Assembly: GCF_002252565.1 (NCBI RefSeq)
Contig: NZ_NPML01000027.1
Location: forward strand, 62,001-126,000
DNA length: 64,000 bases
Direction: 5' to 3'
Source of the DNA: Petroclostridium xylanilyticum
Lineage (GTDB): Bacteria; Bacillota; Clostridia; SK-Y3
In this document: in pieces, positions 1 through 64,000 of the stretch
Numbering within the stretch: the stretch's first letter is position 1
Layout of the letters: the number at the start of each line of letters is the position of its first letter
Notes under the pieces: generated by a model
Databases searched by the model: none
What the model was told of the DNA's origin: nothing
Seen by the model: the letters and a program-made list of their open reading frames with translations, nothing else
Position numbers and translations under genes: made by a program

Positions 1-2
1 GG

Positions 3-524
3 CTGAAGCAGCTCATACTCGACGATGTGCCTGACAGGTATTTTCAGGCGCGGCTTTCGGAAACGGTGGACTGCGAGCGGCTGCTTCGGACTGCGGGAAG
101 CTTTGATCTTCGATTTATCTGCCCCGATCCATATGCATATGCGATTGAGGATGAAGTGTTTGTTCTTTCCCAAACGGGGACTTGCGAAGTGGAACGCCTG
201 ACAGGCAATGCGGATTCCGAGCCGGTGTATCTTCTCAAAGGCATAATCTCAGCGTCGGCTTCAAGCTATATATCGATTATTACCAACGGCGAAGAGCTGC
301 GCGTCATCGGCGCGCTGGCGGAGGGCGAGACACTTGTTATTGATACCGGCATGGTGACAGCCAAGGTTACGGATGCTGCCGGAAACACCCTGCGAAACGG
401 CCTGCTCTGCCTTCGGGGGCTGAACTTTCCGGTATTACGCAAGGGCTCAAACAGCATTGAAATTGCAGCCGTAGACGCGACGTTCACGGAACTGAAAATA
501 CAGGCGAAAAGCAGATGGAGGTGA
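3..524 (+). CDS. Phage distal tail protein (Dit-like), 5' end outside window
   Basis: The reading frame is open from the first bases, so the gene begins upstream of the window; a GTG at 27 is internal. The sequence resembles the C-terminal part of siphophage Dit/Sipho_tail proteins, which form the hub at the tail tip joining the tail tube to the receptor-binding baseplate. The last part (about residues 60-170) is a beta-rich galectin-like region ending in a short basic tail. Its stop codon overlaps the next gene (TGATG at 522-526), which is the usual dit-tal order in Firmicute phages. Family assignment rests on sequence character and gene order only. Confidence 0.75.
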   Translation: MKQLILDDVPDRYFQARLSETVDCERLLRTAGSFDLRFICPDPYAYAIEDEVFVLSQTGTCEVERLTGNADSEPVYLLKGIISASASSYISIITNGEELRVIGALAEGETLVIDTGMVTAKVTDAAGNTLRNGLLCLRGLNFPVLRKGSNSIEIAAVDATFTELKIQAKSRWR

Positions 525-3052
525 TGAAGGTGGCGATCAAGTCAATTTTAACAAATCAGGAGGATTTCACCGGCGAGTTCCCGATAACTTCGAGGACATC
601 CGCTTTATGGCGTTTCAACGAAAGCGCCCCGGACGGCAATCTGCGGCTGGCAGATTCGTCGGGACATGGCAGGCATTTTACCGTTTCCGGCTGGTCAGGC
701 ACCACCGCCTCTCTTGTAAAGGGCAGACTCGGACGTTATTTCCGGCAGAACATCAATAATCCTGCCACCGAAAAGACCCACCTTATAGCCACGAACGACG
801 GCAGCTTTTTCAGCAGTTTGGGAGAAAAAATCGTTGTAGGAGGATGGATTAACCCTACCACGTATTCGGTGGGACAGACTTATATTCCAATATTCAATAC
901 CCGCCAAGGACACGGCCAGCCGATTTTCTATGTATCGCTGTATCAGGGAAGGTTCAGGCTGATGCTTTGCAACTCCTCCGGCAACCTTATTTATGACCAG
1001 AGCGAAACGGCCACCATCACCATGAAAAACGGCGGCTGGTATTTTATCGCCTCCATTATCGAAGTAAACAGCAAAAAGGTGCAGAACATCATCTGCGACC
1101 GCAGCGACGGCGCAACATGGGTGTCGCCTCTGCGCACCTTCACAGGCGAACTGAACCGTCAATGCACCGCCAATATTATTATGGGCATGCACGCAAATAC
1201 CTACTACTATGCCGGAGGCTTTGACGACTGGTTTTTGGAAACAGACTCACAACTTATGGCAGACGATTTGCTGGAGTATTTTAAGGCATCTCTTTATGCT
1301 AACGGCGGAGATACAAGCGCGGATGTGGACGCTTTGACCGAACCGGGCGCAGTTACGCTTAAAGCAACCGGCGGCGTGTATCCTGAAAGCGGCGTGTTAT
1401 ATACAAAAGCTGTACCATGCGCTTTGTCCGGCAACGGGCGTGTGGCGGTGACCAGCGAATATGCCGCAGGTGTGACGTCAGTTTCCTTGATAGAGACCAG
1501 TACGAGCGACGACCTTGCGGAATGGTCGGCATGGCAGGCGGTGGGAACCAGCGGAGAACTGCAATCGCCTAACCGCCAATACATTAGGTTTCGGGTGACC
1601 CTTGTCACCGCCGACACGTCAAAAACGCCGAAACTCCTGGAAATTCAGCTTCATGATATTCCCAAAGCGCCTTACGAAAAGTTAGGCTTTGCCCGTCCTG
1701 TAGTTCTAGACGAAAATGGCTTATGGGAGGCTGTTCTTGAAAATGCCTTTGACATTATCGTAACCGGCGAGGTAAACGGCGCGGATACGCTGGAGTTCAA
1801 GCTGCCGTTCCATGATCCGAAAAGAGGCGCGCTGGAAAACGAAAAGCAGGTTCAGATCGTAAACGATATCTACCGGATCCGCACCCTGACAGACAACAAG
1901 AGCGAAGACGGGCGCATTATCACGCAGGTTTACGCCGAAGCGGCGTTTTACGACCTGTCCTTCAGCGGGGAAAAAGAACCGGCGGACTTCAATGCCGATA
2001 CTGCAGATGTTCCGATGCAGTATGCGCTTCAAGGCACCGGCTGGTCAGTGGGCAATGTAACGGTCAACGCCAGGCGGACATGGCAGTGCACCGAGAAAAA
2101 CGCGCTGGCCATCCTGCGGGCAATACAGAACATTTATGGAGGCGATCTTGTGTTTGACAGCGCCAACCATCTGGTGCATCTCTTAAGCTTTAGCGGAACG
2201 GACAGCGGGGCGCTGTTTTCATACCGAAAAAACTTAAAAAGCATCCAGAGGGTGGTAGATACACGAGATTTGGTAACAAGGCTCTATGCTTACGGAAAGG
2301 ACGGCATGACCTTTGCTTCTATCAACGGAGGCAAGGAGTATGTGGAGGATTACAGCTATTCAAGCGAGGTGCGGATATCGACGCTTGACTGTTCATCCTT
2401 CAGCAATCCGTATCAAATGCTGGAATACGCACAGATGCGCCTTGCGGAATATTCCAAACCCCGCGTTTCCTATGTGCTGTCGGCCATGGACTTGTCGGCT
2501 CTGACCGGCTACGAGCACGAATCATGGAAACTTGGCGACATCGTAACGGTGGACGACAAGGAACTGGGTCTGTCCATCAAGACTCGCATCGTGAGACGGC
2601 AGTACAACCTGCAGGAGCCGTGGAAAACTGTGATTGAGCTTTTCACAAAACTTAAGGAGCTTGGCGATTCTTCGGCGCAGTGGGACAAGGCGGCGGATAC
2701 GCTGTCGTCCACCGACCTGCTTGACCGGCAAGAGATCAAGGATATGGTGCCATTCAATCATCTTCGCAATTCAAGGGCGGACAACGGTTTTGCCTATTGG
2801 GTCAATTCCGGGTTTGAGGTGGATACCGAAAACGGCGTTTCGGGAACGGCTTCCTTTAAGGCGGTGGGCGTATCCGGTGTGACTAAGAGCCAGTCGCAGA
2901 CGGTGTATCCGGCGACGCGCAAGAACTACACTTTTTCGGCGCAAATTGCTTCCGAAAACCTCAAAAAAGGAGAAAACGGCCAGGCAGGCGTTGAGGTGGT
3001 CATTGAATACGAGGACGGCACAACAGAAACAAGATTTATTGATTTGTTTTAG
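524..3052 (+). CDS. Phage tail-associated protein (Tal / prophage endopeptidase family) with LamG-like domain
   Basis: A protein of about 842 residues translationally coupled to the Dit gene. ATG 515 contains the GGAGGTG ribosome site itself, so ATG 524 or GTG 530 is the likelier start. Residues about 50-260 look like a concanavalin A/LamG fold, often used for carbohydrate binding. Residues about 390-750 match the prophage tail/endopeptidase family (Tal), including the conserved block around VTRLYAYGKDG. The C-terminus begins another lectin-like domain and stops at ETRFIDLF, just before a terminator, so the protein may be shortened compared with relatives. Its role is receptor recognition and cell-wall penetration at the tail tip. 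Confidence 0.8.
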   Translation: MKVAIKSILTNQEDFTGEFPITSRTSALWRFNESAPDGNLRLADSSGHGRHFTVSGWSGTTASLVKGRLGRYFRQNINNPATEKTHLIATNDGSFFSSLGEKIVVGGWINPTTYSVGQTYIPIFNTRQGHGQPIFYVSLYQGRFRLMLCNSSGNLIYDQSETATITMKNGGWYFIASIIEVNSKKVQNIICDRSDGATWVSPLRTFTGELNRQCTANIIMGMHANTYYYAGGFDDWFLETDSQLMADDLLEYFKASLYANGGDTSADVDALTEPGAVTLKATGGVYPESGVLYTKAVPCALSGNGRVAVTSEYAAGVTSVSLIETSTSDDLAEWSAWQAVGTSGELQSPNRQYIRFRVTLVTADTSKTPKLLEIQLHDIPKAPYEKLGFARPVVLDENGLWEAVLENAFDIIVTGEVNGADTLEFKLPFHDPKRGALENEKQVQIVNDIYRIRTLTDNKSEDGRIITQVYAEAAFYDLSFSGEKEPADFNADTADVPMQYALQGTGWSVGNVTVNARRTWQCTEKNALAILRAIQNIYGGDLVFDSANHLVHLLSFSGTDSGALFSYRKNLKSIQRVVDTRDLVTRLYAYGKDGMTFASINGGKEYVEDYSYSSEVRISTLDCSSFSNPYQMLEYAQMRLAEYSKPRVSYVLSAMDLSALTGYEHESWKLGDIVTVDDKELGLSIKTRIVRRQYNLQEPWKTVIELFTKLKELGDSSAQWDKAADTLSSTDLLDRQEIKDMVPFNHLRNSRADNGFAYWVNSGFEVDTENGVSGTASFKAVGVSGVTKSQSQTVYPATRKNYTFSAQIASENLKKGENGQAGVEVVIEYEDGTTETRFIDLF

Positions 3053-3063
3053 AAAAGGTAGAT

Positions 3064-3100
3064 GAGCAGGTTGGCTTCAATTGAAACCGGCCTGCTCGTT
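3064..3100 (+). terminator. Rho-independent-type terminator after tail genes
   Basis: GAGCAGG and CCTGCTC form a stem extended by four pairs (two G-U) around a 12-base loop, 12 bases after the tail gene stop. The T-tract is weak (GTTAAATT). Confidence 0.55.
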
Positions 3101-3144
3101 AAATTGAAATTTGCTGCTTATGAAATCAACACATCAATAAATGG

Positions 3145-3816
3145 TCAGTCCTTCGTCCACTCAAAGTTTTCCTTGCCTGCACCGATTTCAAAGTGATATT
3201 TGACAATGCCGAGGTCAACTTTTGAGTAAAAGCCGCCGGTGGATTCCGCCTTTACCTTATTACCGGAAAGAGTTATAAGGAATTTTTGCTGGTTCATTGC
3301 AGTGGGGGCAAGCATTGCCGCTTCCATGCCGGAGCGGAACCAATCGGGCATAGTCCCGTTCACTTTGCAAAGGGATTCTATCGGTTTGCTTTTGTGCGGA
3401 ACGCCTTGGTTCTCGCCATATCCAACCGCAAGAACACAGACGAGTTTCTCGCCTTTATTAATCTTCGCACCGCATTTGCCTTTGCTGAAGGTTAGGGCTA
3501 CCCAACAGGTGTTTAGTCCGAGTTGTTGTGCTTTCAGTGCGATACGTTCGCCGTAGTAGCCGATTTTTTCATCAAGGTCAGGGCGTTTCTTTCCGATGAG
3601 CGCAATATAGTTTTTAACACCGCTGAAATTCCCATAGTGTGCCATAAAGCCGCCAAAGGCCTGCGGTTCATCGGTTACCAGCTGGATATTGAGGCCGCTT
3701 TCGGCATTGCGGGCGGAAATTTCGGCTTGCAGCGCTGAAAGGACTTCTCCCTCAATTTTTTTGTCGGTATACCTTCTCACCGAATGGCGGTTTTTTATCA
3801 TTGTAAGAATGTCCAT
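3145..3816 (-). CDS. Nitroreductase family protein (TM1586-like)
   Basis: A 223-residue flavin-dependent nitroreductase-fold protein. The start is ATG 3816, preceded on the minus strand by AGGAGGAGT at good spacing; the longer frame to 3855 lacks such a site. It opens with the family hallmark NRHSVRRYTDKKI, which in relatives contacts FMN, and carries the C-terminal AAMLAPTAMNQQ segment typical of the two-lobed TM1586/PF14512 type. It probably reduces nitro or quinone compounds with NAD(P)H in the cytoplasm. It follows the ArsR-type regulator by about 30 bases on the same strand, so the two form an operon and the regulator probably controls it. Confidence 0.8.
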   Translation of the reverse strand: MDILTMIKNRHSVRRYTDKKIEGEVLSALQAEISARNAESGLNIQLVTDEPQAFGGFMAHYGNFSGVKNYIALIGKKRPDLDEKIGYYGERIALKAQQLGLNTCWVALTFSKGKCGAKINKGEKLVCVLAVGYGENQGVPHKSKPIESLCKVNGTMPDWFRSGMEAAMLAPTAMNQQKFLITLSGNKVKAESTGGFYSKVDLGIVKYHFEIGAGKENFEWTKD

Positions 3817-3847
3817 GGTTACTCCTCCTAAATTTTTGATTACTGTA

Positions 3848-4242
3848 TTATGCATTCCCGCTTCTGTCTGGGGCAGCGGTTACCAGAGCACGAATGCGTC
3901 CAAAAAGAGCTTCAATTTTGCTCAGTTCAGATATGTTGTAGTCAAGGTAATAGTAGTTGCGGGTGTGCCTTCACGGCGCATTCGTATGATTCCTGCATCC
4001 ATTAGAATTTTGATGTGGTGCGATACTGCCGGACGGGACAGATTTGTCTTTGCGGTAATCTCACCCACACGGACGCCGTCGCATTCACTTTCAAGCAGAG
4101 CAGTGATAATGTGCAGTCTTGTTTCGTCACCGAGGGCAATGAAAGCTTTTCGGCAGGCTTTAAATTCTTCCGACAGGCTGCGCATATTTTGTTTGCATTG
4201 TTCGCGCTGTTCGCAGTTTGAGCAGTCTCTGGCTTCTTTCAT
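3848..4242 (-). pseudogene. ArsR-family transcriptional regulator, frameshifted near the C-terminus
   Basis: The first 95 or so residues are a winged-helix ArsR repressor (ALGDETRLHIITALL; LSRPAVSHHIKIL recognition helix). A Cys cluster (CSNCEQREQC, residues 7-16) could bind a metal or thiol. The frame as read ends at 3922 with an unnatural Thr-rich tail. One frame over, the sequence continues as GTRNYYYLDYNISEL and then to TAA at 3848-3850, which is exactly the family's wing and dimer helix. The break is at ACACCCGC near 3961 (two bases removed or one added restores the frame). The stop of the restored gene sits 31 bases before the nitroreductase start. It is a sequencing error or a recently broken gene. 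Confidence 0.75.
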
Positions 4243-4674
4243 ATTGCACCCCCTTCCAATGGAGCGGTAGTGTCAAAAATTTTATCAACTTTTGACCTGT
4301 ACCCTTTGATTTTATTGACTTTTATTTAAAATTTATCTTAACCCTATAAAATTGGAAATTGAGAATGTATAGATTTGAAAAGAGAAAGGTACTTTCCCCC
4401 TTTTATCTGGTATAATGTTGTTGTGAAGACTAACACCCCAGAAAGGAGATAAGTACCTTTGAACAACATTATATCAGCCTTAAATGCAAAAAGCCCACTA
4501 AGTGTGCATGTCAAACGACAGAGGCCTGTGGGAATTGTTAATATTATAATATACCTTTAAATATGGCTTGTCAATACCCTGCGGGGAGTTTTTGTATCAA
4601 GCAAATAATCATTTTTGTTTTATCTACTTGCTATTTTATTTTTTATTGGAAAGAAAGTCAATAAGCATCGATAT
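4243..4674. other. Gene-free stretch with interleaved inverted repeats and a TATAAT-like promoter
   Basis: No convincing gene. An AT-rich segment contains AAAGGTACTT (4385-4394) with complement AAGTACCTTT (4451-4460), and TATAATGTTGTT (4411-4422) with complement AACAACATTATA (4462-4473). These pairs interleave (A-B-A'-B'), a pseudoknot-like topology. The first B arm includes an extended -10 element, TGGTATAAT. A Shine-Dalgarno-like AAAGGAGAT lies at 4442-4450, and a TTG at 4459 opens a frame of about 33 codons that I cannot identify. It may be the leading edge of a vanished insertion sequence. Confidence 0.4.
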
Positions 4675-4914
4675 ATGAGATTTTTGTGAGATGCAAAATA
4701 CTGATATCCGTAATATGCTTGTATTGTGAAGATGTATACACAAAGCCTGCATGGGAGAAATCCTGTGAGGGCTTTTGCTTTGCCTAGCTATGAGATGAGA
4801 TTTTTATGAGATGAATTTCTTAGAAACCTCAAGTACAATTATATTATGAAAAACTGTAGAGAGAGCCTTCATGGGAGCAGTCCTTTGAGGGCTTTTTCTA
4901 TGCCCTAAAGGAGG
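4675..4914 (+). repeat. Two diverged tandem 120-bp units ending in terminator-like hairpins
   Basis: 4675-4794 and 4795-4914 are in perfect 120-base register. Both start with GAGATTTTT.TGAGATG, both carry a TATTRTGAA motif in the middle, and both end with GCCTKCATGGGAG then TCCTKTGAGGGCTTTT. The interior is diverged but of identical length. The last unit ends at the ribosome site of the HNH gene. Confidence 0.7.
4863..4898 (+). terminator. Terminator-like hairpin before the HNH gene (second of two)
   Basis: AGCCTTCA pairs with TGAGGGCT (one G-U) around a GGGAGCAGTCC inner hairpin, followed by TTTTTCT. A sister hairpin with the same design lies at 4743-4778. They may insulate the phage packaging module from upstream transcription. 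Confidence 0.55.
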
Positions 4915-4920
4915 TGGCTT

Positions 4921-5280
4921 ATGCCAAGGAAACCGAAAAGACCATGCTCCTTTCCCGGCTGCCTCGAGCTGACCGAAGGACGTTTCTGTGAGCAACACGC
5001 AAAGCAGGAAGCAGCCCGCTATGAGAAATATGACAGAGACCCTGCTACGCGTAAGCGATATGGCCGTAGCTGGAAACGCATACGCGACCGATACATCGCC
5101 GCACATCCTTTGTGTGAAGAGTGCAAACGCAAAGGAAAGATAACACCCGCCGAAGAGGTACACCACATACTTCCTCTGTCAAAGGGAGGAACCCACGCAG
5201 AAAGTAATCTGATGAGTCTTTGCACTCCTTGTCATTCCGCTATTACTGCAAGGGATGGCGACCGCTGGCATACCCGGTAG
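4921..5280 (+). CDS. Phage HNH endonuclease
   Basis: A 119-residue protein with ribosome site AAAGGAGGTGG. An N-terminal zinc-ribbon-like part (CSFPGCLELTEGRFCEQH) is followed by the HNH module: CEECKRKG, then VHHILPLSKGGTH, then LMSLCTPCHS, giving the two CxxC pairs and the HH/N/H residues of the beta-beta-alpha-metal nuclease. In siphophages this gene lies just upstream of the small terminase and helps cos or pac cleavage during head packaging. Here the terminase genes that should follow are absent. Confidence 0.85.
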   Translation: MPRKPKRPCSFPGCLELTEGRFCEQHAKQEAARYEKYDRDPATRKRYGRSWKRIRDRYIAAHPLCEECKRKGKITPAEEVHHILPLSKGGTHAESNLMSLCTPCHSAITARDGDRWHTR

Positions 5281-5390
5281 GGGCGGTCAAATCTCTGTGT
5301 CTTTTATGATGTGCAACGGGCGGGGGGTCACGCGCACAAAATCGCAGTTTCAAAGGGGGTATATGCCCCATCGGAAAGGAGATTGATTTT
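5281..5390. other. Residual terminase-leader sequence at a prophage deletion junction
   Basis: This short stretch after HNH resembles the G-rich linker (GGGCGGGGGGTCACGCGC) commonly found between phage HNH and small-terminase genes, followed directly by the ribosome site and start of the capsid gene. Terminase, portal and protease genes are missing, so a deletion probably joined the two ends here. This is inferred from expected phage gene order. Confidence 0.4.
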
Positions 5391-6371
5391 ATGATTACAT
5401 TGGCACAGGCAAAATTAAACACACAGGATGATATACAGGCAGGAGTTATTGATGAATTCAGGAAGAGTTCATTCATACTGGACAACATACCCTTTGATGA
5501 CGCTGTTACCCCTGGGACAAACGGCGCAACACTTACATACGGGTACACAAGGCTGATCACACAGCCGACAGCGGCTTTCAGGGCCATCAACAGCGAATAT
5601 ACCCCGCAGGAAGTTGAAAAGCAGAGGTATACGGTTGAGTTAAAGCCCTTCGGAGGCTCCTTCCAGATTGACAGGATTATTGCCAGCACAGGAGGACTGG
5701 TGGATGAAGTAAACCTTCAGGTTCAGCAGAAGGTGAAGGCGGCAAGGGCGTTATTCCATGATACCATCATCAATGGCGATTCTGCTGTGGATGCCAATTC
5801 CTTTGATGGGCTCAATAAAGCAATCACAGGTTCAAGTACAGAATTTAACGCAGGAGCATATATAGACCTGTCCAGTTCATCGGCAGTGGATACCAACTAT
5901 AAGCAGTTCCTTGACCTGCTGGATGAATTCCTCTCCAATCTTGATGAAAAGCCTACCTTCCTTGGAGGGAATTCAAAACTCATCACTAAAATCAAAGCAG
6001 TAGCAAGAAGAGCAGGATACTTCACTCAGAGCGAGGATGCATTCGGCAGGAAGGTAGATGCCTATGACGGAATTGTACTGGTTGACCTTGGAGCAAAAGC
6101 AGGAAGCAATGACCCTGTAGTCTCTATCGTTAATACAAGGAAACCAAATGGCACTGATGTAGTGACAGGTCTTACCGACCTTTATGCAGCAAGGTTAGCC
6201 TTGGATGGATTCCATGCCGTATCCCTCGCAAATCAGGACTTGGTGAAGATATGGCTTCCCGACTTTTCTACAGCCGGAGCCGTAAAGAACGGAGAAGTGG
6301 AAATGGTGGCGGCTGTTGCATTAAAAGCTACCAAGGCGGCAGGAGTATTCAGGAACATTAAAGTAGCATGA
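5391..6371 (+). CDS. Phage major capsid protein
   Basis: A 326-residue protein of the HK97-fold capsid type, opening MITLAQAKLNTQDDIQAG and containing the characteristic FGGSFQIDRII segment (residues about 84-94) and a C-terminal RLALDGFHAVS strand. It assembles the icosahedral head. It has a clear ribosome site (AAAGGAGATTG) and is followed within 15 bases by the next head gene. With no portal, scaffold or protease gene adjacent, it cannot form infectious heads alone, so this is a relic module with an intact open frame. Confidence 0.8.
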   Translation: MITLAQAKLNTQDDIQAGVIDEFRKSSFILDNIPFDDAVTPGTNGATLTYGYTRLITQPTAAFRAINSEYTPQEVEKQRYTVELKPFGGSFQIDRIIASTGGLVDEVNLQVQQKVKAARALFHDTIINGDSAVDANSFDGLNKAITGSSTEFNAGAYIDLSSSSAVDTNYKQFLDLLDEFLSNLDEKPTFLGGNSKLITKIKAVARRAGYFTQSEDAFGRKVDAYDGIVLVDLGAKAGSNDPVVSIVNTRKPNGTDVVTGLTDLYAARLALDGFHAVSLANQDLVKIWLPDFSTAGAVKNGEVEMVAAVALKATKAAGVFRNIKVA

Positions 6372-6385
6372 CGGAGGTATTGGCT

Positions 6386-6700
6386 ATGGCAAGGATATAT
6401 TCGAAAAATAAGCAATACAACGGTATATCCGCCGGCGTAAACTTTGTAAACGGGGTAGGGGTTACTGATGACCCTTACCTTGTTTCCTGGTTTATGGAGA
6501 ATGGCTATACCGTAGAAGAGAAAAAAGAAATAAAAAATTATGAAAACATGACCTATAAGGAATTGACCGATTATGCAAAAGAGCGTGGGTTTAACGGAAT
6601 CGGGTATAAAAAGGAACAGCTAATTCAGGCATTATATGATTTGGACAAAAAAGTAGGTCGTGTTTGCGCAGAAGATAAAATAAGGGAAACGGAGGGGTAG
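6386..6700 (+). CDS. Small phage head protein with Rho-N/SAP-like domain
   Basis: A 104-residue protein. ATG 6386 is preferred over 6368 because GGAGG at 6373-6377 is 8 bases upstream. The C-terminal half (MTYKELTDYAKERGFNGIG, then KKEQLIQALYDLDK) looks like the two-helix Rho N-terminal/LEM-like fold seen in many phage proteins located right after the capsid gene. The N-terminus (GVGVTDDPYLVSWFMENGY) resembles small capsid-decoration-associated proteins. Function is unproved. Confidence 0.6.
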   Translation: MARIYSKNKQYNGISAGVNFVNGVGVTDDPYLVSWFMENGYTVEEKKEIKNYENMTYKELTDYAKERGFNGIGYKKEQLIQALYDLDKKVGRVCAEDKIRETEG

Positions 6701-6703
6701 CCT

Positions 6704-7003
6704 GTGCTTGAAATCGTAAAAATGCTGCTTGGCATGGATATTTCAGACACCTCGAAAGACAACCTGCTCAACCATTTCATTAAGAAAGCTATAGATATTA
6801 TCTTAGGCTACTGCAATATAGATGTGCTGCCTGAACAGTATCATGATGTGGCTGCCGACCTTGCAGTTTTCCTCTATAACAACAGGGATTTGGAAGGGAT
6901 AACAAAGAAAACCGAAGGGGAGAAAAGCCTCACAATCATAAATGACATTCCCGAATCCATAAGGCTTGCGCTTCCGCCTCCAAGGATAAGGGTGGTAGGC
7001 TGA
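6704..7003 (+). CDS. Phage head-tail connector protein (gp6-like)
   Basis: A 99-residue protein with a GTG start 3 bases after the previous stop, and ribosome site GGAGGGG. It is helical with the pattern of gp6/Phage_connect proteins: MLGMDISDTSKDNLLNHF, then AIDIILGYCNID, then ending in an arginine/proline tail (LPPPRIRVVG). Such proteins form the ring under the portal that joins head and tail. Confidence 0.7.
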   Translation: MLEIVKMLLGMDISDTSKDNLLNHFIKKAIDIILGYCNIDVLPEQYHDVAADLAVFLYNNRDLEGITKKTEGEKSLTIINDIPESIRLALPPPRIRVVG

Positions 7004-7004
7004 T

Positions 7005-7400
7005 ATGTTTTATAATATCTTGATAAAAATATATTCAAGTCCTGACCCCAATTCATATATAAAATCTATTTATGCCGACGTTCAGCCTTATTTAAAAAGC
7101 ATGATGTTTGAAGATGGTTTTGAAATAAACATAACCAAGAGAGTTTTTTGTGATATTGAAAACTCCATTAATATACACGGAAATGAAATATTTGACAAAT
7201 CCGTTGCATGGTCTATCCGCAATCAGGACGGGACTTCAACGCCATATGCTTCCACCACAGCGTCAACAGGGAACAGCGCAACCGTAAAGGCAGCAAGCAG
7301 CTCTGCCTACCTGAATAAATATGTGGTCTTGAAAGCTACGTTATCGGATGATTCTACAGTATTTAAAGAATTCAATATTCAGATAAAGAGTTTATTATAG
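7005..7400 (+). CDS. Chimeric phage protein: head-closure-like N-terminus fused to Ig-like C-terminus
   Basis: The start overlaps the previous stop region (TGATATG). Residues 1-60 resemble small head-closure/minor head proteins that follow gp6. Residues about 65-131 (VAWSIRNQDGTSTPY, NKYVVLKATLSDDST, KEFNIQIKSLL) look like the terminal Ig-like domain of a phage tail or baseplate protein. An in-frame deletion of the tail module would join them. A terminator that usually closes a structural operon follows at once. I regard it as a deletion product, not a designed fusion. Confidence 0.55.
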   Translation: MFYNILIKIYSSPDPNSYIKSIYADVQPYLKSMMFEDGFEINITKRVFCDIENSINIHGNEIFDKSVAWSIRNQDGTSTPYASTTASTGNSATVKAASSSAYLNKYVVLKATLSDDSTVFKEFNIQIKSLL

Positions 7401-7412
7401 ATAAATGATACA

Positions 7413-7440
7413 GGGGCTTGCCGGAAGGTGAGCCTCTTTC
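7413..7440 (+). terminator. Terminator closing the prophage remnant
   Basis: GGCTTGCC and GGTGAGCC form an 8-bp stem (two wobbles) around a GGAA tetraloop, followed by TCTTTC. Confidence 0.6.
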
Positions 7441-7504
7441 AAATATGGGTTTAATGAAGGGAGACAAGAGATTATATGATCAATGAAGCGAATATCAATT
7501 ATAG

Positions 7505-8290
7505 ATTGAGTTTACATATATTAAATACATTAAAGAAAAACAACCTTCTCCGATTATATCAAAGGAGATTTTTGACAGAGTACAGGCTGAGAAAGCAAGA
7601 AGGGCTGCAAAATATAACAATGTTGAAGGCGACAGGCAGAAATATTCTAATAAATACCCCTTCAGCGGCAAGGTCTTCTGCGGGAACTGCGGTAATATAT
7701 ACAGAAGAAGGCAGTGGAACAGCAATAACCCGTCCAGGAAATTCGTATGGCAGTGTAAAACCTATATAATGAATGGAAAAAAGGCATGTGCAGCCAAAGC
7801 GGTGGATGAAAGCGTTTTGAAAGATGCCTTTGTCAGGGTGTTCAACCAATTATATGAGAATCGTGAAGGTTTTATAAAGACGCTGATGGAAAATATAGAG
7901 AAGGTGCTTCTTCATAAGCCGAGTGATAGAGAAATTGAAGCATTGGAAAATAAGATTGAAGAACTGAAAACTGAACTGAAAAGACTGATACGGTTTCAGA
8001 CCAATAACGGTATGGACGATGAGGTCTACAGGGAAGAGTACAAGAGGATTTCAGGTGAACTGGAGAAATTGAGAGAAAAGAGGGCAGAGGTTGATAAGGA
8101 CAGTATATTGAAGGAGAGCCTGAAGGGGAAAGTAGATGAGATTATTGAGGTAATAAAGGGCAGGCAGAAAGCCCTTGAAGAGTTTGATGAAGGAATATTC
8201 AATGCGTTGGTTGAGAAGATAGAAGTTGTCTCACCAACGCATTTTGTTTTTGAGTTGAAAAGTGGGGCTAGGGTGGAGGAAAGAATATAA
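7505..8290 (+). pseudogene. Large serine recombinase, C-terminal remnant 1
   Basis: The frame reads ...PSPIISKEIFDRVQAEKARR, then the recombinase zinc-ribbon (FCGNCGNIY ... WQCKTY), then a long coiled coil (about 7900-8130) and the closing beta region with VFELKSGARVEERI. Reliable similarity starts near 7541; a stop at 7502-7504 closes the frame upstream. The catalytic resolvase domain and most of the recombinase domain are gone, so it is inactive. A competing 294-base open frame at 7476 runs out of register across the same DNA and is not a gene. Its relation to the third recombinase of the ICE is at family level. Confidence 0.8.
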
Positions 8291-8343
8291 ATAACGTTGT
8301 TTCGACAATGGTTTGCATAAAATTGTATATGGGATATACCAGG

Positions 8344-8583
8344 ATAACCAACGAGATGACCGAGTTCAGGCAGCAACGTTCGGCCTTTACTCAGGCAGAG
8401 TTTAAGCGGAAAGATACCCTTGCAAGGGTTAGGGAGATAGAAAAAATGCTTCGAGGACAGGAAATTGTGAAGGAGTTTGATGAGGATTTGTTTACTTCAC
8501 TGGTGGAGAGAATACGGGTAAAGTCGCTGGTGGAAGTGGTGTTTGTGTTGAAGGCGGGGGTTGAGGTGGGGGAGATATTATAA
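8344..8583 (+). pseudogene. Large serine recombinase, C-terminal remnant 2
   Basis: Directly after remnant 1, another recombinase tail is present (EFRQQRSAFTQAEF ... IEKMLRGQEIVKEFDEDLF ... RIRVKSLVEVVFVLKAGVE). The final 175 bases are closely similar to 49754-49929 on the far side of the island. It has no catalytic domain. Confidence 0.75.
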
Positions 8584-8597
8584 CATTGTATGAAAAT

Positions 8598-8608
8598 TAT
8601 GGTATAAT
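8598..8608 (+). promoter_or_regulatory. Extended -10 promoter for the McrBC-like module
   Basis: TGGTATAAT, with TATAAT at 8603-8608, lies 60 bases before the start codon at 8668. No good -35 is seen. The same TGGTATAATGTTG string occurs at 4409-4420. The gene's ribosome site is AGGAGGG at 8651-8657. Confidence 0.5.
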
Positions 8609-8667
8609 GTTGGTGTGCTTCTTAAATAGAGAGGTACTCTTTATTTTACTAGGAGGGATGAAAATAT

Positions 8668-10632
8668 ATGCTTTTAGATAAAGAAATTGGAGTATATATA
8701 GCTGGTATATTATATCCTGATGTAGATTTACAAGCAATACAAATAAGTAACTTCGGTGATATTTTATTTAAGGTTAAACCAATTAGCTGGGTTCCCAAAT
8801 CAATAAAAGATTGTGCTTCCATGCATAACTTGAAAATAGTTTTCTCTGGATATGCAAAGAATATTGCGGGATGGAAAGAAGAAGTATATTATCCTGAAAA
8901 AGAAAGGATAGAGAAATTTAGAGAATTTATTGAAAATAAAATTATCATTTTTAAACCATTTATCGAAAGAAGGGGAGAAAAGTATTATTTTAATCTTTCA
9001 AAAGAAACTACACCGGTCTTAGTTGATAAGCCAAAAGGTGGGGGCTATTCATATATTCCAATTCCGATTTTAGATGAGTTTTCTTCTATAGAGTTTGAAA
9101 AGAGATTATTAAATAATCAAGCTATATCGCTTAAGAATGTTATTGATTTGGAAGAAGTTGAAGATATATTTAACGTTTTATATAACAATGGTTACCTATA
9201 TGGTGAGTTTCAAGAGAATGACAAAAAAATTAGTTCTTGCATATTTAAATGCAGTGGAGATATTAAAAAAATAATATTAAGTAAGGTAGAAGATATTAAT
9301 AACTATAGTATAGTGATAGGGAAACGGCTAATTTTTATTGAAGAAAGTTTTTTAGATAATGCTATTATTGATAAGCTTCTTGGTAATGGGCTTAGCCTTA
9401 TAAATGCAACATCCATGGAAAAGGCAAATGGAGCTAAAGAAGAACATAGTGCTACAAATTCATATACCCGAGTTATTGTTAATAATACCTTAAATATTGA
9501 ATATAGTGATAATAATGTAATTGATGAATTGCAGTTTATTGAGTGGTTTAAATATGTATCAGAAAAGGAAAGGATGTTATATGATTTAAAAACATTAATA
9601 AACTTCCATGTATCAGTAAAAACCGGGAGTTTAGTAATTCTTAATGGAATTTCAGGAACTGGTAAGTCTAGATTAGTTAATATATATAAAAGTGCTTTAG
9701 GAATAGATGAAGATAAGCAGTTCAAAATTGTATCAGTCAAGCCTAATTGGAATGACGATAGTGATATTATTGGATTTCTTGATATAGCGAATAATATTTA
9801 CAGACCTTCAGAAACTGGAATTGTTGATTTACTAAAAGATGCGCAGAAGAATCCTAATAAAATATATATTATATGCTTTGATGAAATGAATTTAGCAAGA
9901 GTTGAGTACTATTTTAGCCAGTTCTTGAGTAGGCTTGAGATGTCAGGAGCAGAACGAAGTATAATTCTTTATAATGAAGAAAAAGAGAAAACACTTTATA
10001 ATAGAAGTGATTATCCTCCTCGTATTGATATTGGTAAGAATGTATTCTTTATTGGAACAATAAATATTGATGAGACAACTCAAAGCTTCTCAGATAAGGT
10101 GCTTGACAGAGCTAATTTAATAAATACAGGCGTATTATCTTTTAAGGATTGGAAACATAACTTTTCAAATGAAAAAATGCCTGATAGACCTATAAATAAG
10201 GAAATTACAATGGATACTTTTGAAAGTTGGGTCAACAGTGATAATAGACCCATATTGAGTGATAGGGAATTGGATTTTTTTGATAAATTAAACTATTTAT
10301 TAGATAAAAATATTAACAAATGCATAGGGTACAGAGTAATTACTCAAATAGATAAGTATATAAAGAACATTCCAATATTCCCTAATGATGAGAAATTTAA
10401 GAGTATTGGTTTTAACCGCTCTTATGCATTTGACTTACAAATTGTACAACGTGTTTTGCCTAAAATAAGAGGTCCATTAGAAGAATTGAAAGATATTATT
10501 GGACACTCTAAAGAGAATGGTGAATTGTTCAAATTACTTAATGAATTTGAGGATTTAAGTGGATTTGAACTAACGAGAAAGATTCTTCACAATAAAGCAA
10601 AGGAGTTAGATATTCATGGTTATACATCATGA
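8668..10632 (+). CDS. McrB-like AAA+ ATPase of a restriction/defence module
   Basis: A 654-residue protein. The C-terminal half is a McrB-type AAA+ motor: Walker A GISGTGKS (about 327-334), Walker B IICFDEMNLAR (about 401-411) and the sensor region GTINIDETTQSFSDKVLDR (about 468-486), the McrB-family signature region. The N-terminal 300 residues are unlike the EcoKMcrB methyl-DNA-binding domain and presumably set target recognition. In McrBC-type systems the motor translocates DNA and activates the partner nuclease. The partner gene overlaps its end by 17 bases. Base composition is much more AT-rich than that of neighbours, suggesting horizontal acquisition. Confidence 0.8.
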   Translation: MLLDKEIGVYIAGILYPDVDLQAIQISNFGDILFKVKPISWVPKSIKDCASMHNLKIVFSGYAKNIAGWKEEVYYPEKERIEKFREFIENKIIIFKPFIERRGEKYYFNLSKETTPVLVDKPKGGGYSYIPIPILDEFSSIEFEKRLLNNQAISLKNVIDLEEVEDIFNVLYNNGYLYGEFQENDKKISSCIFKCSGDIKKIILSKVEDINNYSIVIGKRLIFIEESFLDNAIIDKLLGNGLSLINATSMEKANGAKEEHSATNSYTRVIVNNTLNIEYSDNNVIDELQFIEWFKYVSEKERMLYDLKTLINFHVSVKTGSLVILNGISGTGKSRLVNIYKSALGIDEDKQFKIVSVKPNWNDDSDIIGFLDIANNIYRPSETGIVDLLKDAQKNPNKIYIICFDEMNLARVEYYFSQFLSRLEMSGAERSIILYNEEKEKTLYNRSDYPPRIDIGKNVFFIGTINIDETTQSFSDKVLDRANLINTGVLSFKDWKHNFSNEKMPDRPINKEITMDTFESWVNSDNRPILSDRELDFFDKLNYLLDKNINKCIGYRVITQIDKYIKNIPIFPNDEKFKSIGFNRSYAFDLQIVQRVLPKIRGPLEELKDIIGHSKENGELFKLLNEFEDLSGFELTRKILHNKAKELDIHGYTS

Positions 10633-12427
10633 AAAACTCCCTTTTAAGGTATGCTTTTACCAGACTTGGTACAAGGATGATAAAGTTATTAACAAGGAAG
10701 AGAAGCTAGTTGAATTTTTTAGTGATTATGATGAAGAAGATATAGCACAAATTACTGAAATCCGGGAATTAATTGATACATCAGTAATTTTGAGAGCCAA
10801 AAGCGAGGATAGCATATATGATTTGAAACTCTATATCGATGGTATTGACGTTCTTGATAAAGTAGTTGTGAATGAAAATGACATATATATCCCTAATGGA
10901 ATGCTATTCCCAATCTATATACAGAGAAAAAATGATAGGAGTTACCCTTGGATTCCAGGTTTGTACAGGATAATAGTTGAATGTGAGGGTGTTAAGTATT
11001 ATTCTTATGTAAATGTTATCCCATTACATATTAAAGAAAACGAGCTTGATGTTTTGCGAAGTGATATAGAAAACATTTCTGAAGGCTTAGCAAGAGAACT
11101 TGTTTTGCAAAGGAAAGGTGTCATTTATAGCAATAACGATGGATATCTTTCCCCATTGTTTCTAGATAAGTATTATGTGTTAAAATCTGTTTTTAATAAG
11201 CTAAGGTATGTTCTGAATGATATTGTAAAAGAGCCTTTACGAGAAGTAGTTAAGTACTATGAATTAACTCCAGCTAATAAAGCAAAAAAGGTTGATGATA
11301 AAACCAATAAATGGTTTCTTTCTCTGAAAGGCCAAATATATAACTCAGGAGATAAAAAACAAGCAAAAGTTTTATTATGCCCTAAAGCAGTTTTGGAAGA
11401 TAATATTTTAGTAAATCAATGGATTAAACATATACTAAGTATTATAGTATATACTTTGAACAAGAATATAAAAGCATTAGAAGAATATGAAGAATTTTAT
11501 AAAAGTGAAATCGAAGGATTAAAGCGTTTTAATAATGGCGTTTTATCTGGAGGTCAAGCACTACTTAAAAATCGTCAATGGGCACTTGAGGAAATTAAAA
11601 GAATAAAGACAGAGAGTTCACAATACATAAGTTTTATAAAATCGGTTCTCAATAGTGAGTTATTTAATAAAATAAATAAACTTTCAGATTTAAAATTACC
11701 TATGATTCTTTTACGAGAAAAAAGGTATCGTTTTCTATATAATATCTATAGAGCTTTTACTGATAACATTCAAGTAATTCCGAAAGGCATATTCGAGTTT
11801 CAGTGGAAATCAACTGATAGACTTTATGAGTATTGGTGTTACATAAAATTAATAACATTACTCACTGAAATGGGATATACACCTGTTAGAGGATGGATTT
11901 TTGACAAAATTACTAATAGAAATAAATTTGCTGCCTTTATAAAAGACGGTACAGTAATTGAAATGGTGAATGGGAATTGCACATTGTTGTTAATATTTAA
12001 TAAAGAAATTTCTCTTGATAAGCACTTTTCAATTGCAAATGAGGAATATATTTGGTCTAAGCTCGGCAATAATAAACCGGACATAAGAATCGATGTATTC
12101 TTTGATAAAATATTTAGACACTCTGTTGTAATAGATGCAAAGTATAGAAATCCAGAAGCTGTATGGGATAAGAAAAAAACGAAAGAATGTAGAAGACCAG
12201 CGACAATGATACAACTCAGTAATTATAAATTGTCATTTGAGAACCCAAATGTACCTGATAAATCGGTTGTAAAAAGGGTTTTTGCTTTTTGTCCTAAACT
12301 AATAAATGGCTTTCCATATGATGAAGATGATGATCATGGAATTACTGTCGCATTTTTTAAACCGAATATTGACTTTAGCCATGTAAAAGTACTATTGCAA
12401 AAGAATATTAGTATGGAAACATATTAA
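10616..12427 (+). CDS. McrC-like nuclease subunit (DUF2357 / PD-(D/E)xK type)
   Basis: A 603-residue protein with a beta-rich N-terminal region and helical middle as in DUF2357 proteins that pair with McrB-like ATPases. A C-terminal PD-(D/E)xK nuclease core is visible: RIDVFFDK (about 490) followed by VVIDAKYR (about 503) and a trailing QLSNYKLSF helix. It probably cuts foreign, possibly modified, DNA when driven by the upstream ATPase. The 17-base overlap implies coupled translation. No methyltransferase gene is adjacent, which favours a modification-dependent (type IV-like) role over a classical R-M system. Confidence 0.7.
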   Translation: MVIHHEKLPFKVCFYQTWYKDDKVINKEEKLVEFFSDYDEEDIAQITEIRELIDTSVILRAKSEDSIYDLKLYIDGIDVLDKVVVNENDIYIPNGMLFPIYIQRKNDRSYPWIPGLYRIIVECEGVKYYSYVNVIPLHIKENELDVLRSDIENISEGLARELVLQRKGVIYSNNDGYLSPLFLDKYYVLKSVFNKLRYVLNDIVKEPLREVVKYYELTPANKAKKVDDKTNKWFLSLKGQIYNSGDKKQAKVLLCPKAVLEDNILVNQWIKHILSIIVYTLNKNIKALEEYEEFYKSEIEGLKRFNNGVLSGGQALLKNRQWALEEIKRIKTESSQYISFIKSVLNSELFNKINKLSDLKLPMILLREKRYRFLYNIYRAFTDNIQVIPKGIFEFQWKSTDRLYEYWCYIKLITLLTEMGYTPVRGWIFDKITNRNKFAAFIKDGTVIEMVNGNCTLLLIFNKEISLDKHFSIANEEYIWSKLGNNKPDIRIDVFFDKIFRHSVVIDAKYRNPEAVWDKKKTKECRRPATMIQLSNYKLSFENPNVPDKSVVKRVFAFCPKLINGFPYDEDDDHGITVAFFKPNIDFSHVKVLLQKNISMETY

Positions 12428-12760
12428 GTGTTTTCTTTTAACCGCTTTTCGCCGCTCGAAGCACTGTGACTACGCTAATAGTTCTGTATTTACCTGCCTA
12501 AAAAGTAAATATATTCCTTTTATACTCTCCACGCACGTTGAGTGAATAGTTCTGATAAAACGTGCCGAAAGCCGCATGGGATAAGGATTTCCTTGGATTT
12601 TGAAGAGTGGTTTTTGAAAGGAAAAAATGATGATAAAAAATGGATTTCCGGTTAAAAGAGATATATAGATGATAAAAGTATCAAACAGCAGATGCATCAT
12701 ACAATAATTTGTTATTGCATGATAGTAGAATATTGCGAACTTATTAACTATTTTTAGGCA
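12428..12760. other. Gene-free stretch after the McrBC-like module
   Basis: I see no open frame with a ribosome site, RNA gene or repeat. It probably holds the edge of the transferred restriction segment. Confidence 0.4.
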
Positions 12761-12795
12761 AGGAGTGCAGTTAAATAAAATTGCACTCCTTTTTG
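12761..12795 (+). terminator. Strong intrinsic terminator
   Basis: AGGAGTGCA (12761-12769) pairs perfectly with TGCACTCCT (12782-12790), followed by a run of five T. Confidence 0.75.
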
Positions 12796-12805
12796 TTAAA
12801 AGTGC

Positions 12806-12836
12806 TTGACTTGGAGTTAACTCCAAGTGATAAGCT
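12806..12836 (+). promoter_or_regulatory. MerR-type promoter and operator upstream of the alcohol dehydrogenase
   Basis: -35 TTGACT (12806-12811) and -10 TAAGCT (12831-12836) are 19 bp apart, the long spacer that MerR activators shorten by DNA distortion. The spacer holds a perfect 18-bp palindrome, CTTGGAGTTAACTCCAAG (12810-12827). A near copy precedes the merR gene at 15752-15782, so that regulator very probably controls both. Confidence 0.8.
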
Positions 12837-12861
12837 ATTCTGTGTAGGTGATCCTATGACA

Positions 12862-12900
12862 ATACTAATTAGAGTTAACTCTGTCATGAAATACTAATTA
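12862..12900 (+). promoter_or_regulatory. Second palindrome and short direct repeat in the adh leader
   Basis: AGAGTTAACTCT (12871-12882) repeats the core of the MerR operator and is bracketed by two copies of ATACTAATTA (12862-12871, 12891-12900). It could be an auxiliary operator. Confidence 0.4.
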
Positions 12901-12918
12901 TAAAATGGAGGATTTAAT

Positions 12919-14091
12919 ATGAGTTTTAACATGTATGTACCTACAAGAGTTTTATTCGGAGCAGGCCAATTAAGTAATTTGCATGCACAAAAAATGCCTG
13001 GTAAAAAAGCTATGATTGTTATTTCAAAGGGAAAATCTGCAAAAGCAAACGGATATCTTACAAGAACAGAAGAACAATTGCAGTTAGCAGGAGTAGAATC
13101 CGTGGTGTTTGATAAGGTAGAAGCAAATCCATTGAAATCAACGGTCATGGCGGGGGTTGCCTTTGCAAAAGAAAACCAGTGCGATTTCATTGTTGCATTG
13201 GGCGGTGGCAGTACTATGGACGCATCAAAGGCTATTGCAACTATGGCAACGAACGATGGTGATTGTTGGGACTATGTCCATGGCGGAAGCGGAAAAGGAA
13301 TGCCAATAGAAAATAAACCGTTCCCTATAATCGCAATTACTACTACAGCAGGTACAGGCTCCGAGGTTGATCCATGGGGCGTTGTTACGAATGAAGAAAA
13401 GCATGAAAAAATAGGGTTCGGCGGTATTGACGAGCTGTTTCCGGTTTTAGCAATTGTCGATCCCGAGCTTATGCTTACTGTGCCGCCGAAATATACTGCT
13501 TATCAAGGTTTTGATGCGCTGTTTCATAGCGTAGAAGGCTATGTTTCTAAATTCACCAATCTTATGAGCGATATGTATGCAATTACTGCTATTGAAAATA
13601 TAGCACGAAACCTTCCAAAAGCAGTAAAAGACGGAAATGACATTGACGCACGCGAAAAGGTTGCTTTCGGCAATACGCTTTCCGGTGTAGTGATGTGTGT
13701 AGGGGCTGTTACCAGCCAGCATTCCTTGGAACATGCCATGTCGGCCTACCATCAGGAGCTTCCCCATGGAGCAGGCCTTATTATGATTAGCAAGGCATAT
13801 TTCACACATCTCATTAACAAGCATGTATGTGATGACAGATTTGTTCAGATGGCTAAAGCTATGGGAATGGAAGATGCAAAAGAGCCGATGGACTTTATTA
13901 CTATGTTAGTAAAATTACAGGAAGATTGCGGAGTTGCAGACCTCAAGATGTCCGATTATGGAATCAGGCCGGAAGAATTTGAAACACTGGCTAAAAACGC
14001 AAAGGAAACTATGGGTGGACTGTTCCTGTGCGACAGAAGCGAACTCAGCATTGAGGATTGTGTTGCCATCTATGAGGCTTCCTACAAGTAA
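12919..14091 (+). CDS. Iron-containing alcohol dehydrogenase (butanol/propanediol type)
   Basis: A 390-residue group III alcohol dehydrogenase that interconverts aldehydes and alcohols with NAD(P)H. Visible are the nucleotide loop GGGSTMDASKA (about 94-104), the TTTAGTGSEVDPW loop, VDPELMLTVPP, and the Fe(II)/Zn ligands: Asp in GFDALFHSVEG with its His, and the two His in SQHSLEHAMSAYHQELPHG. The ribosome site AATGGAGGA and start are clear. Downstream of a MerR promoter, it probably detoxifies reactive aldehydes together with the aldo/keto reductases of this cluster. Confidence 0.9.
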   Translation: MSFNMYVPTRVLFGAGQLSNLHAQKMPGKKAMIVISKGKSAKANGYLTRTEEQLQLAGVESVVFDKVEANPLKSTVMAGVAFAKENQCDFIVALGGGSTMDASKAIATMATNDGDCWDYVHGGSGKGMPIENKPFPIIAITTTAGTGSEVDPWGVVTNEEKHEKIGFGGIDELFPVLAIVDPELMLTVPPKYTAYQGFDALFHSVEGYVSKFTNLMSDMYAITAIENIARNLPKAVKDGNDIDAREKVAFGNTLSGVVMCVGAVTSQHSLEHAMSAYHQELPHGAGLIMISKAYFTHLINKHVCDDRFVQMAKAMGMEDAKEPMDFITMLVKLQEDCGVADLKMSDYGIRPEEFETLAKNAKETMGGLFLCDRSELSIEDCVAIYEASYK

Positions 14092-14106
14092 AAATTAAAA
14101 TTTTCA

Positions 14107-14178
14107 AGCAAAGACAGGCAGCCTGTCAAAGATATGTGCTCGGCTACGCCTCCATTGATGAACTGACCTGTCTTTGCT
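14107..14178. repeat. 12-bp inverted repeat with alternative short hairpin
   Basis: AGCAAAGACAGG (14107-14118) is perfectly complementary to CCTGTCTTTGCT (14167-14178). The first arm can instead pair locally with CTGTC at 14123-14127 (GACAG-GCAGC-CTGTC). It lies between adh and the lipoprotein gene and may be a terminator or attenuator, though there is no T-tract. Confidence 0.45.
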
Positions 14179-14221
14179 GGTTAACAATAAAGATGCAAAA
14201 CTTTTATAGGAGAAAAACAAG

Positions 14222-14905
14222 ATGAAAAAAATGTTATCTTTGGCAATCGCTTTGGTGATGGCTTTCACCCTCGCTGCTTGTAGCGGTAATAACGATAGTC
14301 CAAGCGACAATTCCAAACAGGAGCAGCAGCCTACTATGCCTATTGAGAGCGAATCTGCTGATGTAGAGAACGAAAGCCCGCCACCAGAAACTGAGGCTGC
14401 AGGTCCACCAACTGAAATAGTGGATAGTAAACCTGTTGAAAGGGAACCAGCTGTGTCACTAAATGAATCGAATGACCAAAGCACTTCGGTAGGTACAGAA
14501 AGCAGCAGTGAGACTAAGGATAACAAGGAGAGTTTAGATGCTATGGAAGATGTTAGAATAAAATTAACTTTTAACAACGAGGAAGTAATTGTGAAAATGT
14601 ATGATAATCCAACAAGCAGGGATTTTTTAACATTACTCCCATTAACATTAACATTAGAAGATTATGCAGGAACCGAAAAAATTAGTAGTTTAGCAAAAAG
14701 ATTATCTACAGAAGATGCACCACCAGGCAGTGATCCTTCAGTTGGAGATTTCACTTATTACTCTCCTTGGGGAAATTTGGCTATATTTTATAGAGATTTT
14801 GGTTATGCAAATGGACTTATTATATTGGGTAAGATTGAATCTGGCATAGAAAAGCTTGCAAGTATTCGCGGTGATTTTACGGTTACAATTGAAAAAATTA
14901 ACTAA
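14222..14905 (+). CDS. Lipoprotein with cyclophilin-like domain
   Basis: A 227-residue protein. A signal peptide with lipobox LAAC (Cys at residue 20) predicts lipid anchoring outside the cytoplasmic membrane. Residues 21-110 form a low-complexity Ser/Glu/Pro linker. The C-terminal domain (about 115-227; IKLTFNNEEVIVKMYDNPTS, then GDFTYYSPWGNLAIFY) matches the cyclophilin-like fold family found in clostridial redox clusters. It is in line with the adh gene upstream and the cupin gene downstream. Its activity is unknown; classical prolyl-isomerase residues are not evident. Confidence 0.7.
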   Translation: MKKMLSLAIALVMAFTLAACSGNNDSPSDNSKQEQQPTMPIESESADVENESPPPETEAAGPPTEIVDSKPVEREPAVSLNESNDQSTSVGTESSSETKDNKESLDAMEDVRIKLTFNNEEVIVKMYDNPTSRDFLTLLPLTLTLEDYAGTEKISSLAKRLSTEDAPPGSDPSVGDFTYYSPWGNLAIFYRDFGYANGLIILGKIESGIEKLASIRGDFTVTIEKIN

Positions 14906-15056
14906 ATTCGTTGCTGCTTTCCTCTATGATTTCCATGTGCCTTATACGAAAAATCTTGCCGAACATGGCATTCACATGGTCATTGCACGCAAGCATAGAA
15001 AGAAGAATATTAAAGATTTGTTTGAAATTACAAGTGTAAAGCCGGTAGTAAATTAG
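14896..15056 (+). pseudogene. C-terminal fragment of an unidentified protein
   Basis: About 50 codons (YDFHVPYTKNLAEHGIHM, then KKNIKDLFEITSVKPVVN) run in a frame overlapping the end of the lipoprotein gene, with no start or ribosome site. It reads like the tail of a conserved enzyme whose body has been deleted. I do not recognise the family. Confidence 0.45.
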
Positions 15057-15115
15057 GTGGAATGACATCCAATATTTCAGTAGAAAGAAAAATTTAATTT
15101 AAAGGAGAATAAAAC

Positions 15116-15535
15116 ATGAACCAATCAAAAAATTTAAGTGAAAGTGTAATCTTCCCGAAAGGTGAAAAAATTACGAATGACTATTTTATAGGGACAGCAT
15201 GGCTTGAAATGCTGGTTTCTAATGACAGCATCTTTAATTGCCCGATATACAATGTAACTTTCGAGCCAGGCGCAAGAAATAATTGGCATAAACATCCAGG
15301 TGGGCAGATTCTGCTTGTTACAGGCGGCAAAGGATATTATCAGGAAGAAGGCAAGCCTGTACAGGTGCTTTACGCAGGGGATGTAGTAAAGATCAATCCG
15401 GCTGTAAAACACTGGCATGGTGCTACACCGGATAGCTGGTTTACACATATCGGAATAACAACAAATCCTCAAAAGGGAGACGCCGAATGGTTAGAACCCG
15501 TAACGGATGAAGAATATATGGATTGTTCAGTCTAA
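15116..15535 (+). CDS. Cupin domain protein
   Basis: A 139-residue single-domain cupin with the two metal-binding motifs: NNWHKHPGGQILLVTGG (residues about 58-74, two His) and the second motif around INPAVKHWHGA. The ribosome site AAAGGAG and start are clear. Small cupins of this form accompany carboxymuconolactone-decarboxylase-like and aldo/keto reductase genes in bacterial stress clusters. Substrate is unknown. A strong terminator follows. Confidence 0.8.
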   Translation: MNQSKNLSESVIFPKGEKITNDYFIGTAWLEMLVSNDSIFNCPIYNVTFEPGARNNWHKHPGGQILLVTGGKGYYQEEGKPVQVLYAGDVVKINPAVKHWHGATPDSWFTHIGITTNPQKGDAEWLEPVTDEEYMDCSV

Positions 15536-15567
15536 AATTAAAAATAAATCAAGGAAACAATCCATGA

Positions 15568-15619
15568 AATTCGCCAAGTTTAAAATAGCGGAAATTTTGA
15601 TTTTTAAACTTGGCGAATT
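15568..15619 (+). terminator. Long perfect inverted repeat terminator
   Basis: The 17-bp arms 15568-15584 and 15603-15619 (AATTCGCCAAGTTTAAA and its complement) are perfect, with an 18-base loop. A- and T-rich flanks suggest action in either direction. Confidence 0.65.
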
Positions 15620-15751
15620 ATAACAATTTAAAATAACATTAATTTTAGGGAAAAGCTGGATGACTCGCAGGGTGAATTGTCATTTAGCTTATCTTACGGA
15701 TCGATGTAGTCGACTTGGAAAGTGAGTAAGGATTTCTCTTTTTCTGAGAGC

Positions 15752-15782
15752 TTGACTTGGAGCTAACTTCAAGTGTTATGAT
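15752..15782 (+). promoter_or_regulatory. MerR-type promoter and operator upstream of merR
   Basis: TTGACT (15752-15757), a 19-bp spacer and TATGAT (15777-15782). The operator CTTGGAGCTAACTTCAAG (15756-15773) is an imperfect version of the palindrome before adh. This indicates autoregulation. Confidence 0.8.
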
Positions 15783-15807
15783 ATCGGATGTCAGGAGGTG
15801 AAACTGT

Positions 15808-17165
<1,358 letters not shown>

Positions 17166-17207
17166 TAGGTAGAATAGAAAAGATGCTTGATTAGAAAGGG
17201 AAAGGAA

Positions 17208-18747
<1,540 letters not shown>

Positions 18748-18750
18748 CGG

Positions 18751-18778
18751 GTAGTTTTAACACATGCTGCCTTTTTTT
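18751..18778 (+). terminator. Terminator of the merR operon
   Basis: GGTAG pairs with CTGCC across an 11-base loop, followed by TTTTTTT. Confidence 0.55.
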
Positions 18779-18927
18779 ATATAGGCTATAAATCGAATAA
18801 GGAATCCTCACTACGGAATTAGCGGAATAAGATGCTGCTGCTTTTTTTTATTAAGGAAATAGCTTGCGCAAAATTTCTGTGGATAAGTATTGGCAAAGGA
18901 TATAGGATTTTGAGATAATAAATAATC

Positions 18928-19504
18928 ATGAAGACAAAAGGGATTATCAAACAAATATTTCAAGAACATTTTAATAGATTTTGGGAAGCTAAGAAAGAAA
19001 AGTTTCCAGAAAAAATGAGAGAACACTTACTCAGTGAAGTCTTAAAAATGCTATATTGTGGAGATGTGACGTTAGGTTTTGTAGCATATATTTGCATGCA
19101 ATGTTTTGAGAAGATTAAAGTAGGCTTTAGTTGAAAAAGTAGGTTTTGCAATAAGTGTGGGAAAAAATATATAAGTGGAAGAATTTATAGGGAAGCTGAT
19201 GATGCACATACCGCCAAAGCATTTTAAGATGGTGAGAAGATATGGTGTATATGCAGGAAGTATACAACAAAAAGTGAAGAAATGTTTTGGATTACTGAAG
19301 TATATCAAAAGTGGATTAAAAGGCAAACAATACACATTAAAAGACTGGTGGGACACAAAAGACAGAGCATTAACATGGAGAGCATTGATGATAAACAATT
19401 TTTCAAAGGATCCATTGAAATGTAAAAAATGTGGAGAAACTATGGATTTGTGGGAAATATGGCATTACAAATATGGATACATCTATGATTTTGTAAGAAC
19501 ATGA
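18928..19504 (+). pseudogene. IS91-like transposase, internally deleted
   Basis: The 5' part (18928-19170) encodes the N-terminal zinc-binding domain of IS91/IS801-type HUH transposases, with a TGA at 19131-19133 interrupting the expected cysteine segment (FS-stop-KSRFCNKCG). After a junction near 19172 and in another frame, 19175-19504 encodes the C-terminus (EEFIGKLMMHIPPKHFKMVR, then CKKCGETMDLWEIWH). The whole catalytic centre with the HUH and Tyr motifs is missing. It cannot transpose unaided. Confidence 0.75.
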
Positions 19505-19520
19505 ATAGGATGGGATTATT

Positions 19521-19763
19521 ATGAGTAAAGCAAATCAAAATGAAGAGATAGTCTATGAAGAATTTGATGAAATTCCGTTTGGTGGAAATGAGCCAGATGA
19601 ATTAATCATGTTCAAATGCAGGGCGTGTGGATATGAAGAATATGTACCTGATTTTGTAGCGTATGAAAGCTATATACCTGAGGAATTTGCTGAAAACGGA
19701 AGTCCAATTGTCCTATGTCCACATTGTGAGGGAGATATGATAATAAAATCGGATGAAGTTTAG
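19521..19763 (+). CDS. Small acidic zinc-ribbon protein, IS91 passenger
   Basis: 80 residues, very acidic, with two CxxC pairs (CRAC at about 33-36 and CPHC at about 67-70) that could hold one zinc. It begins 17 bases after the transposase remnant and ends in a perfect hairpin (19746-19777), so it appears to travel with the IS. Function unknown. Confidence 0.55.
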   Translation: MSKANQNEEIVYEEFDEIPFGGNEPDELIMFKCRACGYEEYVPDFVAYESYIPEEFAENGSPIVLCPHCEGDMIIKSDEV

Positions 19764-19777
19764 CCTCCATCCGATTT
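19746..19777 (+). repeat. 10-bp perfect hairpin at the end of the IS91-like element
   Basis: AAATCGGATG (19746-19755) and CATCCGATTT (19768-19777) are perfect complements with a 12-base loop, spanning the stop of the passenger gene. IS91-family ends carry such subterminal hairpins; it may equally be a terminator. ICE sequence resumes directly after. Confidence 0.5.
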
Positions 19778-19779
19778 GT

Positions 19780-19989
19780 GGTTTTAAAGTTGCCCGTCAG
19801 GGCGAAATTTGTTCTCAGATGCTCGCCCACGATTTTAAGGTGCTGGAGCTGCAAAGACTCAAGGGTGAGGCGCAGAAGATACCGCCCAAAATCCGGATTT
19901 TCTCCTTCATTATGCTGATATGCTTCCTGTTTACCTATCTCGCCATCATCGGCTATGAGATCATCAAGTCCCTCGGCGGGATGTTTTGA
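19780..19989 (+). pseudogene. C-terminal fragment of a membrane protein (TadC/T2SF-like?), ICE left remnant
   Basis: Starting right after the IS hairpin, about 69 codons read FKVARQGEICSQMLAHDF, a cytoplasmic helix (KGEAQKIPPKIR), and one transmembrane helix (FSFIMLICFLFTYLAIIGYEII). The layout is that of the end of type II secretion F/TadC proteins found in the pilus part of clostridial ICEs, but this is a weak inference. The N-terminal part was lost at the IS junction. GC content is clearly higher than in the IS. Confidence 0.45.
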
Positions 19990-19992
19990 AAT

Positions 19993-20037
19993 GAAATAGG
20001 TTGAATTTATCCTATTTCTGTGTATAATAGAAATAGG
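19993..20037 (+). promoter_or_regulatory. Phd/Doc promoter with overlapping operator
   Basis: TTGAAT (20001-20006), a 16-bp spacer and TATAAT (20023-20028). CCTATTTCT (20011-20019) and AGAAATAGG (20029-20037) form a 9-bp inverted repeat around the -10, and a third half-site AAATAGG sits at 19994-20000. This suits conditional-cooperativity repression by a Phd-Doc complex. Confidence 0.75.
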
Positions 20038-20048
20038 AGGTGTTTTGA

Positions 20049-20291
20049 ATGAATATTAACACAAACAGCCTTGTATCCATTACCGAGGCCAATCAGAATT
20101 TTTCCAAGGTGGCGCGCTTGGTTGATGAGAATGGTGTTGCGGTCATTTTGAAAAACAATGTGCCGCGTTATATTATCACAGAGTTCAGTGAATTTCAGGC
20201 TGAGGAAATGGCGGTTGACGAGGATGTGAAAAGTATAGCCCGCCGCCTGATCACAAAACACCGGGCGGCGTTTGAGGAACTGGCTAAATGA
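20049..20291 (+). CDS. Phd/YefM-type antitoxin
   Basis: An 80-residue protein with the Phd/YefM N-terminal DNA-binding fold (NSLVSITEANQNFSKVARLV, then NGVAVILKNNVPRYIITEF) and a C-terminal acidic helix that in relatives wraps the toxin. Ribosome site is AGGAGGTG. It overlaps the toxin gene by 4 bases. It should neutralise Doc and repress its own promoter through the inverted repeat upstream. Confidence 0.85.
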   Translation: MNINTNSLVSITEANQNFSKVARLVDENGVAVILKNNVPRYIITEFSEFQAEEMAVDEDVKSIARRLITKHRAAFEELAK

Positions 20292-20662
20292 AAAGATTAA
20301 GCATCCCGCAAATCGTGATGATGCACAGCGCGTTGATCAAGGAAACCGGAGGATTGGACGGGATTCGTAACGAGAACCTGCTGGACTCGGCGGTCAACGC
20401 TCCATTTCAGACCTTTGGCGGTGAATATGTATATAAAACACTGGAGGCGAAGGCGGCGCGTTTGGGGTATTCTTTAGTAAAAAATCATCCCTTTGTTGAT
20501 GGCAACAAGAGAATCGGAATGCTTGCCATGCTGGTTTTTCTGGAGATCAATGGCATCGAGCTAACCTGTTCGGATCAGGATATTATTGAAACCGGTTTAA
20601 AGCTTGCCGCTGGGGAGATGGATGATAAGCAACTCTTGGAGTGGATTCTACGGCATAATTAA
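20288..20662 (+). CDS. Doc-type toxin (death-on-curing, Fic fold)
   Basis: A 124-residue Fic-fold protein with the Doc hallmark HPFVDGNKRIG (residues about 61-71). Doc toxins phosphorylate EF-Tu and stop translation; the Lys in GNKR distinguishes them from AMPylating Fic proteins (GNGR). ATGA overlap with the antitoxin gives coupled synthesis. It probably stabilises the element in the host. Confidence 0.85.
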   Translation: MKRLSIPQIVMMHSALIKETGGLDGIRNENLLDSAVNAPFQTFGGEYVYKTLEAKAARLGYSLVKNHPFVDGNKRIGMLAMLVFLEINGIELTCSDQDIIETGLKLAAGEMDDKQLLEWILRHN

Positions 20663-20732
20663 AGAATGTGCGTGGCGAAAAAGAGCGGATAACCCCCGTT
20701 CTTTTTTTGTTGCGCTGAAAGGAGGTCTTCTG

Positions 20733-20948
20733 ATGAATGAACAGGATTTGAAACAAAAGCTGCTGCGCTTTCAAAACCCGCTGGAGGTGGTGCGGGGCCA
20801 GTGGCTGAACGAGCAGGGCACTGTTTTGAACGAGGATATGGGGCATGTCCTCTGGACGCTTGCCGACACAAGGAATGCCGAACAAGACTACGAGCTGGGC
20901 GAAGCCTTCCGGGAACCCGGACAGGACGAGGGGGTGCGGATGTGTTAG
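20733..20948 (+). CDS. Small ICE protein of unknown function
   Basis: 71 residues from ATG 20733, which has AAAGGAGGT at good spacing. It is acidic and without transmembrane segments. It overlaps the next gene by 7 bases and so is part of the pilin-like operon. I do not recognise a family. Confidence 0.6.
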   Translation: MNEQDLKQKLLRFQNPLEVVRGQWLNEQGTVLNEDMGHVLWTLADTRNAEQDYELGEAFREPGQDEGVRMC

Positions 20949-21340
20949 AAAAGCTGGGCAATAAACGCGGAGAAGGGTATATCGATGTGGCCGTGCTGAT
21001 GCTTTGCGCCATGCTTGTCATTGCTCTTGCCGTCAAGGTATTTCCGGTCTACATCGCCAAGAGTCAACTTGACACCTTTGCCTCAGAACTTTGCAGAGAA
21101 GCGGAGATTGCAGGCAGGGTCGGCAGCGAAACCAGCATGCGGGCGCAGGTGCTGAGGGAAAAAACAGGGCTTGATCCCGCCATTTCATGGTCAAAGACCG
21201 GCAAAATCCAGCTCAATGAAGAGTTCACGGCGACTGTTTCCATGCAGACCGACATCGGACTCTTTGGCGGTTTCGGCTCCTTTCCCATTACCCTGACCGC
21301 ACAGGCGACAGGCAAAAGCGAGGTGTATTGGAAAAAATGA
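20942..21340 (+). CDS. DUF4320-like pilin-type membrane protein
   Basis: 132 residues from GTG 20942 (GAGGGGG upstream). A short charged N-terminus (KLGNKRGEGYID) precedes a single membrane helix (VAVLMLCAMLVIALAVKVFPVY), the class III/TadE-like pilin layout, then a soluble beta domain. Such proteins sit in the conjugation region of clostridial ICEs and may form a surface pilus. The stop overlaps the next start (ATGA). Confidence 0.6.
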   Translation: MLEKLGNKRGEGYIDVAVLMLCAMLVIALAVKVFPVYIAKSQLDTFASELCREAEIAGRVGSETSMRAQVLREKTGLDPAISWSKTGKIQLNEEFTATVSMQTDIGLFGGFGSFPITLTAQATGKSEVYWKK

Positions 21341-21896
21341 CAAAATTATATGGTATACTAAAGGAAAAAAAGGATCGTCATTCCCATTGGTTGTTGCCAT
21401 CACCCTCGCGCTTGGCATCATCCTGTGCGGAATATCCGAATACATGAGGCTCATGATCATCGCCTCCGGTGTTCGGGATGCGGTGCAGTCTGCCATCATT
21501 TCGACAGTTAACGACAACTATGATGATGTTTACCACGGCGTTCGGGAGGGCTATGCAGGAGGGTATAAGCCAAGCGGTTCCTCATGGGAGGGCAGCATTG
21601 ACTACGGCAATATTTATGAGTATCTTGACAATACCCTTGGCTTGCAAAAAAACGGTGGCTATCATGTGAAATACGCAGGCGAAGCGGTGGAATTCAAGCT
21701 CTCCGGCTTATCTGTGGATATTATTAATGCGCCCCTTGCACCCTCTGATCCCGACAGTGCGCATGGCCTTCTCGCCGATGCGGTGATCCGGCTGGAGGTT
21801 CCGGTGTCCTTTGGCGGCAAATCCCTGCCTCCGATGTGGATGAACCTTTCTTGCATGGGCGCTTTATGGGACAGGGCTTGTGGTTTCCGCCTTTGA
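21337..21896 (+). pseudogene. TadE/pilin-like membrane protein frameshifted in an A7 tract
   Basis: The ATG at 21337 overlaps the previous stop, and the first 12 codons (MTKLYGILKEKK) run into A7 at 21365-21371. With one more A the frame would continue GSSFPLVVAITLALGIIL and onward to 21896; as written it shifts and stops early. The long frame otherwise begins only at a poor TTG (21387). The restored product has one N-terminal membrane helix and an exported domain like its neighbour. The last residues (after MWMNLSC) look foreign, marking another junction. Confidence 0.65.
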
Positions 21897-21913
21897 ATGC
21901 GGCATTGAATACC

Positions 21914-22322
21914 AAAGCGGCAGGGGCACATCAAGGACACAGCTTTAAATGCCATCAAGGGCTTTATGGCTGTCAGCCTGTTTACCATTGTGCCGGTGGA
22001 ACTGTACAAGCTGGCGATTACCCTGCAGGGCGCCTTCACATCCGGCATCACAGGACTTGCAGCGGCAGACAGCAGCATCAGCACTATGGCTGCCGCTGCC
22101 CTTGCCAGCATAGGCGATGTCTTAGTCAGTCCCATTATGGGGATATTCTGTTTGATCCTCATGGGCTATGCGGTAATTAAAGTGTTTTTTGCCAACCTCA
22201 AGAGAGGGGGAATTCTGCTCATCCAGATTGCCGTAGGCAGCCTGTATATGTCCGGAGAACACTTGCACTTTGAGGTACGAGTGAACGGTGAAAAGCAAAA
22301 CCCAAGAAATTATCTGCCATAA
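21914..22322 (+). pseudogene. Deletion fusion: TrbL/VirB6-like membrane protein joined to M23 peptidase tail
   Basis: The frame from about 21914 gives IKDTALNAIKGFMAVSLF and three hydrophobic segments typical of a TrbL/VirB6-like mating-pore protein. At IAVGSLYM it switches to SGEHLHFEVRVNGEKQNP, the C-terminal zinc-site motif of M23/lysostaphin-type murein peptidases. In ICEs the VirB4-type ATPase lies between these genes, so a large in-frame deletion removed it. Neither half is functional. The upstream part of the TrbL-like gene is also missing. Confidence 0.7.
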
Positions 22323-22476
22323 GCAGGGTGAAAAACGATGCCGTGGATTAGAAAAATGGGTAGCTTCCAATGGCGAGACTTCCTGTTAAAATAAACCTAT
22401 AGCCTTCGTAATTTTATCTAAGTTTATTAAAATTGTGGTATAATGAAACAAATAATGTAAAAAAGGAGGAATGCGC

Positions 22477-23274
22477 TTGGATCAATATAACCGGGCTGTT
22501 GAACTGTGGCAGTCATACAAAATTGCGTCCGCCGCTGATTTAGATAAATACCTTGACAGCTTTCGCATTCTGTTTGCGTTCCATTCCGGAAAGATAGAAA
22601 ACGAGGAAATTACCTATCACGATACAAGGGAAATCTTTGAAAACGGCAGGGTTGTAGACTATACCGGAAGTCCCCGTGCCCTGTTTGAACAGCAAAATCA
22701 AAAGCTGTGCTATGAGTTTTTGAAAGAAAAAATCGTGAAAAAGGAGCCTCTCAGCATAGAGTTGGTTAAGGAAATTCACAAGGTTCTCACCAGCGGGACA
22801 TACGATGAGCGCAGGTATATTGAAAATGAGGAGCGGCCGGGCGAATTTAAAAAGCACGATTATGTAACCGGCGTCCATGAGGTGGGCTCCGCTGCAGAAG
22901 ATGTGGAAAACGACCTGACAGAGCTGATTACCGAAGTCAACGCGTATGAGGGCAAAGATGTCTTAAAAGCCGCCGCCTACCTTCACGCGCGGTTTGAGTA
23001 TATCCATCCCTTTGCAGACGGCAACGGGCGTGTCGGCAGGACACTGATGAATTACTATCTCATGACACATAATCACCCGCCCCTCATTGTCTATAACGAG
23101 GATAAGCGGATGTACTACGAGTGCCTGCAAAAGTATGACGAAGCCGAGGAATTAAATCCCCTGTACGAGTTTTTCAAGTATGAAACGGAAAAGACATGGG
23201 AAAAGGCGCTGGCTCTTGCCGACGGCAGGAAGCCGGAACGCAAAGGTTTGTCGGCTTTTACCCAGAGTATGTAG
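22477..23274 (+). CDS. Fic-domain protein with N-terminal inhibitory motif
   Basis: About 265 residues. TTG 22477 fits the AAGGAGG site better than ATG 22471 (only 1-2 bases away). The Fic core motif HPFADGNGRVGRT (about 178-190) has all catalytic residues for AMP transfer. Residues around FHSGKIENEEI match the (S/T)xxxE(G/N) inhibitory helix of class II Fic proteins, which holds the enzyme off until displaced. A TATAAT at 22438-22443 gives it its own promoter. Likely roles are host-protein modification, defence or addiction. It is a second Fic-fold gene close to Doc. Confidence 0.8.
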   Translation: MDQYNRAVELWQSYKIASAADLDKYLDSFRILFAFHSGKIENEEITYHDTREIFENGRVVDYTGSPRALFEQQNQKLCYEFLKEKIVKKEPLSIELVKEIHKVLTSGTYDERRYIENEERPGEFKKHDYVTGVHEVGSAAEDVENDLTELITEVNAYEGKDVLKAAAYLHARFEYIHPFADGNGRVGRTLMNYYLMTHNHPPLIVYNEDKRMYYECLQKYDEAEELNPLYEFFKYETEKTWEKALALADGRKPERKGLSAFTQSM

Positions 23275-23345
23275 CCAACAGAATAATATGGAAACAAAAG
23301 TTATCTCGAAAGGGATGGCTTTTTTGTTTGCCAAGGAGGGAAAAA

Positions 23346-23723
23346 ATGTTAAAGACTAAAGCCATCTTTGAAAGAAAGACCGATGATTTTCAGCCCAAGG
23401 ATTGCGTTATTGAAAAAGTAATTGAGCTTACTTCTCAGGAATACGATGCGTTTTCCAAGAATATGCTGGCGGATTACGGCTTTATCAAGGACAACGTTGA
23501 CCTTATGTATGTGGACCAAGAGGGGATATACCACTGCCTGCTGGTGGTCGGCGAGGACAGGCCCGACGGCATTCTCATCGAATCGGAAGGAAGCGGTTAC
23601 GCCCGCTACGCCGCCTTCCTGCCCAACGCCCGCGATTTCCTCTCGGCGCGCCAGGAGGAAACTCAAGGGCTTCATGATGCAAAGCCGGAGACGGAATCTC
23701 CCGGTATGAAAATGAATTTATAG
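23346..23723 (+). CDS. ICE-conserved protein (DUF6329-like)
   Basis: 125 residues from ATG 23346 with AGGAGGGA upstream. The core (KAIFERKTDDFQPKDCVIEK, then MYVDQEGIYHCLLVVGED) is what I recall as the DUF6329 type, found just upstream of relaxosome genes in clostridial ICEs. Soluble; function unknown. Confidence 0.55.
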   Translation: MLKTKAIFERKTDDFQPKDCVIEKVIELTSQEYDAFSKNMLADYGFIKDNVDLMYVDQEGIYHCLLVVGEDRPDGILIESEGSGYARYAAFLPNARDFLSARQEETQGLHDAKPETESPGMKMNL

Positions 23724-23736
23724 GAGGAAAAGAGCC

Positions 23737-24111
23737 ATGAGAGAAACGGAACTGAAGATACTGTTCCCCACGGAGAAGCTGGATGCACTCCGTTTTTTTA
23801 TGGGCAAAAAGGAGCTGGCTGTTGAGCAGGAGCTGAAGGACTACCTTGATAAAACCTATGAAAAAGTTGTCCCGGCACACGTTCGAGAATATGTGGAAAG
23901 CAGGCTTGACCAAGCATCGCCACAGGAGGAAATGCCTGAACAGAGAGCTCAGGAGCAGCAGCCGGAGCCACAAAGGGAACGCCAGTCAAGGCAGACCCGC
24001 CGCCAGCGTGAGCAGGCAGTGGCTGAATCAGCAGCGTCATCTCCGCAGGCCAGACAGCCGGAGCCGTCGGAAGAACCGGAAGAATCCCAGGGCATGAGCA
24101 TGAGTATGTAA
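23737..24111 (+). CDS. ICE-conserved protein (DUF6103-like) with Gln/Arg/Glu-rich tail
   Basis: 124 residues. The N-terminal 50 (LKILFPTEKLDALRFFMGKK, then VPAHVREYVESR) are paralogous to the next gene. The C-terminal half is a polar, repetitive Gln-Arg-Glu-Pro region likely to be disordered. A tandem duplication made the pair. Likely a relaxosome or regulatory accessory, unproved. Confidence 0.6.
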   Translation: MRETELKILFPTEKLDALRFFMGKKELAVEQELKDYLDKTYEKVVPAHVREYVESRLDQASPQEEMPEQRAQEQQPEPQRERQSRQTRRQREQAVAESAASSPQARQPEPSEEPEESQGMSMSM

Positions 24112-24132
24112 ATTCGAAAGGAGAGATTCACA

Positions 24133-24387
24133 ATGAAACAAGCAACCCTGCAAATCAAATTTGATGAAGAAAAGCTGAACGCTATCAAGCAGTACATGGG
24201 TAAAAAGGATGCCGACCTTCAGACGGAGCTGGACGATGTGATGCAAAAGCTCTACGAAAAGCACGTCCCCGCACCAGTTCGTGAGTACATTGAAAGCCGG
24301 GATTCCAGGGTGCAGGAAAAGCCGAAAAGACCGGCCCGGCCTTCCTCTACGGCTGCTGCCAATAATGACGTCAACACCACCGTGTAA
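24133..24387 (+). CDS. ICE-conserved protein (DUF6103-like), paralog of the preceding gene
   Basis: 84 residues with a clear AAAGGAGAG site. LQIKFDEEKLNAIKQYMGKK and VPAPVREYIESR parallel the neighbour almost residue for residue, but the C-terminal tail is short and different. The strand-helix-helix layout could be ribbon-helix-helix-like. Confidence 0.6.
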   Translation: MKQATLQIKFDEEKLNAIKQYMGKKDADLQTELDDVMQKLYEKHVPAPVREYIESRDSRVQEKPKRPARPSSTAAANNDVNTTV

Positions 24388-24804
24388 ATAGCATACTAAA
24401 AGCCGCATATTTGGCGGCTGTGTGCCCTTGTGCGGCCTTTTCAGGGGGAAGGTGGCGTCTATATACCTTTGGGCAGTTTTCCGCCCCTTGTTGGGGCTTG
24501 TTGAGAGCATAAAGAAGACGGCAGCAGGCATGGCTTTTATTATCCTCAGCAGGGGTGAACCATGGGGTCGAAAACGGTGCAGGTTAAAGAGGGGTGGTCG
24601 CAGGCGACCTCCCCTCGAATCACATCAGCCCGCAATGCGGACTGAAAGGCTTTAAGACAGGTGCACCTAAATAGGGCTGCGGTTACCTCGCGGGTGGTCG
24701 GAAATCCGGGTTTTTCCCGCATGCAAAGGCTTTTGCAGGTACACCTCACAGGTGGTTGCCGAATATATGAATGGAATCAAGACAAGGAACGGAGGTGGTT
24801 GAGA
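24388..24804 (+). other. Candidate oriT region upstream of relaxosome genes
   Basis: A 417-base gene-free, GC-rich stretch just before the RHH and relaxase genes, the usual place for oriT in MobP elements. It has a hairpin AGCCGC/GCGGCT (24401-24419), a 13-bp imperfect inverted repeat GAGGGGTGGTCGC/GCGACCTCCCCTC (24589-24601 and 24604-24616, one mismatch), and CCGCA/TGCGG a few bases later. I cannot identify the nick site. Confidence 0.5.
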
Positions 24805-25212
24805 GTGGCAGAGGAGAATAAAAAGAGAATTCCCCTGTGGCTGTATCCCGAAACCATAAAAAAGACAGACGAGCTTTTCCCGAAGGACAACTGCAAAAGC
24901 CGGAGCGAGTTTATAGAAAAGGCCATTCACTTTTACAGCGGATATATCACATCCGGTGAAAACAACAAATATCTTCCCAGTGCAATTACTTCCACCCTTT
25001 CCGGCATCGTTGAAAGCTCCGAAAACCGTATTGCACGGCTGCTTTTCAAGCTGGCGGTGGAGATGTCCATGATGATGAATGTCCTTGCGTCTACCGTTGA
25101 GATCGATGAAACACTGCTGCAAAAGCTCCGGGGGAAATGCATCAACGATGTAAAAAAGACCATCGGCTCCGTCACCTTTGAGGAGGCAGTGAAATATCAA
25201 AAGGGTAAGTAA
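24805..25212 (+). CDS. Relaxosome accessory protein (RHH, MobC-like)
   Basis: 135 residues from GTG 24805 (GGAGG 9 bases upstream). The N-terminus (KKRIPLWLYPETIKKTDELF, then KSRSEFIEKAIHFY) is a ribbon-helix-helix DNA-binding domain, followed by a long helical region. Such proteins bind oriT and help the relaxase nick. It ends 11 bases before the relaxase gene. Confidence 0.7.
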   Translation: MAEENKKRIPLWLYPETIKKTDELFPKDNCKSRSEFIEKAIHFYSGYITSGENNKYLPSAITSTLSGIVESSENRIARLLFKLAVEMSMMMNVLASTVEIDETLLQKLRGKCINDVKKTIGSVTFEEAVKYQKGK

Positions 25213-25223
25213 GGTGATATGCT

Positions 25224-26999
25224 ATGCCCAGGATCATATTCAAATGCCGGTACTTAAAAAATGCACCCAAAGCACATTTGGCCAATCTGGTAGAATATGT
25301 GGCCACCCGTGAGGGAGTCGAAAAAATTGATGACAGTTTCAGAACTCTTCCTGCAACAAAAAATCAGCAGCAGCTAATTTCTGAAATCCTGAAAATGCTG
25401 CCGGATACTGCTGACATATTCGAGTACGAGGACTATCTGAAAAAACCTACCAAGGAAAATGCATCGGAGTTTATTTCCATTGCCCTTGAAAACAGTCTTG
25501 ACCTGATCGGTAAAAAGAAAAACTTCGTAGACTACATCGCCAATCGCCCGAGAGTTGAAAAGTTCGGCAGCCACGGACTCTTTACAGATGAAGGTGTACC
25601 TGTTGTACTATCAAAAGTTGCTGATGAAGTATCAAACCATTCCGGAAATGTGTGGACAAATATTGTATCCCTCCGGCGCGAAGATGCAGAGAGGCTGGGA
25701 TATGACTGCGCAAAACCGTGGCAGGATTTGATCCGGGCACAACGGAATATCATTGCGGAAAATATGAAGATCGCTCCGGAAAATTTGCGATGGTATGCTG
25801 CTTTTCACAATGAGAGCCATCACCCGCACATCCACCTGATTGCTTACTCCATCAATCCCAAAGAAGCCTATGTCACAAAGCAAGGGATAGAAAACATGCG
25901 GGGAAGTCTTGCACGGGAAATCTTCCGCCAGGACTTGATGCAGATTTATGAGAAGCAGACTGAACGACGCAATGCCCTGAATAGACAGAGCCGTGAGGCC
26001 ATGCAGGACATCATTGCTCAAATTCGTGCAGGGGTATGTGAGAATAAAAATATAGAGGAATTGATTGCACACCTTGCTGAAAAGCTCAAGCATACTTCCG
26101 GCAAGAAGCAATACGGTTATCTGAAGGCTCCCCTCAAGGCACTCGTTAATCAGATTGTCGATGAGCTTGCAAAGGATGAAAGAGTAACAGAGCTTTACAG
26201 CAGCTGGTACGAAATGCGTAATGAAGTTTTAAGCACCTATGTTGACAAGCTGCCGCCGCCTCTTCCGCTTTCACAGCAGAAAGAATTCAAGAGCATTAAA
26301 AACATGGTGATTGCCGAAGCGTTAAATATCGGCAGTCACCATTTCACTTTTGAGCCGGACGAGGAACAGAATATATCAATAGAAGATGATGGTGATATTA
26401 CTGCTGCCACCACATATTTTGAGAAATCTGCAAAGCTCGGAAATGTCAACGCACAGTATATGCTCGAAAGGATTTATCTTGAATCGGACAGCGAGCATGA
26501 AAATGTAGAAAAGGCATTGCAGTGGCTGGGGAAAGCTGCGGACAACGGGAATGCTCCCGCACAGTATGCAATGGCGAAGCTGTACCTTACAGGAAACCAT
26601 CTAGAGAAAGATGCCGTAAAGGCTGTGGAACTGTTCACCAAATCTGCAGAACAAGGCAATCAGTATGCGCAATATGCCCTCGGCAAACTGTATCTTTTGG
26701 GGCATGATGTCAGGCAGGATAAGGAAACAGCGTTGCATTGGCTGTCGGCAGCTGCAGCACAGGGAAATATCTATGCCAAGTTTTTGTTAGAACGTATGGA
26801 ATCCTTCAAAGACCCATCCATACTCCTTGCAGCAACACGCTTGATGCATCACTTGGGCAATATCTTTAGAGAGGAGTATCAGAAAGCTTTTGGCAATCCT
26901 CTCATCCATGTTGACCGAAAGCTTCGCAAAAAAATCATGGAGAAAAAACTGGCGCAAGGTCATGCATATAACGACCATGCGCCGCATCAAAGCTATTAG
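25224..26999 (+). CDS. MobP-type relaxase with C-terminal Sel1 repeats
   Basis: A 591-residue protein. The N-terminal 250 residues are a MobP (MobP3-like) relaxase: PRIIFKCRYLKNA, then the histidine metal triad region HNESHHPHIHLIAYS (about 195-209). It should nick oriT and stay covalently bound to the 5' end during transfer. Residues about 390-540 hold four Sel1/TPR-like repeats (for example EKALQWLGKAADNGNAPAQY), a protein-contact module that may dock the coupling protein. GTG/ATG choice is clear: ATG 25224. Confidence 0.8.
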   Translation: MPRIIFKCRYLKNAPKAHLANLVEYVATREGVEKIDDSFRTLPATKNQQQLISEILKMLPDTADIFEYEDYLKKPTKENASEFISIALENSLDLIGKKKNFVDYIANRPRVEKFGSHGLFTDEGVPVVLSKVADEVSNHSGNVWTNIVSLRREDAERLGYDCAKPWQDLIRAQRNIIAENMKIAPENLRWYAAFHNESHHPHIHLIAYSINPKEAYVTKQGIENMRGSLAREIFRQDLMQIYEKQTERRNALNRQSREAMQDIIAQIRAGVCENKNIEELIAHLAEKLKHTSGKKQYGYLKAPLKALVNQIVDELAKDERVTELYSSWYEMRNEVLSTYVDKLPPPLPLSQQKEFKSIKNMVIAEALNIGSHHFTFEPDEEQNISIEDDGDITAATTYFEKSAKLGNVNAQYMLERIYLESDSEHENVEKALQWLGKAADNGNAPAQYAMAKLYLTGNHLEKDAVKAVELFTKSAEQGNQYAQYALGKLYLLGHDVRQDKETALHWLSAAAAQGNIYAKFLLERMESFKDPSILLAATRLMHHLGNIFREEYQKAFGNPLIHVDRKLRKKIMEKKLAQGHAYNDHAPHQSY

Positions 27000-27010
27000 G
27001 AGGAATTCCC

Positions 27011-27130
27011 ATGAAGAAGAACTACCTACAGAAAAAAGAAAAGATCCCCGTCTCTTATATATTCTCAAGACTGAAGCCACCTGTGAAAAGGGTGGCTTAT
27101 TTTCGCAGGTCGGGCAAGCGGAAACGCTGA
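27011..27130 (+). CDS. Possible 39-residue basic peptide overlapping a hairpin
   Basis: ATG 27011 follows AGGAGGAATTCCC, an excellent ribosome site. The frame (MKKNYLQKKEKIPVSYIF onward, ending RSGKRKR) is very basic. It contains a terminator-like stem AAGCCACC/GGTGGCTT (27074-27098) followed by ATTTT. It could be a small relaxosome protein or simply a regulatory leader for the next gene. Confidence 0.45.
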   Translation: MKKNYLQKKEKIPVSYIFSRLKPPVKRVAYFRRSGKRKR

Positions 27131-27145
27131 CAAAGGAGGATGGCT

Positions 27146-28627
27146 ATGGTAGGGTACGTACATTTTACCGATGAGCAGAAACAGCGTGCAAACTCCGTTG
27201 ACCTTGTGGACTTTCTCAGACGGCAGGGAGAGCAGCTCATACGCTCCGGCAGGGAGTGGCGGTGGAAGCGTCATGATAGTGTGACAATCCGGGGTAACCG
27301 GTGGTTCCGCCACAGCGCCGGGCAAGGTGGTCTGGCCATTGATTTTGTGCAGGAATTTTATGGCCTCTCATTCCCTGATGCAGTGACACTGCTGCTGGGC
27401 GGCGAACAGGGTGTGGCGTTTAGACAAAGTGATAAAAAGGTGCCGGAAGCAGAACGAAAAGAATTCATACTGCCGGAGGCCGCAGATAATATGCGCCGGG
27501 TATATGCTTACCTTTTGAAGCAGAGATATATTGACCGGGATGTCCTCACCCACTTTGTCAGAGAGAAAAAAATATATGAGGACAAGGAATATCACAATGT
27601 TGTTTTTGTAGGCTATGATGAAAACGGCACTGCCCGGCATGCACATAAAAGGGGAACCTATTCCAACGCTGCTGGTTACCGTGGCAATGTGGAAGGCTCA
27701 GATCCAAAATACAGTTTCAATTACATTGGTACAAGCAGTATTCTGTATGTATTTGAAGCTCCCATCGACATGCTGTCATTTATCACCCTGCATAAGAACG
27801 GCTGGCAGCAGCACAGTTATGTAGCGCTGGACGGTGTGGCTGAACATGCCATGCTTCATGTGCTGTCAAAAAATATTCACCTTAAAAATGTGGTATTGTG
27901 CCTCGACCATGATCCTGCCGGTATAGAAGCTTCCGGGCGACTTACAGACATATTGCATGAAAAAGGATACGCCTGCATTTCATATTTACAGCCCGCATGC
28001 AAGGATTGGAATGAGGACTTGAAAGCGCAGCATGGCATAACACCAATTCCGGCAAAACCGCATCCGAAGCTTGAAGCCTGCAAAGAGCTGTGCGGAAAGA
28101 TTCATTACTTGTGCAGCATTATCAAATCCGTGAAAAATCCCCATGAAATGCTGATGGAGCACTATGAAAAAGCAGTGCCCCTCATGCAGTCATCAAGGTC
28201 AACCGATAGACAAAAAGCTGTCCTGATGGAACAGCTGCTAAGCATGACGGTATATGCGCTATTTGCAGTGATGGTGCAATACCGGCAGCTTGAAAAACCG
28301 GTGAATTTTAAGCAACTGACCGATGAACTCTGTTGCAGCTATCATCCGCACCAGGACCGGGGAAAGCTAAAAACCAAAGCAGAGGATATCCAGCAGGATA
28401 TCGATGCCATTAATGATCAGCTCAAAACATCCGGAATCCGTACCCTTGAGGATAAGCAAAAATTAATCGCATCGTATATGAGTCTTGCACTGAACTGTGT
28501 CAAGGCTCAAATTACTATATGTCTCGAAAGTCAGCAACAGAGAATAGAAGCTCTGCAAAAGCAGAATGAAGAGAGAGTAGATTATATGCAGGCTGTTTGC
28601 GAAGAATTTATGCAGCCTGGTATTTAG
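27146..28627 (+). CDS. DUF3991/TOPRIM primase-like protein
   Basis: About 493 residues. ATG 27146 fits AAAGGAGG better than ATG 27140, which abuts it. The N-terminus has a primase-type zinc-finger-like segment (VDLVDFLRRQGEQLIRSGRE, then RHSAGQGGLAIDFV), followed by DUF3991 (about 110-180) and a TOPRIM fold with VFEAPIDMLSF and CLDHDPAGIEASG supplying the acidic metal-binding residues. Such proteins are ICE partners of the relaxase, probably priming the incoming strand. The C-terminus is a coiled coil. Confidence 0.8.
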   Translation: MVGYVHFTDEQKQRANSVDLVDFLRRQGEQLIRSGREWRWKRHDSVTIRGNRWFRHSAGQGGLAIDFVQEFYGLSFPDAVTLLLGGEQGVAFRQSDKKVPEAERKEFILPEAADNMRRVYAYLLKQRYIDRDVLTHFVREKKIYEDKEYHNVVFVGYDENGTARHAHKRGTYSNAAGYRGNVEGSDPKYSFNYIGTSSILYVFEAPIDMLSFITLHKNGWQQHSYVALDGVAEHAMLHVLSKNIHLKNVVLCLDHDPAGIEASGRLTDILHEKGYACISYLQPACKDWNEDLKAQHGITPIPAKPHPKLEACKELCGKIHYLCSIIKSVKNPHEMLMEHYEKAVPLMQSSRSTDRQKAVLMEQLLSMTVYALFAVMVQYRQLEKPVNFKQLTDELCCSYHPHQDRGKLKTKAEDIQQDIDAINDQLKTSGIRTLEDKQKLIASYMSLALNCVKAQITICLESQQQRIEALQKQNEERVDYMQAVCEEFMQPGI

Positions 28628-28652
28628 CAATATTATAACTGCATATTTGAAA

Positions 28653-28692
28653 AAAGCCATGTGCGAATGAAAAACCATTGGTGCATGGCTTT
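28653..28692 (+). terminator. Terminator or attenuator between TOPRIM and virD4-like genes
   Basis: AAAGCCATG (28653-28661) pairs perfectly with CATGGCTTT (28684-28692), followed by CTTAATTTT. It ends 15 bases before the next ribosome site. Confidence 0.55.
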
Positions 28693-28719
28693 CTTAATTT
28701 TGAAAGAAGGAGGAAACCA

Positions 28720-30558
28720 ATGCAAGCATCACAGGTGGTTACTTTAATCATAGTTGCTGCAACTATGTTTGGAGTCATCGGTTTTATCGTTCTCCTGGCT
28801 CATTACTATACCTTAAATGGCATCAAGGCCAGGACTGTAGGTGACGGCCAGCATGGCACGGCAAGGTTCGCAACGAAGAATGAAATCAAGAAGACCTATG
28901 CTCATGTACTCTATGAGCCGGAACGGTGGCGCAAGGGTATCAACCTGCCCAAGGTGCAGGGTCTGGTTGTGGGATGCAAAACGGCTCCAGGATCGGTCAC
29001 CGCTCTTGTAGACCAGGGGGATGTGCATGCATTGATGATCGGTGCGGCGGGTGTCGGCAAGACCGCAAATTTCCTTTATCCCAATCTGGAATATGCCTGC
29101 GCATCCGGGATGAGCTTTATTACCACCGACACCAAAGGCGACCTTTACAGGAATTACGGATGCATCGCCAAGGACTACTATGGCTACGATGTGTCCGTCA
29201 TTGACCTGAGAAACCCCACCCGCAGCGATGGCAACAATATGCTGCACCTTGTAAACAAATATATGGATGAATACCTTGCCAATCCCGATAATCTCCCAGC
29301 AAAAGCCAGGGCGGAGAAATATGCAAAGATTATTGCCAAAACCATCGTCAACTCCGGGGGACTGGATGCAGGCTCCTACGGCCAGAATGCATTTTTCTAC
29401 GATGCAGCCGAAGGCTTGCTGACCGCCGTCATTTTATTGGTGGCGGAATACTGCCCAAAAGAGAAACGCCATATCATTTCGGTCTTTAAGCTCATCCAGG
29501 ACTTGCTGACTCCCTCCGGCGTAAAAGGCAAAAACCAGTTCCAGCTGCTTATTGAAAAGCTTCCGTCAGAGCATAAGGCAAGATGGTTTGCAGGAGCGGC
29601 ATTAAACACTGCGGAGCAGGCGATGCAAAGCGTCTTGTCGACAGCCCTTTCCCGGTTGAATGCATTCCTGGACTCGGAACTGGAGCAGATACTGTGCTTT
29701 GATACCGCCATCGATGCGGAGCGTTTCTGCAAAAGAAAGTCAGCCATCTTCCTGGTTATGCCGGAGGAAGACAACACAAAATATTTTCTAATTTCTTTAA
29801 TTGTCCAGCAGCTCTACCGGGAGATACTGTCGGTGGCCGATGAGCAAGGAGGAAGGCTTCAAAACCGTGTCATGATGTACCTCGATGAGATCGGCACTAT
29901 ACCAAAAATTGAATGTGCGGAGATGATGTTTTCCGCTTCCCGTTCCCGCCGTGTTTCCATCGTGGCCATCATACAGAGCTTTGCGCAGCTTGAAAAGAAC
30001 TACGGCAAGGAAGGAGCCGCCATCATCATCGACAACTGCCAGGACACCATTTTTGGAGGCTTTGCTCCAAATTCGGAATCAGCGGAGATACTCTCCAGAA
30101 GCCTTGGCAATAAGACGGTTTTATCAGGTTCGGTCACCCGGGGGAAGCATGATCCGTCCCAATCCCTGCAAATGATCCAGCGTCCCCTGATGACTCCTGA
30201 TGAATTAAAGACCCTGCCCAAAGGCAGCTTCATTGTCGCAAAGACCGGAGCCTGCCCTATGAAAACCAGTTTAAAGCTGTTCATTGAATGGGGCATCCGG
30301 TTTGAAAAGGTGTATGAGCTGCAGGAAAAATCCGCCCGCAAGGTGGCCTATGCTGACAAAAAAGAACTTGAAGAGGAAATCGTCAAAAGGCACATATCAT
30401 ATGAGGATATAGAAGAACAGGAGCCATACTCCACATCAGCTCAAGGCGGCATGTCCCTTGCACCTGCTGAAGAGATTCAGGGGAAAGCATTGAAGTCCAG
30501 GCTGCAAACAAAGATAAAAGCACAGCAGCAAATGGAGACTCCGCTGCGTACAGATTAG
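28720..30558 (+). CDS. VirD4/TraG-type conjugative coupling ATPase
   Basis: 612 residues from ATG 28720 (GAAGGAGG upstream). One N-terminal membrane helix (VVTLIIVAATMFGVIGFIVL), a short linker, then the coupling-protein ATPase: Walker A GAAGVGKTANF, VITTDTK-type strand 2 (FITTDTKGDLY), Walker B MMYLDEIGTIP and the SRRVSIVAIIQSFAQLEK helix. It brings the relaxase-DNA complex to the mating channel. In this element the channel ATPase is missing, so it could only work with another element's pore. Confidence 0.88.
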   Translation: MQASQVVTLIIVAATMFGVIGFIVLLAHYYTLNGIKARTVGDGQHGTARFATKNEIKKTYAHVLYEPERWRKGINLPKVQGLVVGCKTAPGSVTALVDQGDVHALMIGAAGVGKTANFLYPNLEYACASGMSFITTDTKGDLYRNYGCIAKDYYGYDVSVIDLRNPTRSDGNNMLHLVNKYMDEYLANPDNLPAKARAEKYAKIIAKTIVNSGGLDAGSYGQNAFFYDAAEGLLTAVILLVAEYCPKEKRHIISVFKLIQDLLTPSGVKGKNQFQLLIEKLPSEHKARWFAGAALNTAEQAMQSVLSTALSRLNAFLDSELEQILCFDTAIDAERFCKRKSAIFLVMPEEDNTKYFLISLIVQQLYREILSVADEQGGRLQNRVMMYLDEIGTIPKIECAEMMFSASRSRRVSIVAIIQSFAQLEKNYGKEGAAIIIDNCQDTIFGGFAPNSESAEILSRSLGNKTVLSGSVTRGKHDPSQSLQMIQRPLMTPDELKTLPKGSFIVAKTGACPMKTSLKLFIEWGIRFEKVYELQEKSARKVAYADKKELEEEIVKRHISYEDIEEQEPYSTSAQGGMSLAPAEEIQGKALKSRLQTKIKAQQQMETPLRTD

Positions 30559-30568
30559 GAGGTGTCTG

Positions 30569-30835
30569 ATGGGCTATTTTGAATCGCTTTATGCATCAGA
30601 GCTTCCCCATAGGGCTGTAGCTGTCTACATGTACCTTCGTGACAGGGCCGACAGGGACGGCAAATGTTATCCGGCGATCGGTACCATCGCCGCGGAGCTG
30701 AAGCTGTCACGGAGCACCGTAAAAAGAGCCATTGCAGACCTTGAAAAGAGCGGTTATCTTCGCAAGGAGGAGCGGTGGCGTGAAAACGGGGGCAAGAGCA
30801 GCAACATGTATTTTTTGAAATCAGGGATGGGGTAA
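30569..30835 (+). CDS. Winged helix-turn-helix protein (ICE regulator/replication-like)
   Basis: 88 residues. A wHTH with recognition helix LSRSTVKRAIADLEKSGYL and wing KEERWRENGGKSS, of the GntR/RepA-like type that follows virD4 in these ICEs. The stop falls inside the 271-bp repeat. One frame over, the sequence after GATGGGG continues open for about 50 codons (VTLKNFTFTPRGQPVH), so the original protein may have been longer and frameshifted at the G-run. Confidence 0.65.
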   Translation: MGYFESLYASELPHRAVAVYMYLRDRADRDGKCYPAIGTIAAELKLSRSTVKRAIADLEKSGYLRKEERWRENGGKSSNMYFLKSGMG

Positions 30836-31094
30836 CTCTGAAAAACTTTACTTTTACACCAAGGGGGCAGCCTGTTCATTTGGTGAACTGTGGTACGGTT
30901 CACCGTGAGCTATGCAGTGAACTGCCCACTCTAAGAAATATTCAACATCAGACAAAGAAACAAAATAGTTTTGTGGATAAATAGCATGAAAGGTGGAAGA
31001 TATGACTAAAGCTGTCACGGAGTACCGTAAAAAGAGCCATTGCACTATCTTTTTCAGTTTTTTAATTGTAATTCGATATAGCGTATGCTATAAT
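30824..31094 (+). repeat. 271-bp direct repeat, left copy, flanking the IS1634-like element
   Basis: Identical as far as I can read to 33070-33340 (constant offset 2246). It contains the end of the wHTH gene, a 36-base partial copy of that gene (31009-31044) and a promoter. It is interpreted as a long target-site duplication. Confidence 0.85.
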
Positions 31095-33069
31095 CCCATG
31101 TTTGACACTTGGACAAAAGAAAAATCCTGTAAAGTCTTGGTATAAGAGGCTTTGCAGGATTTTATATTGATGTAAAAAGTGAGTAATGTTTTTTATTTTT
31201 TCGTTTCTTTAAAAATTTTTTTCATCATGCTTGTTGTAACAATCTGATAGTCCGTGCGAAAGCCAAAAGCTTCATGTAAAGCATCGGTAAAATCAGTTCT
31301 TGTATATATGGGTTCATAGCCTTCACCCTTAATCTCCTTGAAATTCATGTCTCTTAATTCACCAATAATCTCATGGCAGGTGAATTTCTCATGGAGTCTC
31401 TTTTCAAGCAACCTATATATAATTAGCGATATAAAGCAAGTGATAAAATGTGCTTCTATCCTGTCATCGTTGCTTAAATAAACAGGTCTTGCTTTGAATT
31501 CGCTTTTCATAATTCTAAAGCATTCTTCAATCTCCCATCTCCTGTGATTAACCTTGATTATTTCAGATACATCATCCTCAAGGTTTGTGCAAACACCATA
31601 AAAACCATCAAAGGCTTCTTCCTTCTGGATTAGAGCAGAATCAATGCTGTATATCTCGTTTTCTGCAACTTCTCCATCAGCAGTACAGCTTGTTTTGGTA
31701 ATAAACCTTTTGTAATCGTTAGCATTGCATTTCTTGATTTTTGTCGGGTTGTTTTCTATTGCCTTTTGAGCTCTTTCTATTTGAGAGTTGCGGATTTTAC
31801 GCTGATAATCCCTGTATTTGATTGAGTAGGTTACAATAAGCCTTTGTTCAAAGCCTTTTTCTTTAATCCAGCGCTCCTTGTAAAATACTTTTGCCCGTAT
31901 TTTTGATTTATCTTCAGGAGCAGCTTTATCTATCATTTCATCAAGTTTGGAAATATCATAGGTTTTATCGCTGCCCGGGAGTTTCCAGCCATCTGGAGCA
32001 AGAGCCCATTTTTTTAAATGTTCCTTTAATTTTTTAATAGATTGTGTGGTAATAAAAGCGCGCTCATCCTTGCTGTTAAACTTTCGATTATCTTCAGAAG
32101 CAAGGCCTGCATCTGTGCAAACAATAAACTTAGAAAGTTCAAAGTCAGAAATAATTTTCTTTTCTAATGGCTTTAAAGTCAGTTGTTCATTCATATTCCC
32201 TTTGTTAATGCTGAAAGCCAGAGGGATTCCATCTCCGTCCATAAACAGTCCCATTTGAATGATCGGATTGGGTTTGTGATCTTTAGAAGGACCATATTGC
32301 TTGTTGCCATCCTCCTGTTCAATTTCAAAAAAGTAATTGGTGCAATCATAGTAAAGAATACCGGTATTCCTTTTGGAAACCTTCAGGCTGTTTTCGTATA
32401 ATGAGGATTGAATAAAATCAGTTTCTTTAGCAAGGATTTCAAGAGCCCTGTATATTTGATGCAAATCAAAGTTCGGCTGTTCTATAAACTTTTTAGAAAG
32501 CTCATAAGTTGCAAGTTTAGAGGATGGGAAAATAACTCTTCCGTATATTAATCTGGAAAGTATTGAATTCAAGTCGAAATCAAATTTATATTTATCTGAG
32601 ATTTCCCTGCAAATCTTGTGTAGTCCAAGCTCGTGGTATATTTTTTGCAAGAAAAGATAACCTCCGTTAAAAGAACGCTGCTCGCCTTTGTTTATAAGCT
32701 TTGAAGGAGAATATTTAACGAGTACTTCTCGCTTCTCTTCTTTTTCTTTCTTATTGAGTTCTTCAATGTATTTTTTTGCCCATTCGATAGGGTCTTGACC
32801 ATTCAATTTCTTTTCTAATTCAGCAACTGTCCCTAATTTTTCTACAATCTTAGAAGTTCTTGTTCCGTTAACATATATTGACTTAGCTACATACAGCGAA
32901 GTAGAATTTTTGGATTTGGATATAGTAAGTTTCAAACTAACACCTCCAGACCTTTATATTATAACATATTGCTACATATTCCGCAATACAAAAACGTAAA
33001 GTTTGACAAAAAAATAAGCCTAAATCAAGGCTTTTAAAGATTTTTTCTTTATTCAACTGTCAAATACCC
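31095..33069 (-). mobile_element. IS1634-family insertion sequence
   Basis: 1975 bp between the two 271-bp repeats. The ends carry imperfect inverted repeats (TTTGACACTTGGACAAA at the left; complement of the right end TTTGACAGTTGAATAAA). IS1634 is known to create long, variable-length target duplications, which matches what is seen. The perfect repeats suggest a recent insertion. It landed upstream of the type I R-M operon without separating it from its promoter, because the promoter was duplicated. Confidence 0.85.
31193..32935 (-). CDS. IS1634-family transposase (DDE, IS4 superfamily)
   Basis: 580 residues with a TTG start behind GGAGGTG on the minus strand. The N-terminus (KSKNSTSLYVAKSIYVNGTR) is the family's opening domain. 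The DDE core is visible: YYDCTNYFFE (first Asp), FIVCTDAGLASEDN (second Asp) and the YREK-like segment NHRRWEIEECFRIMKSEF (Glu). No frameshift is seen, so it is probably active. Confidence 0.88.
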   Translation of the reverse strand: MKLTISKSKNSTSLYVAKSIYVNGTRTSKIVEKLGTVAELEKKLNGQDPIEWAKKYIEELNKKEKEEKREVLVKYSPSKLINKGEQRSFNGGYLFLQKIYHELGLHKICREISDKYKFDFDLNSILSRLIYGRVIFPSSKLATYELSKKFIEQPNFDLHQIYRALEILAKETDFIQSSLYENSLKVSKRNTGILYYDCTNYFFEIEQEDGNKQYGPSKDHKPNPIIQMGLFMDGDGIPLAFSINKGNMNEQLTLKPLEKKIISDFELSKFIVCTDAGLASEDNRKFNSKDERAFITTQSIKKLKEHLKKWALAPDGWKLPGSDKTYDISKLDEMIDKAAPEDKSKIRAKVFYKERWIKEKGFEQRLIVTYSIKYRDYQRKIRNSQIERAQKAIENNPTKIKKCNANDYKRFITKTSCTADGEVAENEIYSIDSALIQKEEAFDGFYGVCTNLEDDVSEIIKVNHRRWEIEECFRIMKSEFKARPVYLSNDDRIEAHFITCFISLIIYRLLEKRLHEKFTCHEIIGELRDMNFKEIKGEGYEPIYTRTDFTDALHEAFGFRTDYQIVTTSMMKKIFKETKK

Positions 33070-33340
33070 GGGATGGGGTAACTCTGAAAAACTTTACTTT
33101 TACACCAAGGGGGCAGCCTGTTCATTTGGTGAACTGTGGTACGGTTCACCGTGAGCTATGCAGTGAACTGCCCACTCTAAGAAATATTCAACATCAGACA
33201 AAGAAACAAAATAGTTTTGTGGATAAATAGCATGAAAGGTGGAAGATATGACTAAAGCTGTCACGGAGTACCGTAAAAAGAGCCATTGCACTATCTTTTT
33301 CAGTTTTTTAATTGTAATTCGATATAGCGTATGCTATAAT
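33070..33340 (+). repeat. 271-bp direct repeat, right copy
   Basis: Second copy of 30824-31094. Its last 29 bases are the promoter of the R-M regulator; the left copy now points that promoter into the IS. Confidence 0.85.
33312..33340 (+). promoter_or_regulatory. Promoter and operator of the type I R-M operon
   Basis: TTGTAA (33312-33317), a 17-bp spacer and TATAAT (33335-33340) with extended TGC. The palindrome ATAGC-GTAT-GCTAT lies across the spacer and -10, a likely operator for the HTH protein encoded 30 bases downstream. Confidence 0.7.
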
Positions 33341-33369
33341 TATCTACATATTAGAAGGCTGGTGATCTA

Positions 33370-33585
33370 ATGACGCTCGATAAAATCTTGAAAAATATTC
33401 GAAAAGAACTAAACCTTACACAAGAGCAGCTTGCACGCAATTTAAATGTCAGCTTTTCCACGCTAAATCGCTGGGAGAACCGTCATGCCACTCCAAGCAG
33501 GCTGGCAAGAATGAGGCTGCTGGATTATTGCGTCAAAAACAGCGTATCTGATGAGATTATTTCTGAACTTGAACGCACGAAATAG
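33370..33585 (+). CDS. Cro/C1-type HTH regulator of the R-M operon
   Basis: 71 residues made almost wholly of one XRE helix-turn-helix (IRKELNLTQEQLARNLNVSF, then STLNRWENRHATPS). Position directly before hsdM and behind a palindromic promoter suggests a controller that delays or limits R-M expression after transfer. Confidence 0.8.
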   Translation: MTLDKILKNIRKELNLTQEQLARNLNVSFSTLNRWENRHATPSRLARMRLLDYCVKNSVSDEIISELERTK

Positions 33586-33625
33586 TAATCGCGTTTAGAA
33601 TATTTTACAAGCGAGGGGATCAAAA

Positions 33626-35194
33626 ATGGATAATAAAAAAGAACAGGAGCGCGCGGAACTGCATCGCACGATATGGAATATTGCCAATGAATTAAGAGGC
33701 AGTGTGGACGGATGGGACTTCAAGCAATACGTGCTCGGAATGCTTTTTTATCGCTACATATCAGAGAATATAACAGCCTATATTAACGCCGGGGAGCACG
33801 AAGCGGGAAATACTGACTTTGACTATGCGAAACTCTCCGACAGCGAAGCAGAACTGGCCCGGGAGGATTTGGTAAAGACAAAAGGCTTCTTTATTCTGCC
33901 AAGTGAACTTTTTGAGAATGTCCGCGCACGTGCCAAGGATGATGAAAATTTAAACGAAACATTGGAATGCGTCTTCAGCAATATTGAAGCATCGGCTCAA
34001 GGGACGGACAGCGAGGATAATTTAAAGGGTCTGTTTGACGATATAGACGTCAATAGCAACAAGCTCGGCAGTACAGTGGCAAAGCGCAATGAAAAGCTGG
34101 TCAAGATAATGAACGCCGTTGCTGAAATGAAGCTTGGTGATTACAAAGACAATACAATCGACGCCTTCGGCGATGCCTATGAATTTTTGATGGGCATGTA
34201 TGCCTCCAATGCCGGGAAGAGCGGCGGTGAGTATTTCACACCGCAGGAGGTATCTGAATTGCTCACCCGCCTTGCGTTAGTGGGGAAAACCGAGGTTAAT
34301 AAGGTCTATGACCCTGCCTGCGGCTCAGGTTCCCTGCTGCTGAAGTCTGCTAAAATTCTTGGAAAAGAAAACGTTCGCCTGGGCTTTTTCGGGCAGGAAA
34401 TCAACATCACCACCTACAACCTGTGCCGAATTAATATGTTCCTGCACGATATTGATTATGACAAGTTTGACATTGCTCTAGGCGACACACTGACCGACCC
34501 GCAGCACTGGGATGAAGAACCCTTCGAGGTCATTGTTTCTAATCCCCCCTATTCCATCAAATGGAAAGGCGATAGCGATCCTATTCTGATAAACGACCCG
34601 CGTTTTTCGCCGGCTGGGGTGCTTGCACCTAAATCAAAAGCAGACCTTGCATTTATTATGCACAGCCTTTCATGGCTGGCAACCAATGGTACAGCTGCAA
34701 TCGTATGTTTCCCAGGTGTGATGTACCGCGGCGGTGCGGAGCAGAAAATCCGGCAGTACCTGATTGACAATAACTACATCGACTGCATCATCCAGCTGCC
34801 GGACAACCTGTTTTACGGCACGAGCATTGCCACCTGTATTATGATTCTGAAAAAGTCTAAGAATGATAACAGCACACTGTTCATCGACGCGTCCAAAGAA
34901 TTCGTGAAGGTCACGAACAACAATAAGCTGACCCAGGAGAACATTGATCATATCCTGAAAGCTTATATAGAAAGAAAAAAAGATATACCCCATTTTTCAA
35001 GGCTTGTGCCAAACAGCAAAATCGCAGAGCAGGATTATAACCTTTCAGTTTCCACCTATGTGGAGCAGGATGACACGCGGGAGAAGATTGATATTGCCGC
35101 CTTAAATGCCGAGATAGAGCAAATAGTAGAGCGACAGCAGAAATTGAGAGAAGAAATTGATAAGATCATCGCGGAAATCGGGGTGAGAGAATGA
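33626..35194 (+). CDS. hsdM: Type I restriction-modification methyltransferase subunit
   Basis: 522 residues. An N-terminal helical HsdM_N domain ([20 protein letters not shown]) is followed by the N6-adenine methylase domain: SAM motif [14 protein letters not shown] (about 227-239) and catalytic [10 protein letters not shown] (about 305-314). With HsdS it methylates adenines in a bipartite site and is also needed for restriction. The stop overlaps the hsdS start (ATGA). Confidence 0.92.
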
Positions 35195-36333
35195 GCAAAT
35201 TGGATGAGCTGATTGCTGAGTTGTGTCCGGATGGGGTGGAATATAAACAATTATATCAGGTCTTAACAATAAGAAACGGAAAAGATTACAAAGGTTTTGC
35301 AGAAGGAAATATTCCTGTTTACGGTACCGGTGGTATTATCACTCATATTAATAAATCAATATATAACAAACCATCTGTGCTTATTCCTCGAAAAGGATCT
35401 CTTGATAAATTGTATTATGTTGATGTTCCATTTTGGACAGTAGATACAATTTTTTATACTGAAATCAATTTTGAAATTATTGAACCAAAGTTTGTTTTCT
35501 ATTATCTACAAACTCAACACCTGGAAAAACTTAATACTGCTGGAGGAGTACCAAGTTTAACACAAGCGGTTTTGAATAAAATTACTATCCCCCTCCCCCC
35601 GCTGCCTGTCCAGCAGGAAATCGTCCGTATTCTGGACAATTTCACGGAGCTTACAGCGGAGCTTACAGCGGAGCTTACAGCGAGGAAAAAACAGTATGAG
35701 TATTATAGGGATTTGCTGTTGACGTTTGATGATAAGCCTGAAGTTAAGTGGATGACGTTGGGAGAAATATGTAAAAAAGTATCTTCAGGAGGAACCCCAC
35801 CCACATCAAATAAAGAGTATTATGGCGGAAACGTTCCATGGCTAAGAACCCAAGAGGTAGATTTTAATTACATTTACGATACAGGTGTAAAAATCACTGA
35901 AGCAGGAGTTAAAAACTCTTCTGCTAAATGGATACCTGAGAATTGTGTCATAGTTGCTTTATACGGAGCAACTGCCGCGAAAGTGGCGATTAACAAAATA
36001 CCGCTTACTACAAATCAAGCTTGTTGCAATTTGCAAGTAGATGAAACAAAAGCCCTTTATCGCTATGTGTTTCATTGGTTGTCAAGTCAGTATCTTAAAC
36101 TAAAGGCCTTGGGGCAGGGGTCACAGTCAAACATCAATGCAAAAACAGTGAAAGAATACCCTATCCCCGTTCCTCCCCTTGAAGAACAAGAACGCATTGT
36201 TGCCATCCTTGACCGCTTTGATGCTCTGTGTAACGACCTCACCAGCGGTCTGCCCGCCGAAATTGAAGCACGGAACAAGCAGTATGAGTATTACAGGGAC
36301 AAACTATTAGCCTTCAGGGAGGCAACGGCATGA
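35191..36333 (+). CDS. hsdS: Type I restriction-modification specificity subunit
   Basis: 380 residues with two target-recognition domains (about 15-150 and 185-350) and two conserved helical spacers: a central one ending [14 protein letters not shown] and a C-terminal one ending [14 protein letters not shown]. The TRDs differ from each other and read the two halves of the DNA site. The central spacer contains three tandem ELTA units encoded by 12-bp DNA repeats. It overlaps hsdM and hsdR by 4 bases each. Confidence 0.9.
35646..35681 (+). repeat. Three 12-bp tandem repeats in hsdS (TAEL-type spacer)
   Basis: GGAGCTTACAGC repeated three times without change, encoding (E)[11 protein letters not shown] between the two recognition domains. 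In EcoR124I/EcoR124II, two versus three TAEL repeats change the spacing of the recognised half-sites by one base pair. Confidence 0.9.
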
Positions 36334-39300
36334 GCACATATAATATTGTCGCAAGTACCGAAGAAGCGACGGTTGTCGCCGAATATAAGGCCGAATATAA
36401 AGTACGCTCCGATAAGTATCAGAGCGAAGCTGACTTAGAGCGCGAGTTTATTCACCTCTTAACCACGCAGGGGTATGAGTATCTTGCAGTTCACAACGAA
36501 GCCGCACTGGTCGCAAACTTACGCAGGCAGCTTGAGTTGCTCAATGATTTTACTTTTACGGATGGCGAATGGAACAGGTTTTTTACAGAATGTATCGCCA
36601 ACACCAACGAGGGGATTGTAGAAAAGACGCGCAAAATCCAGGATGACCATGTGCAAATACTCAAACGGGACGACGGTACAACTAAGAACATTTATCTTTT
36701 AGATAAAAAGAATATCCATAACAACCGATTGCAGGTTATCAACCAGTATGAGGAACCGGGCGGTAAGCATGAAACCCGTTATGATGTGACAATCCTCGTA
36801 AACGGTCTGCCTCTCGTCCATGTGGAACTGAAGCGGCGCGGTGTTGCCATCCGTGAAGCCTTTAACCAGATAAAACGCTACCAGCGCGACAGCTTTTGGG
36901 CGTCGTCGGGCTTATTTGAATATGTGCAGATTTTTGTAATCTCCAACGGTACACACACGAAATATTACAGCAACACCACACGCAACGCGCATATCAAAGA
37001 GCAGAGTGCAAGCGAGCGCCGAAGGAGCAAGAAAACGAGCAACAGCTTTGAGTTTACAAGTTTCTGGGCTGATGCGAACAACAAAATCATACCTGACCTT
37101 GTAGACTTTACCAAGACTTTTTTTGCTAAGCACACTTTGCTCAATATATTAACCAAATATTGTGTATTTACGTCCGAGGAACTTTTGCTTGTCATGCGTC
37201 CTTACCAGATTGCGGCGACGGAACGCATATTGTCCCGTATCGCCATATCAACAAACTATAAAAAGATGGGTACAACGGCAGCAGGCGGATACATCTGGCA
37301 TACAACAGGCTCCGGCAAGACCCTGACCAGCTTCAAGACGGCGCAGCTGGCTTCCGCCCTGCCTTACATAGACAAGGTGCTGTTTGTCGTCGACCGTAAA
37401 GATTTGGACTACCAGACGATGAAAGAATATGATCGCTTTGAAAAGGGTGCGGCCAACGGAAACACATCGACGAGGGTTCTTCAAAGACAATTGGAAGACA
37501 GGGACGAAAAAGGCAATCCTCACGAATATAGAATCATTGTCACCACGATTCAAAAGCTGGATAGATTTATCCGCCAAAACAAGCAGCACGATATCTATAA
37601 AAAACACGTTGTGCTCATTTTTGACGAGTGCCACCGTTCCCAGTTTGGCGATATGCATCAAGCCATTACAAAAAACTTTAAGAACTACCACATCTTTGGC
37701 TTTACGGGAACGCCGATATTTGCCGTAAATGCCCCATCGGGCGGAAATCCATTGCTGCGGACAACAGAGCAGGCTTTTGGCGAAAGGCTGCATACATATA
37801 CTATAGTGGATGCCATCAATGATGGAAATGTATTGCCTTTCAGGATTGACTTTATCAATACCATCAAGAAGCCTGACTACATAGATGACAAAAAGGTTTA
37901 TGCCATAGACACCGAAAAAGCCCTTGCAGACCCGCTACGAATCAGTGAGATAGTTGCCTATGTTTTAGAACATTTTGACCAAAAAACAAAGCGCAGCAAT
38001 TTTTACACATTTACCGCAAAATGGGAAGAAGCCGACAGGCAAAATCCTAGGACGCTGATTGAAAAGCGTGAAACAAGGCGCGTGGCTGGATTCAATTCCA
38101 TATTTGCCGCTGCTTCGATCCCTATAGCAATAAGATATTATGCTGAGTTTAAAAAGCAAATTGCACAAAAGAATAAAAACCTTATCATTGCAACTATTTT
38201 TAGCTTCAGCGCAAATGAAGATGAGCCGGACGGGCTGCTGCCGGACGAGGACTTCAATATGGATAACCTTGACCAGAGCTCGCGAGATTTTCTGGAGGCA
38301 GCAATCAAGGATTACAATGCAACGTTTAATACTAATTTTGACACGTCTGCAGAAAAATTCCAAAACTACTATAAAGACATTTCCCTGCGCATGAAAAACC
38401 GGGAGATTGATTTACTTATAGTGGTCAATATGTTCCTGACGGGCTTTGACGCCACTACACTCAACACACTCTGGGTTGATAAAAACTTAAGGCAGCATGG
38501 GCTGATTCAAGCATTTTCGCGGACAAACCGCATTCTGAATAGTGTGAAAACCTTCGGTAATATCGTTTGCTTCCGCGATTTGAAAGAAGAAACGGACAAG
38601 GCTATTGCCCTTTTCGGCAACAAGGATGCGGGCGGTATTGTACTGCTCAAAACATATGAAGAATACTATAACGGCTATGATGAAAACGGCGAGCACAAAC
38701 CGGGTTACAAAGAATTAATCGCCAGACTGACAGCGGAATATCCGCTTGGGAAAGCTATTTTAGGCGAAAAAGCACAGAAGGATTTTATCCGACTGTTTGG
38801 CGCTATATTAAGGGTCAGAAATATACTTACTTCCTTCGATGACTTCGAAGGTAATGAAATATTGTCCGAAAGGGATTTTCAGGATTATCAGAGCACATAT
38901 ATCGATCTTTATCAGGATTTCAGAAAAGGAGCCGATGGTGACAAAGAAACCATTAATGATGATATTGTGTTTGAGATTGAGCTTATCCGGCAAATTGAGG
39001 TGAACATTGACTACATCCTCATGCTGGTAGAAAAATACCGCAACTCCAACTGCAAGGATAAGAGCATTCTTACGACCATCGATAAAGCCATCAATTCAAG
39101 CATTCAGCTTCGCAGTAAGAAAGAACTTATAGAGCATTTTATAGAACAGGTTAATGTCTCGACGAAGGTAGATGAGGATTGGCGCAAATTTCTAAATGAG
39201 CGCAAGGAAGCGGATATTTCAGCCATTATAGAAGAAGAAAAATTAAAGCCTGAAGAAACCCGGCGCTTTATTGATAACGCTTTTCGAGACGGGATACTGA

Positions 39301-39434
39301 AAACGACAGGTACAGCTATTGATAAAATTATGCCGCCTGTCTCGCGCTTTGGCGGTGGAAACAGAGCCGCAAGAAAACAGAACATAATTGAAAAGCTTCT
39401 CAATTTTTTTGAAAAATATTTTGGTTTGGTATAA
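36330..39434 (+). CDS. hsdR: Type I restriction endonuclease motor/nuclease subunit
   Basis: 1034 residues, a normal length. The N-terminal nuclease core is visible as YDVTILVNG followed by VHVELKRRG. The SF2 translocase has Walker A TTGSGKTLT (about 325), DEAD-box variant DECH (about 432) and motif III FTGTP. The C-terminal helices bind the MTase. It translocates and cuts unmethylated DNA. All three genes are intact and coupled, so the system looks functional. Confidence 0.92.
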   Translation: MSTYNIVASTEEATVVAEYKAEYKVRSDKYQSEADLEREFIHLLTTQGYEYLAVHNEAALVANLRRQLELLNDFTFTDGEWNRFFTECIANTNEGIVEKTRKIQDDHVQILKRDDGTTKNIYLLDKKNIHNNRLQVINQYEEPGGKHETRYDVTILVNGLPLVHVELKRRGVAIREAFNQIKRYQRDSFWASSGLFEYVQIFVISNGTHTKYYSNTTRNAHIKEQSASERRRSKKTSNSFEFTSFWADANNKIIPDLVDFTKTFFAKHTLLNILTKYCVFTSEELLLVMRPYQIAATERILSRIAISTNYKKMGTTAAGGYIWHTTGSGKTLTSFKTAQLASALPYIDKVLFVVDRKDLDYQTMKEYDRFEKGAANGNTSTRVLQRQLEDRDEKGNPHEYRIIVTTIQKLDRFIRQNKQHDIYKKHVVLIFDECHRSQFGDMHQAITKNFKNYHIFGFTGTPIFAVNAPSGGNPLLRTTEQAFGERLHTYTIVDAINDGNVLPFRIDFINTIKKPDYIDDKKVYAIDTEKALADPLRISEIVAYVLEHFDQKTKRSNFYTFTAKWEEADRQNPRTLIEKRETRRVAGFNSIFAAASIPIAIRYYAEFKKQIAQKNKNLIIATIFSFSANEDEPDGLLPDEDFNMDNLDQSSRDFLEAAIKDYNATFNTNFDTSAEKFQNYYKDISLRMKNREIDLLIVVNMFLTGFDATTLNTLWVDKNLRQHGLIQAFSRTNRILNSVKTFGNIVCFRDLKEETDKAIALFGNKDAGGIVLLKTYEEYYNGYDENGEHKPGYKELIARLTAEYPLGKAILGEKAQKDFIRLFGAILRVRNILTSFDDFEGNEILSERDFQDYQSTYIDLYQDFRKGADGDKETINDDIVFEIELIRQIEVNIDYILMLVEKYRNSNCKDKSILTTIDKAINSSIQLRSKKELIEHFIEQVNVSTKVDEDWRKFLNERKEADISAIIEEEKLKPEETRRFIDNAFRDGILKTTGTAIDKIMPPVSRFGGGNRAARKQNIIEKLLNFFEKYFGLV

Positions 39435-39498
39435 GCCCGTATCTGCCTGCATTTGAATACATGGTATATAAAGTCAGTATTTTTGCTGTAAGCCGAAA

Positions 39499-39545
39499 GC
39501 CGGTGATAATATGAGTCAGACTTGCTCAATCACCGGCGTTTATGT
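39499..39545 (+). terminator. Terminator after hsdR
   Basis: GCCGGTGAT (39499-39507) pairs with ATCACCGGC (39529-39537), with an inner TGAG/CTCA, followed by GTTTATGTTT. Confidence 0.65.
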
Positions 39546-39864
39546 TTCTTATTATGGTGTTTGTGCTTATAGCGTTTCATAAAATTAAACACCAAACAAA
39601 CACTATTTACTGGGAATAACATGATGAAAGCCGCATAAAATGGGCATTTTTAGGATGTCGGTGTTTATGCTTTTAAGGAAAACATAAAGGATATAATACG
39701 TAAGCAACTTGAAAGGGTTCCTTGAAGAGAGAAGTAGGATGTATAAATTCTCTTCTGGATAGGAATATTGAAATGCTCGAACCAAAAAGTAGATGGCTTA
39801 AGATTAAACGTATGTAATAGAGACTATTTTGGTCAGTAAAATTGGAGCACCTTACCAAACAAGC
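39546..39864. other. Gene-free stretch between hsdR and the ImmA-like gene
   Basis: AT-rich, with no supportable gene, repeat or RNA. It is probably the junction between the R-M cargo and the ICE backbone. Confidence 0.4.
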
Positions 39865-39906
39865 AAAAACACCCCGCGCATCTTAAAATATATGATGTTC
39901 GGGGTG
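39865..39906 (-). terminator. Terminator of the immR-immA-like operon
   Basis: On the minus strand CACCCCG and CGGGGTG (39870-39876/39900-39906) with an inner CATC/GATG form the stem, followed by TTTTTGC. Confidence 0.7.
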
Positions 39907-40416
39907 CTACTTTTTCAGGAAATCTCCTGTCGCATTTAATGGAGCTTCAAGCCTGTAGCCTCTGTTTTTCAATATCTGAAATTTGAAATCCATTAATTCC
40001 GGTGGTACATAAAGTTCCCTTGCGGCCCTGAAAAAATTCATATCTGCGTCATTTATCAGTTTTATAACCTCATCATCAGGCAAGAGAATTTCAGCAGCGA
40101 AAACATTTGCTTCCCTTTCCGGCTTTGATGACATATCATAGCTGATAAGCTCCTGGGCCTGGGGATTCATTTTGGCCAAATGCCTGTGGAAGCGGTCATG
40201 GCCAATTTCATGAGCGCATACCAATCGTCTGGCAGGACTGTCCAATTCATTGTTAATGCAGATATATCGGCTCCGCCTTGTGTATATGTAAATCCCTTTA
40301 AGCTTGCCGAGCGGTCTGTAGAGAACATTAATATTAAGACAATCGGCAATCTCAAAAGGGTTTCGGGTTTTATGCTTTTGGATCAACCTCTCGGCTTCTC
40401 TTAAAATAAATTCCAT
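39907..40416 (-). CDS. ImmA/IrrE-family metallo-endopeptidase
   Basis: 169 residues from ATG 40416 (GGGGTGA upstream); the longer frame to 40506 overlaps the regulator gene and lacks a site. The zinc motif HEIGHDRFH (about 88-96) and downstream EREANVFAAEILLP with the third ligand are intact. In ICEBs1, ImmA cleaves the repressor ImmR to switch on excision. The adjacent repressor gene supports the same role here. The HTH neighbour ends 17 bases before its start. Confidence 0.82.
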   Translation of the reverse strand: MEFILREAERLIQKHKTRNPFEIADCLNINVLYRPLGKLKGIYIYTRRSRYICINNELDSPARRLVCAHEIGHDRFHRHLAKMNPQAQELISYDMSSKPEREANVFAAEILLPDDEVIKLINDADMNFFRAARELYVPPELMDFKFQILKNRGYRLEAPLNATGDFLKK

Positions 40417-40432
40417 ACTTTTCACCCCGCAG

Positions 40433-40882
40433 CTAATCAGTTGGCGGATTTTTGCTGCCTTTATTTTTACGAACACCATACTTTTTGGCTTTTTTCTTCG
40501 AGTCAAAGTATATTTCGGTTAATACCTCAAAAAGCGCATCTTTATCTTCTTCTGATAATTCTCCACCGGCAAATAAACATTTTGTAGTTTCAATGAATTT
40601 TTTTGCTTCGCTTTTTCCCCTCAACTTATCTTCTGCTTTTGCTTCCTCTAAAAATATTTCTTCCTTAGTCATTGCAATGCTTTCGCTATCGTCTGTGAGG
40701 AAATCTGAAGATACGTTAAAGAAACCGGCGATTTTATCAATTAGTCCTGCCTCCCGCGGAAAACGCTCACCGTTTTCATAATAGACCAAAGCCCGCCTTG
40801 TAATCCCGAGCTGCTCTGCAAAATCCTTCTGGGAAATGCCTGCCCTTTTACGTAATAATCTAATTTTATCGCCAAACTGCAT
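40433..40882 (-). CDS. XRE-family repressor (ImmR-like) of the ICE
   Basis: 149 residues from ATG 40882 (GGAGGTG 9 bases before), beginning MQFGDKIRLLRKRAGISQKD. One helix-turn-helix (SQKDFAEQLGITRRALVYYE) is followed by a helical C-terminal region of the type cleaved by ImmA proteases, with a Lys-rich end. It is divergent from the gene at 41032 and faces two matching operators between them. Confidence 0.82.
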   Translation of the reverse strand: MQFGDKIRLLRKRAGISQKDFAEQLGITRRALVYYENGERFPREAGLIDKIAGFFNVSSDFLTDDSESIAMTKEEIFLEEAKAEDKLRGKSEAKKFIETTKCLFAGGELSEEDKDALFEVLTEIYFDSKKKAKKYGVRKNKGSKNPPTD

Positions 40883-40916
40883 TTGATAAAACACCTCCGG
40901 TAATATTTTGGTTATA

Positions 40917-40993
40917 TTGTTCACAAATTATGCATTTAGGGAACAAATTTATTGACAAAAATATTGTTCACATATTATAATACAAGAGAACAA
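40917..40993 (+). promoter_or_regulatory. Divergent ICE control region with two TTGTTC-N18-GAACAA operators
   Basis: TTGTTC 40917-40922 with GAACAA 40941-40946, and TTGTTC 40964-40969 with GAACAA 40988-40993, have identical 18-base spacing. The rightward promoter TTGACA (40952-40957), 18-bp spacer, TATAAT (40976-40981) lies under the second site. This is the classic layout for repression of ICE genes by the ImmR-like protein. Confidence 0.8.
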
Positions 40994-41031
40994 AAAATAT
41001 GTCAATGATTTTGAAAAAGAGGTGAAAACAG

Positions 41032-41577
41032 ATGAGTACTGAAAAAATGGCGTTAGTTGTGTTGAAACGAGGATTAGCTTCCATGCGCATTGATGAAGAG
41101 AGGGTATATCATAAAACAAAATTGTTGCTGAAAATATACCGGGATGTGGTTTGGTGTATTGAAGACAGGGTATGCGAGATTGAAGCAGAGTATTATGCCA
41201 TGGGAGGCAATCGTCTGGCTGAAGCCTTGGATTACCTGGATGATTATGACCCCAATATTAATAAGAAAGACCTTGAAGAAAAGCTGTGCTCATTATTGAA
41301 AAGCAAGTGGCTTATTGAAATTGTGGACAAGGCATTGTTAAAAATAAAGAATTATCCTGATTATGGGGATTTGTATTTCAATATCCTTTACAAGCAGTAC
41401 ATTGTAAAATACAGGTATTCGGAAAAGGAAATTATTGAATCTCTCAATTGTGAGAGGACAACCTTTTATAAAAGAAAAAAGGAAGCTATAAATTTAATGG
41501 GCCTTGCCATATGGGGATATGTGATACCTGCTCTAAGGGATATATGGCAAACGGAATGTGAACTAAATACCAACTGA
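41032..41577 (+). CDS. Sigma/ArpU-like phage-type regulator
   Basis: 181 mostly helical residues. The C-terminal part (YFNILYKQYIVKYRYSEKEI, then LNCERTTFYKRKKEAINLMG) resembles the region 4-like HTH of phage late regulators and DUF1492-type proteins. First gene behind the repressed promoter, so probably an activator of later ICE steps. Inference from fold pattern and position. Confidence 0.55.
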   Translation: MSTEKMALVVLKRGLASMRIDEERVYHKTKLLLKIYRDVVWCIEDRVCEIEAEYYAMGGNRLAEALDYLDDYDPNINKKDLEEKLCSLLKSKWLIEIVDKALLKIKNYPDYGDLYFNILYKQYIVKYRYSEKEIIESLNCERTTFYKRKKEAINLMGLAIWGYVIPALRDIWQTECELNTN

Positions 41578-41663
41578 TAAAGGACAAAATACCTACATAA
41601 CAAGTACTGAATACGAACTGCCAGGGTGTTACGATAATTATGATGGGTAACTGCATACTTTAA

Positions 41664-41707
41664 AACCCTTGATTCAGGCTTATACAGCCCTGAGTCGAGG
41701 GTTTTTT
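41664..41707 (+). terminator. Terminator after the ArpU-like gene
   Basis: AACCCTTGATTCAGG pairs with CCTGAGTCGAGGGTT (two wobbles), followed by a seven-T run. Confidence 0.7.
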
Positions 41708-41739
41708 TATGCCCCGAAACCCGTCCTAAATTGCACATA

Positions 41740-41790
41740 GGCAGCAAAAAAAGGGTCGTACGGAAAACCGTGCGGCCCTTTTTTGCTGCC
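41740..41790. terminator. Bidirectional long-stem terminator
   Basis: About 23 pairs from GGCAGC to GCTGCC around an AAAA loop, with A7 in one arm and T6 in the other, so it can act on both strands. It separates the regulatory and recombination modules of the ICE. Confidence 0.75.
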
Positions 41791-41897
41791 GGAAAGGGGA
41801 CATCCGTGAAGCGTTTGTTTTGGTACTACATCCGGTATCCTTGATTTCCTCTGTTTTGCTAAGGCCCGCAAACAAAGCAAAACGGAGGGAAGGAAAG

Positions 41898-42530
41898 ATG
41901 AAAGAATACAAAATAAGAGTGAAAAATGAAATTGTTACTGTAAGCAAAGAAATATATACTGCCTATTACAAGATGAGAAGACGTGAAAGGTACATAGAGG
42001 AAATCAGCATAAAGAACAATCTTTCTTATGACCAGCTAGTCGAGCTGGACTATCCTATCGAGCAGAAAATGTGTGATCCGCAACTTCTTGTTGAAGACGT
42101 TATTATTGAAAAAATCATGCTTGAGAAATTGATGCTGGCGCTTGAAGAATTGACAGATTGCGAGCGGTTAATAATTAACGAACTGTTCTTTAATGGCAAA
42201 AGCGAAAGAGAGCTTGCAGATTCAATGAAGCTCCCAAGAACAACTTTGCAGTCTCGCAAAAACAGCATTATCAGCAAACTTAAAAAAAAAAAATCATTGA
42301 AAAATAAAAATTTGTTTCGTCCACCCCTTCATTTTTTCGGCTTAAAAAGTGAAGGGGTATTTTTTATCCCTTATTGCTCTTTGAAAAATTACCGGCAAAG
42401 GCTCGCTTGCGAGTCTCATAACCGGTCCCATATCCAGCGGCTCAAATACGTTAGCCGTTCAGCCGGAAACGGAAAGCGACATTGGCAAGCACGCGTAGAC
42501 TGCCTGCGGATCGGTCAAGCCTATCCGTAA
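41898..42530 (+). CDS. Sigma-70-like ICE regulator, reading through an A12 tract
   Basis: From ATG 41898 (GGAGGGAAGGAAAG upstream). Residues 1-130 look like a short ECF-like sigma factor (ALEELTDCERLIINELFFNG, then KSERELADSMKLPRTTLQSR). At A12 (42282-42293) the written frame runs on into 75 junk-like residues; one extra A gives LKKKKIIEK and a stop at 42305-42307, the natural end for this family, just before a terminator. The true product is probably about 135 residues, ending near 42307. Confidence 0.65.
   Translation: MKEYKIRVKNEIVTVSKEIYTAYYKMRRRERYIEEISIKNNLSYDQLVELDYPIEQKMCDPQLLVEDVIIEKIMLEKLMLALEELTDCERLIINELFFNGKSERELADSMKLPRTTLQSRKNSIISKLKKKKSLKNKNLFRPPLHFFGLKSEGVFFIPYCSLKNYRQRLACESHNRSHIQRLKYVSRSAGNGKRHWQARVDCLRIGQAYP
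42323..42367 (+). terminator. Terminator after the sigma-like gene
   Basis: ACCCCTTCA (42323-42331) pairs with TGAAGGGGT (42350-42358), with inner T/A pairing, followed by ATTTTTTAT. Confidence 0.75.
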
Positions 42531-42621
42531 AAACGATAGCATCAAAGGCGACGAGCGAGAAATGCCTGGCCATAAAACAGTCTGTGGTGGACTGTATCGC
42601 GTTGACCTGAACGGCCTATAA
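42385..42621 (+). pseudogene. Small ICE open frame with one internal stop
   Basis: The frame is open from 42385 and reads LITGPISSGSNTLAVQPETE, SDIGKHA, then TAG at 42496-42498, then TACGSVKPIRKNDSIKGDER and on to TAA at 42619. No ATG start is evident. The clean continuation on both sides of one stop suggests a recently broken coding sequence. A conserved untranslated RNA leader is the alternative. Family not recognised. Confidence 0.4.
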
Positions 42622-42732
42622 TGATACTCCCGCATAGTCGAGGTTAGGTCCCAGAGTGCGGCCCGGAGGTTCTCGGGGAGGTGGAATTCCTGTGATGCCT
42701 GCTGACCACAGGCAGTTTGAGCTGTTGCCCCG

Positions 42733-42849
42733 GTGCTTGGGAAGCAGCGGCAAATAGAGCACAGGATGAAGAATGATAACAAGCTTAACCGCTTTGATAT
42801 CAGAAACTATGCAGCGGAACTCAAATCCGCTGCATCCTTGTGGTATTAA
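42733..42849 (+). CDS. Small peptide upstream of the recombinase cassette
   Basis: A short frame with GTG 42733 or ATG 42766 as possible start, ending FDIRNYAAELKSAASLWY. Peptides of this pattern precede the SHOCT-type gene in clostridial recombinase cassettes, as far as I recall. The ribosome site is weak. Confidence 0.4.
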   Translation: MLGKQRQIEHRMKNDNKLNRFDIRNYAAELKSAASLWY

Positions 42850-42875
42850 AGCAAAATGTAAAGGGGGATAAAACC

Positions 42876-43031
42876 ATGTCGCAAACTCAAATAACCAATG
42901 AAATCAAGTACAAAATGGCGCTTTCGCTGCTGAATAGCATGCTTGAAAAAGGCCTTATTACTCTTTCTGAATTGAAAGAAATTGACAGATTAAATCGGAA
43001 TTCATTCACTCCATCCCTGGCGGAGGTATAG
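42876..43031 (+). CDS. SHOCT-like small protein of the recombinase cassette
   Basis: 51 residues, ribosome site AAAGGGGG. The core ALSLLNSMLEKGLITLSELK is a SHOCT-type helical hairpin, a short oligomerisation motif. It sits directly before the three recombinase genes and may act as a directionality or accessory factor. Function unproved. Confidence 0.6.
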   Translation: MSQTQITNEIKYKMALSLLNSMLEKGLITLSELKEIDRLNRNSFTPSLAEV

Positions 43032-43120
43032 GTGTAAAAACACTTGATATGGCTGGATTTGTGTGGTACTGTGTGTTGCTGATAAAGCATCATGTACTGA
43101 AAAGTGAAAGGAGGAAGCGT

Positions 43121-44722
43121 ATGCCAAAAGTAAGAGTCATCAAGCCCATCCATCGTATGGAAGCAGAAGCTGAAGCTCCGAAACTGCGGGTGTGCGCATA
43201 CTGCCGGGTCAGCTCGGACCACACCGGGCAGCTGCAATCCTTTTCAGCACAGGTGGAGTACTACACCCGGCTGATAGAAAGCAACGATGCCTGGACTTTT
43301 GCGGGAATTTATGCAGACGAAGGCATCAGCGGCACCGGCAAAGACAAGCGTGACGAGTTTCTAAGGCTGATTGCCGACTGTGAAGCCAAAAAGGTGGACA
43401 TGGTCATCACCAAGTCCATATCCAGATTTGCAAGAAACACCGCCGACTGCATTGAGACGGTGAGAAAGCTGAAAGCGCTAGGGATTGCCGTTTTTTTTGA
43501 GAAAGAAAACATCAACATCATGTCCGCTGAAAGCGAGCTGCTGATGACGGTTTTAAGCTCCATTGCCCAGGAGGAATCCATTTCTACATCCAAAAACAAC
43601 CGGTGGGCGATACAAAAAAGGTTCATGAAAGGCGAATGGAAGCCTTCCTACCTTCCCTACGGCTATATGAAGGGTAAGGACGGAGGAATCGTCATCAATG
43701 AAGAAGAAGCCGCTATTGTAAAAAGGATTTATACTGACTACCTGAACGGGAAAGGAACGTACGTCATCGCAAAAGAGCTCACGGAAGAAGGAGTTCCAAC
43801 AAGAAAAGGGGCGGAAGCCTGGGGAGAAAATGTGGTGAAGGAAATCCTGACCAATGAAAAATACTACGGCGACATGCTCCTTCAGAAGACCTTTACCACC
43901 GACACATTGCCCTTTCAGCGGAAGCGGAACCGGGGACAGAAACAATGCTACTGCATCGCCAACGACCATGAACCCATTATTCCAAAAGAGCAAGCTAAAC
44001 GGGTCAGGGAAATCATGGAGCAGCGAAAAATTGAAAAAGCCATGGTGGATACCGACACCCGGAAATACAACCAACGGTACCCCTTCAGCAGCAAAATCCA
44101 ATGCGGTGAATGCGGGAGTAATTTTAAAAGGCAAATCATATTCAAAGGCAAACCTTATGAAACAGTGCAGTGGTGCTGCACGAGGCATATCAGAAACCGG
44201 ATGGAATGCAGCATGACAGCTGTCAAGGACAATCACATCAAAGCTGCGTTCATCAATCTATATAACAAGCTAAAAAGCAATTATGACAAAATATTAACCC
44301 CACTGGCCGAGGATTTGAAAAAGCTTCACTGCGGCAGGGAGTATGAATCCCAGGTCAGGAAAATCAACAAAAAAATAACGGAACTTACGGAACAGAGTCA
44401 TGTATTAAGTAGACTGAGGTCGAAAGGATATCTTGACTCTGTTCTTTTTATTGAGCAAAGCAACCTGATCACCAAGCAGCTCTGCGAAGCCAAAAAGCAG
44501 CGAAGCAAGCTGTTTGAACACAGCGGATTTAATGACGAGGCCGCCAGGACGGAGGAACTGATTGCTTTCCTCAAAAAGCAGGATGACTTTATGGAGAGCT
44601 TTGATGAAAGCATATTTTCGCTGATGGTAGAAAAGATCATCGTAAGATCCAAACTTGAAATCGCCTTCCGCCTGATCAACGGACTGGAGCTTCCGGAAAT
44701 CATCGGAGAGGAAGTGGGCTAA
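43121..44722 (+). CDS. Large serine recombinase 1 of the ICE
   Basis: 533 residues from ATG 43121 (AAAGGAGGAAG upstream). Resolvase catalytic domain with the active Ser in YCRVSSD (about 30) and the YADEGISGT and SRFARNT motifs, then the recombinase domain (LPYGYMKGKDGGIV onward), a zinc ribbon (CGECGSNFKR ... CC) and a coiled coil ending in ELPEIIGEEVG. It catalyses site-specific integration or excision. It overlaps the next start region by TAAATG. Confidence 0.88.
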   Translation: MPKVRVIKPIHRMEAEAEAPKLRVCAYCRVSSDHTGQLQSFSAQVEYYTRLIESNDAWTFAGIYADEGISGTGKDKRDEFLRLIADCEAKKVDMVITKSISRFARNTADCIETVRKLKALGIAVFFEKENINIMSAESELLMTVLSSIAQEESISTSKNNRWAIQKRFMKGEWKPSYLPYGYMKGKDGGIVINEEEAAIVKRIYTDYLNGKGTYVIAKELTEEGVPTRKGAEAWGENVVKEILTNEKYYGDMLLQKTFTTDTLPFQRKRNRGQKQCYCIANDHEPIIPKEQAKRVREIMEQRKIEKAMVDTDTRKYNQRYPFSSKIQCGECGSNFKRQIIFKGKPYETVQWCCTRHIRNRMECSMTAVKDNHIKAAFINLYNKLKSNYDKILTPLAEDLKKLHCGREYESQVRKINKKITELTEQSHVLSRLRSKGYLDSVLFIEQSNLITKQLCEAKKQRSKLFEHSGFNDEAARTEELIAFLKKQDDFMESFDESIFSLMVEKIIVRSKLEIAFRLINGLELPEIIGEEVG

Positions 44723-45703
44723 ATGGCGCAAAGACATACGCCCTTCGGCTATAAAATCATAGACGGAGCCGTAGCCATCGAACCGGAAAAAGCAGACCTG
44801 ATCAGGAAAATGTTCAATGATTTTATATCGGGAATATCTTTAAACCAGATGGCAAAGGCCCTAACGGAAATGAAGGTTCTCAATGCCAACGGAAAACCCT
44901 CCTGGAATCACGGTTCCATCGGAAAAATCTTGAGCAACTGTAAATACACCGGAAGCGACTTCTATCCTGCCATTATCCCGGAGGAAGTATTCAATGCTGC
45001 TAATAGGCTCAGGGAAGAAAAGAACGCCCGGCTTGGCAGAAATGTCAATTACTTTGCCAACGGCATCTCCAGTGCTTATCCCTTCAGCGGCAGGTTGATA
45101 TGCGGGGAATGCGGGAGTATTTTCAAAAGGTACACCGAACATCATGACAGGAACAAGAAATGCAACTGGAAATGCAAACGGTATATCGTTGACAACAGAG
45201 TATGCTGCAAAAGCGGTGTGGTTGATGATAAGCAGCTTAAAGCAGGCTTTATACAAATTATCAACCGGGTAATGGAGAGTCCTGAAATGATAGAAAAGCG
45301 TCCAGCAGTTAATGCTGTGACTGAGAGTGTTGAATTAAGAAAGATAAAAATGCAAATATCCAGCGGACTCGGTCAAAACGGCCTGAAACCGTCGGAGATG
45401 GCACAGCTGCTATTCAAAAGGGCTGTAGAACAATATCGAATCTCCCAGGTGGATGACTTTGAATATAAAACCAGGAAATTGAAAGCGGTGCTTGAGAGCT
45501 TCAAGCCCATTAAAGCATTTGATGAGGCTTTATTCAAAGCAACCATCAAAAGCATTACGGTAGAAAGCACCGGGCAGCTCCGGTTTGAACTAATCAATGG
45601 AGTGGTGCTGGGCACACCATATAAACTACGGGGAAAAGGAGGAAAAACCCATGGCGATGGGACAAAGAACAGTATCGGTAATTCCGGCAAATCCGATTTA
45701 TGA
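44723..45703 (+). CDS. Recombinase 2: DNA-binding part only, no catalytic domain
   Basis: 326 residues starting directly in the recombinase domain (TPFGYKIIDGAVAIEPEKAD), then zinc ribbon (CGECGSIFKRY ... CKRYIV) and C-terminal coiled coil. The resolvase domain with the nucleophilic Ser is absent, yet the gene has a proper start and ribosome site (GGAGAGGAAG), so this looks like a designed partner, as in other clostridial multi-recombinase cassettes, not a truncation. It may bind att sites and steer the other two recombinases. Confidence 0.8.
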   Translation: MAQRHTPFGYKIIDGAVAIEPEKADLIRKMFNDFISGISLNQMAKALTEMKVLNANGKPSWNHGSIGKILSNCKYTGSDFYPAIIPEEVFNAANRLREEKNARLGRNVNYFANGISSAYPFSGRLICGECGSIFKRYTEHHDRNKKCNWKCKRYIVDNRVCCKSGVVDDKQLKAGFIQIINRVMESPEMIEKRPAVNAVTESVELRKIKMQISSGLGQNGLKPSEMAQLLFKRAVEQYRISQVDDFEYKTRKLKAVLESFKPIKAFDEALFKATIKSITVESTGQLRFELINGVVLGTPYKLRGKGGKTHGDGTKNSIGNSGKSDL

Positions 45704-45869
45704 TTTCAAGGAAAAAGCAAAGATAAAAAAGCTGAGAGTGGCTGCCTACTGCCGGGTCAGTACGGAGCTGGAGGAACAGCAGTCCAGCTACCAGGCACAG
45801 GTGGATTATTACACGATGGAAATTATGAAAAACCCAGGCTGGAAGTTTGCAGGCATCTATGCCGATGAG
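45651..45869 (+). CDS. Large serine recombinase 3, exon 1 (before group II intron)
   Basis: ATG 45651 (AAAAGGAGG upstream), overlapping the end of recombinase 2 by 53 bases. 73 codons contain the catalytic Ser in AAYCRVSTEL and end at FAGIYADE. The gene then runs into the intron at GTGCG. Joining to 48274 restores YADEGISGT exactly in frame. Confidence 0.85.
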
Positions 45870-46396
45870 GTGCGCCCAGACTAGGGCTTTGTTTAAAGTA
45901 GAATTTATGGAACTACACTGCAAGATAACGCAGTAGTCAACCTATCTTACTGCAAGGGGAAACCCGATACAGGAACATAGCATGATAGGAAAGCGACAAG
46001 TTGGCTTAGGACAAAAGCCACGACTTATGTTGCAATGACAAGTGGATATGAGGATAAGATTGTATTTATCGAATGTGAGGTCTAAGCTGCCATTGCGTAG
46101 GGTCTAAGGAAATGTCCTGATACCTTAGCTGTAACATCTATATGTACCTTCGTCGCATATAGAGTTATCAATAAATTACAGAGCAGGCACGAGAACGTGT
46201 TATAACAGACTGAAAGCATATCCGACAATCCACATTTCCAAGAAACAAAGCTAAACTGGGGATTACCTAAGCAAGTTTCACTTGTATGGTAACAGAGTTT
46301 CCATAGTAGTCCGAGATGAGTAAGGCTCATTACATGGCGAAGGGAAACAGTTAATAAATTTCAAAATTAGAAAGTTGAAAGGCAGGAGAATCCTGA

Positions 46397-48172
46397 ATGA
46401 AACCAACAGCTGAAATTTTGGAGCGTATCAATAAAAATTCAAATGAGCACAAAGATGGAGTATATACTCGCTTATACCGTTATCTTTTAAGGGAAGATAT
46501 TTATTACAGTGCATACCAAAAATTATATTCCAATAAAGGAGCATCAACTGAAGGTATTGATAATGATACTGCTGATGGATTTGGAAAGAAATATGTAGAA
46601 AGTTCAATAGAAGAATTAAGCAATAATACTTATAAACCCAAGCCGGTACGCAGAGAATATATCAAGAAATCCAATGGGAAAATGCGACCTTTAGGAATAC
46701 CGTCATTTAGAGATAAGCTATTACAAGAAGTTATGCGTAGATTTTTAGAAGCTATTTATGAACCGATTTTTAGTGATTTTTCACATGGATTTAGACCTAA
46801 TAGAAGTTGTCACACTGCATTAAAGCAGACACTTCCATATTTCAAAGGTGCAAGATGGTTTATAGAAGGAGATATAAAAGGCTGTTTTGATAATATTGAC
46901 CATGATAAGCTTATTGAAATATTACAAAGAAAAATTAAAGACAGTAAGTTTATAAACATTATTCGTAGTTTTCTAAAGGCAGGATATATAGAGGATTTCA
47001 GATATAACCAAACATATTCTGGAACACCTCAAGGAGGGATTTTATCCCCAATACTTGCCAATATTTATCTGAATGAATTGGATAATAAAATCATGGAGAT
47101 TAAACAAAACTTCGATAAGCCGGCAACAAGGTGTGTAAATCCAACATACGACGAGATTAGAGGGAAAAGATATTGGTTACAGCAGAAACTTAAAAATGCT
47201 ACTGATGAAGAAAAACCGGTTCTGATTTCAAGAATTAATGAATATAGTAAGAAACTTTTGAAATTACCCTATAAATCACAAACGGATAAAAATATAGCTT
47301 TTGTAAGATATGCTGATGACTTTTTAATAGCAGTAAGAGGAAATAAAGAAGATTGCATTAAAATTAAAGAACAATTAAGAGAATTTCTAAATGATGAATT
47401 AAAGCTTACCTTAAGTGATGAAAAGACTTTGATTACTCACAGTAGTGAAAAAGTTAGGTTCTTAGGATATGACATTTCAGTTAGACGTAATCAACAAATA
47501 TCAACTAATTCATTAGGACACAAGAAACGTCAGCTGAATGGCACTGTAGAATTATTAGTTCCTTTAGAGAAGATAGAAAAGTTTATGTTTGATAAAGGTA
47601 TCATTAGACAGAGCAAAGCTAAAAAGTTTCACCCGATACACAGAAAAGGATGGCTATATCTCCCAGACCAAGAAATCTTGGAAAGATACAATGCTGAAAT
47701 TCGTGGAATACTCAATTATTACCACCTAGCCAACAATTATAATAAACTTAATTATTTTCAATACTTGATGGAATATAGCTGCCTTGCAACTTTAGCAGGA
47801 AAGCATAATTCTTCAATAAGTAAAGTAATTGACAAATATAAAAGCGGCAAAGGTTGGGCAATAAAATATAAAACAGAAAAAGGTAAAACACGAGAAAAGA
47901 GAATTGTAAAACTTCAAGATTGCAAAGGGTTCTGTGATGATAATATTGTTAGACACATTTATTCTGTAAATACCAATGCTACTATTAGAGCAAGACTGCA
48001 AGCAGGAGTTTGCGAGCTTTGCGGTAGCAGGGGAAAGTCTAATTATGAGGTTCACCATGTTTCAAGTGTAAAGGGACTAGAAGGCAATAAGCTTTGGGAG
48101 CAGATAATGAAAATCAAAAATAGAAAAACATTAGTGGTATGCGAGGATTGCCATAAGGCAATACATAGTTAA
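46397..48172 (+). CDS. ltrA: Group II intron reverse transcriptase/maturase with HNH endonuclease
   Basis: 591 residues. RT blocks include GKMRPLGIPSFRDKLLQEV, FSHGFRPNRSCHTAL, IKGCFDNIDH, GTPQGGILSPILANIYL and the catalytic YADD (about 305-308). A thumb/maturase (domain X) region is around WLYLPDQEILERYNAEIRGI. The C-terminus has a zinc HNH endonuclease: CELCG, VHHVSSVKGL and CEDCHKAIH. All activities for splicing and retrohoming appear intact. Ribosome site GGCAGGAG. Confidence 0.92.
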   Translation: MKPTAEILERINKNSNEHKDGVYTRLYRYLLREDIYYSAYQKLYSNKGASTEGIDNDTADGFGKKYVESSIEELSNNTYKPKPVRREYIKKSNGKMRPLGIPSFRDKLLQEVMRRFLEAIYEPIFSDFSHGFRPNRSCHTALKQTLPYFKGARWFIEGDIKGCFDNIDHDKLIEILQRKIKDSKFINIIRSFLKAGYIEDFRYNQTYSGTPQGGILSPILANIYLNELDNKIMEIKQNFDKPATRCVNPTYDEIRGKRYWLQQKLKNATDEEKPVLISRINEYSKKLLKLPYKSQTDKNIAFVRYADDFLIAVRGNKEDCIKIKEQLREFLNDELKLTLSDEKTLITHSSEKVRFLGYDISVRRNQQISTNSLGHKKRQLNGTVELLVPLEKIEKFMFDKGIIRQSKAKKFHPIHRKGWLYLPDQEILERYNAEIRGILNYYHLANNYNKLNYFQYLMEYSCLATLAGKHNSSISKVIDKYKSGKGWAIKYKTEKGKTREKRIVKLQDCKGFCDDNIVRHIYSVNTNATIRARLQAGVCELCGSRGKSNYEVHHVSSVKGLEGNKLWEQIMKIKNRKTLVVCEDCHKAIHS

Positions 48173-48208
48173 TTTGAATTTTAAAATGATATGGTAATTA
48201 TTAACGGA

Positions 48209-48242
48209 GAGCCGTATACGTCGAGAGGTGTACGTACGGTTC
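48209..48242 (+). ncRNA. Group II intron domain V
   Basis: GAGCCGTATACG ... CGTACGGTTC forms the 34-base catalytic hairpin with the AGC triad and a GAGA-type loop. A short domain VI follows before the 3' splice site at 48273/48274. Confidence 0.85.
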
Positions 48243-48273
48243 GGTGGCGAGGGATTTTGTGCCCTTAGCCTAT

Positions 48274-49689
48274 GGCATATCCGGTACCAGCACAAAAAAC
48301 AGGACAGGATTCAATAAATTGATTGAAGACTGCATGGCAGGCAAGATTGACCTGGTGCTGACAAAATCCATCAGCCGTTTTGCACGAAACACCCTTGACT
48401 GCATTCAATACATACGGAAACTGAAAGAAAAAAACATCGGCGTGTTCTTCGAAAAAGAAAATGTCAACACCCTGGACAGTACCGGAGAATTTCTCATCAC
48501 CATCCTCGGAAGCCTCGCCCAGGAAGAAAGCCGATCCTTAAGCACCAACACAAGGTGGGGCGTGGTCCGCCGGTTCGAAAAAGGACAGGTTATGGTCAAT
48601 CATAATAAGTTTTTAGGTTATACAAAGAATGAGGCCGGTGAATTGGTGATAGTGCCGGAGGAAGCAGAAATAGTAAGGCTGATTTTCAGGCTGTATTTAG
48701 AGGGTCTAAGCATTACCCAAATCAAAAAGTACCTAGAGGAAAACGGCATTAAAACCGTTACCGGAAAGAACCAATGGTCTACTACTACCATCAACAACAT
48801 GCTCTCCAACGAGAAGTATATGGGAGATGCCTTGCTGCAAAAAAGCTACACCGTAGACTACCTCACAAAGAAAAGAGTTAAAAACAATGGAATTGTCCCA
48901 CAATATTATGTGGAGGACAGCCATCCGGCCATAATTTCCAAAGACTTGTTTCACCGGATACAGGAAGAAAAAGCACGCCGGGCTAACATTAAAAAGACAG
49001 CAGAAAAAAGAGCCAAAACCGACAGCGGGAAATACAGCTCAATATATGCTCTCACCGAATTGTTGACATGCGGGGAGTGCGGCAAGCCTTACAGACGGGT
49101 TTCCTGGACTGCCTACAGCGAGAAAAGGATTGTGTGGCGGTGCTTAAACAGGCTGGAGTACGGGAAAAAACACTGCCAAAAGTCCCCGACCATCGACGAA
49201 GAAGTTTTACATAGGGCCATTATGGATGCTTTCAATTCGCTCATACAGGACAAAGAAGATTTTGTGGACACTCTCCAGTCTAATATTCAGCTGGTAATGA
49301 GCAACCGGGCGAAACGGATGGACATAGCAAAAATTGAGGAAAGGATCGCGGAATTAAAAAAAGAGATGATAGGCTTCGTAGAGGAAAATGCAAGATGTGG
49401 AGCAGATAATACAGACTTTGACGAGCACTATGCCAAAATCTCTGCCGAGCTGAAAGAGCTTCAGGAGATAAAAACACAGTATACCGAGCAGCAAGCCAGG
49501 CAAGACAGCTTCCAGCGAAGAATCGAGGATATGAAGAAGTTTCTGAACACCGCAGACTGCAAATTATCTGGATTTGACAACCAGCTTGTCAGGCAGCTTA
49601 TACAAAGCATTAAGGTCGTTTCAAAGGACAAGATTCTCATAAAATTCAAGTCGGGTTTGGAGATGGAGCAGGAGCTTGCTAAAAAATAG
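48274..49689 (+). CDS. Large serine recombinase 3, exon 2
   Basis: Continues as GISGTSTKNRTGFN, SISRFARNTLDC, the recombinase domain, zinc ribbon (TCGECGKPYRR ... WRCLNR) and a coiled coil ending KSGLEMEQELAKK. The GTG at 48244 lies in intron sequence and is not the real start. With exon 1 the spliced product is about 544 residues, a normal full-length enzyme. Confidence 0.85.
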   Translation, partial: GISGTSTKNRTGFNKLIEDCMAGKIDLVLTKSISRFARNTLDCIQYIRKLKEKNIGVFFEKENVNTLDSTGEFLITILGSLAQEESRSLSTNTRWGVVRRFEKGQVMVNHNKFLGYTKNEAGELVIVPEEAEIVRLIFRLYLEGLSITQIKKYLEENGIKTVTGKNQWSTTTINNMLSNEKYMGDALLQKSYTVDYLTKKRVKNNGIVPQYYVEDSHPAIISKDLFHRIQEEKARRANIKKTAEKRAKTDSGKYSSIYALTELLTCGECGKPYRRVSWTAYSEKRIVWRCLNRLEYGKKHCQKSPTIDEEVLHRAIMDAFNSLIQDKEDFVDTLQSNIQLVMSNRAKRMDIAKIEERIAELKKEMIGFVEENARCGADNTDFDEHYAKISAELKELQEIKTQYTEQQARQDSFQRRIEDMKKFLNTADCKLSGFDNQLVRQLIQSIKVVSKDKILIKFKSGLEMEQELAKK

Positions 49690-49749
49690 CATTACCGAGA
49701 AGAGACAACCGCCAAACTGCAAAAAAAAGACTTTGCATAGGTAAAGATT

Positions 49750-49929
49750 ATGAGAAAGGAAAACCTTTCAAGGGTTCGAGAGATTGGAAAAATGCTTCGG
49801 GGCCAGGATTTGCTGAAGGAGTTTAACGAGGATTTATTTGCGGCATTGGTGGAGTAGATACGGGTAAAGTCGCTGGTGGAGGTGGTGTTTGTATTGAAGG
49901 CGGGGGTTGAGGCAAGGGAGATATTATAA
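49750..49929 (+). pseudogene. Large serine recombinase, C-terminal remnant 3 (partner of 8344-8583)
   Basis: Reads LSRVREIGKMLRGQDLLKEF, NEDLFAALVE, TAG (49855-49857), then IRVKSLVEVVFVLKAGVE. The last 70 bases are almost identical to the tail at 8514-8583. It lies directly after recombinase 3, mirroring the order at 7.5-8.6 kb. Confidence 0.75.
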
Positions 49930-50049
49930 AAAAGTCATATGATGTAAAATTAACGAGAAATATCAAGAAAAACAAAGAAACTCGTTGAAAAAAAGTATAA
50001 TATTACCATAAGATTGAATACGGCCATAGCCACAACATGGTGTACATAA

Positions 50050-50136
50050 ATATATCAAAGGCAAACTTGTCGAAAGGCAGGGACGCAAAGCCAAGGGCCT
50101 ATGGAGCAGCATAATTCTATGGCAGCCGGCTGCATT
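50050..50136 (+). promoter_or_regulatory. Cyclic di-GMP-I (GEMM-I) riboswitch
   Basis: The conserved core is present: GGCAAAC (50060-50066), a short GNRA-type hairpin loop CGAAAG, GGGACGCAAAGCC (50080-50092), then GGGCCT and the second-helix arm ending in GGCAGCCGGCTGC. It precedes a terminator and the chemoreceptor gene. A TATAAT-like element sits at 49996-50001. Confidence 0.85.
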
Positions 50137-50172
50137 GGAGCCTCTTTGCAACTGGTGCACAGGGGCTTTTTG
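50137..50172 (+). terminator. Riboswitch expression-platform terminator
   Basis: AGCCTCTTTGCA pairs with TGCACAGGGGCT (few mismatches), followed by TTTTTG. It is placed right after the aptamer P1 side, as expected for transcriptional control. Confidence 0.75.
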
Positions 50173-50340
50173 TGTGCGTAGATGATTTGATTAAGGTTTA
50201 AACTCGAGGAGGGAGAAAAGTAAAAGAGTTTTGGAACTATATGCTGTGCTTTCAGAGGACGAAAAAGATAAGCTGAAAGAAATGAGTGCCTAAAATCATA
50301 AGCTCTAAAGACAATATATAACTACAGGGAGGAAAGTAAA
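50173..50340. other. Leader with possible small ORF remnant
   Basis: A GAGGAGGG site at 50207-50215 is followed by about 20 codons (LELYAVLSEDEKDKLKEMSA) ending at TAA 50293, without a clear start. It may be a remnant of a regulator's tail. The chemoreceptor ribosome site AGGGAGGAAAG comes at the end. Confidence 0.35.
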
Positions 50341-52079
<1,739 letters not shown>

Positions 52080-52149
52080 TGTCAAAGCAGTAGAACCTCC
52101 GGTTCTGCTGCTTAAAAATCTCTAAAAAATGGGAAGGGGGAATGGATAA

Positions 52150-53880
52150 GTGCAAAGCAAAGACGACAAGATTGCGGATATAACTGCCAGTGAGGTAATA
52201 GAATATTTTCCCCTCCCTTTTTATGTTATAGAAGGGGAAAGGATTATCCTTTGCAACCAGAAAGCAGTAAAAGTCTTCGGCTATGAGAAAAAAGAGGAAC
52301 TGCTGGGCTTGACGCCATACTCTTTGTCGCCCGCCAGTCAGCCTGATGGGACAAGCTCGGTCGTCAAAGGCAGGGAAATGATTAATCAGGCCAAAGAATC
52401 GGGTTACTACCGTTTTCGTTGGGTGCATCAGAGGAAGTGCGGAAGAAAATTTTTGGCAGAAGTAGAATTGTTTGTAGAAAAAGGCTTAATCTTTGCCACT
52501 GTAAAGGATATAGAACGCGAAGAAAAGCTAAAAAACAAGACGGTAAAAATATTTGAAAAGATGAAAAATCTTGTCATTAGGGATTTTTTAACAGGCTTAT
52601 ACAATAAGAAATATTTTATGGAGCAGCTGGACAGGCTTATCCAAGCTTCATACAGGACAAAAAGCAGGTTTGCCCTGCTTTTTATCGACGTTGACAATTT
52701 TAAAGAAATAAATGATACATTGGGTCATCAGACAGGTGACAGAGTTATCGAAGAGGCTGCGAGACGGCTAAAAGAAGCAGCCCCTGAAAACTGTTTGCTT
52801 GCCCGGTACGGTGGTGACGAATTTGCCATAATCGTTTCTTCTACTTGTTCAAAAGATGAACTGTACACCATGGGGCATCGATTACTACAGAACTTAAAGA
52901 CTGCTTATGTCATCGATAATCATGAGTTCTATTTGTCAGCCAGCATAGGTATCGCCTGTTACCCTGCCGATGGAGAAGATGCTGGCACTTTGTTGAAAAA
53001 TGCTGATATTGCCATGTATAAGGCAAAAGAAACCAGAGATGGGAAGTATAATATAAGGTTTTTTGAGGCAGAAATGGAAAAAGAAATTCATGAACGTTTT
53101 TTACTCGAAAACCATTTGAAAAAGGCACTGGAAAAAGAGGAATTAATCCTTAATTTGCAGCCTATTGTTAATATTATTGAAAACAGGCAGTCAACTGCAG
53201 AAGCGCTTGTAAGATGGGAAAATGAAGTTTTTGGTCTTGTACCGCCGGATAAGTTTATTCCCTTAGCAGAAGAAACGGGCTTGATCCACGAGATCGGTAC
53301 ATACGTTCTGAAAGAGGTGTGCCGTTTTATTCAAAGTTTCCGAAAAAAAGAATTTAATCCCATTCCCATTGCCATTAATATTTCGTTAAAACAGCTGGAA
53401 AACAGAAACTTTACCCGAGAGGTTGAAAATATTATTGCTTCTTACGGCATAGAAGGTAAAAACTTAGAATTTGAAATTACTGAGAGCGTTTCGACGGGCA
53501 ATATGGAGGTAATCGCTGAAAACCTGCGAAAAATAAAAGGACTGGGGATAAAAATAGCCATGGACGATTTCGGTACGGGTTATTCCTCCTTGGCTATGCT
53601 TTTAAACCTGGAGGTAGATAAAATAAAAATCGATAAAATTTTTATAAACAATATAAGGAAAAGCAGGGATGAGAAAATAATTAGAACAGTAATATCAATG
53701 GCTAAAGAATTAGGGCTAACTGTTATTGTAGAAGGGGTTGAGACAGAGGAACAGGTAAACTTCTTAAAGAATATAAATTGTGAATACGGCCAGGGATACT
53801 TTTGGGCAAAGCCTATGCAAGTTGCTGACTTTGAGAAGTATTTGCAAGGGCGGTATGTGACGATGTATAAAAATAGATAA
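52150..53880 (+). CDS. PAS-GGDEF-EAL c-di-GMP-metabolising protein
   Basis: 576 residues, GTG start behind AAGGGGGGAA. A PAS domain (about 15-125) is followed by GGDEF (about 150-310; intact RYGGDEFAI at about 219-227, no RxxD inhibitory site) and EAL (about 325-570; AEALVRWEN, ITESVS, AMDDFGTGYSSL, KIDKIF, VEGVETEEQ, GQGYFWAKP all present). Both cyclase and phosphodiesterase activities look possible. Located behind a c-di-GMP riboswitch, it could feed back on its own expression. Confidence 0.9.
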   Translation: MQSKDDKIADITASEVIEYFPLPFYVIEGERIILCNQKAVKVFGYEKKEELLGLTPYSLSPASQPDGTSSVVKGREMINQAKESGYYRFRWVHQRKCGRKFLAEVELFVEKGLIFATVKDIEREEKLKNKTVKIFEKMKNLVIRDFLTGLYNKKYFMEQLDRLIQASYRTKSRFALLFIDVDNFKEINDTLGHQTGDRVIEEAARRLKEAAPENCLLARYGGDEFAIIVSSTCSKDELYTMGHRLLQNLKTAYVIDNHEFYLSASIGIACYPADGEDAGTLLKNADIAMYKAKETRDGKYNIRFFEAEMEKEIHERFLLENHLKKALEKEELILNLQPIVNIIENRQSTAEALVRWENEVFGLVPPDKFIPLAEETGLIHEIGTYVLKEVCRFIQSFRKKEFNPIPIAINISLKQLENRNFTREVENIIASYGIEGKNLEFEITESVSTGNMEVIAENLRKIKGLGIKIAMDDFGTGYSSLAMLLNLEVDKIKIDKIFINNIRKSRDEKIIRTVISMAKELGLTVIVEGVETEEQVNFLKNINCEYGQGYFWAKPMQVADFEKYLQGRYVTMYKNR

Positions 53881-53927
53881 AAGAGCAGGTATTGGATTGA
53901 CTGTTTTTGGAGGTGTTTTTTTGGAAG

Positions 53928-55577
53928 ATGGAATCCCAAAAAAGAATTCTGATTGTAGACGACAACGAAACAAGCGCAGCTATAGTTTCCAACATGTTAA
54001 AAAGAAATGGTTATAACACGGAGATTGTCCGAAACGGCGAAGAAGCCCTGGGGAAGATAAAAAGTTGCCAGGGGCTGTGTTATGACCTTATCCTGATGGA
54101 CATAGAGCTTGGAAAAGGAATGGATGGAGCGGAAACGGCGGCTGAAATCCAGCAGTACTGTGACCTTCCAGTAGTTTTTCTTTTCGCTCATACTGAGGAA
54201 AAAATTATTGGGAAAATCCGTTCTGTTGCAAAGTATGGTTTTGTGGCGAAAAATGCCGGTGAACATATTCTAATTACTGTAATTGATATGGCACTGAAAC
54301 TTCATGGAGAAAGTATGCGTACCGGTCTGTACCAGCAGATTGTGGAACATTCCATGAATGAAATCTATATTTTCGATCCGGAAACTTTAGAATTTATCAT
54401 GGTAAATCGCGGCGCCAGAGAAAATCTGGGATATACCATGGCAGAGCTTGCAAATATGACCCCCCTTGATATAAAGCCGGAAATAGAGGCGCAAATTTTT
54501 AGGAAGCTCATTGAGCCCCTGCTAAAAAGAGAAAAAGAGAGGTTATTCTACAATACCATACACCGCCGCAAGGATGGTTCGTCTTATCCGGTCGAAGTAA
54601 ACCTGCAGCTTTATTCGTACAGGGGGAAAAAAGTCTGTATGGCTCTGGTTAATGATTTGACAGAGCGGAGGAAATTAGAAGAAGACTTGCGGGAAAGAGA
54701 AGCTCTTTTGAGTGCGGTTACCCAATCAGCAGGAGAAGCCATCATTATGTTAGACGAAAAAGGAACAGTAGCATTTTGGAACCCGGCAGCGGAAAATCTT
54801 TTCGGTTATTTGCAGGAAGAAATTCTGGGCAAAGACTTGCACAGGCTGGTAGTATTGGATGAACAAAGCTATAGGGCTTATAAAAATAGTTTTATTCATT
54901 TCCAATCAACCGGGGAAGGCATTTATATTGGAAAGAATGTAGAACTTAAAGCAAAAAATAAAGCAGGGAAAATCCTGGATGTGGAACTTACCCTTACAGC
55001 CGTAAAGCGAAAAAAGAGTTTATATACTATTGGAATTGTTAGGGATATTGGTGAGCGAAAAAAGGCAGAGGAACAGGTGTATTTTTTGACAATAACTGAC
55101 CCTCTGACCAAAATTTACAACCGCCGCTATTTTACTCAAAAACTGGAAGAAGAAATAGAGCGCGCCAAACGGGCAGGCAACAAGTTTTCCCTGATCATGC
55201 TGGATATAGACCGCTTTAAGAGAATTAACGACAGCTTTGGCCATAATGCCGGTGACGAGGTTCTTAAAAGCATGGCAGAATTAGTTAAGAACAGGAACCG
55301 CAAGATAGACATATTTGCCCGCTGGGGCGGGGAGGAATTTGTCATACTCCTGCCGGATACAACGGTTAAAAATGCGGCCCGTTTAGCGGAAGAACTGCGG
55401 GAAAGTCTAAGCCAAATGGATATGCCGGGTGCGGGCAGGGTCACTGCCAGTTTCGGAGTTGCCGGCTACTGTCCGGGGGACAATGTTGATTCATTGGTGA
55501 ATAAGGCAGACAACATGATGTACGAAGCCAAAGCTGCCGGCAGGAATTGTGTGCGTTTTAAGGATGAATGTGTATAG
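53928..55577 (+). CDS. Receiver-PAS-PAS-GGDEF diguanylate cyclase
   Basis: 549 residues from ATG 53928 (GGAGGTG about 13 bases upstream; TTG 53907 is an alternative). The receiver has the acidic pair VDDNE, phosphate-accepting Asp 58 (LMDIE) and Lys 108, but the usual Thr/Ser switch is Phe 86 (VFLFAHTEE). Two PAS domains (about 125-245 and 255-375) precede a GGDEF domain with RWGGEEF (about 465) and a preceding RKID, possibly an I-site-like RxxD. It makes c-di-GMP, perhaps without normal phosphorylation control. Confidence 0.88.
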   Translation: MESQKRILIVDDNETSAAIVSNMLKRNGYNTEIVRNGEEALGKIKSCQGLCYDLILMDIELGKGMDGAETAAEIQQYCDLPVVFLFAHTEEKIIGKIRSVAKYGFVAKNAGEHILITVIDMALKLHGESMRTGLYQQIVEHSMNEIYIFDPETLEFIMVNRGARENLGYTMAELANMTPLDIKPEIEAQIFRKLIEPLLKREKERLFYNTIHRRKDGSSYPVEVNLQLYSYRGKKVCMALVNDLTERRKLEEDLREREALLSAVTQSAGEAIIMLDEKGTVAFWNPAAENLFGYLQEEILGKDLHRLVVLDEQSYRAYKNSFIHFQSTGEGIYIGKNVELKAKNKAGKILDVELTLTAVKRKKSLYTIGIVRDIGERKKAEEQVYFLTITDPLTKIYNRRYFTQKLEEEIERAKRAGNKFSLIMLDIDRFKRINDSFGHNAGDEVLKSMAELVKNRNRKIDIFARWGGEEFVILLPDTTVKNAARLAEELRESLSQMDMPGAGRVTASFGVAGYCPGDNVDSLVNKADNMMYEAKAAGRNCVRFKDECV

Positions 55578-55661
55578 CTGCTGGAATTATGACCCTGGGG
55601 TAACCTGGGATTTACTTTTACAATACGAGTGATTTTAATCCAAAGGGAGTATAGTGAGACA

Positions 55662-55780
55662 ATGTGTAACGCAAGAGTTGTTGAAATTGCCGACAATATC
55701 TACTGGGTAAGGAGCAGAGAATAGCAGCTTAACTTTAATTCTTATCTTCTGGTTGACGAAGAAAAGGATTTGGAAATCAA
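55662..55780 (+). pseudogene. N-terminal fragment of an MBL-fold hydrolase
   Basis: MCNARVVEIADNIYWVRSRE, TAG, then QLNFNSYLLVDEEKD reads like the first two strands of a metallo-beta-lactamase-fold protein (FprA-like opening). It has an internal stop and no HxHxDH motif. A different gene remnant follows at once. Confidence 0.5.
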
Positions 55781-56290
55781 GCAGCGTTTAGCGGAAATTC
55801 TAAGGAGTTTATTGAAAATCATGCAAAGTATCCGGCTCCGGTTGTTGAATTTGGCTTGGCAACTGGCATGGAGAACGTGCACTTCAGCCCGGATGGCTAT
55901 TACCACGGAGGTCTTATCTAATAAGAGCAGGGGCAACAAAATTATGGATTATATGCGATGGAATCTCTCAAAAATCATGGTGAAGAATATATTCAAAAGC
56001 GCAGTGGAGTGATCTGGCAAATTTCCTTGTTCCATGATTCCACCTTCATGTACATAGATGTGGAGTTAAACAGGCTGCCGGATTTTAGCAGGAAAAGAAT
56101 TTTTATCGGGTTGGATGCCTATGAAAGGGCAAGGGGAGACTTCCGCATCCCCTGGGGCAAGTTAAATGTTGTCGATATGCTCAGCACCGCTGGACCTTAT
56201 CTTTGGAAAGGTTGGGATTATCCTCAATATAGTGCAAGGTTGAAAAAGAGCTATGATATTATTAAGGACTTCTTTAGTACTTTGCCGTAA
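55781..56290 (+). pseudogene. Unidentified protein with a tandem TAATAA interruption
   Basis: One frame reads SGNSKEFIENHAKYPAPVVE, DGYYHGGLI, TAA TAA (55920-55925), then EQGQQNYGLYAMESLKNHGE and on to the stop at 56290 (DFSRKRIFIGLDAYERARGD, YSARLKKSYDIIKDFF). Similar composition on both sides of the stops suggests one former gene. I do not recognise the family. Confidence 0.45.
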
Positions 56291-56593
56291 CATTGCATAA
56301 ATAAAAATGGATGCTCCCAATAAAGCACTGGGGATTCGTTTGGTGAATTTCGAAAGAAAGTGGTAGTAAACCTTTAGGTATGTGTATAGTTTAATCGACT
56401 TATCATAGATACGCTATGTTCACACCAACTCCTGAAATGGTCATTTAAAATAAAAACAGGGTCTTTTGCTGATTAATTTCCTACTGCTTTCCGAATTTCA
56501 ACATGTTACACTTCTATGCTGGTGAAATGTGGCATAAATTAGAAGGTTAGATCTTCCGCTTTCAGGTTGATGAAAAAATGATCTTAACAAGCA
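56291..56593. other. Gene-free stretch
   Basis: About 300 bases in which I see no gene, hairpin or repeat. Confidence 0.4.
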
Positions 56594-58132
56594 TCACAGG
56601 TGGTTAATCAAAGCACTCTCGTAATTTTTTAGCTGTCTTAAAACATGTTTTTTATCCTGTTTTTCTTTTGATAAAGTATTAGTAATGTTTTCCATGTAAC
56701 TCCAAAAAGCAGATGTCATATTGCTTTCATTTAAGCCGAAGAATACCTGAGGGAATTCATATTTAGCAACAATTACTCCTGTTTCTTCTTTAACATAAAT
56801 CATTAAATGTTCCGTTGTTTTTTTATCTTGAATAAACACATTATAGTTATTATAAGTTTCCATGAGATTTATTATGTTTTGAAGGTGCAGCAGGTATTCT
56901 TGGGAAGAGTAAAAAAGCTCACCGGTATAAAACATTAACGGTATGGGGGTTTTTCCGGCAAAAACATTGTCTAATTCTGGAAGATATATTATTTCAGTAA
57001 ATTTATTTGTTTCAAGGTTTCTTTTGAAGACTTCTATCCTTCTTTTTATATAAAGGGTAATAGTATTATCGTTATAATGGGGAGTCTTAGCTAAAATCTT
57101 CGATACCAAATCCGGAGGCATAGTGATGCTTGAAAATCCGTTAGATTTAAGGATGCTGTTGCAATGTTGATTTTCAAATTCCGACAGGGCTTTAAGGAAA
57201 ATTTTCTGTTTATCCGGGGTGAAAGCATGTATAAGAGGCCGGCAGAGGTCAAGATAACGGCAAAATTCATCTTGGAGAGGCAAGAGTATTGCTTTTTCAG
57301 TGGACAGGTAGGTAATGGCATTTTCGCTGCCATCACCAAACGAATTCGAAAAGACAGCAGCGCAATCAGGCGACAAAAACAGGGTACGCTTAAATAAGCC
57401 GTCCCTATGTTTCGGATAAAAATAAGATTCAATAGCACTGCTCATATATAATGGCAGCCATTGGATGATGGCAGAAAGCATTTCATCAAGGGAGCGGCTA
57501 ACCGTATGAATGATTTTAATTTTATTGCCTTTGGCAATAACCTGATCCATAAGCTGCATCCATTCTGCGGCAAATTCCCGGTTTTCCGTAAGCCATATCA
57601 TATCCTCTTCGCTGTGTAAAAACAGGAAAGAGGGATTTTTTTTGGAAAGAACAAGGTGAAGAAATTTTCTGACAGCATCCCGTTTGCCTTGATTGCCAAA
57701 GAATACATTAGTATTGATATTTAAGCCTTCGTCAAGTTTTTTTATAATGGGCTGATTTTCGGAATAGTTATTATCTGATGCAAATGACAACCTGGAATGA
57801 GAGTTTTTCGATTTATTTCTTTCAGCCCATTCTTTTTCGTTGTCATGCAGCCAGTCATAAAGAAATTCAGCAAGCCCGCTTTCAGTGGCAGGCAGTGTCG
57901 ATTTTTTGATTCGGGCGGCTTGGATGATAGCAGCCAACTGGTAATCTTCAGTAATGTTTCTAGCAAAATATTTAGCAAACAAACCAATATAGTTTTCTTT
58001 TCTTGCAGGGAGCCTGGCTCCGCTCCTTAAACGGCTGATAAACGAATTGTCAAGTCTTGCTATATGAGCTAACCGGCTATTGGTTGTATTAGTCAATTTC
58101 AGTAAAAAATCAAGTTTTTCATTAAAATGCAT
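56594..58132 (-). CDS. Large HTH-domain regulator of the 58-64 kb locus
   Basis: 512 residues. An XRE-like helix-turn-helix lies at the N-terminus (TTNSRLAHIARLDNSFISRL), followed by about 430 residues of no family I recognise, containing FLFLHSEEDMIWLTENREF and IIHTVSRSLDEMLSAIIQWL. The large domain may sense a ligand or an envelope signal. It is divergent from the gene at 58276, with palindromes in the 140-base gap, so it probably controls that operon. Confidence 0.65.
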   Translation of the reverse strand: MHFNEKLDFLLKLTNTTNSRLAHIARLDNSFISRLRSGARLPARKENYIGLFAKYFARNITEDYQLAAIIQAARIKKSTLPATESGLAEFLYDWLHDNEKEWAERNKSKNSHSRLSFASDNNYSENQPIIKKLDEGLNINTNVFFGNQGKRDAVRKFLHLVLSKKNPSFLFLHSEEDMIWLTENREFAAEWMQLMDQVIAKGNKIKIIHTVSRSLDEMLSAIIQWLPLYMSSAIESYFYPKHRDGLFKRTLFLSPDCAAVFSNSFGDGSENAITYLSTEKAILLPLQDEFCRYLDLCRPLIHAFTPDKQKIFLKALSEFENQHCNSILKSNGFSSITMPPDLVSKILAKTPHYNDNTITLYIKRRIEVFKRNLETNKFTEIIYLPELDNVFAGKTPIPLMFYTGELFYSSQEYLLHLQNIINLMETYNNYNVFIQDKKTTEHLMIYVKEETGVIVAKYEFPQVFFGLNESNMTSAFWSYMENITNTLSKEKQDKKHVLRQLKNYESALINHL

Positions 58133-58184
58133 TTTTAAATCACCTCATAAACAGTATAGATTATTATGAATTGTCAATCAATGA

Positions 58185-58263
58185 TTTTGGCAGAAAATAT
58201 GCCAAAAATGGCAATGCCAAAAAGTGTTGTGTTATACAACAAACAACTGCAAAAAGGTATAAT
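58185..58263 (+). promoter_or_regulatory. Divergent operator region with three palindromes
   Basis: TTTTGGCA/TGCCAAAA (58185-58192/58200-58207), TGGCA-A-TGCCA (58209-58219) and TGTTGT-GTTAT-ACAACA (58225-58241), followed by TATAAT at 58258-58263. These are likely binding sites for the divergent HTH protein. Confidence 0.6.
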
Positions 58264-58275
58264 TTAATAGAGGTG

Positions 58276-58575
58276 ATGAAGGTGGTATGGAGAGTGGGGA
58301 TGAAAACAGGCATTTTCCAAATGCAGGAATATTTATTGACTGTTGACAAGAAAGGAATAATACTAAGTTCCCAAGAAGAAGGCAATAAAAAATTAAAGTT
58401 TGCGGATCGTCAAATAAAATCAATTACCATAATAAAGAAAAATGTTGGCGTTTATGAATTGGAAATGGAAACAGAGTTGGGAATTTACAGCGGAGTATTG
58501 GCAAAGACGGCAGATGTCAGCGAAATATTTAAAGCTTTATCCGAAACTTTCGGCAGCAAAGTGTGTATAATCTGA
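58276..58575 (+). CDS. Small PH-like cytoplasmic protein
   Basis: About 99 residues from ATG 58276 (GAGGTG just before; ATG 58300 is an alternative). Predicted all-beta with a C-terminal helix (GIFQMQEYLLTVDKKGIILS, LKFADRQIKSITIIKK, EIFKALSETFGSKV), the pattern of a minimal bacterial pleckstrin-homology-like domain. First gene of the divergent operon. Function unknown. Confidence 0.55.
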   Translation: MKVVWRVGMKTGIFQMQEYLLTVDKKGIILSSQEEGNKKLKFADRQIKSITIIKKNVGVYELEMETELGIYSGVLAKTADVSEIFKALSETFGSKVCII

Positions 58576-58596
58576 ATCGAAAGGAGAGTGGGTTAA

Positions 58597-59214
58597 TTGC
58601 CGGTTAAAAGTATAGGAGTTGGTTATTCAGAAAAAATCAATGCCCCGGAATTTAAAAAATATATAAAAAACACAAACAAATGGTCTTTTATCTTCGCATT
58701 AATAATTGCGGCGACAGCTATTGTCGGTTTTTTCATCTATGGGGAGATAAGTACGGAGATGGATAATCCGCAAGCCTTATTTATAGGCCTTGGGATAGGC
58801 GGTATGTTTATTGCTATTGCGATATTTCAAATTATCGGCAGAAAAGGAAGCAAAACGTGGGACGGTGAAGTGGTTGACAAGAAGGCGGAAAAGAAAAGGC
58901 GAAAACGCCCTGTTACCTCTTATATAGATGAAGACGGCGGAAGGCATGAAGATTACGTCTGGGAAGAATATATTTTGTATGCTGTCTTTATCCGTGACGA
59001 GAATGGTAAAATTCACACAATAAGAACCGAAGATGACGATACAGTTTATAACTATTACAGAATTGGAGACAGGGTTCGACATCATGGTGGGCTGAATTCG
59101 TATGAAAAATACGACAAATCGAATGACAGCATCATATTTTGCAACGCTTGCGCTACTCTTTGCGATATCAATGATGATATATGCTACCGTTGCAAATGCC
59201 CCCTTTTAAAATAG
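58597..59214 (+). CDS. Membrane protein with C-terminal zinc ribbon
   Basis: 205 residues, TTG start behind AAAGGAGAG. Two membrane helices (about 28-50 and 60-80), then a basic stretch (KKAEKKRRKRP), a beta domain and a C-terminal four-cysteine zinc ribbon (CNACATLCDINDDICYRCKC). The ribbon and the soluble domain should be cytoplasmic. No family recognised beyond this layout. Confidence 0.6.
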   Translation: MPVKSIGVGYSEKINAPEFKKYIKNTNKWSFIFALIIAATAIVGFFIYGEISTEMDNPQALFIGLGIGGMFIAIAIFQIIGRKGSKTWDGEVVDKKAEKKRRKRPVTSYIDEDGGRHEDYVWEEYILYAVFIRDENGKIHTIRTEDDDTVYNYYRIGDRVRHHGGLNSYEKYDKSNDSIIFCNACATLCDINDDICYRCKCPLLK

Positions 59215-59254
59215 GCGCTTATATTTAACCTCGATAAAAAAAGAAGGTAAAGAA

Positions 59255-59818
59255 ATGGATGGAGAAAAGAATAAGCAATTACTAATCCAATGGCGTGCAA
59301 GTATGCCTATCTTTAAAAATACTGTTATTTTAAAGCAACTGGCTTTGGCGATAGGGCTTCCCTTTGGCCTCTTGAGTATGTTCTTCGTAATTATGTCTTC
59401 AAAAAGTCAGGGGGCTTTATATGGTTTGGTTATGATTGGCATTTTGTTATTTTTAACCTGGCTTTTTATTATTATTGTCTATCAGGGGAAATACGAAGTT
59501 GAGTTCAGGCTTGACAAACAAGGAGTTCTTTGCCGTACCCAGACCGGACAGATGAAAAAGAACCGTGTTATTAATCTGCTGACAGTTGTTTTAGGCTTGC
59601 TGTCAGGCAAACCAGCCGCGGCGGGCGCCGGCATACTGGCCCAGTCCAGAAAGGAGGTCTTTATCAGGTGGAACCGCATCAAAAAAGTAGAATACAATCT
59701 TCAAAACCGCACGATCCTGCTGCGGGGCGGATTTGGGGAAAATGTTGCTTTGTTCTGTCCGGAGGAGAGCTATTTGCAGATAGAGCGGGCGGTTAGAGAA
59801 AAGACCAGACAAATATAA
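59255..59818 (+). CDS. Two-helix membrane protein with PH-like domain
   Basis: 187 residues, AGAAGGTAAAGAA site. Two adjacent membrane helices (about 28-45 and 52-74) followed by a beta-rich domain (KYEVEFRLDKQGVLCRTQTG, VFIRWNRIKKVEYN) resembling bacterial PH/YdbT-like modules, with a hydrophobic Ala/Gly loop in the middle. Probably part of a membrane complex with its neighbours. Confidence 0.55.
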   Translation: MDGEKNKQLLIQWRASMPIFKNTVILKQLALAIGLPFGLLSMFFVIMSSKSQGALYGLVMIGILLFLTWLFIIIVYQGKYEVEFRLDKQGVLCRTQTGQMKKNRVINLLTVVLGLLSGKPAAAGAGILAQSRKEVFIRWNRIKKVEYNLQNRTILLRGGFGENVALFCPEESYLQIERAVREKTRQI

Positions 59819-59871
59819 AGCGGCAAACAGGAAAGATTGTTTGTTTTGTCTGGGAAAAAGGAGGTTTTCCT

Positions 59872-60204
59872 ATGAAGCGCAGTCCTTTTGCCCGCATCCT
59901 GCTTTCCCTGCTGGGAGTGATCTTACTTTTGTATAATACCGGCGCGCCTTTGCTTGGTTTAATCGGAGAACGGGACACGGCCCTCATCACAAGCATAAGA
60001 TGCCAGGGAGGGGAGCGGAATGAAGCGGTAAGGGGAAGGTAAACATATTCTATCGGATATGTTTTCACTCTCCCGGACGGAAGGGAAGTATCCGGCACTT
60101 CAACTTTTATCGGAAATGCAATTTATGTAAAAGCTGCGGGATATTCATTATTATTGTCGTCAATAAAAAACGGAGAGAAAGCCCAAGCAAATAATTGCTG
60201 TTGA
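59872..60204 (+). pseudogene. DUF3592-like membrane protein with an internal stop
   Basis: Good site AAAGGAGG and ATG 59872. An N-terminal membrane helix (ILLSLLGVILLLYNTGAPLL) and then a beta domain: VRGR, TAA (60040-60042), TYSIGYVFTLPDGREVSG and onward to TGA 60202. The stop stands where relatives would have Tyr or a similar residue (TAA versus TAC/TAT), so a single base change broke the gene. The C-terminal end also looks shortened. Confidence 0.55.
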
Positions 60205-60222
60205 AGAGAAGGGGGTTAAAGT

Positions 60223-61209
60223 ATGCAAAAAAAGTATTGCATCCAATGCGGCGCCTTACTGGAAGCAGGAGAAAGCTTTTGCGCTTCCTGCAAGGCGGAT
60301 TTGGAACAAGAGGGAATGAATTCAGGTACATCAAAAGCCCCGGCTGCAGCACCAAAGAAATCAGGATGGGTGGTCGACCGGTTGGTGGGCAGCAACAGCG
60401 CGGCAGCGGCAATGCCAGGTGAAATGGCTTTTATCCAGCCCCTGTCTGGCATGGGCGGCCTGATTCCAGGAGCGGAGCTAGGGCCGTTTAAATGCCTGTT
60501 GAGCGGCGTGTGGGGAATTATCAAGGGCACGAGAACCGTATTCAGAGAAAAAAAACGACTGGCTTTGGTTGGGGTGATTTCTTGCGTTTGGCTGGTTCTT
60601 TTGATTTTACCGGCCCTGGGAGTTAATTCTTCAGCTTTAAACTGGCTGAACTTTCTTACGTTTGCTCAGGGAGGCGCCGGGGGTGGGGTGCCTGGTCTGG
60701 TCGGAGGTCTTATAGGCAAAGGTTTTCTGGCTTATTTTTTTACAGTCTTACTGCTTCCCGTTTTTAATAGAGAAAAGCCTTTAGATGGTATAGGGAGCGG
60801 CTTTAAAAGACTAATCGGTTCTTTGGCCGTAAAGGACAAATCAACTCTCCCGCCGTTGTTTGGGGGAGCTGGGATAGCTCTCGTCTGCTACAATTTCCTG
60901 ACGGTCGATAACTCATTGCAAAACAGTATGGCAGGTATTGCAGCTTGTTTTCTGGCTTTAAGGGCTTTAGCAAGTAAGGCCGGGTTTTTAAGGAGGTTTC
61001 TCTTTTCCCTCTTTATTAAGCCCGGCAAAGGGCGAATGCCTGATACTTCAGCTATTACCCGGTTTATGGCCGGTTGGGCCGCAGGGTTTGCCCTGGGCAT
61101 ACCGCTTTCTCTAACCGGAATTAGCAGAATCGGCTATTTGGCGGGCCTTGTTTTAATTATTGCCGCTGCTGCCCTGAAACTTGTGTCCGGCAGAGCAAAG
61201 GAGGTGTAG
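60223..61209 (+). CDS. Zinc-ribbon polytopic membrane protein
   Basis: 328 residues. The N-terminal zinc ribbon (CIQCGALLEAGESFCASC, residues 6-23) is followed by an Ala-rich linker and about five to six membrane helices (for example LVGVISCVWLVLLILPALGV). The ribbon-membrane layout matches the gene at 58597 with the domain order reversed. It ends 5 bases before the secreted protein gene, so the two are probably co-translated. Confidence 0.6.
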   Translation: MQKKYCIQCGALLEAGESFCASCKADLEQEGMNSGTSKAPAAAPKKSGWVVDRLVGSNSAAAAMPGEMAFIQPLSGMGGLIPGAELGPFKCLLSGVWGIIKGTRTVFREKKRLALVGVISCVWLVLLILPALGVNSSALNWLNFLTFAQGGAGGGVPGLVGGLIGKGFLAYFFTVLLLPVFNREKPLDGIGSGFKRLIGSLAVKDKSTLPPLFGGAGIALVCYNFLTVDNSLQNSMAGIAACFLALRALASKAGFLRRFLFSLFIKPGKGRMPDTSAITRFMAGWAAGFALGIPLSLTGISRIGYLAGLVLIIAAAALKLVSGRAKEV

Positions 61210-61214
61210 GCGGG

Positions 61215-64000
61215 ATGATGAAAAAGATTTTGGCGGCTGCCGCTCTGGCCTTATTGTTTGTGTTGAACTTATCTCCAGTTGTTCTTGGGGAGGAACTGCA
61301 GGACATTTATGAAGCTTACGGTCTAAAAAAGGGCGATGACGAACTTTTTGGCCTGTTTTACCGCAACCCGCCGGAAGTGATTGCTTTACGGCCCTTCAAA
61401 GTGAGATGGTATGATATCGAAATGCCTATCAATGTTGGGACCCTTGTCCTAGAGAAAGGCAAGGATGCTAAATTCAGTTTTGCGGTAAAAGGTGAAAAGA
61501 CTGAGGGGAGTACTAAGGTGACTGTAGAAATTGTATCCGATATTACCTTTCGTTATGCCCAGAATGAGGATCCAAGGATACTATTTGAACTAGACCATAA
61601 TACCCATCTGAAAAGCTATACGGATGGCAAACTGATAAGGGACGAAACATCCAACAAAACAGGCAACGCTGGGGGATGGGGAGGACAGGACGAGGGAGTC
61701 CTCAATATTGGTATGTTTTTACCAAAGAACAGCGGCGCCGGGAATTTGGGCGTAGTGTTATTCAGAGTGGAAGGCGTCCAGGTCAAAAAAGGCGGTCTGG
61801 GCATCCTGGAAATAGATACCCAGGCCAGTACTACTGCAGGAGAAACTGAACAGGCGCTGCCTGCGGCCATTGTGCTTGGGGTGGCCGGCGCTGCTGCGGC
61901 AGCAGTCGGTGCGGCAGCAGCCGGTGGGTCCGGCGGAGCTGCGGGAGCGTCCGGGGGGAGCAGTGGTGATGGGCCCGAGGATGATGAAGGCGGCGGCAGC
62001 TATAAGATGGTCATATATAAGGATTTTGGCGACAGCATCAGAACCGGAGCGGATGCGGTGTTTATCCAGGCCCGCATGGTGGAAATCAATGCCCAGGGAG
62101 CGGAGATAGAAAGACCTGACCTAACTCAAAAAATAGAGATTTTCTCCCCGGACAATGTGCTGCAGGTGGGGATTCCGTCTTTTACCGGGACTGCCGTGCA
62201 GACTTCGCTCAAAGCCATGCATCCGTCGCCGCAGACAGCCAAGGTCAGTTTCCGCTTTGCCGGCGAGGGCGGAGTGTTTCAAAACAATGTAGAATTCAAG
62301 ATTATCGGGGAAAGCAAGATCAAGCTGGCTTCAAGCATATTTCCCATCCTGGCCGCGTCTGCGGAGAGCTTTGAGCTGGAATACGAGCTGGTGGATTTTC
62401 TCATGAAGCCGGAAGTTTCGCTTCAATACAATAAGGCCGTCGGCCTTTTCGAGCTGGAGCTTGGCAAAAACAAGCTCGGCAAGGATGTAATTGTAGCCAG
62501 GCCGACGGAAAAGGCCGGAAAAATGAGTTTCCAGCGGTTTATTCACCGCTATGCGTGTGAAATCACAGCCAAAAATGATAAGGAAACGGCCAAAGAAAAA
62601 TTTGAGCTGCACCTGTGCTATGAGGGAATAGGGACAGCCTTTGACCAGGTGAAGAACAACACCACTCCGGATGAAATAATCCTGGAATGCTTTGCCGATA
62701 GTGAAAAAGAAAAGCGGGAAGAAAAGGCATACCGATTGCCCCTGGCTGTGATGCGCTGGAATAATGCCGCGAAGAGGCTGGAACCCGATACCGCCGCGGC
62801 AGAAAAACTGAAACTGGAATTTACCGCCGACACCAAATCCAAAAATCTGCCTGCGGCAGAAGCGGTAAGAGCGGTGGAGGAAGCGGAGATTGCCGCCAAG
62901 CTGGAGACGGGGCCCAGTCCGGTGAAGATAGACCATGAAAAGAAGCCGGCGCTTTATATGCTTTTCCCGGAGAAATGCGCGGTGGCCCAGGCTCCGGAAA
63001 TAGAAATCATTATAACTGTCTCCATGGAGGATGCGGAGTTTGAGGAATTAATCCTAAAAGGCAGGCTGAAGCCCCAGAATGATTACAAGGCCATGATCGA
63101 GTGGTTTATCAACTATGGCAAGGGTACCTTTGTCCATGATTATATCAAAATAGGCGATGTGAGCATTTACCACGGGGCGCTGGACTTTATTGAGAACCGG
63201 GTCTATTCCGCCAGCACCTGTCCCTATACCCCAAAATCAAAAGAAAACCATTACGAGGACGGGAAGATGGATGTATCTCGTCCCAACTATATATATCTGC
63301 AGGATGCCTCTATGCCCCATAAAATTGGAGAATTCAAGCAAATCCAATCCCTGCACCATGAACTGTGCCATGCCATTGAACACCAGCATGGCGATACCGG
63401 AAGCAGTGAAAACTCAGAAAGACACTCTTACTTCATCCAACATCTCACTGATGTGGTCAAGGCACTGGCAGACATGGAGCGGGGCATGGAGGACGCTGCT
63501 TCGGCCGCCGAGAATGCCATCATGGCCTTTTATGAAGTGTTCAATGATACGCATAATGCAGAACCCCAGACTTTTGATTGGTTTGGCGTTACCTATCTGA
63601 CCCAGCATAAAATATTTGAGCGTTATGCCGATTTTGATGTATACTGCAGAACTAACATACCCGAGGAGAGAAAGCAGGAAATTGCGCGTGTATTTAGAAC
63701 CCGGTATTTTCCAGGTAATCTGAAGGGCAAGAGAAACTATGGAGCCAGTTTCAAAGAAAAGTCGGGTGCTTTCCAGAATGCGGTCTGGAACATCAAATGC
63801 AGCACCACATACATAGGGCTGGTTAAAGGCGTTTCAGTTGAGCACCCAGATTATAAATTCAGAGTTAGAAAGGTACCCCAATGGGTTCCCGGAACGTTGA
63901 AAATTGTAGCAATGTATGATGTAGAAAACATAGCCACCGGAAAGACGGACACTTTGATGGTGGAGCTGGACGGCGGCAGCTTTGATCCAAGCGATTACCG
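61215..64000 (+). CDS. Very large exported protein with HELCH motif, 3' end outside window
   Basis: 928 codons are visible without a stop. ATG 61215 (GGCGGG site) begins a clear signal peptide (KKILAAAALALLFVLNLSPV, cleavage near VLG-EE). Residues about 217-250 are an Ala/Gly-rich hydrophobic stretch followed by an acidic Gly/Ser linker, possibly a membrane segment. Several beta-sandwich-like regions follow, then HHELCHAIEHQHGD (HELCH at 715-719), the HExxH zinc-protease pattern, with acidic residues further on (ERYADFDVYC). It may be a secreted metallopeptidase or an Ig-like surface protein; no family is certain. Confidence 0.6.
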   Translation, partial: MMKKILAAAALALLFVLNLSPVVLGEELQDIYEAYGLKKGDDELFGLFYRNPPEVIALRPFKVRWYDIEMPINVGTLVLEKGKDAKFSFAVKGEKTEGSTKVTVEIVSDITFRYAQNEDPRILFELDHNTHLKSYTDGKLIRDETSNKTGNAGGWGGQDEGVLNIGMFLPKNSGAGNLGVVLFRVEGVQVKKGGLGILEIDTQASTTAGETEQALPAAIVLGVAGAAAAAVGAAAAGGSGGAAGASGGSSGDGPEDDEGGGSYKMVIYKDFGDSIRTGADAVFIQARMVEINAQGAEIERPDLTQKIEIFSPDNVLQVGIPSFTGTAVQTSLKAMHPSPQTAKVSFRFAGEGGVFQNNVEFKIIGESKIKLASSIFPILAASAESFELEYELVDFLMKPEVSLQYNKAVGLFELELGKNKLGKDVIVARPTEKAGKMSFQRFIHRYACEITAKNDKETAKEKFELHLCYEGIGTAFDQVKNNTTPDEIILECFADSEKEKREEKAYRLPLAVMRWNNAAKRLEPDTAAAEKLKLEFTADTKSKNLPAAEAVRAVEEAEIAAKLETGPSPVKIDHEKKPALYMLFPEKCAVAQAPEIEIIITVSMEDAEFEELILKGRLKPQNDYKAMIEWFINYGKGTFVHDYIKIGDVSIYHGALDFIENRVYSASTCPYTPKSKENHYEDGKMDVSRPNYIYLQDASMPHKIGEFKQIQSLHHELCHAIEHQHGDTGSSENSERHSYFIQHLTDVVKALADMERGMEDAASAAENAIMAFYEVFNDTHNAEPQTFDWFGVTYLTQHKIFERYADFDVYCRTNIPEERKQEIARVFRTRYFPGNLKGKRNYGASFKEKSGAFQNAVWNIKCSTTYIGLVKGVSVEHPDYKFRVRKVPQWVPGTLKIVAMYDVENIATGKTDTLMVELDGGSFDPSDY

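Follow-up and report, generated by a model that had tools for sequence, protein, structure and literature searches.

The window analysed here, a stretch of 64,000 nucleotides from Petroclostridium xylanilyticum, breaks off inside an operon. Starting at about 58.3 kb, the open reading frames (ORFs) up to the end of the window all point the same way, opposite to the gene of a 512-aa protein, in agreement with an earlier sequence-only reading, which had described a regulator divergent from a compact operon. The compact run stood, but the operon does not end with the window: it continues 14 bases past the stop codon of P0001, and an integrase gene on the opposite strand follows the last of its further genes. 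Positions beyond the window refer to the sequence L003, whose position 1 is window position 62000.

56594..58132, minus strand: divergent gene, ORF of 512 aa with an N-terminal helix-turn-helix-like region (seen by eye)
58276..58575 (start may be 58300), plus strand: ORF, small soluble protein of 99 aa
58597..59214, plus strand: ORF, 205-aa protein with two hydrophobic segments and a zinc-ribbon-like C-terminal end, CNAC...CYRC
59255..59818, plus strand: ORF, 187-aa protein with two hydrophobic segments
59872..60206, plus strand: DUF3592-like gene with an in-frame TAA at codon 57 (60040-60042)
60223..61209, plus strand: ORF, ZR328, polytopic membrane protein of 328 aa with an N-terminal ribbon, CIQC...CASC
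61215..64000, running on for 106 bases to contig position C27:126106 (window 64106), plus strand: ORF, P0001, 963 aa
63357..63371, plus strand: HELCH (HExxH) of P0001, residues 715-719 with H715, E716 and H719; further E735
L003 2121-2981, plus strand: MP286, membrane protein, first gene after P0001
L003 about 2972-4048, plus strand: radical SAM/SPASM enzyme, overlapping the end of MP286
L003 4058-5491, plus strand: FV477, tagged protein of 477 aa, with the tag motif in its N-terminus MKIRSDFVTNSSSTSF
L003 about 5493-6434, plus strand: X327, 327 aa, last gene before the integrase

None of the proteins encoded within the window reached the cut-off of any Pfam, NCBIfam or PADLOC family. This includes the 512-aa regulator, of which a homologue was also absent from the related loci compared. 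The 99-aa protein, formerly taken to be PH-like, found no family support in Pfam or NCBIfam and has no hydrophobic segment. The two small membrane proteins were recovered as described, with two hydrophobic segments each and the CNAC...CYRC end on one of them; the 187-aa protein shows a weak similarity to TcpE (18.1 bits, cut-off 29.9). The DUF3592-like gene lies where it had been proposed and resembles a sequence of locus L015 (49% over 51 aa), but it is interrupted as it stands because of the in-frame TAA. The zinc-ribbon polytopic protein was likewise found with its ribbon, and a 41% homologue of ZR328 is encoded directly 5' of a P0001-like gene in genome G122.

P0001 had been announced as a giant exported protein with an HExxH motif. 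Its signal-peptide-like start and the HELCH sequence with H715 and E716 are present, but with 963 aa, the last 35 of which lie beyond the window end, the protein is large rather than giant. P0001 has a second hydrophobic segment at residues 217-235, so that its peptidase-like half may lie on either side of the membrane. The HExxH motif and the third-ligand Glu are invariant in five P0001 homologues (H265, E266, H269 and E285 in alignment numbering), and the C-terminal half, judged from these residues, carries the HExxH plus Glu motif of a putative zinc metallopeptidase. Searches in Pfam and NCBIfam and a profile search against PDB sequences, which returned nothing convincing, yielded no known single-protein family for P0001; such a match would have spoken against the earlier reading. 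The structure model (pLDDT 74.8) had no Foldseek match at E<=0.001, and no match was found in plasmids. A further fold comparison, covering the Ig-like part at residues 18-171, retrieved only common Ig- or chaperone-like sandwiches (Z<=6.2).

FV477, encoded past the window edge, carries at its N-terminus a tag of about 18 residues, MK[IVFY][RK]x[DG][FY]V[TS]NSSS[ST]S[FY], or MKIRxDFVTNSSS in short. Conservation is strict in the stretch F-V-T-N-S-S-S, where several residues of F7-S13 were fixed by the search pattern. The tag is a module, because the 314 tagged proteins fall into 68 body clusters unrelated to each other and conservation is down to background at residue 19. It is also a real N-terminus, since a Shine-Dalgarno-like sequence lies 5' of 285 of the 345 tagged starts in comparison to 40 of 345 control sites. 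Tagged proteins comprise 73-811 aa with a median of 139, shorter ones being outside the count. Pfam recognised only isolated LRR and BRCT domains and one weak match among the 68 tagged bodies, and for 120 neighbour genes no dominant family emerged, so that no functional theme was apparent. On phage contigs, arrays of up to eight tagged genes were found.

Tag and enzyme occur together in both directions of search. When the motif was searched first, 119 tag-bearing genomic stretches were obtained among the matches listed, and 99 of these contained the enzyme, 88 of them within 600 bases of the tag and 97 on the same strand. Nineteen genomes without the enzyme in the stretch were searched again; 13 encode it elsewhere, and in the other six, often incomplete bins, it was not detected. 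When the enzyme was searched first, it was found in five of 391 panel genomes, each time with a tagged gene beside it (5/5). The tagged genes beside the enzyme in G142 (MKIKADFVTNSSSTSF) and G293 (MKVRLDYVTNSSSVSY) had been missed by the strict pattern. Four alphaproteobacterial plasmids, found via the enzyme alone, encode MK[IL]KxDFVSNSSSTSF just upstream of it, and viral loci found in this way had a tag nearby in 71 of 80 cases, compared with one of 80 when the DNA was read backwards as a control. Enzyme and tag stand side by side in bacteria, in at least one archaeon and in large phages; among the named phages of INPHARED no enzyme was found at E<=1e-20.

P0001 is tied to this pair by fusions of the tag to its C-terminal half in three genomes (G067, G394, G395), in which the tag-bearing half stands directly after the enzyme. 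It is a non-obligate part, however: the genomes G005, G122 and G381 have P0001-like genes but no enzyme, and L059 and L092, which are most closely related to the cassette, lack P0001. For the 512-aa regulator and the genes of the small membrane proteins, position is the only link to tag and enzyme. A conserved neighbourhood, which had been suggested as a check, was found in parts: P0001-like genes stand alongside zinc-ribbon/DUF3592-type genes in G122 and G381, and the order MP286, radical SAM enzyme, FVTNSSS protein recurs in at least seven other genomes, but only part of the gene order is kept. The earlier view of an undescribed gene set, partly exported or membrane-bound, was borne out, while the zinc ribbons gave up their central place: the system is defined by the radical SAM enzyme and the tagged protein, both encoded beyond the window.

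The enzyme has a radical SAM barrel fold according to its structure model (pLDDT 95.5; plasmid-derived row left out of the alignment). Pfam Radical_SAM was above cut-off for the enzymes of G043 and Agrobacterium, and Pfam SPASM for the enzyme of the window genome (28.4 bits, cut-off 21.5). In the main clade of enzymes, clade A, the three cysteines for the [4Fe-4S] cluster are all conserved, but in 81 of 82 sequences scored they are spaced CX7CX6C and not in the canonical CX3CX2C manner seen in other enzyme clades with the same tag. Non-canonical spacing is known from other members of the radical SAM superfamily, so that membership by fold is compatible with the clade A spacing. Further conserved cysteines are C255, C275, C293, C330-X2-C333-X5-C339-X3-C343 and C352, which include the CX2CX5CX3C pattern of SPASM auxiliary clusters near the C-terminus.

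The enzyme profile matches SuiB, SkfB, PqqE and anSME. Among solved folds, that of the streptide cyclase SuiB (PDB 5V1Q/5V1S/5V1T) is nearest (Z 26.0, 314 residues aligned, 3.2 A), and SuiB is also the best PDB sequence match. Both proteins share the radical SAM barrel and the SPASM cysteines, and SuiB acts on a ribosomal precursor. Sequence identity to SuiB is about 18%, clade A differs in its CX7CX6C spacing, and the putative substrate is a complete protein tagged at its N-terminus in place of a short peptide. Only about 45 residues stand before the barrel, which would probably not suffice for a complete leader-binding RRE domain, although the first residues of the model already find their counterparts close to the N-terminus of SuiB. 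Likewise SPASM-type RiPP maturases are SkfB and the sactipeptide synthases (5WGG/5WHY; Z 20-23), but their thioether formation requires a Cys in the substrate and the tag contains none. The best NCBIfam scores of the enzyme, with TIGR04317 (W_rSAM_matur, 52 of 380 bits) and TIGR03962 (mycofactocin maturase, 74 of 265 bits), lay far below cut-off, and it belongs to neither family. A phage copy matches PHROG family phrog_7293 (E 6.5e-23), which is listed with neither a function nor tagged partner genes.

Within the tagged proteins a small secreted branch can be distinguished. A hydrophobic segment after the tag is absent from 325 of 334 tagged proteins, while at nine loci the tag leads into a signal-peptide-like segment. 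Eight of these loci include MP286, and for the ninth a longer stretch of that genome (L231) contains it; among the tagged loci compared, MP286 accompanied no tag without a hydrophobic segment. The enzymes of the nine loci form one group (SH-aLRT 98). The operon of the window shows all characters of this branch, namely tag plus hydrophobic segment, an MP286-type gene and an enzyme inside the clade.

We therefore consider it probable, if far from certain, that the operon represents the secreted branch of a widespread protein-modification system whose enzyme recognises and modifies the tag. The radical SAM/SPASM enzyme would bind the N-terminal tag of about 18 residues and alter it, most likely within F-V-T-N-S-S-S, while the protein is still cytosolic. 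One enzyme may serve several tagged proteins in trans, some of them encoded elsewhere in the genome. Since the tag of the secreted branch stands ahead of a hydrophobic segment as well as a signal-peptidase-like site, we propose that the modified protein would be exported by Sec and that MP286 would help in this step or receive the protein. P0001 would probably be a further cargo, or a partner in the processing of the tagged protein, because it shares the operon and its peptidase-like half carries the tag in other genomes. The association of tag and enzyme falls short of proving that the tag is modified, and other readings have to be weighed.

In classical leader-dependent RiPP systems a conserved N-terminal sequence is found on a partner encoded beside the enzyme, as is the case here, and the tag could be such a putative leader, with the modification placed in the body. 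SuiB, SkfB and the sactipeptide synthases, the nearest solved relatives, modify a core that is preceded by a leader. We regard a leader role of the tag as unlikely: in place of a short precursor whose small core peptide is hypervariable, there are proteins of 73-811 aa with 68 unrelated bodies, which have no common conserved residue past about position 18 and of which a few are known domains (LRR, BRCT), and F7-S13 is conserved beyond the usual needs of a leader, though several of its residues were fixed by the search pattern. That the enzyme oxidises a serine of the tag to formylglycine, a special case of tag modification, seems highly improbable. It is suggested by the serine run and by anSME, which is among the nearest relatives in sequence and fold (Z 21) and is a SPASM enzyme modifying a residue in a full-length protein. 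But the substrate motif of sulfatases is internal and not N-terminal, and D277 of anSMEcpe, the catalytic aspartate and general base beside a cluster cysteine, aligns with an invariant serine, S294, and not with an acid; no known chemistry can therefore be transferred to the enzyme.

The envelope, secretion or immune operon of the earlier reading, built of zinc-ribbon membrane proteins and a large peptidase-like protein, to which the radical SAM cassette would be no more than a neighbour, would account for the ZR328/DUF3592-type genes beside P0001-like genes in G122 and G381, both without the enzyme. We hold it to be quite unlikely in view of the 14-base and overlapping junctions from P0001 over MP286 to the enzyme and of the tagged P0001 half directly after the enzyme in three genomes; no defence model matched, and the weak PADLOC hits are probably coiled-coil noise, so that an immune function finds no support. 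An unmodified tag serving as a sorting or assembly signal, with an enzyme that acts on something else and genes that travel together, is very unlikely in our opinion. The position of the tag before a signal-peptide-like segment in the secreted branch and the phage arrays of up to eight tagged genes, as for assembly parts, fit such a role; a hydrophobic segment is, however, lacking behind the tag in 325 of 334 proteins, the enzyme falls by sequence and fold into the peptide-modifying SPASM group, and the pairing is kept in unrelated hosts and phages.

The modification of the tag by its neighbouring enzyme thus remains our preferred reading. Its widest form is put forward tentatively: the operon may belong to a cross-domain tagging system in which a near-invariant, portable N-terminal box of 18 residues is rewritten by a dedicated CX7CX6C radical SAM enzyme, present in bacteria and at least one archaeon as well as in large phages with tagged arrays, with one branch adapted to exported proteins, a peptidase-like protein among them. 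We found no Pfam or NCBIfam model and no open-access publication that describes the tag/enzyme system; an account in a subscription journal may exist. If the reading is correct, hundreds of "hypothetical" proteins of gut and sediment bacteria and of large phages would bear one enzyme-made N-terminal mark, which would account for proteins that are alike at their start and otherwise share nothing. The radical SAM/SPASM enzymes would gain a class of full-protein substrates and an unusual cluster motif, and an orphan operon would gain a testable mechanism, the modification of a tag ahead of export.

The 512-aa gene on the minus strand and the run of small genes on the plus strand are present as the sequence-only reading had described them, with the exception of two details. 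The label "PH-like" found no family support, and the DUF3592-like gene is there but interrupted by a TAA at codon 57, which may reflect decay or a sequencing error:

Window 60040-60042: in-frame stop of the DUF3592-like gene

The HELCH (HExxH) protein P0001, of which more than 928 residues had been read, is likewise present and comprises 963 aa, its end lying 35 residues beyond the window. Among the in-window proteins none matched Pfam, NCBIfam or PADLOC above cut-off. Past the window edge, a gene encoding a membrane protein (MP286) begins 14 bases 3' of P0001 and its end is overlapped by a gene encoding a radical SAM/SPASM enzyme, followed by a 477-aa protein with the N-terminus MKIRSDFVTNSSSTSFGAASVTGFVTAVISALGISSAMAAS, a 327-aa protein (X327) and, on the opposite strand, an integrase. 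The enzyme gene carries no ATG, GTG or TTG at the start position of its homologues and probably begins with ATT or CTG. The operon recognized earlier stands as a zinc-ribbon/P0001 module but lacked the tag/enzyme module, which was out of view.

Elsewhere in the window, a c-di-GMP-I riboswitch (50050-50137) precedes a methyl-accepting chemotaxis-type gene (50341-52079) that consists of two overlapping ORFs, an apparent frameshift. At 44723-49689 serine-recombinase-like ORFs lie on both sides of the reverse transcriptase of a group II intron (46397-48172). An Rfam intron match is located at 48207-48273, and the intron has apparently inserted into a recombinase gene.

For the N-terminal tag of about 18 residues with its FVTNSSS core, a DNA pattern was established which consists of MKxRxxFVTN and three codons permitting Ser. 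It was present in three of 391 genomes of the class, and exactly these three encoded the enzyme at >50% identity, one of them (G043) being independent of the two genomes, the window genome and G067, from which the motif was derived. Two further genomes (G142, G293) harbor more distant enzymes, each adjoined by a tagged gene that escaped the pattern solely because K replaces R or Y replaces F. In total, at least 119 genomic stretches carried the pattern, and the enzyme was found in 99 of the 119 listed, at a median distance of 385 bases. When the 19 genomes with an enzyme-free stretch were searched again, 13 encoded the enzyme elsewhere, which suggests that it acts in trans on tagged proteins. 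The matches belong to Bacillota, Bacteroidota, Actinomycetota, Acidobacteriota, Verrucomicrobiota, Synergistota, Chloroflexota, Myxococcota and one archaeon, Methanoculleus; many of the related loci are metagenome bins.

Since the pattern fixed residues 1, 2, 4 and 7-10, only the remaining positions are free evidence of conservation. Among 68 tagged bodies these were I3 (44), D6 (54), S/T14 (59), S15 (58) and F/Y16 (65), and positions 11-13 were Ser in all 68, other residues being permitted. Conservation falls to background at residue 19.

Searches with the enzyme alone led to the same association. On four alphaproteobacterial plasmids FVSNSSSTSF-type genes were located just upstream of the enzyme, and a tag was detected in 71 of 80 viral loci, whereas the control, in which the DNA was read backwards, gave 1 of 80. 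On these Agrobacterium, Rhodobacter and Rhizobium plasmids (L019-L022) the canonical-motif enzyme and the FVSNSSSTSF-type gene lie directly behind SMEK-domain genes, a type of gene that forms part of ABC three-component conflict systems. Large phage contigs (L143-L222, L235-L314) carry two to eight distinct tagged genes in an array, in many cases accompanied by a single enzyme; nearby genes include those for tail sheath, NrdD, DNA polymerase and a PurZ-like protein.

The enzyme profile matches SuiB, SkfB, PqqE and anSME, and its model (pLDDT 95.5) superimposes on SuiB with Z 26.0 and 3.2 Å over 314 aligned residues. The SPASM cysteines are conserved. In the main clade (clade A) the cysteine motif is C-X7-C-X6-C in 81 of 82 enzymes; the canonical CX3CX2C is seen in the clades of other bacteria, of alphaproteobacteria and of some phages, and a few phage enzymes show other variants. 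A further phage branch (L290-L314) pairs a CX3CX2C enzyme with MKIK tags (K at position 4), whereas tags of the CX7CX6C clade read MKxR; enzyme motif and tag position 4 possibly co-vary. Because the catalytic Asp of anSME is replaced by an invariant Ser, the chemistry of anSME is not transferable.

P0001 homologs were found in few genomes. In G067 the C-terminal half forms part of a 717-aa protein with its own N-terminus MKIRKGFVTNSSSTNF, encoded directly behind the genes for a membrane protein and for the radical SAM enzyme; such fusions also occur in Clostridium caldaquaticum (L046) and Fusibacter tunisiensis (L049). Fold searches with this half returned nothing informative. At the sequence level its HExxH and a downstream Glu, kept in five homologs, are typical of zinc peptidases. 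P0001-like genes also occur without the enzyme, in two cases adjoined by zinc-ribbon and DUF3592-type genes, and the window operon is therefore regarded as two joined modules, zinc-ribbon/P0001 and tag/enzyme. In G005 (L013:2120-6019) the gene directly following a P0001-like gene encodes a zinc-ribbon protein of 1299 aa, in which a lipase-like region was recognized by eye; it is a different partner for the family.

Only nine loci encode an uncharged hydrophobic stretch directly behind the tag; in several of the tagged proteins it ends in a signal-peptidase I-like (SAMA/AS, SAYA/AS) or a lipobox-like (ILGSC/D, LASC/N) site. An MP286-type gene accompanies eight of the nine loci, the ninth having it in longer DNA, and was absent from all other tagged loci examined. 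The enzymes of this secreted branch, to which L048 was assigned by eye for its tag-plus-lipobox protein, form one group in a quick tree (SH-aLRT 98; L049 omitted, its enzyme being cut). The window operon falls within this branch. Nearest to it are L059 and L092, whose enzymes are 69% and 65% identical to its own and with which it shares the order MP286, enzyme, tagged protein and X327; P0001 is absent from both.

No description of the tag/enzyme system was found in Pfam, NCBIfam or the open-access literature, and a prior description elsewhere is possible. As far as sequences and models, on which the whole analysis rests, can tell, the association, the enzyme class and the motif conservation lead us to infer that the enzyme modifies the tag.
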